Positions 1-28,475 of a DNA stretch of 28,475 nucleotides are shown here, in pieces. Source of the stretch: a virus; the IMG/VR virus record IMGVR_UViG_3300046007_004619, positions 1 to 28,475 of that record, one strand, 5' to 3'. The notes beneath the pieces are model-generated. The model was not told the origin of the DNA. It was given only the letters and a program-made list of their open reading frames with translations, and did no database searches. Each line of letters starts with the position of its first letter. Within the stretch, counting starts at the first letter, position 1. The translations under genes were made by a program, and so were the position numbers.

Positions 1-2504
1 AGAAGAGGATCTTGTACATCAAGTTGAACTTCTTTTGCTGCTTCTTTAATAGCCTCGAAAGAAATTTTATAATTTTCTTTTAAAGCTTCTCCATTACCTC
101 CTCCATTACCTCCTGTAGGTTTCTCAATGCCTTGGGCTAAACTAGCTTTTTGCAAACTCTCTAATGCTTTACCAGCTTCTTCATTTCCTTGAGCATAGGC
201 AGCCATTAAAATGTCTATATCTTTTTGATTCCTATTTAGGAAATCTTTTCTTGCCGCTGCTATTTTATTACCTGTTGCTTTTAAGTTATCTACTTCAGCT
301 CTAGCAATAGCATCGGAGGCATCTACTTTTGAAGGGGTAAATGTACCTTTAGTTTGCTCATCTGTTTTTGCTAATTCTTTTTTTACTTTATTAACTGTCT
401 CAATATATTTCTTATCAAAGAAATTTACTGCTTTATCTAGTTTGTCTAATTCAGCTAAACCATCTTTAGTTAATAAACCAGAACCACTTTTAAATTTCTC
501 TAGTTCTTTTTTAGCAAAATCTAATTTAGCTTTAACTACTTTAGACTGAACATCAGCTTCAGCAGTATATTGAGCAAACTCTTGTGGAGTAGTTGCAGAA
601 GCTATTTTCTGAGCATCGGCAACATCTTGGAACAATTCATTTCTTTGTGCTTGTACAGCAGCAAGTTTTGCTGAGAAGTTTGCTAATTCAGCAATAGCTC
701 CGATAAAAGTTAATTGTTTAAGTGCAGCTCCTAACCCATTTATGAAAGTAGTAAACTTTGAAACATTATTTCCAGCTTCAATAACTCCTCTAGCATAAAG
801 AGCTTGTGCCCCAGTAACGACAGCATAACCAGTAGCTAAAGAACCAAGACCAATTAAAAGGTCTTGCATAGTTTGTTTTAACTTAGCTGTATCATTAGTT
901 AAATCAGAAATACCTTCAATGCTTCCAGTTGTAAATTTAAGAATACCGATAAGCATTTCAGAAGATGCTTTATAAACATTTTCAGCAAATAAAGTCCAAG
1001 AAGTATTAAGCCTTCCTATATTAGCATTTAAACCATTAGCAGCAGTAGCAAAAGCTTCTTGACCGTAAGTATTAGCGAGAACTTCTGATAATCTTATAAC
1101 GGCATCATGAGCATTGATAGCACCTTTTTTCATACTATCATATAACTCAGATACAGTTATGTTTAAGGCTTGTGCTTGTGCATTAGTTACACCAGGAATT
1201 GTTTGAGCAAGCTGTTTTGTTAATTCTTCTGCTTGTAGTTTCGTTTTGTTAAAAATTTGTGATAATGCTAGATAAATCCCATAAGTTTGGTCACTATTTA
1301 AATGTAAAGTAGTAACTACTGTATTTATGTTTTGGAATATTTTTCTAGTATTTTCCGCAGATTCTCCAGCAGCTATAAAAGAAGCAGAGGCATTAGAATA
1401 AGACGTTCTAAGAGCATTTACTGAAATACCTGTTCTATCAGCTTCTTCTCTTAGAAATTGAAGTTCTCTACCAGCTCCGGCTGAACTTTTAAATATAGCA
1501 GTTAAAGAAGCTGAAGCTGATTCTAAAGCTATACCAGCTCTAGGAATACTTAATAAACCTTGCTGGATTAAATTAATAGCTGTGTTTAATGTCCTATAAG
1601 AAAGAATGATTTCTCCAACATGAACAAGAATATTTTTATGTTTACTTGTAACACTATCCAAAGCAGAAGAAGTTTCCTTAACTTTTTGTGCTACTTTTTC
1701 TTGTTCAGCAGCTATTGTACGAGTAGCTCCTGAAATAAAACTATAAGACAAATCAGGAGCAGCAGATGAAATAGTCCTAGCATCAACTTTAGAAACTGCT
1801 GTTGATTGTTTAGGTTGAACAAATCCAGAAGAAAAAGGAGTATAACCTCTATTATCAGCACCTTTCTTAGCAGCTATTTGTTTTTCTCTTTGTTCAATTT
1901 CATTAAACATTGAGACATACATAGCTCTCCTGCTATTTAAGGAAGCTTGTGTATTAAAGTTTTGTTTATCTAATTCTTCTTTATGTTTTCTGGATATAAG
2001 TTCTTCTTGTTCTTTTATAAAAGCAGCATAGATAGAGTTAGCTTCTTTTTGTTTTTCAAGATTTTCTTTTTCTACTTTAGCTCTATTCTCTGAAACAAAA
2101 CCAGAAGCAAAAGGTTTATAACCTCTACTATCTGCTTGAGAAGCACTAGCCCCAAGATTAGCCGCAAAAGTTCCTGCTTTTAAAGTATTTTGAATAACAA
2201 CTTGCTCTTTTAACTTAGCATTTAATTGGTTAGTTAAAGAGATAGCTGATCTTATTTTATTTTCTTCATCTAATCTTGAACGAGCAATGTTATCTATAGA
2301 AGCTAAATACTTCTCAGCTAATCTTTGCTTCTCTTTTAAAGCAGCATCAAGTTGAAGTTCTGTTGCGATTTGTTTATTTAAAGCGTTATTTTGCCTTTCA
2401 ATAGCATCTTTAATACTATCTTGAGATTTACCCAATCTAGCAACACCATCTTCATATTTAACAGTGTTAAGTTCTAAGTCAATTGTTAAGACTTTTTTAC
2501 TCAT
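1..2504 (-). CDS. Tail tape measure protein (gpH-like), partial
   Basis: An open frame with no stop runs from an ATG at 2504 to the left edge, giving 834 visible residues; the C-terminus lies outside the window. In siphoviruses the tape measure sets tail length and is later involved in DNA passage. The call rests on position (directly after the gpG/gpGT chaperone genes, overlapping the GT stop by 8 bases), on size (lambda gpH is about 850 residues) and on composition. The first ~200 residues are charged and coiled-coil-like (Lys/Glu/Gln-rich), followed by long Ala/Ser-rich helices. Hydrophobic stretches occur near residues 530-600 (motif GLGSLATGYAVVTGAQALYA). A 14-residue motif of the form ADxRGYxPFxSGFV occurs twice, at residues 124-137 and 216-229. 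A Gly/Asn-rich linker (GGNGGGNGE) lies near the window edge. Confidence 0.9.
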   Translation of the reverse strand, partial: MSKKVLTIDLELNTVKYEDGVARLGKSQDSIKDAIERQNNALNKQIATELQLDAALKEKQRLAEKYLASIDNIARSRLDEENKIRSAISLTNQLNAKLKEQVVIQNTLKAGTFAANLGASASQADSRGYKPFASGFVSENRAKVEKENLEKQKEANSIYAAFIKEQEELISRKHKEELDKQNFNTQASLNSRRAMYVSMFNEIEQREKQIAAKKGADNRGYTPFSSGFVQPKQSTAVSKVDARTISSAAPDLSYSFISGATRTIAAEQEKVAQKVKETSSALDSVTSKHKNILVHVGEIILSYRTLNTAINLIQQGLLSIPRAGIALESASASLTAIFKSSAGAGRELQFLREEADRTGISVNALRTSYSNASASFIAAGESAENTRKIFQNINTVVTTLHLNSDQTYGIYLALSQIFNKTKLQAEELTKQLAQTIPGVTNAQAQALNITVSELYDSMKKGAINAHDAVIRLSEVLANTYGQEAFATAANGLNANIGRLNTSWTLFAENVYKASSEMLIGILKFTTGSIEGISDLTNDTAKLKQTMQDLLIGLGSLATGYAVVTGAQALYARGVIEAGNNVSKFTTFINGLGAALKQLTFIGAIAELANFSAKLAAVQAQRNELFQDVADAQKIASATTPQEFAQYTAEADVQSKVVKAKLDFAKKELEKFKSGSGLLTKDGLAELDKLDKAVNFFDKKYIETVNKVKKELAKTDEQTKGTFTPSKVDASDAIARAEVDNLKATGNKIAAARKDFLNRNQKDIDILMAAYAQGNEEAGKALESLQKASLAQGIEKPTGGNGGGNGEALKENYKISFEAIKEAAKEVQLDVQDPL
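1818..2135 (-). repeat. Internal duplication in tape measure protein
   Basis: Bases 2094-2135 and 1818-1859 encode in frame the related 14-mers ADSRGYKPFASGFV and ADNRGYTPFSSGFV, 92 residues apart. Each is followed by Lys/Glu/Gln-rich coil sequence. The period suggests duplication of a segment of the N-terminal coiled-coil region; this is inference from the two motif copies. Confidence 0.7.
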
Positions 2505-3311
2505 TAGTTTCGCCTTTAGGAACTATAACGTCAAGAAATCCGCTATGAATAAACGGTATTTTAAATAATGTATCTTTAAGTGGGAGTTGTTCTTCTCGAA
2601 TAAGTTCAAGAAGAATATTCTGAGGGAGTCCGTAATACTCATTAAGATAATTACGGATAATCTTATAGACTTCAAAAATCTGCTCGTTTGTTTCCCAAAG
2701 ATAGAAAATCTCAATATCATTCTCTTCTTCAGGAAGGATTTCATTTTCCGCGAAAGGTAATCCAGGGAAAGCTTCTTTTGTTTTCTCTAAAGTCTTTCTA
2801 GCTTCTTCAGCTTTATGTTCTTCAGAGTAGTTTAAAAGAAGTTTCCCATAGAATTCTCCCGCTTCAATTAGTTTTTTATTTCAGCTTCCTTGAAGTCAAC
2901 ATTATACAATGTTTTCAAATAAGCAGTAATAAGAGAACCCTTCCAAGGAATAGAATCAAGATACATATTGGTGAGGACTTCCAAAGCTCCAGAAGCATCT
3001 TCCCAGAAGGGTTCAATAACTTTAACTGTTCTTGTATCTTTAACAGTAATTGTTTCAGAAACTTCAAGAGTTTCCTCATCGTAGATTGTGATTATTGCAT
3101 TTTTTATATAAAGAATTTCTTCTTTTAAAGTTACTTCTGCTTCTACTTCTGAAAGGTCTTTGATTTCTTCCAGTTTTTGTTGAGCAGCTTTTGCTGAATA
3201 TCTTTTGAAACCAACGAGGATTGTTGTTTCTTTACCTTCTGCATCTTTAGCAGAAGTTACAGGAATTTCAACAAAAGGAGATTGAGAAGAAATGAATAAT
3301 TTTTTAGCCAT
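2497..3311 (-). CDS. Tail assembly chaperone gpGT (-1 frameshift product)
   Basis: Reading starts at ATG 3311, follows the gpG frame to the slippery heptamer at 2877-2871, slips back one base and continues CTA ATT GAA... to TAA at 2499-2497. I translated the whole -1 frame by hand: it is open for 124 codons after the slip (LIEAGEFYGKLLLNYSEEHK at the start, GFLDVIVPKGETNE at the end), giving a fusion of 271 residues, close to the lambda gpGT size. In lambda-like phages gpGT is made in small amounts, bridges gpG bound to the tape measure with tail tube subunits, and is absent from the finished tail. The T stop overlaps the tape measure start by 8 bases. No independent start codon with a ribosome site was seen for T, so frameshifting is the likely way it is made. 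Confidence 0.9.
2868..3311 (-). CDS. Tail assembly chaperone gpG-like
   Basis: A 147-residue protein (lambda gpG is 140) starting MAKKLFISSQ and ending EAEIKN. It is thought to coat the tape measure protein during tail assembly. I chose ATG 3311 instead of the upstream in-frame ATG at 3362. An AAGGA lies 8 bases before ATG 3311, whereas the longer start would add 17 residues overlapping the end of the preceding gene. The protein has a beta-rich N-terminal half (LVGFKRYSAKAAQQKLEEIK) and a helical C-terminal part. Its stop codon directly follows the slippery heptamer. Identity is by position and by the frameshift arrangement, since gpG sequences diverge strongly. Confidence 0.88.
   Translation of the reverse strand: MAKKLFISSQSPFVEIPVTSAKDAEGKETTILVGFKRYSAKAAQQKLEEIKDLSEVEAEVTLKEEILYIKNAIITIYDEETLEVSETITVKDTRTVKVIEPFWEDASGALEVLTNMYLDSIPWKGSLITAYLKTLYNVDFKEAEIKN
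2871..2877 (-). promoter_or_regulatory. Programmed -1 ribosomal frameshift site (A AAA AAC)
   Basis: On the minus strand the gpG frame reads GAA ATA AAA AAC TAA, so the heptamer A AAA AAC fits the canonical X XXY YYZ pattern in phase. The zero-frame stop follows immediately. An SD-like AAGGA (2891-2887) ends 9 bases before the heptamer, a spacing close to the stimulatory SD of E. coli dnaX. The -1 frame is open for 124 codons beyond. Lambda itself uses GGGAAAG at the same place. Confidence 0.92.
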
Positions 3312-3322
3312 GATTATTATCC

Positions 3323-3565
3323 TTAGAAAGAAGTTGGTTGAGCTACTGCACGAACCCAGCACATAATACCTTTTTGAAGGTCAGTTCTACCTTCATTTAA
3401 CCATCGCATATCTATTTGATGGTTACCTGTATTTGCATTAGTTACAGCTAAGTAGTCATAAAGTTTACCTAATTCTTCCCCTAAAGATTTGATTTTATTC
3501 ATACAATCAATTTCATCTTGAGTTAAATCCCGATACCCTTTTATTAAAGTATGTTGATCTTTCAT
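3323..3565 (-). CDS. acb2: Acb2/Tad1-family cyclic-nucleotide sponge (anti-CBASS candidate)
   Basis: An 80-residue protein with the family's conserved pattern: N-terminal HTLIKGYRDLTQDEIDCMN, middle DxRWLxxGRTxLQxGxM, and C-terminal RAVAQPTSF. Proteins of this family form small helical hairpins that assemble into oligomers. Characterised Acb2 proteins sequester cyclic dinucleotide and trinucleotide signals of CBASS; the related Tad1 sequesters the Thoeris signal. Tyr11 and Lys26 are present at positions I recall as ligand-contacting in the characterised Pseudomonas phage Acb2. The gene sits inside the tail operon between tail tube and gpG, so it would be expressed late with the virion genes. 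An AGGACAAA ribosome site precedes the ATG, and its last codons overlap the gpG ribosome site. Family membership is judged from remembered consensus; which signal it binds cannot be told. Confidence 0.85.
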   Translation of the reverse strand: MKDQHTLIKGYRDLTQDEIDCMNKIKSLGEELGKLYDYLAVTNANTGNHQIDMRWLNEGRTDLQKGIMCWVRAVAQPTSF

Positions 3566-3601
3566 TTTGTCCTCACAAAGGTTTATAAAAGAACCTGCAA
3601 A

Positions 3602-3626
3602 CAGATAGAAGAAAAACTCCTATCTG
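3602..3626 (-). other. Hairpin between tail tube and acb2 genes
   Basis: Minus-strand arms CAGATAGGA and TTCTATCTG pair over 9 bp (one G-T wobble) around a 7-base loop. The hairpin lies in the 79-base gap after the tail tube stop, one of the two largest gaps in the operon. There is no clean U-tract after it, so it may be an RNA-processing or stability element or a weak attenuator rather than a full terminator. Confidence 0.4.
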
Positions 3627-3644
3627 AAGCGGCCGTGTTAAAGA

Positions 3645-4907
3645 TTATTGATAAAAGATAAAACTAGAACCTGTATTTCTAAAGGTAACATCCCTTCCTA
3701 AATACGTTGCAACTTTACCTTGTTTTACGTTTGCTAATTGCAGTTTATCCCACATATAAGCAACTGTACTACCAGCAACTGAACCACCAAATTTAATAAT
3801 ACCAGCAAAGAATTGAGTAGTATTAGCATCAGGGTTAAATACACCAACTTCACCAACTTGAGGTTCCAACATAGTTACAGAAACATCTGTTGGAGTTGCA
3901 CCTTTAGCAAAACCTTGGTCACAACCAGTTAAGTAACGTTGGTAGTCATAACCAAAGAAGTTTGGTGCAGATAAGGTTGAGAAACAGAAAGTCTCAGCAG
4001 CAGTATCACCTTTAGAAACAGTTGCAGTGCCAGTAGCAGTACCAGTTCCAGTAGAACCTTTAGCGTAATATTGAAGCTTAGTTGTGGTTGTTGCATAAGC
4101 TACAAAGTCACCATTCAAGATTGAAGGTGTTAAACCTGAAACTCTAATACGAACAATATTACCAACTGGAACAGAATGAGCAGCCGCAGCAGTTACAACA
4201 GCTTTAGCACCTACATAAGTTACAGAAGTAATAGTACCTAATGAGGTATAAACTGGAGTAACACTCATATTAATCAACTGAGCTGTTTTAACCGTACTTG
4301 CTAGAACAGAAGGAGCAACACGAGTTGTTTGTGTACCAAAACTTGCAGTTTGTTTTGCAACAGCAGCAGGTTCATCAGCATTACCTTTAAGACTGAACTT
4401 TAAAGTTGGTACTTCGCCCAAACTAGCATTAACATCTACTGTTCCGCGTAAATCCCAGAACTTAGTAAGTTTATCGTTTGTTGCATCATCTGGAGAAGCA
4501 AAACGAACATCAGCAGTACCATAGTCAGCAGATTCAATTGCATTATCTACCCAAACTTCTTTTGTGGCAGCATCAACAATAACATTACCACCACAAACTT
4601 GGAACAGTTTCCAAATAGAAGCTGCATCAGGGTTAATTGCAGTACCCATATCAGAAAGAACTTGGTTGAATGTAGTAACACTCATATCAATATACTTGTC
4701 TTTCTCATAGGTATATTCATCACGGGATAGTGAGTCACCTAAGTATTGGAAACTTCCTGTATCTCTTGTAGTATCAGCAGAAATTTCTGTACAAGCAATA
4801 GCAGTAGTTGGGCCGAGGGAAGCAGTTGCTACTTTATTAGCACTTCCTGAAGCTGTTTGTAAACCAAAATAAACTGCTTGGTTCTTCTCATGGAACTTAA
4901 TTGCCAT
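3645..4907 (-). CDS. Major tail tube protein (gpV-like) with inserted beta domain
   Basis: A 420-residue protein expected to form the stacked rings of the tail tube. Its place between the tail terminator and the gpG/GT genes matches lambda V. The start MAIKFHEKNQAVYFGLQT and the segment FWDLRGTVDVNASLGEVPTLKFSLKGN resemble tail tube proteins. It is much longer than lambda gpV (246). Residues ~222-300 (TSLGTITSVTYVGAKAVVTA through YYAKGSTGTG) look like a small all-beta domain found inserted in many phage virion proteins, with a conserved sense of VPVGNIVRIRVSGLTPSILNGDF. This insert is bounded by Thr/Gly-rich linkers and probably sits on the tube surface. A GGAG inside the end of the preceding 47-residue ORF serves as ribosome site. 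Confidence 0.85.
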   Translation of the reverse strand: MAIKFHEKNQAVYFGLQTASGSANKVATASLGPTTAIACTEISADTTRDTGSFQYLGDSLSRDEYTYEKDKYIDMSVTTFNQVLSDMGTAINPDAASIWKLFQVCGGNVIVDAATKEVWVDNAIESADYGTADVRFASPDDATNDKLTKFWDLRGTVDVNASLGEVPTLKFSLKGNADEPAAVAKQTASFGTQTTRVAPSVLASTVKTAQLINMSVTPVYTSLGTITSVTYVGAKAVVTAAAAHSVPVGNIVRIRVSGLTPSILNGDFVAYATTTTKLQYYAKGSTGTGTATGTATVSKGDTAAETFCFSTLSAPNFFGYDYQRYLTGCDQGFAKGATPTDVSVTMLEPQVGEVGVFNPDANTTQFFAGIIKFGGSVAGSTVAYMWDKLQLANVKQGKVATYLGRDVTFRNTGSSFIFYQ

Positions 4908-4910
4908 TAA

Positions 4911-5054
4911 TTATTCTCCTTCTGGAAGTTGGGTTGATTCTTCAGAAGGTACTTGTATCTGACCGCAAACACTATCTGGATTAACTGTTGGTGCAGTTTC
5001 TCCTCTACGATTCTCTGTTACTGTACCATCTTCGTTAATGATATAACTAGACAT
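4911..5054 (-). CDS. Small 47-residue protein in tail operon
   Basis: ATG at 5054 to TAA at 4913-4911 encodes MSSYIINEDGTVTENRRGET followed by a Pro/Gln/Glu-rich tail ending LPEGE. It has a good ribosome site (AGAGG, 7 bases before ATG) and fills the gap between the tail terminator and tail tube genes. Its final codons (GAAGGAGAATAA) contain the ribosome site of the tail tube gene, so the two are probably translated together. The function is unknown; it is hydrophilic, with no membrane segment and one Cys. Proteins this short at this place are common in phage tail operons. Confidence 0.7.
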   Translation of the reverse strand: MSSYIINEDGTVTENRRGETAPTVNPDSVCGQIQVPSEESTQLPEGE

Positions 5055-5063
5055 AATTTACCT

Positions 5064-5483
5064 CTAAGTTAAAAGAGTATTGGTTGGGAAGTTTATTTTC
5101 CATTCGGATATAAACCAGAATGTATTATTGTTAATTCCAGCAGGTTCACCGTTTACATAACAAAAGCCTGTGTTTACATCATTTGGAAGATTCGGGTTAA
5201 ATGATGAAAGAATCTTATAAACATTTATAAAGACAGAACGAAAGTCAGCAACATCACAAATATATTTTATATAGAAACTCTGAACTAAGTCGTCTGCATT
5301 TTTCTCGTAAAGGTCAAAAGTTGCTATAACTTCTGGGTGAGAGTTTCTTATCGGCCCATAACCTACTGTAATCTTCGGCTTACCTAACTCATCTGGCATT
5401 TCTTGTTCATTTGCTTTAGCTTCTTCAATGATATAAGAAGTTTCAGTTTCAAGCTTATTTATAAGAACTGATAAAGAAATCAT
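5064..5483 (-). CDS. Tail terminator (gpU-like)
   Basis: A 139-residue protein (lambda gpU is 131) starting MISLSVLINKLETETSYIIE. It has mixed alpha/beta character with the pattern of tail terminators: an N-terminal helix, a strand region around KITVGYGPIRNSHPEVIATF, a helix in DFRSVFINVYKILSSF, and a final strand WFISEWKINF. It would cap the tail tube and form the interface to the head. Its start overlaps the preceding stop (ATGA) and AAGGA precedes it. The assignment is mainly by gene order and size. Confidence 0.7.
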   Translation of the reverse strand: MISLSVLINKLETETSYIIEEAKANEQEMPDELGKPKITVGYGPIRNSHPEVIATFDLYEKNADDLVQSFYIKYICDVADFRSVFINVYKILSSFNPNLPNDVNTGFCYVNGEPAGINNNTFWFISEWKINFPTNTLLT

Positions 5484-5791
5484 AAAGGTTCCTTAGAGAT
5501 ATACTCGCAGATAAGTTCTGTAACACCAGTTAAATCATGTATTGGTTGGTTGGTTACTTTAAAGGTTAGGGAGTATGCTGTATCTTCAAAGGTAAAAGTA
5601 TTTCCAGAAGTTACACCAAGTTCCGCACAATCAACTGTTGAGATAATAAAACGAAAGTCTTGTTTCTCAACCTTATAAGTTCCGTTATAAAGTGTTTCTT
5701 GTAAATAGTTTGGAAGCCCTTTTATCGAACCTGCTTCAAACTCAAGATCAACACCTGTAAGGTTAAATAGTAATTCTAAGTCTTCAGTCAT
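5480..5791 (-). CDS. Head-tail joining protein (FII-like)
   Basis: A 103-residue small beta protein (lambda gpFII is 117). The segment LGVTSGNTFTFEDTAYSLTF followed by a C-terminal strand (VTELICEYISK) fits the FII pattern of an upstream strand, a Gly turn in front of a beta hairpin, and a last strand. FII-type proteins close the head connector and provide the surface for the tail. The start has no clear ribosome site but overlaps the previous stop in CTATGA, so it is probably translationally coupled. In lambda FII precedes Z; here it follows the Z-like gene. Confidence 0.6.
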   Translation of the reverse strand: MTEDLELLFNLTGVDLEFEAGSIKGLPNYLQETLYNGTYKVEKQDFRFIISTVDCAELGVTSGNTFTFEDTAYSLTFKVTNQPIHDLTGVTELICEYISKEPL

Positions 5792-6435
5792 AGGAAATCT
5801 ATTGAGTCAATGATTATTTGTTCTGCTTTCTTCTTTGCTTGATGTACTTTGGTATCGTGGTCATACATGTGCATAGCTAAAGCAGCTAGTGTTGGGCCAA
5901 ATAAAGGTTTTACCGGTAAACGTTTACTACTTTGTCTTTCTAGCATTATTGATCTACCAGGCCCAATATTATTACCTTCACTATCTTGCCTATACCTTCT
6001 AACTAAATTACCTTTAGCATCCCTTGAAGTAAAACCACCACGATTAGTTTTACCATAAACTACTTTAATTCTTCCACGAATAATCTCAACAAAATGTACC
6101 CATCCATCATGTACTTTATCTCCTGGCCCTATATTACCTTTAATTGGCCTTAATCTATTCATATATCTGGAAAGATTAATACTAGGTTGGGAATAAGATA
6201 ACTCCCCTTTAATAACATTACGACCAAAGTCTTGTACTTTTGCAGCTTTACCAATTAAAACAGAATCTAAATCTCCAGGCGCTCTATAATGTCTTTGGAC
6301 AGCAAGCCTAAGTTCTGAATGAATTGCTAAAGCTGCTCTACCTACACCTAACGAAATATCTTTTTTAATCCTTTTAGGGTTCAAAGCTTCTTGAAGAAGT
6401 TCTAACCCATTTATCTTAGCAATAGATATAGTCAT
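5788..6435 (-). CDS. Tail completion / neck protein (gpZ-like)
   Basis: A 215-residue basic protein (lambda gpZ is 192) starting MTISIAKINGLELLQEALNP. Features typical of minor tail protein Z are the N-terminal helices with LGVGRAALAIHSELR, the central YMNRLRPIKG, WVHFVEIIRGRIKVVYG, and the near-C-terminal PLFGPTLAALAMHMYD, where the family has a conserved P(x)GP motif. It is thought to act at the head-proximal end of the tail. No Shine-Dalgarno sequence precedes the ATG: the 20 bases before it are pyrimidine-rich (CTCTCCTACCCTAT). The 28-base gap after the capsid gene is also without an alternative start. Translation may depend on re-initiation. Confidence 0.7.
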   Translation of the reverse strand: MTISIAKINGLELLQEALNPKRIKKDISLGVGRAALAIHSELRLAVQRHYRAPGDLDSVLIGKAAKVQDFGRNVIKGELSYSQPSINLSRYMNRLRPIKGNIGPGDKVHDGWVHFVEIIRGRIKVVYGKTNRGGFTSRDAKGNLVRRYRQDSEGNNIGPGRSIMLERQSSKRLPVKPLFGPTLAALAMHMYDHDTKVHQAKKKAEQIIIDSIDFL

Positions 6436-6463
6436 ATAGGGTAGGAGAGCAATTATTTAACGA

Positions 6464-7654
6464 TTAAGCAATAACTTTCCATGCCACACAAGATTCTATG
6501 TCCTTGTGCGCCATTAAGAAGTTAGTATGGTATTCATACTCTTCCTGACCAGTTTTCTCATTCATCCAATAGTTCATCCAACGTGGCATAGAAGCCCAGT
6601 TAGCTCTTGGATGCATAATACGACCATAAATCTTCAATGCGTTTTCAGCAGAAGGAAGAGAAAGAACCCAACCATTACCAATATAAGAAGTCTCAACACC
6701 AGTAATACGATCATTGTAAACCGCATTATAGGTATAGATATTAATTAACGCACCGTTATCTAAAGGATATGATCTTCTAAAAGTCAAACCTTTATATTCC
6801 TGCGCTCTTGGTAACAAGTCTTGTGCAACACGAACAACACTTGAAATAGTCAAATCAGAAGAAACCAAATAGTTTTTGGTCAAATCATAATTAAATACAT
6901 CATAAGCATCATCAGACATTACAACAGCAGAAGAACCAGAACGTGCATTAGCAGTTTCATAGATTCTTACAACGTCAAGAACTGGAGTACAAGATTTATC
7001 ATCAACTTTAGCTTTACTCCAAGCTCTTGCACCAGCAGTACCGCCAGAAAGAACAGGAAGAACAGTTGTTGAACTATCCCAAGGAGCAGTAACAGCAGAA
7101 GCAGTTAAGTTCACAGAAGGAATAAGTTTCAAACTATTCAATTGAGCAGTAGTTCTGATAACAGTTCTATTGAAATCATAACGAACAATAGGATGATTTT
7201 CACCAGAAGCTTGATAACCACCATAAAGGAAAATATCAGCAGCAGTTTTCTCAAACAAGTTCTCAAAGCGATATTCTGCCAGAGTTACTTTTTGTTGCAA
7301 TCTTAAAGCTTTGTTAGCTAAAACATCAACTTGACCAAATTGTTGACCAAATTGTCTACTGTTTAAAGTTTCAAAATCATCTGAAGTAATACTTTCTTTT
7401 GAATAAGCAAAGTACAATTCTTTTGTACCAAAGTCATTCAATTTAATTGGAGTAGCATCAGCAGTTGGAGCAACAAATTGACCCATAACATTCTTAATGT
7501 TATATTCTTGGTCAAGATTTACTCTTGTTCTATCTGAATATTGTGGAGCAGGAAAGAAACTTTGCAACCAATTAGGTCTCTTAGTTTCCATAGCTTCCAG
7601 CGCACCAGAAAGAATAGGTGCAACTTGATATGCGTCAAGAAATTGTGTAACCAT
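6464..7654 (-). CDS. Major capsid protein (gpE-like)
   Basis: A 396-residue protein of the lambda gpE family of HK97-fold capsid proteins. Recognisable parts are the start with PNWLQSFFP, the E-loop region (NVMGQFVAPTADATPIKLND), the spine and P-domain with QQKVTLAEYRFENLFEKTAA and VVMSDDAYDVFNYD, and the end RIMHPRANWASMPRWMNYW. It is longer than lambda gpE (341), with extra sequence around residues 175-220 (Ser/Thr/Gly-rich). AGGAG lies 10 bases before the ATG, and the preceding stop overlaps the start as TAATG. No separate cleaved N-terminal delta domain is obvious, which agrees with a separate scaffold. Confidence 0.93.
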   Translation of the reverse strand: MVTQFLDAYQVAPILSGALEAMETKRPNWLQSFFPAPQYSDRTRVNLDQEYNIKNVMGQFVAPTADATPIKLNDFGTKELYFAYSKESITSDDFETLNSRQFGQQFGQVDVLANKALRLQQKVTLAEYRFENLFEKTAADIFLYGGYQASGENHPIVRYDFNRTVIRTTAQLNSLKLIPSVNLTASAVTAPWDSSTTVLPVLSGGTAGARAWSKAKVDDKSCTPVLDVVRIYETANARSGSSAVVMSDDAYDVFNYDLTKNYLVSSDLTISSVVRVAQDLLPRAQEYKGLTFRRSYPLDNGALINIYTYNAVYNDRITGVETSYIGNGWVLSLPSAENALKIYGRIMHPRANWASMPRWMNYWMNEKTGQEEYEYHTNFLMAHKDIESCVAWKVIA

Positions 7655-8472
7655 TAGATATAATCTCCTAAGTTTCTGAAACCAAGTTCATCGAATTCAG
7701 AACCTTCTACAAGTTTCTGTCTCAATCGTTTCAAAGTTTTAACATCTGCTTGAGTTGCAGGAATACCAGCAGCACCAGTATTGAATGAAGTACATGCTCT
7801 TAAAGTACCATCAGGAAGTGTGATAGTATCAGCATTAGGGTCAGCAGCCCAACGAATAGCATCTGCCCACAAAGAAACTTCTGAATAAACAGCAATTTCA
7901 GTATCAGCATTTGCACCAGCAGAGTTAATAGCAGCTACATCATAAACTGCAATACCTGCTAATCGAGGCAAAGTAGTTGTACCGTCAATATTAACTATAG
8001 AAACTTTTGCTGAAGCAGTACCAGTTGCAGCTAAGTCGGTAACATCAGTTAAAGCAGTTGTTGAAGTAAATACGATACTATCAGCATCGTAAGCATCAAT
8101 AGTATAACCAGTCAAAGTACCAGAAATAGTTACGTTAGTACCAGCGGCAACACCATTATTAACATAGTTAAGAATAGCAGCAGCCCAATTAGCAGCAGTA
8201 ACAACACCAGAAGCAGTTGCAGTTAAACCAGCAGTAATAGTTGTTTCAGTGTTTGCCAAGTTCGAGCTTAAAGTAACCAAGTTACTTTCATTCAGAACAC
8301 CAGCATAAACAACATATTTACCATCATTATTAGAAGATAAAGGAGTTAAAGCTTTAACTACTTGACCAGCCAGTAAGGTGACAGTTTTAGTTTGTCTACC
8401 TTCCGCACGAAAGAAAATATCCTTTGTTACCTTATCTGGATAACTTTGGAATCCACCATTATATTCAGGCAT
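7654..8472 (-). CDS. Head decoration protein (gpD-like) with large insertion
   Basis: A 272-residue protein, far longer than lambda gpD (110). Residues ~30-57 (TVTLLAGQVVKALTPLSS, DGKYVVYA) match the first half of the gpD fold, and ~169-215 (PRLAGIAVYDVAA, DTEIAVYSEVSLWADAIRWA) match the second half, so about 110 residues (58-168) appear inserted. The insert is Ala/Thr/Asn-rich and beta-prone, like a small adhesin or beta-sandwich domain. The C-terminus (DVKTLKRLRQKLVEGSEFDE) is helical and extra compared with lambda. gpD trimers clamp the expanded capsid, so the insert would be displayed on the head surface. AAGGAG precedes the start. Confidence 0.82.
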   Translation of the reverse strand: MPEYNGGFQSYPDKVTKDIFFRAEGRQTKTVTLLAGQVVKALTPLSSNNDGKYVVYAGVLNESNLVTLSSNLANTETTITAGLTATASGVVTAANWAAAILNYVNNGVAAGTNVTISGTLTGYTIDAYDADSIVFTSTTALTDVTDLAATGTASAKVSIVNIDGTTTLPRLAGIAVYDVAAINSAGANADTEIAVYSEVSLWADAIRWAADPNADTITLPDGTLRACTSFNTGAAGIPATQADVKTLKRLRQKLVEGSEFDELGFRNLGDYI

Positions 8473-8485
8473 AAGTAATTACTCC

Positions 8486-8881
8486 TTACTTAACGTTAGC
8501 AAAAATGTTTTTTTGTTCTGCCAAGGATTTGAATCCTTCCAGAATACCACCAAAAGCTTTTGGTTCATCAGATTTAACTTCTTGTGTATTATCTGAATTC
8601 AATGAACCTTGATCTTCACTTTTTGGAGAAGGATTAGCTAGTTGAGTTTGTTCTTTAATAAGTTCAAACATACCAGTACAAGAATCAATATCTGCACCAG
8701 ATTTAATAAATTTTTCCAGACTTCCTTTGATACCAAAAGTTTCAGCAGATTTCTGAATTCCCAAGATACGATCTTGTTCTGCTTTAACAGCAGACTTAAC
8801 AGCAGTTTCTTGAGAACCTTTTAAAGTTGCATTTTCCGCACTTAGTCTAATGACTTCAGCTTGGAGTTCTTCAATAGTCAT
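8486..8881 (-). CDS. Capsid scaffold protein nested in protease gene
   Basis: In-frame ATG at 8881 (residue 275 of the protease) begins MTIEELQAEVIRLSAENATL and gives a 131-residue, mostly helical, charged protein. It is directly preceded by AAAAGGAG with a 5-base spacer, a much better ribosome site than chance inside a coding region. Lambda makes its scaffold Nu3 in the same way from within gene C. The scaffold directs assembly of the prohead and is then removed. The N-terminal half forms heptad-like helices; the C-terminal end is Lys-rich (GFKSLAEQKNIFANVK) and likely binds capsid protein. Confidence 0.82.
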   Translation of the reverse strand: MTIEELQAEVIRLSAENATLKGSQETAVKSAVKAEQDRILGIQKSAETFGIKGSLEKFIKSGADIDSCTGMFELIKEQTQLANPSPKSEDQGSLNSDNTQEVKSDEPKAFGGILEGFKSLAEQKNIFANVK

Positions 8882-9703
8882 AGTGACTCCTTTTGTAAAA
8901 GTTTCAGGTTGTTTAAACTTGTTATCTTCAGAAAGAAGATTAATTTTGTTATCGGAGGAATCCGATTTTTGTTCGGTATATAAAGTAGGGGTTAGTGAGT
9001 TTGCACCAAAAAGAACACAAGAGTTTTCTCTAACATCAACTTTAGTAACTGCCCAGAAATAACCTCTTTTATCAACTACTTCTTTATTAAGGATTTGTGG
9101 ATAGTATTTCTGCCAGATTTCATATTCTTTTTCATCACCTTCAACTTGAGAGTTGTAAGCAAGTTCTATTTCACCATAAGATAAACCAATTGAATGTTGG
9201 TTAATCTTTCCAGACTTATAGAATTTGTAAACATCTTCATTATAGTCTTTTCGGATTAGTGAGTCCATTAGAAGAACTGTTGTTTCTTCAGAAGAATCGA
9301 AACCAAGTTCATTTGCTGGCAGTTTCTTTGTGTAAACTTTCTTAACATCACCAACATGAGCAGTTGATTCATGCTTATGATCTGCAATATGAGGGATAGA
9401 GTTTCCTCTATTCTTTATGCTTTCTTTATAAGCTTCATCAGTTAAAACATCCATGTGAGAGTCACAAAAGTTTGCAGTATTACAAACAACTGTAACCATG
9501 AATGGAGCATCAACTTCTTCAGAATCTTCCTTTAAGTTAAAACTTTTTTTTTGAGTCTCAACCGGAGTAATATCTGCTTGATGAATTAAACCATCAGTAA
9601 ACTTTATGGTTCCTTTTTTCTCAGCAATTAATACCTCTTTATGAGTTTTAAGTGCTTCTTTAAGTTCGTTACCGGAAAGTTTATCTAGTTCTTTTAGTTT
9701 CAT
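8486..9703 (-). CDS. Prohead protease (HK97/S78-like) fused to scaffold
   Basis: A 405-residue protein. Residues ~65-245 look like the caudovirus prohead serine protease of the HK97/herpesvirus type: MVTVVCNTANFCDSHMDVLTDE, a His in IPHIADHKHES (probable catalytic His near 109), and QHSIGLSYGE with the probable nucleophile Ser171. Residues 275-405 are a helical, coiled-coil-rich scaffold part (MTIEELQAEVIRLSAENATL). The protease would mature the prohead and degrade the scaffold. Lambda uses a ClpP-like S49 protease (gpC) at this position, so this is a mosaic replacement. AGGAG lies 6 bases before ATG 9703. A second, internal ribosome site produces the scaffold alone. Confidence 0.85.
   Translation of the reverse strand: MKLKELDKLSGNELKEALKTHKEVLIAEKKGTIKFTDGLIHQADITPVETQKKSFNLKEDSEEVDAPFMVTVVCNTANFCDSHMDVLTDEAYKESIKNRGNSIPHIADHKHESTAHVGDVKKVYTKKLPANELGFDSSEETTVLLMDSLIRKDYNEDVYKFYKSGKINQHSIGLSYGEIELAYNSQVEGDEKEYEIWQKYYPQILNKEVVDKRGYFWAVTKVDVRENSCVLFGANSLTPTLYTEQKSDSSDNKINLLSEDNKFKQPETFTKGVTMTIEELQAEVIRLSAENATLKGSQETAVKSAVKAEQDRILGIQKSAETFGIKGSLEKFIKSGADIDSCTGMFELIKEQTQLANPSPKSEDQGSLNSDNTQEVKSDEPKAFGGILEGFKSLAEQKNIFANVK
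8887..8894 (-). promoter_or_regulatory. Internal ribosome binding site for nested scaffold
   Basis: On the minus strand AAAAGGAG is followed by TCACT and ATG at 8881. The site lies in the middle of the protease-scaffold coding sequence and decides the internal start. Confidence 0.85.
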
Positions 9704-9722
9704 TATTTTCTCCTGAGCTGCT

Positions 9723-9770
9723 AAAAGCCCTACTTTTCTGCAAGGGTAGTTTACATAAAATAGGGCTTTT
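9723..9770. terminator. Hairpin between portal and protease genes (possible bidirectional terminator)
   Basis: Perfect 10-bp arms AAAAGCCCTA (9723-9732) and TAGGGCTTTT (9761-9770) flank a 28-base loop. T-runs follow on both strands (five Ts on the plus strand, four on the minus strand). It lies in a 78-base gap, one of the two largest in the morphogenesis operon. The long loop makes it weaker than a standard terminator. It could lower expression of downstream genes or block antisense transcription. Confidence 0.5.
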
Positions 9771-9781
9771 TGTCAACTTAT

Positions 9782-11212
9782 TTATGCGTTTCCAGTAGAA
9801 TTTGCGTTTGCCTGACTATTATTAGCTTGTGCCATTTGTTTACCACCTGCCATTAATAAGTTATCAAGCCCAAGTTCCTGGATCATCTTTCTATCTTCAG
9901 CAATTTCTTCAAAAGTAGTATGACGTTCATCAAGTTTACTTTGTAAAGTTGCCATTCCGTTTTGAACTTCAAGAATATCAGCTTGTGCATCTTTAAGTTC
10001 ATCAACTCCATACCATCTAGGCATTTGAAATACTGGAATAGCTGTTGAAGTCCTGGGAATATATAGGTTTGCTAAGTCTTTAAAAGAAGTTGCAATAGGT
10101 CTAAGAAGAAGTGGGATTGTATAGAAGTGATGAACATATTCAATCCGGTTTCTTAACTCAATTGCAATTCCGCGAAGAGTTGAGAAATCAATTCCTTTAT
10201 AATCTCCTGTAAGTTGGAAATAAGGAATACCAATAGCAGCAGCAATTCTTCTTAGTTCAACTTCCATGAAAGGGATTAGGTTATTTCCAATATCTGAAGA
10301 TTGAATTGAAGTTAGTTTCTCACCTTTATTAAGATATTGAACATTACCTCCTCTTGCTTGAAAGATAACTTTATCGTTATTGTTCTGATCTTTCTTAATT
10401 GCTGGTGCTCCAACTGGAGTCATATTCATTGGATTTGTATTTTCAATAATCCAAGAAATAGCTTGAGCAGCTTTTTGTTTATTAACTGTCGCATCAGCAA
10501 GATCATCAAGTTCATAAAGAGGAAGAAGAACTGATGATAAAAAAGGAATACCTATCCATTGATTTGGATTTTCTCTAATAAAACTATGAATAAGTTCTGA
10601 AGCAGGGATTGTTATTTTCTCATAAGGGTTTGAATCAACTCGAACACTTGTATCAATTCTACTTCTTTGAAAGTAATACTCAACTGGTTTTGAATCTTCA
10701 AACTTTATCCCATTCCTTACATTATCATTAGCAGAAAGGCCAGAATAGAATATGTCATGAAACTCAGACTCAATAAACTCCAGTTTCAACGGAACTTTGT
10801 TCTTATTATTCCCTCTACGAATCTGCTTCCTTACAAAAGAACTTCCAGACATAAAACAACTCCCATGATGGATTGCTTGAAAAGTTCTGAAATCTCCATA
10901 ACCATCAAGCATTGGGTCAAGTTTAAACTCTTCCCATAAATCTTGCATTTGAGTATGTTTCTTCCCTTTCTTGTCAATCCAATTAACTTCAAGAGCTTTC
11001 ATATTTTCAACATACTTCTTAACTGCTGAAGAAGCATAACCATTGTTTCTTCTTGCATGAGCAGAACGAAGTTGAAGAGTTAGGAGTTCCCTTGCCGCAA
11101 TATTATCAGAAGTTCCATAAACAATTCCTGCTTGTTCTTTACGATAATTTGTAACTGCTCCTTCATAAGCAGGTTGTGTTAAAACACTAAAGTACATATC
11201 TTCTTCAGTCAT
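9782..11212 (-). CDS. Portal protein (gpB-like)
   Basis: A 476-residue member of the lambda gpB portal family (gpB is 533). Recognisable parts: ARELLTLQLRSAHARRNNGY near the N-terminus, IESEFHDIFYSGLSANDNVRNGIKFED, then ASELIHSFIRENPNQWIGIPFLSSVLLPLYELDDLADATVNKQ, and RRIAAAIGIPYFQLTGDYKGIDFSTLRG. The last is the typical portal segment before the C-terminal helices. It would form the dodecameric DNA gate at one capsid vertex. The C-terminus is Gln/Asn/Ala-rich (AQANNSQANANSTGNA). Its start overlaps the end of the gpW gene by one base (TAATG). Confidence 0.93.
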   Translation of the reverse strand: MTEEDMYFSVLTQPAYEGAVTNYRKEQAGIVYGTSDNIAARELLTLQLRSAHARRNNGYASSAVKKYVENMKALEVNWIDKKGKKHTQMQDLWEEFKLDPMLDGYGDFRTFQAIHHGSCFMSGSSFVRKQIRRGNNKNKVPLKLEFIESEFHDIFYSGLSANDNVRNGIKFEDSKPVEYYFQRSRIDTSVRVDSNPYEKITIPASELIHSFIRENPNQWIGIPFLSSVLLPLYELDDLADATVNKQKAAQAISWIIENTNPMNMTPVGAPAIKKDQNNNDKVIFQARGGNVQYLNKGEKLTSIQSSDIGNNLIPFMEVELRRIAAAIGIPYFQLTGDYKGIDFSTLRGIAIELRNRIEYVHHFYTIPLLLRPIATSFKDLANLYIPRTSTAIPVFQMPRWYGVDELKDAQADILEVQNGMATLQSKLDERHTTFEEIAEDRKMIQELGLDNLLMAGGKQMAQANNSQANANSTGNA

Positions 11213-11487
11213 TAGAATATATCCTTACCTACTTGAAGAGGTATTGTTGAGTTTGTACGGAAAGTTGGTGTAGCTGTTGAATAACTTGCGATAATAAGGT
11301 TAAGATCACTCCTTAATTCGATTAACGTGTTAAGTAAAGTATCTGGGTTCCAATACTTATACTCTCTTTGGAAGTTTCCTGAACCAACTCTAAGTTGAGT
11401 TATTCGCTTTCCCCCAATTAAATCTGATATAGCAACTTGCACAGTTTTTAGTTGACTTTGTGCTTCGGATAACGGCATTGTTATCAT
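11212..11487 (-). CDS. Head-tail joining protein (gpW-like)
   Basis: A 91-residue protein placed between terminase and portal exactly as lambda W (68 residues). The start MITMPLSEAQSQLKTVQVAI with a following helix and short hairpin (GKRITQLRVGSGN), then DTLLNTLIELRSDLNLI, matches the alpha-beta-beta-alpha gpW fold. gpW binds the portal after packaging and lets FII and the tail attach. AGGAG lies before the ATG. A ~20-residue tail after the fold (TATPTFRTNSTIPLQVGKD) is extra compared with lambda. Confidence 0.85.
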   Translation of the reverse strand: MITMPLSEAQSQLKTVQVAISDLIGGKRITQLRVGSGNFQREYKYWNPDTLLNTLIELRSDLNLIIASYSTATPTFRTNSTIPLQVGKDIF

Positions 11488-11495
11488 AGTAACTC

Positions 11496-13451
11496 CTAAT
11501 TGTGATAATAAGCTTCAAGTTCGCGCCAATGTTCTTCTGTAAACATTCTTACACCAATTGCTATAGAAGCATGAAGTGTATTTTTTTCAGCATCCATAGC
11601 TTCTTTTCTTTTACCTGGAATAAGTTTGAAAACTTCTTTATTGTAGGAAGAATTCACATCAATAAGTTTCCGGCAGGAGAGCATTTGTTCTTCGTAGTTC
11701 CCATAACTTTGCTCGTTAAAGTAGTAAACATTCTTCTTAGCTTCTTTATTCTTATTAAGTCCGATTCTCGTAAGAATATCATTATGCGCCCTATGCGCTC
11801 CAAGATGATAAAGAGTGACACCTTTTGTTTCTGCAAGAGTCTTTCTTATTTGTTTTCCTGTATCAACATCGAATAACGAAGGTTCTTTATATATTTCATC
11901 TTCAGAATATCTTAAATCCCTAACACCTTTTGTAGCAAATACCTGATCGTTATACTGGTGAGCAGCAAGAACCCAATCATACACAAGATCAGTATTATCA
12001 CCTGAGTCGATAGAAATAGCAGAAACACGGATAGTTTTTCCCGAAGCATGAGGAATCTCCTTTAATACAGTTTCTTCAAGTAGTCTTGTCCAAACAATGT
12101 CATCTTGATTCTTTACATCACCAAAGATTTCTTTCCAAGTGATAAGCCAAGAATTATTATCTCTTCCCCAAGCACGAAGTACAAAAGCAAATCTATTATC
12201 TTGAACATCTATTCCTGCGGTTACTACTAAACCTTCCATTGGACAAATATGTTCTGGATAATTAAGTCTAAGACTTTTCATTTCATCAACTTCCATTGCA
12301 GAAACACCAGAAGCATAAGGCATACCTTTTTTATTATTGGTATAAGACTTCATTGGCGATTCATTCCCTTTTGCAAGTTCTAGTTCAGCAGTTATTTTTG
12401 CTTTAGCTAGTTCTTTAAAATCACTTGCTGGAAAAGGAGAAAGCATTTCGGAAAAAATAAATCCATAAACTTCTGTAACTTCTGGTTTCTTTGGATGCCA
12501 ACCTTTAGAGAAGTTTCCAGTGTGGTCGGTGAACCCAAACTTCTTACCTTCAATTATGTTCTTTTTCTTCTGTTCAAAATCCCAAGGAGTTTGGCAAGAA
12601 GGGCAGAGGAAGATTGCTGTTTCAGGATTAAACTTCCCATAAACTTCATCAATATATCTTTCTTGATACTCATCATAGTGTATATGGTCAAAGGAACTTC
12701 CATCCATAGGGATAAGTTCATTACAGTTGTGGCAACAAGCTTTAAAGATAAGTTGGTTTGAAGCAAGTATTGCTTTTTCAACACGAGAGAAATCTTTAAA
12801 AGTTGGTGTACCTCCGAAGATGAATTTCTTTCTTGTTATTGGTACAAGTTTTTGTCTTTCTTTAAGGTTAGCAAAAGTATCTCCTTGACCCTTAACATCA
12901 TCTTTAGCATCATCTGGTTCTTCAATCTCGATGTATTCATAGTTGTCGGATTTTTGATTTGAGATTGAACCAAGTGTTACAAGTTTTAAACTTCCATGAG
13001 GAAAGGAATAATCAAAGATTGACTTCTTATTTTCACTAACTCCAACGTCGATAATACTTTTAAGAATAGGTATGTTTTTTATAAACTCCTGCCATTTCCC
13101 TTTTGCAAAACTTCTTGCAGCATCACGAGTTGCGAAACCAAGAAGCATTGAAGTTGGATTAATGTGGATTCTTTTACCTCTATAATTATTTAATGTTTCT
13201 GTCCAAGCAATCCTTGCTGACTTCATTGCACTTATATTCGCTATATAAGGATTATCTAAACAATCATAAACATACTCCATATAAGGAGTTAAGTTCGGGT
13301 CAAAATTCCCTATCCCGAATGAACTTTCCTTACTTGTTATAATCCTATACTTTTTCGCCCATTCTATTGTTGAAACATAAGCTGGTTTGAAGAATAGTTT
13401 AAAGAAGTTCGCGAAGAATCTTCTTTCTGCTGTGTTACCTAAATGCCTCAT
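11496..13451 (-). CDS. terL: Terminase large subunit (gpA-like)
   Basis: A 651-residue protein (lambda gpA is 641). It powers DNA packaging and cuts the concatemer. The ATPase has the gpA-type Walker A AMKSARIAWTET (~75-86) and an acidic Walker B region YEYIEIEEPDDA. Four Cys in two CxxC pairs (CCHNCNELIP, FLCPSCQTPW) form the zinc-binding segment seen in many gpA proteins. The nuclease domain follows with VVTAGIDVQDNRFAFVLRAW, SIDSGDNTDLVYDW and a C-terminal GKRKEAMDAEKNTLHA. The start overlaps the small terminase stop as ATGA. gpA-type terminases generally cut at cos sites, so a cos genome is expected. Confidence 0.95.
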   Translation of the reverse strand: MRHLGNTAERRFFANFFKLFFKPAYVSTIEWAKKYRIITSKESSFGIGNFDPNLTPYMEYVYDCLDNPYIANISAMKSARIAWTETLNNYRGKRIHINPTSMLLGFATRDAARSFAKGKWQEFIKNIPILKSIIDVGVSENKKSIFDYSFPHGSLKLVTLGSISNQKSDNYEYIEIEEPDDAKDDVKGQGDTFANLKERQKLVPITRKKFIFGGTPTFKDFSRVEKAILASNQLIFKACCHNCNELIPMDGSSFDHIHYDEYQERYIDEVYGKFNPETAIFLCPSCQTPWDFEQKKKNIIEGKKFGFTDHTGNFSKGWHPKKPEVTEVYGFIFSEMLSPFPASDFKELAKAKITAELELAKGNESPMKSYTNNKKGMPYASGVSAMEVDEMKSLRLNYPEHICPMEGLVVTAGIDVQDNRFAFVLRAWGRDNNSWLITWKEIFGDVKNQDDIVWTRLLEETVLKEIPHASGKTIRVSAISIDSGDNTDLVYDWVLAAHQYNDQVFATKGVRDLRYSEDEIYKEPSLFDVDTGKQIRKTLAETKGVTLYHLGAHRAHNDILTRIGLNKNKEAKKNVYYFNEQSYGNYEEQMLSCRKLIDVNSSYNKEVFKLIPGKRKEAMDAEKNTLHASIAIGVRMFTEEHWRELEAYYHN

Positions 13452-14137
13452 AAATCTTCTCGTTCTTCAGGAATGAAATTAAGTTCAAGAATAGCATCAT
13501 CAATATCTTTTGCAAGCATTTCATCGACAAAAACTTCTTCATCAAGATCAACTTGGTCAAGAAGTTTCTCACCAAAAGCATATAAATTATTCATACAAAC
13601 CTCAATCTTACTCTGAGTTTCTGGAAAATCTGTACTTATACTTATAAGAACATTCTTTATAACGTGCATGAAAGGTTCAAGAAGATTTGTTAATTCTTTC
13701 TCATTAAGAAAGACTTTCTTTTCCTCAGCAATATTAAGCCATGCCTGTACTTCTTTAACACGACCAAGTTTAATCTCTTGGATAAGTTTCTTTTTCATTA
13801 AAGGGTGCATTGTATCTTCACCCTCCATGCCTATAAGACCGGAAGATAAGTTATTTTTTGCTTTCTTCTCTTTAAAGATTCGATCTTCTTCAATCTTCTT
13901 AAGCTTTAGTTGTCTTTCTGTTTCTTCTTTTGCAAGCTTAACTTCGATACTTCGTTTAAGATTCTCTCGATAAGTTTTTATCGCTTCCCTATAGGTCATT
14001 TCTGGAAACTCTTTAGTTCCGAATAAGCCTTGCTGTTTCTCTTGATATATTGCATTAACGCTAACACCAAAGAGTGCACAAAGTTTTGCTGGCTCAACTT
14101 GTCCATCAAGATAGAGTAATTCTTCTAAATCTGCCAT
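13448..14137 (-). CDS. terS: Terminase small subunit (Nu1-like)
   Basis: A 229-residue first gene of the morphogenesis operon, directly upstream of the large subunit. The N-terminus has a winged helix-turn-helix signature (AKLCALFGVSVNAIYQEKQQ, residues ~17-36) like Nu1, which binds cosB. A long Lys/Glu coiled coil follows (~55-100), and the C-terminal part is helical and acidic (LDEEVFVDEMLAKDIDDAIL), probably for subunit contacts. Lambda Nu1 is 181 residues. The operon promoter lies ~50 bases upstream. Confidence 0.85.
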   Translation of the reverse strand: MADLEELLYLDGQVEPAKLCALFGVSVNAIYQEKQQGLFGTKEFPEMTYREAIKTYRENLKRSIEVKLAKEETERQLKLKKIEEDRIFKEKKAKNNLSSGLIGMEGEDTMHPLMKKKLIQEIKLGRVKEVQAWLNIAEEKKVFLNEKELTNLLEPFMHVIKNVLISISTDFPETQSKIEVCMNNLYAFGEKLLDQVDLDEEVFVDEMLAKDIDDAILELNFIPEEREDL

Positions 14138-14160
14138 AACTATAATCTCAAAAAGGTTTC

Positions 14161-14181
14161 AAGGCTGGCTGGACACCGGCC
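14161..14181. other. GC-rich island upstream of small terminase, candidate cos-related site
   Basis: AAGGCTGGCTGGACACCGGC, continued by one C, is strikingly GC-rich in very AT-rich surroundings, just upstream of the small terminase gene, where lambda has cos. It shows partial two-fold symmetry (GGCTGG with CCGGCC). It also contains the -35 box of the plus-strand promoter. A cos or terminase site is inference from position and composition; a regulator-binding site is equally possible. Confidence 0.3.
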
Positions 14182-14198
14182 TATATATAAGGTATAAT
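14170..14198 (+). promoter_or_regulatory. Sigma70-type promoter of plus-strand operon
   Basis: TGGACA (14170-14175), 17 bases, TATAAT (14193-14198). The -10 is perfect and the -35 has five of six matches. Transcription would start near 14205, about 70 bases before the first plus-strand gene at 14277. Confidence 0.8.
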
Positions 14199-14222
14199 AC
14201 GCCAAAAAGCACTAATTGTAAA
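14194..14222 (-). promoter_or_regulatory. Sigma70-type promoter of morphogenesis operon, sharing the -10 region
   Basis: On the minus strand TTTACA (14222-14217), 17 bases, TATTAT (14199-14194); five of six matches in each box. Transcription would start near 14187, about 50 bases before the small terminase gene. The -10 box overlaps the opposite-strand -10 by five bases, so the two promoters cannot be occupied at the same time. Confidence 0.72.
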
Positions 14223-14276
14223 ACTATAAACGTAATAATTTATCTATAACTTGCTGAGGATTTTAAAGGGTTACTT

Positions 14277-14531
14277 ATGTCAAATCAAGAATTATTCAAC
14301 ATAGCTGTAGGATTTATTACTGCTTTAGGAGGGTGGGTTCTTAGAGTTGTCTGGGAATCTATAAAAGATTTACAGAAAGATAATAAAGAACTAACGGCAA
14401 AGATTTCTGAAGTTGAGAAACTTGTTGCCGGAGATTATGTTGAGAAGAGTTATTTCGAGGCAAAAGTTGATGCTCTTTTCGGAAAACTTGATAATATAAG
14501 AGATATGCTTGATAAGAAAGTTGATAAATAA
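14277..14531 (+). CDS. Membrane-anchored coiled-coil phage protein
   Basis: An 84-residue protein. Residues ~6-26 (LFNIAVGFITALGGWVLRVV) form one membrane segment, followed by a coiled coil (SIKDLQKDNKELTAKISEVE) and a second charged helix ending DMLDKKVDK. Similar short proteins are common in phages near tail-fibre or lysis genes, but their role is not established to my knowledge; a holin accessory role is possible. AAAGGG lies 6 bases before the ATG. It is the first gene of the plus-strand operon. Confidence 0.75.
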   Translation: MSNQELFNIAVGFITALGGWVLRVVWESIKDLQKDNKELTAKISEVEKLVAGDYVEKSYFEAKVDALFGKLDNIRDMLDKKVDK

Positions 14532-14541
14532 GTGAGGGTTT

Positions 14542-15018
14542 ATGATAGTTAATAGTGTTATTGAAAAACAAATACCGCAAATTGATGGTAGAATTGATGT
14601 TACTGAACGACATACTTATGATAATGGTGACACGCAAACCATCAACTATCTAGCTGATGCTTCACTTGATCTTCAACTTGTTGCTAGTCTTCGTGCAGAA
14701 AAAATAAATGTTGAACTTCAAGCAAAAGCTCTTGCTGAAGCAGAAGCTATGAATTATGAAGTTCCTTTCTTTAAAGCAGAATTCAGAGATAGATTCACAA
14801 CGCAAGAGCAAGTTCTTGTCGATAATTTTAATGCAACTTATCAAAGTAACCCTAATCTTTCTTCTGAACAAAAAGCAGGAATACTTTCTGCTTTAGCCTA
14901 TTATGCTGACGCTAGAAGAGTTTATTTAGCTCATCCTAAGACAATTGCTTTTGTTAATATGTATGAACAATTAGGTATTTTAACTTATGGTAGGGCAGCG
15001 GAGATATTAAATGCCTGA
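14542..15018 (+). CDS. Conserved phage protein, probable minor virion component
   Basis: A 158-residue protein. The N-terminus (IDGRIDVTERHTYDNGDTQT, then INYLADASLDLQLVASLRAE) resembles a family found beside tail-fibre genes in many tailed phages. The rest is helical and Ala/Glu-rich (AKALAEAEAMNYEVPFFKAE). GAGG lies 4 bases before the ATG. The last 8 bases overlap the next gene, suggesting coupled translation. No enzymatic motif is visible and the function is unknown. Confidence 0.7.
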   Translation: MIVNSVIEKQIPQIDGRIDVTERHTYDNGDTQTINYLADASLDLQLVASLRAEKINVELQAKALAEAEAMNYEVPFFKAEFRDRFTTQEQVLVDNFNATYQSNPNLSSEQKAGILSALAYYADARRVYLAHPKTIAFVNMYEQLGILTYGRAAEILNA

Positions 15019-16360
15019 TATTTATATTAACTCAGGAGCAACAACTCCTACAACACCTTATAATAGTTCATGGAATACAGCAGCTCAACTTTTAGTTACT
15101 GCCTCAGGTATTGATGCTGCTGGTGATACTTATTACATTTCCAATAAGCACAATGAAGTACCATCCACCAACCAAACTATAGCATTAGCAGGAACTAATA
15201 CAAACCCTAATAAACTTATTTGTGTTGATGATTCTGTATTTCCAGCTACAACACCTGTAACAATCCCATCAGGAACTATAGCTCCAACTGGAGCTTCTTC
15301 AATTTCTATACAAGGTTCTGGTTACTTTTGGGGACTTAAGTTCTTAGCTGGAACTGGTTCCGGTTCAAATTCATCTATAAATATAGGAACTTCTGATAAT
15401 AGTAATATTGTCATAGAGAATTGTTTTTTATCACTTGTAAATACATCTGCAAATGGCAGAATAGCTATTGGATCATCCTCAGCCTCAACAGAAGCAAATA
15501 TTGTATTCAGAAATGTAACTATAAGATTCTCAAATACTGGTCAAGGTTTTAGTATACTCGGTATAGGTAGATTTACTATGATTGGTGGTGGCTTTGACCC
15601 AGCATCAACCCTTTTAAATAACTTAATTACTGCTGGAGTAAATAATCAAATTTATTGTGAGTTCAGGGGTGTTGATTTAACTAGATTAGCCACGGGAGGG
15701 TCATTAGCTATTTCTCCTATAAACTCTGTAGGGGAGCTTAGATTTATAAATTGTAAGTTACCTCCAGGTTGGACTGGTGTTCCAGTAACAACTATTACTA
15801 ATTCTGGAATGAGGGTTTCACTGTATAACTGTGATAATGAGTCCACTAATTATAGACTTTGGATTGTAACATCTGCTGGCAGTATTAGAGAAAATACAGC
15901 TATTGTTAAAAGTAGCGGTGCTTCTGATGGAACTACCGCTATTTCGTGGAGGTTGTTATCTAATTCTTCTGCGAATGAGGCAATTAATCAGTTAGTATCT
16001 GACCCAATAGCAGTATGGATAGATACAACAGGGGCATCTAAAACTGTTTCATTAGACTTCTTACATGATTCTTTAACGTCTTTAAATGATTCTGAAATAT
16101 GGGCAGATGTGGAATATTTAGGTTCTTCAACTGAGCCGTTAGGTTCATATCTAGCAGATAGAAGATCAACACTAATGAGTACAACTACAGAGCATCCGAC
16201 TTCTTCTACTACATGGACAACCACTGGACTAACAAATCCAAATAAACAAAAATTAGAACTTACTTTCACCAACAATATGAAAGGGTTTATTTATTTGAGA
16301 GTTTATCTTGCAAAGCCCAGTTACACAATTTATGTTGACCCGAAACCTACGGTGACTTAA
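15011..16360 (+). CDS. Beta-helix-like virion protein
   Basis: A 449-residue Ser/Thr/Asn/Gly-rich protein. Repeated short strands such as SNIVIENCFLSLVN, ANIVFRNVTIRFSN, IYCEFRGVDL and GELRFINCKLPPG are characteristic of right-handed parallel beta-helix proteins. The C-terminal ~120 residues (VWIDTTGASKTVSLDFLHDS, then GFIYLRVYLAKPSYTIYVDP) look like a separate beta-sandwich. It starts MPDIYINSGATTPTTPYNSS. GGAG lies 7 bases before the ATG, inside the end of the previous gene. It is probably a fibre or surface protein of the virion. No catalytic residues can be named. Confidence 0.65.
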   Translation: MPDIYINSGATTPTTPYNSSWNTAAQLLVTASGIDAAGDTYYISNKHNEVPSTNQTIALAGTNTNPNKLICVDDSVFPATTPVTIPSGTIAPTGASSISIQGSGYFWGLKFLAGTGSGSNSSINIGTSDNSNIVIENCFLSLVNTSANGRIAIGSSSASTEANIVFRNVTIRFSNTGQGFSILGIGRFTMIGGGFDPASTLLNNLITAGVNNQIYCEFRGVDLTRLATGGSLAISPINSVGELRFINCKLPPGWTGVPVTTITNSGMRVSLYNCDNESTNYRLWIVTSAGSIRENTAIVKSSGASDGTTAISWRLLSNSSANEAINQLVSDPIAVWIDTTGASKTVSLDFLHDSLTSLNDSEIWADVEYLGSSTEPLGSYLADRRSTLMSTTTEHPTSSTTWTTTGLTNPNKQKLELTFTNNMKGFIYLRVYLAKPSYTIYVDPKPTVT

Positions 16361-16361
16361 T

Positions 16362-17159
16362 ATGGCTTCTTATCAGTTACCTGGGAAATATGTTATAGGA
16401 ACTGGACAAAGAACAAATCAACTGGATGGTGTTTATTTTGTAGATCAAACAAGCACTGGAGGAGTTGATAGTTCTAGTTCAGGAAGTTTAGGTAATCTAA
16501 GTCTATTCAGTGTAACTGGGGAAGGTGCAGGTACAAGTAATAGTAGCTCTTCAGGAAGTTTTGCAGGTTTAAGTTTAAACATAATTTCTGGTTCTGCTTC
16601 CAGTGAAGGGAATAGTGTTGTAGCAGGAAGTTTTGTTGGGATTAGTTTAAACACACTTTCTGGTGAGAGTAGTTTTGTTAACAATTCTGCTACTTCAGGG
16701 AGTTTTGGTAACTTAATCCTTACTTCTGTTTTAGGAAGTGGTTCATCTTCTTCTGGTGATGTTGCTTCAGGAAATTTAGCAAACTTATCAATTGGGACTT
16801 TACTTGGAGAAGGTTCTTTTACAAGAAATAGTGTTTCTTCAGGAGATTTAACCAATCTTCTTTTAAACATTGTTTCTGGAGAAGGAAGCACCATCTCTGG
16901 TGTTGTAAGTTCTGGTAGCTTTGCAGGATTAATCCTTAATACCCTTACAGCGAATATTACCTTTACAAGTAATGTAATAAGTTCTGGAAGTATCCAAGGA
17001 ATAACTTTAAACACTCTTTCTGGAACTGGTTCTGTCTCAGGACAATATCCTTCTGTCATACAAGAAATTGGTGAAAAAACTTTAACATTACTTCCAGTAA
17101 GTTCTTATGATTTAACCTTAACAAATGAACTTGGTCTTATGACCTTGGAGAGACTCTAA
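16362..17159 (+). CDS. Repeat protein with eight 24-residue Ser/Gly beta repeats
   Basis: A 265-residue protein. A 39-residue head (MASYQLPGKYVIGTGQRTNQ) is followed by eight gap-free 24-residue repeats at residues 40-231, and a 34-residue tail (IGEKTLTLLPVSSYDLTL). Each repeat starts SG[SND][LFI]xx[LI], has L-N-T/I-L-S-G in the middle, and ends in a Ser/Gly-rich stretch. The pattern of alternating hydrophobic residues with Gly turns suggests a regular beta-solenoid or extended fibre. It is likely a virion fibre or spacer. The stop overlaps the next start (TAATGG). Confidence 0.75.
   Translation: MASYQLPGKYVIGTGQRTNQLDGVYFVDQTSTGGVDSSSSGSLGNLSLFSVTGEGAGTSNSSSSGSFAGLSLNIISGSASSEGNSVVAGSFVGISLNTLSGESSFVNNSATSGSFGNLILTSVLGSGSSSSGDVASGNLANLSIGTLLGEGSFTRNSVSSGDLTNLLLNIVSGEGSTISGVVSSGSFAGLILNTLTANITFTSNVISSGSIQGITLNTLSGTGSVSGQYPSVIQEIGEKTLTLLPVSSYDLTLTNELGLMTLERL
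16479..17054 (+). repeat. Eight tandem 72-bp coding repeats
   Basis: Eight units of exactly 72 bases encode the 24-residue repeats. Protein similarity is clear, but the DNA copies have diverged, which indicates an old expansion kept under protein-level selection. The unit cores read GSLGNLSLFSV, GSFAGLSLNII, GSFVGISLNTL, GSFGNLILTSV, GNLANLSIGTL, GDLTNLLLNIV, GSFAGLILNTL and GSIQGITLNTL. Confidence 0.9.
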
Positions 17160-17476
17160 TGGCTAAGAAAGTTAAAGCCACTGTTTTACTTAATACAGAG
17201 AATAAATACAAAATTATTCTTTCTGTTCAAGGAATTGTTCAGAATCATACTCTAATAACTGCTGCTGAACTTAGAACTTCTGAAGGAGTTACACTTGCTG
17301 ATAGTGAGATTGATGCTTCTGATTGGGATTTTACAGATGCTGGTTTCCTTCTTGTTAAACTTGGTCTAGCTGAACTTCCTATAGGAAGTCATTCTTGCCG
17401 ACTTATTATTAAAGATTCAACCCATACAATTGGTCTTGCTTGGGATACTGAAATACTTTTAACTATTTTACCTTAA
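17159..17476 (+). CDS. Small beta-sandwich phage protein
   Basis: A 105-residue protein starting MAKKVKATVLLNTENKYKII. It shows alternating strands throughout (VKATVLLN, YKIILSVQGIV, GFLLVKLGLAELPIGSHSCR, LIIKDSTHTI) and no helix-rich part. It looks like a single Ig-like or baseplate-type beta-sandwich. Its start overlaps the previous stop by one base. It lies within the fibre module and is probably a virion component; I do not recognise a named family. Confidence 0.65.
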   Translation: MAKKVKATVLLNTENKYKIILSVQGIVQNHTLITAAELRTSEGVTLADSEIDASDWDFTDAGFLLVKLGLAELPIGSHSCRLIIKDSTHTIGLAWDTEILLTILP

Positions 17477-17489
17477 TTGGAGATTAAAT

Positions 17490-17924
17490 ATGGCCTCTGC
17501 TACTTTTACAAATGTTCCTCGTTTCCTTGCTAAAGGTGATTTGGATTGGGATACAATGACATGCAAAGTTTTGTTGGTAACTTCACAACTTTCTGAAGCG
17601 AATATTGATGCTTTTGACTATAGAGCAGATATTACAAATGAAGTTGCTAATGGTAATGGCTACGCAACTGGTGGTATTGCTCAGGCTTACACATTGGATG
17701 CACTTAATACAACTTCTAATGCACAGACAATAACTTATACTAATATAACTAATGGTTGGACTGCGGCTACTTTCTCTGCTGCGGGTGCAATTATTTACAA
17801 AGATACTGGTAATGCTGCAACTGATATTCTTCTACATTATGTTGAGTTTGCAACTGCTTTAGCTCCTTCTAATGGTAGTGCGAGTATTACTTATAGTAAT
17901 TCTTTTTCTATTGCTAGAGCGTAA
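17490..17924 (+). CDS. Conserved phage minor structural protein
   Basis: A 144-residue protein of a type common in tailed-phage structural modules: an opening ATFTNVPRFLAKGDLDWDT, the segment MTCKVLLVTSQL, then DYRADITNEVANGNGYATGG, and the later GAIIYKDTGNAATDILLHYV. It is all-beta, with no signal or membrane segment. GGAG lies before the ATG. Members are usually found next to fibre and spike genes, as here. The exact place in the virion is not known to me. Confidence 0.72.
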   Translation: MASATFTNVPRFLAKGDLDWDTMTCKVLLVTSQLSEANIDAFDYRADITNEVANGNGYATGGIAQAYTLDALNTTSNAQTITYTNITNGWTAATFSAAGAIIYKDTGNAATDILLHYVEFATALAPSNGSASITYSNSFSIARA

Positions 17925-17933
17925 GGACAACTT

Positions 17934-18377
17934 ATGGCTGATAATACAACATTAAACACAGGTTCTGGTGGCGATGTTATCGCTACTGATGATATTGGTG
18001 GAGTTAAGTACCAACGTATTAAGGTAACTTATGGGAGTGATGGTTCTTCTTCAGATGTTGCTGTAGGGAATGGACTTCCTATTGCTTCAAGTAATGTTAC
18101 TGTAACAGATCGTTCTGGAAGTATAACTACTGGAGGAACTGCCCAACAACTTATGGCGGCAAATACACTTCGTAAAGGTTTTTGGCTGCAAAACATAAGC
18201 ACAGGTGATTTATACATATCTGAAGTTGGTACTGCTACTACAAATAGTGGTACACCAAACAGCTTAGTTATAAAAGCTGGTGATCTATATGAAAGTCTTT
18301 TTGGTTGTGTTAGTTCAGCAGCTATAAGTATTATTGGCGCTACAACTGGACAGAAGTTTGTAGCTAGGGAGTGGTAA
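17934..18377 (+). CDS. Small virion protein with C-terminal beta-sandwich domain
   Basis: A 147-residue protein. The N-terminal NTGSGGDVIATDDIGGVKYQ followed by RIKVTYGSDG is a recurrent phage motif. The C-terminal domain (TGGTAQQLMAANTLRKGFWL, QNISTGDLYISE, AAISIIGATTGQKFVAREW) is a beta-sandwich also seen as an independent module in phage structural proteins. It is probably a surface or fibre-associated component. Another protein with the same kind of C-terminal fold lies downstream at 20128. Confidence 0.7.
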   Translation: MADNTTLNTGSGGDVIATDDIGGVKYQRIKVTYGSDGSSSDVAVGNGLPIASSNVTVTDRSGSITTGGTAQQLMAANTLRKGFWLQNISTGDLYISEVGTATTNSGTPNSLVIKAGDLYESLFGCVSSAAISIIGATTGQKFVAREW

Positions 18378-18378
18378 G

Positions 18379-20109
18379 ATGCCTATTTCAAAAAAATCAT
18401 CACTTATACTTGATGCTTCTGGTAACTCTATAGAAGTTTTTACTTCAGCTTATTTAGGATTTAAACCTACTGATACAAACTTAGCAACAAAACTCCAAAC
18501 TTTTCTAAACTCTGTTGCTGGAGAAGTAGCTATTGATTTTGGTGTTGGTAAATTTAATTTTGACGCTAACGTAATTGTAGCTCAATCTGGAATACATATA
18601 TATGGTAAAGGCCCACTAACTACACAATTTAACTTTTCTACTTCTGTGGATGGGGAGTTCCTTACTTTTTCTAAGGGTGCAAGTATTATATACAATTGTT
18701 CTTTAAAAGACCTATCTATCTATACAGCAAATACTACTAACTCTAAAACTGCAATTGCTCTAAAAGATGTTAGTCTTTTTACATTAAGCCATGTTAATAT
18801 TATTGGTTTTAAAGGAAAAGATTCCCACGGACTTAGAGTTTATGGTAGGGAAAATAGTACCTTTGAGAAAGTTAGAATTTCTGATACAGATATTTGTATA
18901 AGATTCTCACCAAACACTAATACAACAGAATGGCTTTCAGTAGATCATTTTGTTCTTAGAGATACTTATTTATCTCCTACTTCTGCTGCTTCTGCTGGAG
19001 GAACTATACCAACAACAAGTATTCTTCTTGATTCTAAAGCTATGGTATCAGGATTTACTATGGAAGGAAGAAATGCTTGGGTAGGGGGGGAAAGAGGATT
19101 CTATAATAATGATACTACAAGTACAATGGCAAGTTATATGCTTGAAATTGCAAATTGTAGAAGAGAGCAACCTAGTTCAACAGCTTATTCTGCTATTCAT
19201 ATAGAAAGAACTGCTGTAGCTGGTAAAATGCAATCAGTAAGAATTAAGAATTTTTACGAAGGTGTTGGGCAAAAAGGGATTTACCTTCGAGGAGTAGATT
19301 TTGCAGCTATAGAAAATACAACTATAACTGATTCAACATATACTGCTTATGACGTAGATAATTGTACTTCTATTGAATGGAATAATGTTAATTTTTCTAC
19401 AACAAATTCAGCTTTATTTGTTCAACCAAATATGGAACTAGTAAGAGGTGTTCAGAAAATAGATGCTAATATCTATCCTAGAACAGCGAGTTTTAATAAA
19501 AAACAAGCAGCTTTGTATCAACAAAGACCTTTAGTTGGTATGAATGGGGCTTATACTTGGGAATATGCTGGTGATTTAGCAGATTCGACAACATTACAAC
19601 TTCCATTTAATACAACAAATGGTTATAAACTAGCTATTGTTGATGTTGCAGTTCTAGCTACAGATGGAACTATAAGTGAGCAAGGTTCTTTTACTGTTGC
19701 AGCTATTGCTGGTGTTGCTCAATCTGGCTCTATTACAGCTACTACATCTTCACCAACTGTTACTATAACTGGAGGAACTTTTTCTTCTACTTTAGCTGGA
19801 AAGTATCTTTATATTGGGGAAGTTTCTGCTGGATTGGTTTCAACTGTTGCTGGAGATGGGCTTTCTTTAACTTTATCTGCTAATTCTGCTGTTGCTGCTA
19901 CTTCTTCAACTAACTGGCATGGTATTGCTGTCAATGATACTGTTAGAGGAATTAAGAAAATATCTGGAAGTGCTGGTATAACTAATGCTAATACTGCTGG
20001 AAAGTTTATGTTATGGTGTAATGGAGCTACTCCAATGGTGAATAATGTTTATTTTTATAATAGATTAGGAAAAACTGTTTCTATTGTAGCTAAGGCTACT
20101 TTTATTTAA
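18379..20109 (+). CDS. Tailspike-like parallel beta-helix protein
   Basis: A 576-residue protein. Residues ~30-90 (AYLGFKPTDTNLATKLQTFL, VAIDFGVGKFNFDANVIVAQ, IHIYGKG) form the typical opening of pectate-lyase-fold tailspikes. Beta-helix coils follow to ~370 (LKDLSIYTANTTNSKTAIAL, LSHVNIIGFKGKDSHGLRVY, FEKVRISDTDICIRF). The C-terminal ~180 residues are a separate beta-rich part with Thr/Ser/Gly-rich strands (GSITATTSSPTVTITGGTFS). It may bind or cleave surface polysaccharide; no catalytic pair can be assigned. There is no N-terminal tail-anchoring domain of known type, so attachment may use another protein. Confidence 0.75.
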   Translation: MPISKKSSLILDASGNSIEVFTSAYLGFKPTDTNLATKLQTFLNSVAGEVAIDFGVGKFNFDANVIVAQSGIHIYGKGPLTTQFNFSTSVDGEFLTFSKGASIIYNCSLKDLSIYTANTTNSKTAIALKDVSLFTLSHVNIIGFKGKDSHGLRVYGRENSTFEKVRISDTDICIRFSPNTNTTEWLSVDHFVLRDTYLSPTSAASAGGTIPTTSILLDSKAMVSGFTMEGRNAWVGGERGFYNNDTTSTMASYMLEIANCRREQPSSTAYSAIHIERTAVAGKMQSVRIKNFYEGVGQKGIYLRGVDFAAIENTTITDSTYTAYDVDNCTSIEWNNVNFSTTNSALFVQPNMELVRGVQKIDANIYPRTASFNKKQAALYQQRPLVGMNGAYTWEYAGDLADSTTLQLPFNTTNGYKLAIVDVAVLATDGTISEQGSFTVAAIAGVAQSGSITATTSSPTVTITGGTFSSTLAGKYLYIGEVSAGLVSTVAGDGLSLTLSANSAVAATSSTNWHGIAVNDTVRGIKKISGSAGITNANTAGKFMLWCNGATPMVNNVYFYNRLGKTVSIVAKATFI

Positions 20110-20127
20110 TTATTTATAGGATTATCT

Positions 20128-20523
20128 ATGTCAATTGTCCATAACACCCCACAACTTGCTCAAACTATGGTTGATACTATAGAGTCTGACCCAACAGATA
20201 GATTAACCTTTAATACTTTTGTTCCTTCAATCTTCTCTGGTGTTAAGTCAGCAACAACTACTGTAACTGGTCAAAGTGAAGCTATTGCAGAAGGTACTAT
20301 TAAAATCCAAGTAACTAATAAAGATGCAACTAATGGTTGCTATATTGGTTTTGGTAATTCTGCTTCTGCCGCTGAAGCTGCTTGTTCTTCTGGTACTGCC
20401 GGGATTAATAGATTCTTAGTTCTTGCTGATTCACAAATGCTACAACTTGTAAATAACTATTCTCATTATGCTTGGTTAGGTATTGGTGGCACTGTTTCTT
20501 TAAGAATTTCACAAGGAGTATAA
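20128..20523 (+). CDS. Small beta-sandwich virion protein
   Basis: A 131-residue protein starting MSIVHNTPQLAQTMVDTIES. Residues ~45-131 (VTGQSEAIAEGTIKIQVTNK, CYIGFGNSASAAEAACSSGT, INRFLVLADSQMLQLVN, YAWLGIGGTVSLRI) resemble the beta-sandwich of the 147-residue protein at 17934. Lying between two spike genes, it may be a stem, adaptor or decoration protein. AGGAT lies before the ATG, and a 1-base gap separates it from the next gene. Confidence 0.62.
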   Translation: MSIVHNTPQLAQTMVDTIESDPTDRLTFNTFVPSIFSGVKSATTTVTGQSEAIAEGTIKIQVTNKDATNGCYIGFGNSASAAEAACSSGTAGINRFLVLADSQMLQLVNNYSHYAWLGIGGTVSLRISQGV

Positions 20524-20524
20524 T

Positions 20525-22375
20525 ATGAGTAGAGATTGGTATATTGCCCCTGCTGGTTCAGGAGTTAGTGGTCTAGGTGGTGCTAATGACCCTATTGTTG
20601 GTCTATCTTCTGTTAATAACAACGCTATTGGTGCAACTTCAGGAGATAGATTTATTTTTCTTCCTGGTACTCATATAGAGCAGTTTAATGTTCCTATTGA
20701 TAATCTAACACTTCTTTCTTCTGGTATTGTTTTATTTGATGGTACTTGCTCTTTAAATGGAACTGCTTCAATTTCAACCACAACAGGGTTAGAAGTTTCT
20801 ACAGGTGCAAGCTGGATTCAAGTTAGTTCTTCACCAAATATTTGGAAAAAAGGTTGTAACTATACTGGTATTCTTTTTGTTGATGATGTTTGGTTAGAAC
20901 CAATGCCAACTTCTCTTGGTACAAATGTTGAAGGAACAATAACTGCGGCTATTCAAGAATTTGAATGGACTTCTGCTGCTATTACTACTGGTTCATTTAA
21001 TAAAACACTTTATATTAGACTTCCTTCTGGGACTAACCCAACACAATTTAATATTAGAGTTGCTGCTTCAAAAAGATTAACAACTTCGGACACTGTTGCT
21101 GCTGGATTAGTACAAGCAATAAATAAAACTGGTATTACTTTTGAAGGTGATTGGCGCTCAAGAGGGGTTTATAACTATAGTGGGTTTGGAGCAGGTTTCT
21201 ACTTTGAACGCTGCACTGATTTAATTAACCCTAATGGTATATTTAATTCATCTTATTGCTTTCAACCATTACAAATATGTGCTGGTGATAGAGTAAGAGT
21301 ACAATTAGAAGCCAGTTATTGCTATAACTGTCCTGGTGTTGAGGCTGCTACAAACTTACCAGTACCTACTGTTTATACTGGTGGCGAGGTAGAAGTTTAT
21401 AACTGGAAAACAAACTTCGTTGGTTGGATGCCTAGATATGGTGGAGGCTCACATAATATATCTTTCTCGACAGATGGCGATGGAGGTATAGGTGTTGGTT
21501 ATAAAGGAGGGACTCTAGGAAGAGTTATCATTAGAAACGGTTCATGTACTAACGGCGGGCCTTCTATTAATGTAAATAAAACTGGTTGGGCTAATGCTGG
21601 AACAGTCGTACCTTTAGGCTCTGGTGTTTATGTTGGTACAGCAGATACCATGACGGTTAATAAAATAGATATATTAAACAATACTATTTTAAATACTAGA
21701 AGATTAGGTATTAAAGTAGCTGGTTCTGCTGTGACAATCGGGACTACATCAATTATTGGTAACGTAATTAAAGACTTGAATGGTATTGTTGATGCTGGAG
21801 CTGGCCAATATCCAATTATAGATATTGGAGAGCCTACTGGAAATGTTTTAGCGGGTAATCATGTCGTTGCAAACAATACTTTAATAAACTGTAAGTCAAC
21901 AACTTCAGGTATTAGGGTTAAACGAGTTAATGCTGCGTCTACTATAAAAATAACAAATAATCTATTCCAAGATTATGGCTATGCTACTGGTTGGGGAGGC
22001 TCTCAACATGGTTTTATTTATATCTCTGATGCTATTTCAACTGGAATAACAATTGATGCAAATAACCTTCATGGGGTTTCTGCAAACTACGCAAGGATTA
22101 ATGTAACTCCTTATGCAAACATTACAACTTGGAAAGCAGCATTAAATGCAATATCTTCAGGTATGGGTACTTTAGAACAAAGCGGCACAGTTACATTTGA
22201 TGCTAATTATGTTCCTTCTGCTGGAACTGCTAACCCAATTGAAACTGGTTTCAAATATTGGGGAACAGGAGCTAGACCAGAAGATATAAATGGTGAACCT
22301 TTCCCTGATGTTTCTATTAACATTGGCGCTGTTCAAACAACAAACAACGCCTTTCATCCGAAGAATATTAAATAA
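20525..22375 (+). CDS. Second tailspike-like parallel beta-helix protein
   Basis: A 616-residue protein starting MSRDWYIAPAGSGVSGLGGA, the kind of opening seen in bacterial and phage right-handed beta-helix proteins. Helix coils are visible at VNKIDILNNTILNTRRLGIK, TSIIGNVIKDLNGIV, NHVVANNTLINCKSTTSGIR and STIKITNNLFQDYG, with Asn ladders typical of the fold. A segment at ~85-185 (GCNYTGILFVDDVWLEPMPT) looks like a carbohydrate-binding insertion. The C-terminus (INGEPFPDVSINIGAVQ) has the ending common in such proteins. It could be a depolymerase or receptor-binding spike. Its stop codon directly abuts the stop of the convergent gene at 22376. Confidence 0.75.
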   Translation: MSRDWYIAPAGSGVSGLGGANDPIVGLSSVNNNAIGATSGDRFIFLPGTHIEQFNVPIDNLTLLSSGIVLFDGTCSLNGTASISTTTGLEVSTGASWIQVSSSPNIWKKGCNYTGILFVDDVWLEPMPTSLGTNVEGTITAAIQEFEWTSAAITTGSFNKTLYIRLPSGTNPTQFNIRVAASKRLTTSDTVAAGLVQAINKTGITFEGDWRSRGVYNYSGFGAGFYFERCTDLINPNGIFNSSYCFQPLQICAGDRVRVQLEASYCYNCPGVEAATNLPVPTVYTGGEVEVYNWKTNFVGWMPRYGGGSHNISFSTDGDGGIGVGYKGGTLGRVIIRNGSCTNGGPSINVNKTGWANAGTVVPLGSGVYVGTADTMTVNKIDILNNTILNTRRLGIKVAGSAVTIGTTSIIGNVIKDLNGIVDAGAGQYPIIDIGEPTGNVLAGNHVVANNTLINCKSTTSGIRVKRVNAASTIKITNNLFQDYGYATGWGGSQHGFIYISDAISTGITIDANNLHGVSANYARINVTPYANITTWKAALNAISSGMGTLEQSGTVTFDANYVPSAGTANPIETGFKYWGTGARPEDINGEPFPDVSINIGAVQTTNNAFHPKNIK

Positions 22376-23068
22376 TTAACCTCTAATAAGTTCTGGATGG
22401 TCAAGTTGAGAAAGAATCTCAGTATTATGAACATTCCAGAACTTTAATCTATGCCCTTCTCTTTGATTAAGAATATTCCTTAAAGTATCGTAGTTAGTAC
22501 AGATTTGTCTTTCCTGTAACCAACCTTCAGGAAGATTCATCTTTAATCTCGTAACATCTTTATAATAAGGACTTTCTTTATTTCTATATTCTTGCAATGA
22601 ACGATTAAATGCGGTTATTGCAAGAACTTCTGTCCCTTCTTCAAAATCTTCTGAAGTAACTGGCCGCTTATCTAAAGTGTGCATTGTTGAAGAAGATTGT
22701 TTAGTCATCCCAACAGTATATGTGTCATATTCTGACCACCATCCTCTTGGTGCTTGTATATAAATCCAAACAACAATTGAACGAAGGAATTTCTGTTCTG
22801 CTCTAATGTAATCTGGATTGTTTCGGATGAAGTCTTTTAATGGATTAACTTCTTTGTTTGCCAGAAGTTTTGCTATTTTTTCTGCCTTAGCAAATTTATC
22901 TGTATTCCAGAAAATCCTATTTGTTGCTCTATCAACATTACATCTTGTCTTGCATAAAGATTCAAAAATCCTAAAGTCACTTGCAGGAATCTTATGGTCA
23001 TAAAAACTCAAACTAAGCCCAAAAAGTGCTTCTTCGTAACCTGCTTCTTTTAAAATTTTAACAAACAT
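22376..23068 (-). CDS. Phage protein, possible ThyX-like fold
   Basis: A 230-residue protein matching a family widespread in tailed phages. Its signature is APRGWWSEYDTYTVGMTKQS (residues ~106-125) followed by SSTMHTL, and LPEGWLQERQICTNYDTLRN (~179-198) followed by REGHRLKFWN. Such proteins are sometimes annotated as thymidylate-synthase-complementing (ThyX) because of a similar fold. The ThyX motif RHRxxSxNexSxRY is not intact here, so flavin-dependent thymidylate synthesis is not supported. The start overlaps the previous stop as TAATG. It is the last gene of the rep operon. Function uncertain. Confidence 0.6.
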   Translation of the reverse strand: MFVKILKEAGYEEALFGLSLSFYDHKIPASDFRIFESLCKTRCNVDRATNRIFWNTDKFAKAEKIAKLLANKEVNPLKDFIRNNPDYIRAEQKFLRSIVVWIYIQAPRGWWSEYDTYTVGMTKQSSSTMHTLDKRPVTSEDFEEGTEVLAITAFNRSLQEYRNKESPYYKDVTRLKMNLPEGWLQERQICTNYDTLRNILNQREGHRLKFWNVHNTEILSQLDHPELIRG

Positions 23069-23154
23069 TAGTAACCTATAAGGATTAAGATAAGAATATA
23101 AAGAATACTCATCATTGTGAGCATGTAAAGTAAACCGTCAAAGATTTTCTTCAT
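23068..23154 (-). CDS. 28-residue single-pass membrane peptide
   Basis: ATG 23154 to TAA 23070-23068 encodes MKKIFDGLLYMLTMMSILYI followed by LILILIGY: two Lys, then a ~20-residue hydrophobic segment. Its start overlaps the upstream stop (ATGA) and its stop overlaps the downstream start (TAATG), so it lies exactly in the coupled chain of the operon. That arrangement is the main argument that it is a real gene. The role is unknown; a lysis, signalling or membrane-anchoring role is possible. Confidence 0.68.
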   Translation of the reverse strand: MKKIFDGLLYMLTMMSILYILILILIGY

Positions 23155-23390
23155 TGTTTATACCAAGAAGCTATTTGTTTTCTTGCAAGTTCTGAATTTG
23201 CTGACTTTTCACAGTGTTTTACATCAAAAAAGATAAGATTTAGCACTTTTTCAAAGTTTTTCCAGAAGAAAGAGTCCTTTTCAACCCGCATACGGTATGC
23301 TTTTGCAGATATTGTTTCATCTGGTTGACCTCCAAAAACTGTATTAACAAGCTGATCTATTGCAATAAGTATATTCCAAATATATTTCAT
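23151..23390 (-). CDS. Conserved phage protein with DETIS motif
   Basis: A 79-residue protein. The N-terminal segment MKYIWNILIAIDQLVNTVFG is amphipathic or membrane-associated, followed by GGQPDETISAKAYR, a motif I recall from small phage and prophage proteins near lysis modules. The C-terminal part (FWKNFEKVLNLIFF, KHCEKSANSELARKQI) is helical with one Cys and one His. GGAG lies 8 bases before the ATG, and the stop of the preceding gene overlaps as ATGA. Function not established. Confidence 0.7.
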   Translation of the reverse strand: MKYIWNILIAIDQLVNTVFGGQPDETISAKAYRMRVEKDSFFWKNFEKVLNLIFFDVKHCEKSANSELARKQIASWYKQ

Positions 23391-23653
23391 TCCATATTCT
23401 CCAAATGATTAGCAAATTGATTAAGTTCGTGAGCCATGAAGCGAAGTTTAGTTATAAATTCCCTCATAAGAAGGTTATTATCTTTATGAATCCTTACTTT
23501 CCCATGACAGTCAGAAACTTCAACAAAAGTATATCTATCTAAGTTTCTTCCTTGGTTAGTTACATCAACCCCATCGAAGCAAACAAGTGAACCTGTGTAA
23601 TGGGATGAAGGCGGATTAAGAAACTGCCTTGAATTATAATCTACTCTGCTCAT
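23387..23653 (-). CDS. Small conserved hypothetical protein
   Basis: An 88-residue protein. The N-terminal half is beta-prone (HYTGSLVCFDGVDVTNQGRN, RYTFVEVSDCHGKVRIHK) and the C-terminal half is one long helix (LLMREFITKLRFMAHELNQF). GGAG lies 8 bases before the ATG and the start overlaps the previous stop as ATGA. I recognise no family. Its conserved place in the Rep-led operon suggests an early or replication-linked role. Confidence 0.6.
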   Translation of the reverse strand: MSRVDYNSRQFLNPPSSHYTGSLVCFDGVDVTNQGRNLDRYTFVEVSDCHGKVRIHKDNNLLMREFITKLRFMAHELNQFANHLENME

Positions 23654-23880
23654 AAATCATTCTCCACTTTCCAATCTTCGTAACAACCAATGTGTAATGT
23701 AAGAATCTTTCTTGCTTCGGGGATGAACTTAACAATAGGTTGTTTCTCATCACCAGAATAAATAAGTTCTTCATCTTTGAATATCTTTACTAGATTCGGA
23801 TAATCTCCTAATTCTCCTCCAAGCATTGATCTTGTTAGGTTATGTAAATCTTCAAAATCTTTATCTTTAAGCACCTTCAT
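23650..23880 (-). CDS. Small hypothetical protein, possible GTG start
   Basis: 76 residues from ATG 23880, or 74 from GTG 23874. The sequence GAAGGAG ATGAAG GTG places the ribosome site directly against the ATG but at an ideal 6 bases from the GTG, so GTG 23874 is the more likely start. The protein has a short helix (FEDLHNLTRSMLGGELGDYP) and then strands (LVKIFKDEELIYSGDEKQPI, ILTLHIGCYEDW). No family is recognised. It overlaps both neighbours. Confidence 0.6.
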   Translation of the reverse strand: MKVLKDKDFEDLHNLTRSMLGGELGDYPNLVKIFKDEELIYSGDEKQPIVKFIPEARKILTLHIGCYEDWKVENDL

Positions 23881-24106
23881 CTCCTTCTAACAAATTAATA
23901 ATATATCCACAAGCATCTTTCATACTTTGTTTCTCAACATCCAAGCCGACTTCAAGAATAAAACCTCCAAGATGTGTTAATCCCCATAGAAGTTTTGGGT
24001 ATTCAAACAACTCTCCTTTAAGTTCTCCATTGTAACAAGCGTATATTTCATTAATAACTTCCCTCTCTATAAGCCTTCCGTCGATTAGTTCTATGTATGC
24101 TGACAT
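23867..24106 (-). CDS. Small hypothetical protein downstream of rep
   Basis: A 79-residue acidic protein starting MSAYIELIDGRLIEREVINE, with LLWGLTHLGGFILEVGLDVE in the middle and a C-terminal helix (DACGYIINLLEGDEG). It overlaps the end of rep by 16 bases and the next gene by 14, so its expression is tied to Rep. A replication-control or early phage role is possible. No family is recognised. Confidence 0.6.
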   Translation of the reverse strand: MSAYIELIDGRLIEREVINEIYACYNGELKGELFEYPKLLWGLTHLGGFILEVGLDVEKQSMKDACGYIINLLEGDEGA

Positions 24107-24831
24107 TGTTCTTCTACCTTTTCCTCAACTTTAAGGTTCACCTTAAATAAAATCTTAGTTGCTTGCCTTCCAGTATATTCTACAGTGTAGGTTATAAAAA
24201 TATTACTTAGTAGATTAACTTCTGCAACCGCTATGTCTATAACTTTTTGCCTAAAGTTACTAAATCTTGTATAAGATTCATCGCCAATACCTAGAAGTCG
24301 TCTGACTTCTTCAACATCCCTATCTAACTTCTGTGCTCTGAGCCACTTATTACATAATCTATAGAGTCTTATGCTGTATATACTCTGCATCCTGCAAGTA
24401 TTTTCAAGATAATACTTTGAATAAGGGTTATCTTCACCTAATTTAGCAAAGAAAGGAATAATATCCTGATGCCAGCGAAGACTTACCTTATGTGTTTCAG
24501 GATTATATTCAATAGCATCTACCCAAGAAATGATTCTTTTTGTCTTTTCTCCTGCGTTTGGGTCAACAAGTTTACTTTTTATAACAAGTATTTTTGTTTT
24601 AAGTGTTTTACAAGCATCAACAAGAGCATGATAAGCGCAATCTATTGTTAGATTAAATTGATCTGCGAACTCTTGTAAAGGTATTTCGTAAAACTTATCC
24701 TTATCTAAGCCTCCTTTGGCATAGTTTCTTGCTAATGTTAATTGAATTATTCTTATTTCTGTAAGTGATAATTCATGACTTGCATCAATGATTTGATGTG
24801 GTTCACATATTAATAGTTTGTTTTTACTCAT
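24091..24831 (-). CDS. rep: Replication initiator, Rep_3/RepB family
   Basis: A 246-residue plasmid-type initiator. The N-terminal winged helix (~10-130) has the family opening PHQIIDASHELSLTEIRIIQ. The second winged helix (~138-235) carries the diagnostic pattern MQSIYSIRLYRLCNKWL, EEVRRLLGIGDESYTRFSNF and RQKVIDIAVAEVN. Such proteins bind iterons as monomers to open the origin, and often repress their own promoter as dimers. Two perfect 21-bp iterons and a strong promoter lie just upstream. No Shine-Dalgarno sequence precedes its ATG; instead a 20-codon leader ORF ends in an ATGA overlap, so translation is probably coupled. Its presence next to virion genes is the main evidence for a phage-plasmid. 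Confidence 0.9.
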   Translation of the reverse strand: MSKNKLLICEPHQIIDASHELSLTEIRIIQLTLARNYAKGGLDKDKFYEIPLQEFADQFNLTIDCAYHALVDACKTLKTKILVIKSKLVDPNAGEKTKRIISWVDAIEYNPETHKVSLRWHQDIIPFFAKLGEDNPYSKYYLENTCRMQSIYSIRLYRLCNKWLRAQKLDRDVEEVRRLLGIGDESYTRFSNFRQKVIDIAVAEVNLLSNIFITYTVEYTGRQATKILFKVNLKVEEKVEEQCQHT

Positions 24832-24890
24832 AAATTATTTAATAAATTATATTCTCCCATGCCAAAAACATCCCTCCTTCTCCTCTTCAT
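24828..24890 (-). CDS. Leader ORF translationally coupled to rep
   Basis: ATG 24890 begins a 20-codon ORF encoding MKRRRRDVFGMGEYNLLNNL, whose TGA overlaps the rep ATG (ATGA, 24831-24828). An AGGAGGAGG lies 9 bases before the ATG in a purine-rich leader, while rep has only AT-rich sequence in front. Codons 3-6 are AGG AGA AGG AGG, four successive Arg codons that are rare in many enterobacteria. In IncFII and IncB plasmids a leader peptide coupled to rep controls replication. A competing short ORF (ATG 24871, 10 codons, ending 24839) lies in another frame with its own GGAGGG. Confidence 0.62.
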   Translation of the reverse strand: MKRRRRDVFGMGEYNLLNNL

Positions 24891-24919
24891 CCTCCTTTTC
24901 CTCCTCCTTTCCCTTTCCT
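24871..24919. repeat. Polypyrimidine/polypurine tract in rep leader
   Basis: Forty-nine bases that are almost all pyrimidine on the plus strand (one A at 24889) form a purine-rich 5' leader in the rep mRNA with several GGAGG-like ribosome sites. The tract may tune ribosome loading on the leader ORFs. A triplex or other unusual DNA structure is possible but not shown. Confidence 0.75.
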
Positions 24920-24992
24920 ACTTATATTATATAAGAACAACCTTTCTTCTTTCTTAACTTATAGTTATTCCCAAACTTCCCACTACACCAGC

Positions 24993-25021
24993 ATTATACC
25001 ATATATGACTAAAACCGTCAA
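24993..25021 (-). promoter_or_regulatory. Sigma70 promoter of rep operon
   Basis: On the minus strand TTGACG (25021-25016), 17 bases, TATAAT (24998-24993), with an extended -10 (TGG in front of TATAAT). Start of transcription near 24986, giving a leader of about 155 bases before rep. The iterons end 12 bases upstream of the -35, so Rep binding could affect the promoter. Confidence 0.82.
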
Positions 25022-25200
25022 TCTTTTTAGCAAGCCGAATTTTTGTAGTCGATAGCCGAATTTTTGTAGTCGATAGAGTGAAAAAAAGTGCGAATTTATC
25101 AACAAAATCAAAGACTTATCAGCACCGTGCCTCATCCTATAAGTACTTATAAGACGAAAAGGCTAATCCCTTACTGATTTTGTGGGAATTATTGAAAAGT
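25022..25200. other. Probable replication origin region
   Basis: Besides the iterons this gene-free stretch contains a DnaA-box-like TTATCAACA (25096-25104, one mismatch to TTATCCACA) and a perfect 14-bp palindrome TATAAGTACTTATA (25138-25151). AT-rich sequence flanks both sides. No partition site or toxin-antitoxin gene is seen. The whole gap between rep and the GIY-YIG gene is about 400 bases and is explained by promoter, leader and origin elements. Confidence 0.72.
25033..25076. repeat. Two tandem 21-bp iterons
   Basis: AGCCGAATTTTTGTAGTCGA plus T is repeated perfectly at 25033-25053 and 25054-25074, followed by AG. A partial third copy (GCGAATTT) is seen at 25090-25097. The 21-bp period (two helical turns) and the place upstream of rep are typical of Rep_3 iterons. 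Confidence 0.88.
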
Positions 25201-25237
25201 AGTTCATTCCTTTCCTATAAGTTCTTTCCCAACTTCC

Positions 25238-25690
25238 CTAACATCTTTTAAGTAAATCCTCAAAACTCCATCTTTCTTCTTTAAACTTATTCCCAATGTT
25301 TAAAACATCCTTAACATAAACCTCAGTATTTCCATTATTAAAATCAAAAAGATTAAGACCCTTATATCTCCATTCTTTAAACTCTTTATGAAGAAGTCCT
25401 TCAATAACTAACGCTTGACTTGCTTTAGCAAAACTTAAAGAAGCAAGAAGCTCAACTTTATACTTATAACTTATATTTAAAGATTCAATCCTTTCCCTAA
25501 CTGTTTTCATCGTGAAGCCTATCTTATATAAAGTATGAGAATCATTGCTTATTCTTAAATAATAAACTTTACCTCCTGTTCGATAATACTTTGCATCTTC
25601 TGGGTATTGGATTTCGTTAATATATTTTATATAAAGTTCTCCAGCGACTTCTTTAAGCCCTCTTGTGAAGAGTTTCTCCGGCTGCCACAT
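25238..25690 (-). CDS. GIY-YIG-like (T5orf172-type) protein
   Basis: A 150-residue protein. KVYYLRISNDSHTLYKIGFT holds the YYL...YKIG pair that corresponds to GIY-YIG, followed by Arg65 in TVRERIESLN and Glu97 in VIEGLLHKEFKEWRYKG, positions expected for the catalytic Arg and metal-binding Glu. A NGNTEVY segment follows near 119-125. GIY-YIG nucleases cut DNA in repair, homing or defence; small stand-alone forms are common in phages and plasmids. GGAG lies 7 bases before the ATG. An extended -10 with an overlapping palindrome lies upstream. Confidence 0.78.
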   Translation of the reverse strand: MWQPEKLFTRGLKEVAGELYIKYINEIQYPEDAKYYRTGGKVYYLRISNDSHTLYKIGFTMKTVRERIESLNISYKYKVELLASLSFAKASQALVIEGLLHKEFKEWRYKGLNLFDFNNGNTEVYVKDVLNIGNKFKEERWSFEDLLKRC

Positions 25691-25715
25691 GTTGTTTCTC
25701 CAATTAAGTTATAAG

Positions 25716-25735
25716 TTATGTTAATTATAACATAA
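25716..25735 (-). promoter_or_regulatory. Extended -10 promoter with overlapping operator-like palindrome
   Basis: TTATGTTA (25716-25723), 4 bases, TAACATAA (25728-25735) is a perfect dyad. On the minus strand TGTTATAAT gives an extended -10 with TATAAT at 25729-25724 inside the dyad. The -35 is poor. A repressor bound here would block the promoter of the GIY-YIG gene. Confidence 0.55.
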
Positions 25736-25888
25736 AGAAGGGAGAATTATTATTTAGATATGGGAATTTTTGAGTATAGGAAAATTTTGGGATGGATAAA
25801 GAGTCGCCCTATATAAGCTACGATCACACCTTACCCTTCGAGAGTACCTTGCTACTTAAGCAATTTCTAATAAACTAATATTACCTTT

Positions 25889-26158
25889 CTATTCTGTATT
25901 CTCTTGATTCAATCTTTTCCCTTTAATAACTAAGTTAATCAACTGACCATTATTCGAACTGGAGGAAGTTATATTCTTAAAATAGTCAGATACTATATTG
26001 AACCAACCATAGTCAGTTTTGACTTCAAACCTTAAAGCAGTCTTGCCAAACTTCAATCGGTATGTTTTGCCATTCTTAAAAGTTTTTTGATAATGCCCAT
26101 ATCTATCAGGTTTAAAACCTAGACATAATATAATTTTGATTAGCTCTTCTTTATTCAT
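25889..26158 (-). CDS. Small hypothetical protein with KPDRxGHYQ motif
   Basis: An 89-residue basic protein. N-terminal helix MNKEELIKIILCLGFKPDRY, then beta strands (GHYQKTFKNGKTYRLKFGKT, ALRFEVKTDYGWFNIVSDYF) and a Ser/Asn-rich C-terminus. It looks like a compact helix plus beta-sheet domain, possibly nucleic-acid binding from its charge, but no family can be named. GGAG lies before the ATG inside the end of the previous ORF. Confidence 0.6.
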   Translation of the reverse strand: MNKEELIKIILCLGFKPDRYGHYQKTFKNGKTYRLKFGKTALRFEVKTDYGWFNIVSDYFKNITSSSSNNGQLINLVIKGKRLNQENTE

Positions 26159-26161
26159 TTT

Positions 26162-26326
26162 TTAATTCTCCAAACGATTATTTTTTAGTTGTTCCTTACA
26201 TCCCGAATAAGTACCATGCAAGCTATAGCCTAATACATCAATCAAATATATTAAAAGTTTAACGTTCATTGCATTAGGTTTAATCTTGCAGATTGTCCGT
26301 CCTTTTCTTTTAACTTGGTAGCTCAT
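26162..26326 (-). CDS. 54-residue basic hypothetical protein
   Basis: ATG 26326 to TAA 26164-26162 encodes MSYQVKRKGRTICKIKPNAM, then a short hydrophobic stretch (VKLLIYLIDVLGYSLHG) and a basic end (CKEQLKNNRLEN). AGGAG lies 9 bases before the ATG, overlapping the end of the upstream gene, and its tail carries the ribosome site of the next gene. That fit into the operon supports it. Function unknown. Confidence 0.6.
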   Translation of the reverse strand: MSYQVKRKGRTICKIKPNAMNVKLLIYLIDVLGYSLHGTYSGCKEQLKNNRLEN

Positions 26327-26332
26327 ACTCGA

Positions 26333-26551
26333 TTACTCCTCAGTTATTAGATAATAATAATCATTCTCTTGGATAACTTCCAGAGTCTTAATATAGCGAT
26401 CATTTAGATATGTTTTAACCATATCAATAATAGAATTATAACTATAATCATATTCTAATTTAATGGTTTTATTCTCTCTAAGGTTTTTAATTGAAACCTT
26501 GGCTCCTTTTAATTCCGTTGCAGGAATATATTTTATTCTATAGATATTCAT
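26333..26551 (-). CDS. 72-residue hypothetical protein
   Basis: A small beta-alpha-beta protein: MNIYRIKYIPATELKGAKVS, RENKTIKLEYDYSYNSIIDM, and IKTLEVIQENDYYYLITEE. The alternating strands and single helix resemble small nucleic-acid-binding or inhibitor proteins, but no family is recognised. AAAAGG precedes the ATG. Confidence 0.6.
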   Translation of the reverse strand: MNIYRIKYIPATELKGAKVSIKNLRENKTIKLEYDYSYNSIIDMVKTYLNDRYIKTLEVIQENDYYYLITEE

Positions 26552-26554
26552 AAC

Positions 26555-26737
26555 TTAAACCTTTTTAGTAATAGAATCTTTAGTTTTAACCCATTCATTA
26601 CCGGCAAACATGAAGGAACAATTGCTTAACCTTTTAAACATGGTTTTACTAAAACTATGCCAATCACCATAAATGAATAATTCAATTCTATTTGCAGACG
26701 AAAAGAGAGCAAAAAATAATTCTATTGAGTAGTTCAT
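26555..26737 (-). CDS. 60-residue hypothetical protein
   Basis: Starts MNYSIELFFALFSSANRIEL and ends DSITKKV. It is aromatic-rich, with strand-like segments and no clear membrane segment. AAGGA lies 6 bases before the ATG, and it lies 3 bases upstream of the next gene in the same operon. Function unknown. Confidence 0.55.
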   Translation of the reverse strand: MNYSIELFFALFSSANRIELFIYGDWHSFSKTMFKRLSNCSFMFAGNEWVKTKDSITKKV

Positions 26738-26739
26738 TT

Positions 26740-26901
26740 TTAATCCTTCATTATTGCTTGAACATTGAATGACATAAAGTATAAACCAACGAAACCAAGC
26801 AGTAAGAAACTATAATCATGTAGTGATAAACCATTATCTTTATAGTTTATTGTGGCAATTATTAAGCAGATTAATAATAAAATTGTTCTTTTCATTTTCA
26901 T
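26740..26901 (-). CDS. 53-residue two-pass membrane protein
   Basis: ATG 26901 overlaps the upstream stop (ATGA); an in-frame ATG at 26895 has a better-spaced GGAG (8 bases) and would give 51 residues. The protein has MKRTILLLICLIIATINY as a first hydrophobic segment and YSFLLLGFVGLYFMSFNV as a second, with a short charged loop between. It is probably an inner-membrane protein, as often seen in phage early regions. The function is unknown; superinfection exclusion is one possibility. Confidence 0.6.
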   Translation of the reverse strand: MKMKRTILLLICLIIATINYKDNGLSLHDYSFLLLGFVGLYFMSFNVQAIMKD

Positions 26902-26978
26902 AACTCCAATAATTCAGCAATGATTAAGCTTACGCCTAATGCTAAAACAATCGAACAGAGAGCGAAAAATATTGTCAT
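26898..26978 (-). CDS. 26-residue membrane peptide
   Basis: ATG 26978 to TGA 26900-26898 encodes MTIFFALCSIVLALGVSLII followed by AELLEL, almost entirely one membrane helix. The ribosome site is weak (GGAAT), but the stop overlaps the next membrane-protein gene as ATGA, supporting a coupled pair. Function unknown. Confidence 0.5.
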   Translation of the reverse strand: MTIFFALCSIVLALGVSLIIAELLEL

Positions 26979-27020
26979 GACGGCGATTCCAGATAGTAGG
27001 TTATAGGATAGTGCAGGTAA

Positions 27021-27057
27021 TAAAAAAAGGCCGCCTGGAATCAATCCAAACGGCCTT
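27021..27057 (-). terminator. Rho-independent terminator after 236-residue protein
   Basis: On the minus strand AAGGCCGTTTGGA, loop TTGAT, TCCAGGCGGCCTT forms a 13-bp stem (two G-T wobbles), followed by TTTTTTA. It starts 6 bases after the stop codon of the gene ending at 27063. It isolates that gene from the small operon downstream, which therefore needs its own promoter; a weak TATAAC at 27005-27000 is the only candidate seen. Confidence 0.9.
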
Positions 27058-27062
27058 AAACA

Positions 27063-27773
27063 TTATGCTTTTTCTCTAAATGTTACGTCGAACTCAATAG
27101 GACAATCGAATTCATCTTTTTTGCTTGCAATTGCACAAATAAATATGAATTTACTTTCGAGTTCCGCTTTTGCAAGCTTCCAATTATCCAAAGATATGCT
27201 GGCTTTGATTAATTCGACGTTCCCGCTTCCAATAAACTTTCTAAAATCAGAAAATCCCAACGGTTTTAAACTGTTCAAACTCTCTTCTTTTTCCGACATT
27301 GCGTTATAGGTTTCTAATTGTTCACTTGATACAAGCGAGTTTCTTAAACCTTCAACAAATGTTAGCAAGTCGGCTTTTGTTGACTTGTCAGAAAATACTG
27401 ATAAATCAGAATAAAGCCTTGCAGCGTCAATTGCTGCAAGTTTTAAGCAGTTATTCAGATACTCTTCAGAAGTTAAAAGCTTTTTAACTTGTTCACTAGG
27501 TTTCTGTTCGTTTCCGTTCTCTAAGGTTTTTTGGTGAAGTTTACCTAAATAACCAGCTTGCAAAGTTTCCAAAACTTCCGCGGGATTATTCTCACGGGAA
27601 AAATATTGTAAAAGTTTTGCTTGCTGCAATTCGATACGAATTGAATAATCTACATTATTGAAAGTCACAATATCACCCACAATATTAGATGATTCTGCTA
27701 TTGTGTTGGTTTTACCTTGTCCGTTGTTATTAGAGGCCAAAATCTGTTGTACGTTCATGTTTGCAGTTTTCAT
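27063..27773 (-). CDS. 236-residue protein of unknown function
   Basis: Starts MKTANMNVQQILASNNNGQG. A low-complexity Asn/Gly/Ser-rich N-terminal ~35 residues is followed by a strand-rich stretch (GDIVTFNNVDYSIRIELQQA) and then mostly helices (LLTSEEYLNNCLKLAAIDAA, KADLLTFVEGLRNSLVSSEQ, FSDFRKFIGSGNVELIKASI), ending in strands (KFIFICAIASKKDEFDCPIE). AAGG lies before the ATG. It is the only gene in its transcript unit: five dyads lie in its leader and a strong terminator follows. It may be abundant or tightly controlled. No family recognised. Confidence 0.65.
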   Translation of the reverse strand: MKTANMNVQQILASNNNGQGKTNTIAESSNIVGDIVTFNNVDYSIRIELQQAKLLQYFSRENNPAEVLETLQAGYLGKLHQKTLENGNEQKPSEQVKKLLTSEEYLNNCLKLAAIDAARLYSDLSVFSDKSTKADLLTFVEGLRNSLVSSEQLETYNAMSEKEESLNSLKPLGFSDFRKFIGSGNVELIKASISLDNWKLAKAELESKFIFICAIASKKDEFDCPIEFDVTFREKA

Positions 27774-27785
27774 AATTTACACCTT

Positions 27786-27892
27786 GGGATTTTATCCCGA
27801 TTGAAATGGGCAAATTGCCCGAAAAAGTTTGGATTAAATTAATCCCGTAATCCTACTGATTAAACAATAGGATTAAAGGATTTATTATCCTT
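27786..27892. repeat. Cluster of five consecutive dyads upstream of the 236-residue gene
   Basis: In 107 bases: GGGAT-TTT-ATCCC (27786-27798), GGGCAA-A-TTGCCC (27808-27820), GGATTAA-A-TTAATCC (27831-27845), TAATCCTA-12-TAGGATTA (27848-27875) and AAGGAT-TTATT-ATCCTT (27876-27892). All arms are perfect. Four share GGAT/ATCC half-sites. They may be operators or RNA hairpins in the gene's leader. The last dyad overlaps the end of the 48-residue ORF. Confidence 0.85.
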
Positions 27893-28031
27893 CCATTACA
27901 ATATCGTTTGTTGTGCCATTCAGTATGACAAACTTTTTAAACTTATGGGCATACTTGATTAAACAATCAAAACAATCTGCCAAATCAGCAGAATAGATCA
28001 TGTCACAATCATCAATAAATAGAACATACAT
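27885..28031 (-). CDS. 48-residue acidic hypothetical protein
   Basis: ATG 28031 to TAA 27887-27885 encodes MYVLFIDDCDMIYSADLADC, then FDCLIKYAHKFKKFVILNGT and an end TNDIVMEG. It has a strand-DDCD start and three Cys, a pattern reminiscent of small alpha/beta proteins, but it is too short to classify. GGAG lies 8 bases before the ATG. The stop lies in the dyad cluster. Confidence 0.55.
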   Translation of the reverse strand: MYVLFIDDCDMIYSADLADCFDCLIKYAHKFKKFVILNGTTNDIVMEG

Positions 28032-28087
28032 GGCCGAAACTCCAAAAAAGATTAAAAAGAAAATAACAACGATATAAACAAAAATAG

Positions 28088-28303
28088 TTATTCAGGGTAA
28101 CAATCGTAACCAGTGTACTTCTTGAATTGTTCCCTCACATACTCATATTTATCAAAATACAAGCTTGCAAAAGTCAAATTATCATTCCTTATTCTGTTAT
28201 ATGCAGTCGCATTTATATATCCTGCTTTGTATTCATCCCAAGCCATAACAATATTATGTACTAACGAATTAATCATTCTTTGTTCTTTGCTTATTCTTGC
28301 CAT
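28088..28303 (-). CDS. 71-residue hypothetical protein
   Basis: Helical protein: MARISKEQRMINSLVHNIVM, AWDEYKAGYINATAYNRIRN, YFDKYEYVREQFKKYTGYDC. It is rich in Tyr and Lys. AGGA lies before the ATG. It could be a small DNA-binding or regulatory protein of the early region, but no helix-turn-helix is convincing. A 10-bp palindrome and a second inverted repeat lie upstream. Confidence 0.6.
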   Translation of the reverse strand: MARISKEQRMINSLVHNIVMAWDEYKAGYINATAYNRIRNDNLTFASLYFDKYEYVREQFKKYTGYDCYPE

Positions 28304-28328
28304 TTTCTTATCCTCAAAATTGTTTAAC

Positions 28329-28372
28329 CTAGGCCTAGAATAAAGCAGTATCTATGCCAGGTTTTGCAAACC
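28329..28372. promoter_or_regulatory. Palindromes upstream of the rightmost gene
   Basis: CTAGGCCTAG (28329-28338) is a perfect 10-bp palindrome, and GGTTT-TGC-AAACC (28360-28372) is an inverted repeat 21 bases further upstream. Both lie in the leader or promoter area of the gene starting at 28303 and are operator-like. No convincing promoter boxes were found there. The remaining ~100 bases to the right edge show nothing I can name. Confidence 0.4.
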
Positions 28373-28475
28373 AATAAAACCAGTGCATCCAAACAAACAA
28401 CAAAAAGAACAAGTGTAAAGTTTTCCGACAGGTATAAACTTCAAGCAAATCAAAGATATAAGATTATATTAATAA

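Follow-up and report, generated by a model that had tools for sequence, protein, structure and literature searches.

Among the predicted tail genes of an uncultured virus lies a small reading frame that raises three questions: what its product does, whether this product belongs to the tail, and whether its location is unusual. The window, i.e. the whole stretch of DNA analysed, is a 28,475-base IMG/VR record that is classed as linear and ends inside the tape-measure gene. The reading frame occupies positions 3323-3565 on the minus strand and, from an ATG at 3565, encodes a protein of 80 amino acids.

The gene encodes a member of the Acb2 family

A preliminary description had assigned the protein to the Acb2 family from its motifs, and had proposed a profile search against the Acb2/Tad1 hairpin family as a check. 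In a Pfam profile search, the protein scored 52.9 bits with PF24729 Acb2_Tad1_hairpin (E 4.3e-14), about twice the cut-off of that family, which is 27 bits. It also matched phrog_717 in a PHROG profile search (E 7.4e-21), named in PMC10097602 as the family of T4 Vs.4, and the solved Acb2 p26 in a PDB search (PDB 8h2j, E 2.6e-16). Vs.4 was reached as well by a profile built from 19 relatives of the protein. No matching model was found in PADLOC and NCBIfam. PF24729 was also run on representatives of the family members named here, each of which passed. The assignment is borne out by the Pfam, PHROG and PDB matches, which are far above chance, and all motifs listed in the description are present: the protein truly belongs to the Acb2 family and is strongly conserved, and the gene, hereafter acb2, encodes a predicted sponge.

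Predicted fold and ligand residues

An AlphaFold model of the monomer (pLDDT 85) has the topology of Acb2, a short N-terminal segment followed by two long antiparallel helices (residues 16-45 and 53-75). When the PDB was searched with this model using Foldseek, the best six matches were Acb2 chains, with 8h2x and 8h2j at the top, and the next three were Vs.4; all matches beyond these two proteins had E > 1.

T4 Vs.4 is a hexamer with three cGAMP, contacted by Y8, H11, K23, R79 and F82 (PMC10097602). Contact residues were mapped from that paper via an alignment (A1). Vs.4 Y8, K23 and R79, which contact the cyclic dinucleotide, correspond to Y11, K26 and R72 of the 80-residue protein, and all three are invariant in the alignment. 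The tyrosine and lysine that had been described as ligand-contacting are therefore found at positions 11 and 26, and map to cGAMP contacts of Vs.4. The two other T4 contacts, H11 and F82, are not kept, being replaced by L14 and A75. The Acb2 proteins of Pseudomonas phages PaMx33 and JBD67 also have L and A at these positions. Compared with these two proteins, H11 and F82 are found in Vs.4 only and so, as judged from the alignment, are not family-defining; L14 and A75 would be the mark of a subfamily rather than a loss of function.

Positions L29, A66, A73 and A77 of the Vs.4 hexamer (PMC10097602) correspond to L32, G59, G66 and W70. The first three resemble the residues of PaMx33 and JBD67 and are compatible with a hexamer interface. 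W70 is the one notable departure, this position being I in PaMx33, L in JBD67 and A in T4, where the substitution A77I disrupts the hexamer (PMC10097602). From its sequence, the oligomer interface or the trinucleotide channel could differ from that of the studied Acb2 proteins. It is conceivable, if rather unlikely, that the protein is a sponge of altered specificity which, owing to W70 and a short loop between the helices, binds mainly cyclic trinucleotides, as in cA3-type CBASS or type III CRISPR/NucC, or only a small range of dinucleotides. The tryptophan at a hexamer-interface position where studied Acb2 proteins have A, I or L, a loop 13 amino acids shorter than in PaMx33, and the differing ligand range of homologues (PMC12043709) all favour such a change, whereas every invariant dinucleotide residue is kept, and a tryptophan at position 70 is tolerated, as it is common to the relatives from Xenorhabdus.

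That the protein is instead a Tad1-like anti-Thoeris sponge with gcADPR as its ligand is very improbable. PF24729 pools the hairpins of Acb2 and Tad1, and this domain is common to Tad1 and the 80-residue protein. Tad1, however, binds gcADPR and has an N-terminal beta-sheet domain, the loops of which form its gcADPR pockets (PMC12043709). The 80 residues comprise the hairpin only, and the model contains helices and no strands. Because the beta-sheet domain is absent, binding of gcADPR is unsupported, and the suggestion that Thoeris signals are absorbed has to be dropped. The profile of Tad2 (PF11195) matched 0 of 8 records, consisting of the window and its sister records.

The gene lies within a tail operon

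The neighbours of acb2, all on the minus strand, agree with its described location between tail tube and gpG genes. The preceding gene (3645-4907, 420 amino acids) is placed as the tail-tube gene by gene order only; its product matched no tail-tube profile and nothing among 50,697 phage records. The following gene (2868-3311, 147 amino acids) encodes a gpG-like tail assembly chaperone, as indicated by gene order and by a conserved slippery heptamer, A_AAA_AAC, at 2871-2877, which is at the same place in 6 of 6 sequences compared. A -1 frameshift there would lead from gpG into gpGT, the T part of which is an extension of 126 codons (2497-2877). This extension is conserved in relatives (124-133 codons) and runs up to the tape-measure gene (1-2504, cut by the record end; phrog_2335, E 5.8e-35). 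The heptamer, together with an extension of this size before the tape-measure gene, identifies 2868-3311 and its extension, at the level of sequence, as the gpG/gpGT pair. The heptamer at the gpG stop also adds a predicted programmed frameshift in an uncultured lineage.

acb2 thus sits among tail genes, as had been described. Its late timing is deduced from gene order only. A promoter scan gave 30 matches, versus 39.8 in shuffled sequences, and found no acb2 promoter. The leftward late operon is separated from rightward genes by a short divergent region (14138-14276), with promoter-like sites on the minus strand (TTTACA-17-TATTAT) and on the plus strand (TGGACA-17-TATAAT) that are, by count, no better than chance.

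Occupied and empty sites

Inspection of the same junction in related phages revealed both occupied and empty sites. In five relatives (L006-L010), gpG, the tape-measure gene and a tube gene of 73-74% protein identity are present, but the tube and gpG genes are just some 70 bases apart. PF24729 matched 0 of these 5 records, which may be fragments, but the junction is complete in each. Since the same tail genes are present without acb2 in five relatives, acb2 is accessory and not a part of the tail. In a sister phage (L011), acb2 is in the same slot and 95% identical. Downstream of the tube gene, the single outgroup (L012) carries different genes, and acb2 may have been either gained or lost among the relatives.

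The slot between tail tube and chaperone genes would also suit a protein of the virion or of tail assembly that has no more than the helical hairpin in common with Acb2. This reading is nevertheless most improbable, given the five relatives in which tube, gpG and tape-measure genes are retained without acb2, the match to Acb2 at the level of residues, and the homologues that unrelated phages encode in early regions or behind lysis genes.

The hairpin that had been noticed just upstream of the gene is real (about 3602-3626, minus strand, 10 bp stem, UUUUU loop, z -4.9), but is not a feature of acb2: it lies 3' of the tube gene whether or not a relative has acb2. In the acb2-less relatives, its positional counterpart is a U-tailed, terminator-like hairpin. 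The U-run is terminator-like in the empty sites and in L011, and falls within the loop in the window. As the hairpin is kept at occupied and empty sites, it belongs to the tail-tube gene. Downstream of it, acb2 is preceded by the leader AAACCTTTGTGAGGACA (3568-3584, minus strand), with a Shine-Dalgarno-like GAGGA at 3570-3574; this leader is also found ahead of gpG in relatives. In L011, acb2 has a copy of the gpG leader on either side, as AAACTTTGTGAGGTCA and ATAACTTTGTGAGGACA, an arrangement consistent with insertion or loss of acb2 through the leader.

Selection on acb2 was estimated by comparison with L011 (Nei-Gojobori). For acb2, dS was 0.85 and dN 0.048, a ratio of 0.057, whereas for six other genes the ratio was 0.24-0.61 at dS 0.66-1.56. 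The synonymous divergence of acb2 is like that of its neighbours, which suggests that it was probably inherited together with them, with no recent swap. Its dN/dS is the lowest of the seven genes compared; the protein is the most constrained among them and under purifying selection. The patchy distribution of acb2 among relatives could recall a decaying remnant with no present role, an idea hardly worth retaining in view of this lowest ratio, an intact frame with a Shine-Dalgarno-like site, and a Xenorhabdus homologue whose protein is still 88% identical although synonymous divergence is saturated. The sponge gene is accessory, yet its protein is under stronger constraint than the adjacent virion genes, a pattern that fits constant selection from the host's cyclic-nucleotide immunity.

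A probable phage-plasmid lineage

The plasmid form assumed in the preliminary description agrees with a RepM-like plasmid replication initiator of the Rep3 family, on the minus strand of the same record (24091-24831; Rep3_N, E 7.6e-26, and Rep3_C; the score with NF038290 RepM is below its cut-off). Rep3_N is also found in three related records. The co-occurrence of this initiator with terminase, portal and capsid genes on one record supports a phage-plasmid lineage, as far as gene content can tell. The terminase and RepM have relatives with no more than about 30-33% identity. Upstream of the RepM-like gene are a perfect 21-base tandem repeat (25033-25076, 2.1 copies) and a CCT-rich repeat (24873-24914), possibly origin elements. 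Near this replication region, a T5orf172/MUG113 (GIY-YIG-like) protein is encoded at 25238-25690 on the minus strand.

Proposed action of the sponge

The protein is very probably an Acb2-family nucleotide sponge, hexameric by homology, that holds CBASS messengers late in infection or after induction; anti-CBASS activity of homologues has been published (PMC10097602, PMC12657218, PMC12043709). By analogy with these homologues, the two-helix hairpin protein would assemble into a hexamer and hold cyclic dinucleotides between head-to-head protomers via Y11, K26 and R72, with cyclic trinucleotides probably held at the ends of the central channel. CBASS second messengers would be sequestered without cleavage, so that the CBASS effector would stay inactive during virion production.

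As an accessory (moron-type) gene that follows the tail-tube gene and the hairpin 3' of it, acb2 would be carried on the late operon transcript, acting late in infection or after induction and remaining silent in plasmid carriage. A late product, made with the virion proteins, would protect the last lytic stage. Mutations of the major capsid protein help acb2-deleted phages to evade CBASS (PMC10419184), and Acb2 acts during induction rather than maintenance (PMC12043709). Of the two benefits proposed in the preliminary description, the one in infection, or at induction, is expected, whereas that in long-term carriage is weakened, because a gene expressed late would be expected to stay off while the element is a plasmid, and because of the finding on induction just cited. 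In a host with Panoptes, acb2 would be a liability, since sponges trigger this system (PMC12657218).

We propose, tentatively and with more doubt than confidence, that genes for signal sponges have repeatedly docked, in unrelated phages, just behind the 3' hairpin of a highly expressed virion gene (at the tail tube/chaperone or major head/adaptor junction), where read-through of the hairpin would couple the sponge dose to the output of virion proteins and set it below that output. Small reading frames between tail tube and gpG genes are in practice worth profile searches.

acb2 genes in other phages and plasmids

Protein searches gave homologues in 228 phage records and 45 plasmids. The p26 protein of Pseudomonas phages PaMx33 and PaP2 (8h2j, 8h2x) matches the 80-residue protein over its full length and shares Y11, K26, the C-terminal R and the fold; it differs in identity (46%), in its longer loop between the helices, and in gene position, acb2 of PaMx33 being in the replication region. 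T4 Vs.4 (PDB 7uq2) has the same family, fold and equivalents of the three invariant residues, but only 31% identity, and its gene is among small accessory genes outside any structural operon. The closest homologues with a named host (68-88% protein identity) are those of Xenorhabdus prophages, the genes of which, unlike acb2 of the window, directly follow an Rz-like lysis gene, several overlapping its end. These homologues (L016-L030, L041-L057) come from many species; in X. lircayensis, X. beddingii and X. vietnamensis, some genomes hold two copies.

The preliminary description had called the sponge hidden inside the tail operon. Such a placement is not unusual, as several public phages have acb2 in structural modules: JBD67 and its relatives, Vibrio phages 1.087.A, 1.246.O, R19R, PVP-XSN and D60, Marinobacter PS6 and Shewanella 1/41; replication-region or accessory positions are found in PaMx33, T4, B8b and VP16T. 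The slot is identical in two Vibrio phages, vB_VpaM_R19R and PVP-XSN, where acb2 follows the tail-tube gene and a hairpin and is itself followed by the genes for assembly chaperones and tape measure, although these are contractile-tailed phages with a sheath gene and their Acb2 is longer (94-115 amino acids). In JBD67, acb2 (gp34) is likewise within a late head-tail operon, 3' of a hairpin after the major head gene, but there it separates the major head gene from the head-tail adaptor gene, in another type of phage that is not a phage-plasmid. In a comparison confined to these three phages, strong hairpins of -15.5, -15.5 and -20.6 kcal/mol were located between the abundant virion gene and the acb2 region (L069:2945-3005 and L070:2445-2505 for R19R/PVP-XSN, L058:4740-4795 for JBD67).

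In a phage-plasmid of Klebsiella, which encodes capsid, portal, terminase and ParB proteins, acb2 comes directly after a DUF2829 (Tad2-family) gene. Given these precedents, acb2 is new neither to tail operons nor to phage-plasmids, and the function of Acb2 is already known; what the window contributes is an Acb2 sponge in a phage-plasmid lineage that is uncultured, and the understanding of the Acb2 mechanism is unchanged. In the Klebsiella phage-plasmid (L059:4540-5246, CP056499.1), the DUF2829 gene overlaps the start of acb2, forming a two-sponge cassette, and by annotation this cassette is present in many of 35 Klebsiella records.

Follow-up and report, generated by a model that had tools for sequence, protein, structure and literature searches.

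Burkholderia phage KS14, which has a P2-like virion and is a proven plasmid in its lysogens, carries a Rep_3 initiator (123.8 bits) with 22-bp iterons 172 nt upstream of rep, together with ParA, and no polymerase A is annotated in it. N15, a linear phage-plasmid of Escherichia, has a gpA-type terminase and the lambda-type head gene order; its initiator is not a Rep_3 protein but a large Toprim-containing replication protein, and it has a protelomerase, ParAB and a repressor of its own. In the circular 48.5-kb plasmid of E. coli ATCC 25922 and its relatives, a gpA-type terminase occurs with an IncFII RepA initiator, along with contractile-tail genes, ParA and a RelE-type toxin. crAssphage (Carjivirus communis), from an unrelated gut lineage, pairs a lytic-looking gene content with a plasmid-type initiator, RepL, and has been reported as a phage-plasmid (PMC11652158, PMC12977533).

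The DNA analyzed here (the window), 28,475 bp from an uncultured bacterial virus, is an IMG/VR record with open ends, in which a Rep_3 initiator and iterons lie on the same molecule as lambda-like virion genes (Table 1). The original prediction read it as a prophage kept as an iteron plasmid. We favor, with a probability of about 0.58, a reading in which positions 24091-25200 form a complete Rep_3 iteron replicon acting as the phage's own replication origin. We found no published description of this lineage in the part of the literature that was covered.

Results

An intact Rep_3 initiator with upstream iterons

The initiator, previously described as complete from its letters alone, is a full-length ORF in which both winged-helix domains score above their Pfam cut-offs (Rep3_N, 91.6 bits against 22.4; Rep3_C, 53 bits against 21.1), and sequence comparison pairs it with RepE (E 2e-11) and Pi (E 2.5e-8). 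Among named subfamilies RepM comes nearest, at 156 bits and under its cut-off of 250; the closest plasmid initiators, with ~32-34% identity over 91-94% of Rep, belong to RepM plasmids of Acinetobacter and Psychrobacter, which unlike the window are ordinary plasmids as far as examined. An AlphaFold prediction that drew on 14 phage initiators (pLDDT 86, pTM 0.82) gives a fold that matches the RepE/Pi type: The best Foldseek match is RepE54 bound to DNA (7soz, TM 0.76/0.83), and Pi on iteron DNA (2nra) was matched too. The overlap between rep and a short upstream leader ORF is a speculative candidate for translational coupling.

The two perfect 21-bp tandem repeats of the original prediction are indeed present, 202-245 nt upstream of rep, as two copies that are 100% identical. 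They constitute the top-scoring tandem array in the window, and the repeat occurs nowhere else there, with no copy expected in 100 shuffles; when the array was compared with 1000 other segments of the contig, none was as good, and the same held for shuffles (0/1000). The strong promoter claimed for this region is likewise there, as a near-consensus site between the iterons and rep that is the top site of the region, the total of promoter-like sites being not above chance (20 found, 26 expected). A DnaA-box-like site, also claimed, does not stand out from the background: One-mismatch sites occur at chance level (84 seen, 96 expected), and a scan of the window found no exact TTWTNCACA box anywhere.

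Table 1. Features of the window, with positions counted from its first base.
Feature	Position	Strand	Basis or remark
Tape-measure protein, truncated by contig end	3..2504	-	Function from position and length
Major capsid protein	6464..7654	-	Phage_cap_E, 37 bits; phrog_29
Portal protein, lambda family	9782..11212	-	Phage_portal_2, 179 bits
Terminase large subunit, gpA type, 651 aa	11496..13451	-	GpA_ATPase and GpA_nuclease
Tail spike/fibre gene cluster, convergent with rep operon	15011..22375	+	ORFs; assignment of the original prediction
230-aa protein, phrog_6721	22376..23068	-	Last gene of presumed rep operon
Four overlapping small ORFs, 79/76/88/79 aa, downstream of rep	23151..24106	-	ORF list
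rep, Rep_3 initiator, WH1 and WH2	24091..24831	-	Intact 246-aa ORF; Pfam Rep3_N/Rep3_C; fold match
Candidate leader ORF, 10 codons (MGEYNLLNNL)	24828..24860	-	Sequence reading; TGA overlaps rep ATG
Sigma-70-like rep promoter, TTGACG-17-TATAAT	24993..25021	-	11/12 positions; TG before -10
Iteron 1, 21 bp, rep-sense core GACTACAAAAATTCGGC	25033..25053	-	Perfect tandem repeat
Iteron 2, 21 bp, identical to iteron 1	25054..25074	-	Repeat continues 2 bases to 25076
Perfect 14-bp palindrome TATAAGTACTTATA, upstream of iterons	25138..25151		Direct reading
T5orf172/MUG113 (GIY-YIG-like) protein, upstream of iterons	25238..25690	-	Profile match; common to relatives
236-aa protein	27063..27773	-	Synteny

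The gpA-type packaging reported on the same molecule was borne out by both GpA domains and a lambda-type portal, and the last of the spike genes, which had been placed 2 kb away, stops 1.7 kb from rep. The four small ORFs downstream of rep, probably one operon, have no relatives among the lineage contigs compared. At 27027-27057 on the minus strand, just downstream of the gene for the 236-aa protein, a strong hairpin of 13 pairs (7 of them G-C) precedes a T-run and resembles a terminator.

Extension of the window

The window's left end interrupts the tape-measure gene, which is complete (1294 aa) in a contig, G001, that matches window positions 3-19128 at 98-99% identity almost throughout, apart from a short stretch near 6 kb at 82%. 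Of the search for the remainder of the contig, a check proposed earlier, the left side succeeded: G001 adds ~10 kb past that end, with tail-tip, lysis-type and endolysin-like genes, for a combined map of ~38.4 kb that is still incomplete. On the right side nothing was gained, no contig being found with the 22-mer from the right end. G001 (L025) and L138, which come from different metagenomes, end one base apart, L138 reaching the further, ~340 bp past the endolysin gene, and this shared end may be a physical genome end. Terminal direct repeats of 20-399 bases were absent from the first 21 records.

The arrangement recurs among terminase relatives

With Rep as the query, a search of viral contigs returned zero relatives because Rep is too divergent; the terminase query succeeded instead, and relatives were gathered with it as sets of 20 and then 80 viral contigs that partly overlap. 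Rep3_N is present in 15 of 65 contigs with the same gpA-type terminase (the window counted) and Rep_3 in 8/12 of the analyzed ones at least 35 kb long; the 50 terminase contigs that gave no Rep_3 match are mostly short fragments. Iterons were scored over the 250 nt preceding each rep, as the best tandem repeat with a period of 20-23 relative to shuffles and to other windows of the same contig. Tandem iterons of 20-22 bp occur at most 250 nt upstream in ten of the 11 rep loci having upstream sequence: At nine loci no more than 2/1000 genome windows were as good, and the array of G064 is weaker (31/1000). The same 250-nt scoring found no iterons upstream of rep in G031, and no 20-23-bp tandem array was found upstream of rep in the single RepM plasmid region examined, which had been intended as a positive control. 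The Rep_3/iteron arrangement is not a one-off in this lineage.

Several relatives have peculiarities of their own. G052 has two divergent Rep_3 genes ~4 kb apart (L322:10898-11683 and L322:15872-16606), each with its own, different iterons. In seven relatives (G047, G048, G065, G069, G070, G072 and G073), the contig breaks within ~200 bp of rep, and the origin region seems either hard to assemble or near a genome end. Long, non-coding, repeat-rich tracts of low complexity lie upstream of rep in G014 (AT-rich; L026:2045-4100) and G015 (GC-rich; L030:3950-6120), and part of an internal gene near rep is repeated in inverted orientation at the start of G031 (L217:1-156, L219:4210-4749), perhaps an assembly artefact. 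Very large tail-tip proteins in G014 (14293-24942, L026/L027) and in the G021 contig (24413-29845, L224) have, as judged by eye, intein/Hint-like insertions near the N terminus.

All four contigs longer than 50 kb encode polymerase A, a Pif1-like helicase, a PD-(D/E)XK protein and an AAA protein, and UvrD, ligase, ThyX and dUTPase are present in several long relatives. Rep_3 occurs in three of these four contigs; because the remaining one, G039, has the full replisome and no Rep_3, Rep_3 is not essential to the lineage.

Initiators differ between near-identical backbones

Rep identity follows terminase identity loosely (r 0.38). G069 shares 93% terminase identity with G070, G072 and G073 and only 17-19% Rep identity, its Rep being nearer to that of the window (37%); likewise, G031 and G048 have terminases that are 86% identical and Reps that are 20% identical. 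Near-identical terminases accompanied by such divergent Reps show that the replicon is exchanged as a cassette among relatives.

Discussion

Starting from what is observed (the rep gene and its predicted fold, the iterons, the promoter match, the arrangement kept in relatives and its co-occurrence with a phage replisome), we infer iteron binding, origin activity, autoregulation, a replisome in the missing part and use during infection. Rep would be transcribed leftward from the iteron-adjacent promoter, and its monomers would bind the two 21-bp iterons, with neighbouring DNA being opened and host helicase recruited; surplus Rep should then restrain its own promoter. Onward replication would be carried out by the phage-encoded polymerase A, helicases and nucleotide enzymes of this lineage, and the window genome's own replisome genes would sit past its open right end. 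We think that the primary role of the replicon is its use in infection, with a plasmid stage optional or absent. Synteny of the early region supports this reading: The 230-aa protein at 22376-23068 is 63% identical to a protein within the replisome cluster of G061, and G061 and G032 both encode, 2-2.5 kb upstream of rep, relatives of the 236-aa protein at 27063-27773, which as a search query gave no match. Counting against it are the two iterons, which are few for a stable plasmid origin, the absence from the window of the replisome genes, which the relatives lead us to expect, and the existence of both a Rep_3 gene without upstream iterons (G031) and a replisome without Rep_3 (G039).

The possibility that this is a true phage-plasmid, whose prophage is extrachromosomal by means of the Rep_3 iteron replicon and whose partition or copy control would be encoded in the missing part or belong to a type not yet recognised, deserves to be taken seriously, and on balance we doubt it. 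What stood of the original prediction is a Rep_3/iteron replicon in a genuine phage genome, with virion and packaging genes sharing a molecule with a plasmid-type initiator here and in relatives. In KS14, isolated as plasmid DNA from lysogens, Rep_3 and four 22-bp iterons occupy the same place, and a linear phage-plasmid state has been reported for crAssphage (PMC12977533). The swapping of initiators between near-identical virion backbones would be expected if incompatibility were under selection. Less well supported is the plasmid way of life: Neither the window nor its 10-kb extension nor any of the 19 relatives searched, all incomplete records, gave a ParA profile match, whereas KS14 as a control did, and no Par families occur among those listed for 145 early-region proteins (eight single-member families fall outside the listing). 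Long relatives encode polymerase A, ligase, ThyX and dUTPase, which also speaks against a plasmid prophage. An HTH_3 repressor was not found by profile either, a weak test in that the KS14 control was equally silent. Nor was there a close relative among 72,556 plasmids; a search of plasmid collections for Rep and gpA together had been suggested, and in PLSDB the terminase query reached at best 31% identity, on a 43.5-kb Microbulbifer plasmid without Rep_3.

The earlier statement that no integrase is seen agrees with our searches for the tyrosine type, which gave no match in the window, in the ~10 kb added to its left or in any lineage record tested, fragments reaching up to 66 kb; KS14 and pFN9E, the positive controls for the ParA and tyrosine integrase searches, both matched. 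This absence fits a phage-plasmid and makes it very improbable that the virus is an integrating temperate phage with its integrase in the missing part and Rep_3 as a merely lytic initiator, even though the window is incomplete and a distant terminase relative, Marinobacter phage PS3 (32%), does carry an integrase. Among 84,980 genomes, the nearest terminase (63%) sits on a 33.9-kb contig whose entire length appears to be phage DNA, no chromosomal flank being visible; neither PLSDB nor these genomes revealed a close relative that is known as a plasmid or integrated as a prophage. That contig (JAPLYQ010000142.1; L223/L224) is binned in a Candidatus Roizmanbacteria MAG and is possibly mis-binned. 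Hardly credible, finally, is an assembly chimera or a dead plasmid remnant, that is, a rep joined to phage DNA by error or no longer functional. Contigs of several relatives do break within ~200 bp of rep, as in a region that is hard to assemble; however, independent contigs share the arrangement and its neighbouring genes, and since relatives of the 230-aa protein (in G061) and of the 236-aa protein (in G061 and G032) occur in early regions there, a chimera was rejected, whereas a dead remnant is opposed by an intact rep ORF with both domains complete.

A use of the replicon as the phage's own origin can be approached directly, the minimal origin of ~1.1 kb being small enough for such a test. 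A broader proposal, which we consider rather unlikely as a whole, is that a widespread gpA-terminase lineage with its own polymerase uses iteron replicons as exchangeable origin cassettes, such that near-identical virion backbones would fall into different incompatibility groups and could coexist as episomes or during superinfection. If swapped replicons do set phage compatibility, plasmid incompatibility becomes a testable force in phage evolution. There is also a consequence for surveys of phage-plasmids, which rely on initiators beside phage genes: An initiator gene alone is no proof of a plasmid prophage.

Among described systems, KS14 resembles the window in its type of initiator and the placement of its iterons, with Reps that are ~26% identical, and differs in its virion, its ParA and its demonstrated plasmid state. 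A contrast with N15 in virion genes, part of the original prediction, was abandoned, N15 having gpA-type packaging and a similar head gene order itself; the TerL proteins are distant (23% identical), and it is the replication protein that sets N15 apart. The E. coli 48.5-kb plasmids share the pairing of gpA-type terminase and plasmid initiator and differ in the family of that initiator and in their tail, partition and toxin genes, and crAssphage shares the lytic-looking content with an initiator that is RepL instead of Rep_3. A plasmid initiator together with gpA packaging is thus already known. What is different here is a lineage that pairs its plasmid initiator, Rep_3 with iterons, with a full phage replisome, carries no recognised ParA-type partition gene or integrase, and swaps the replicon between relatives.
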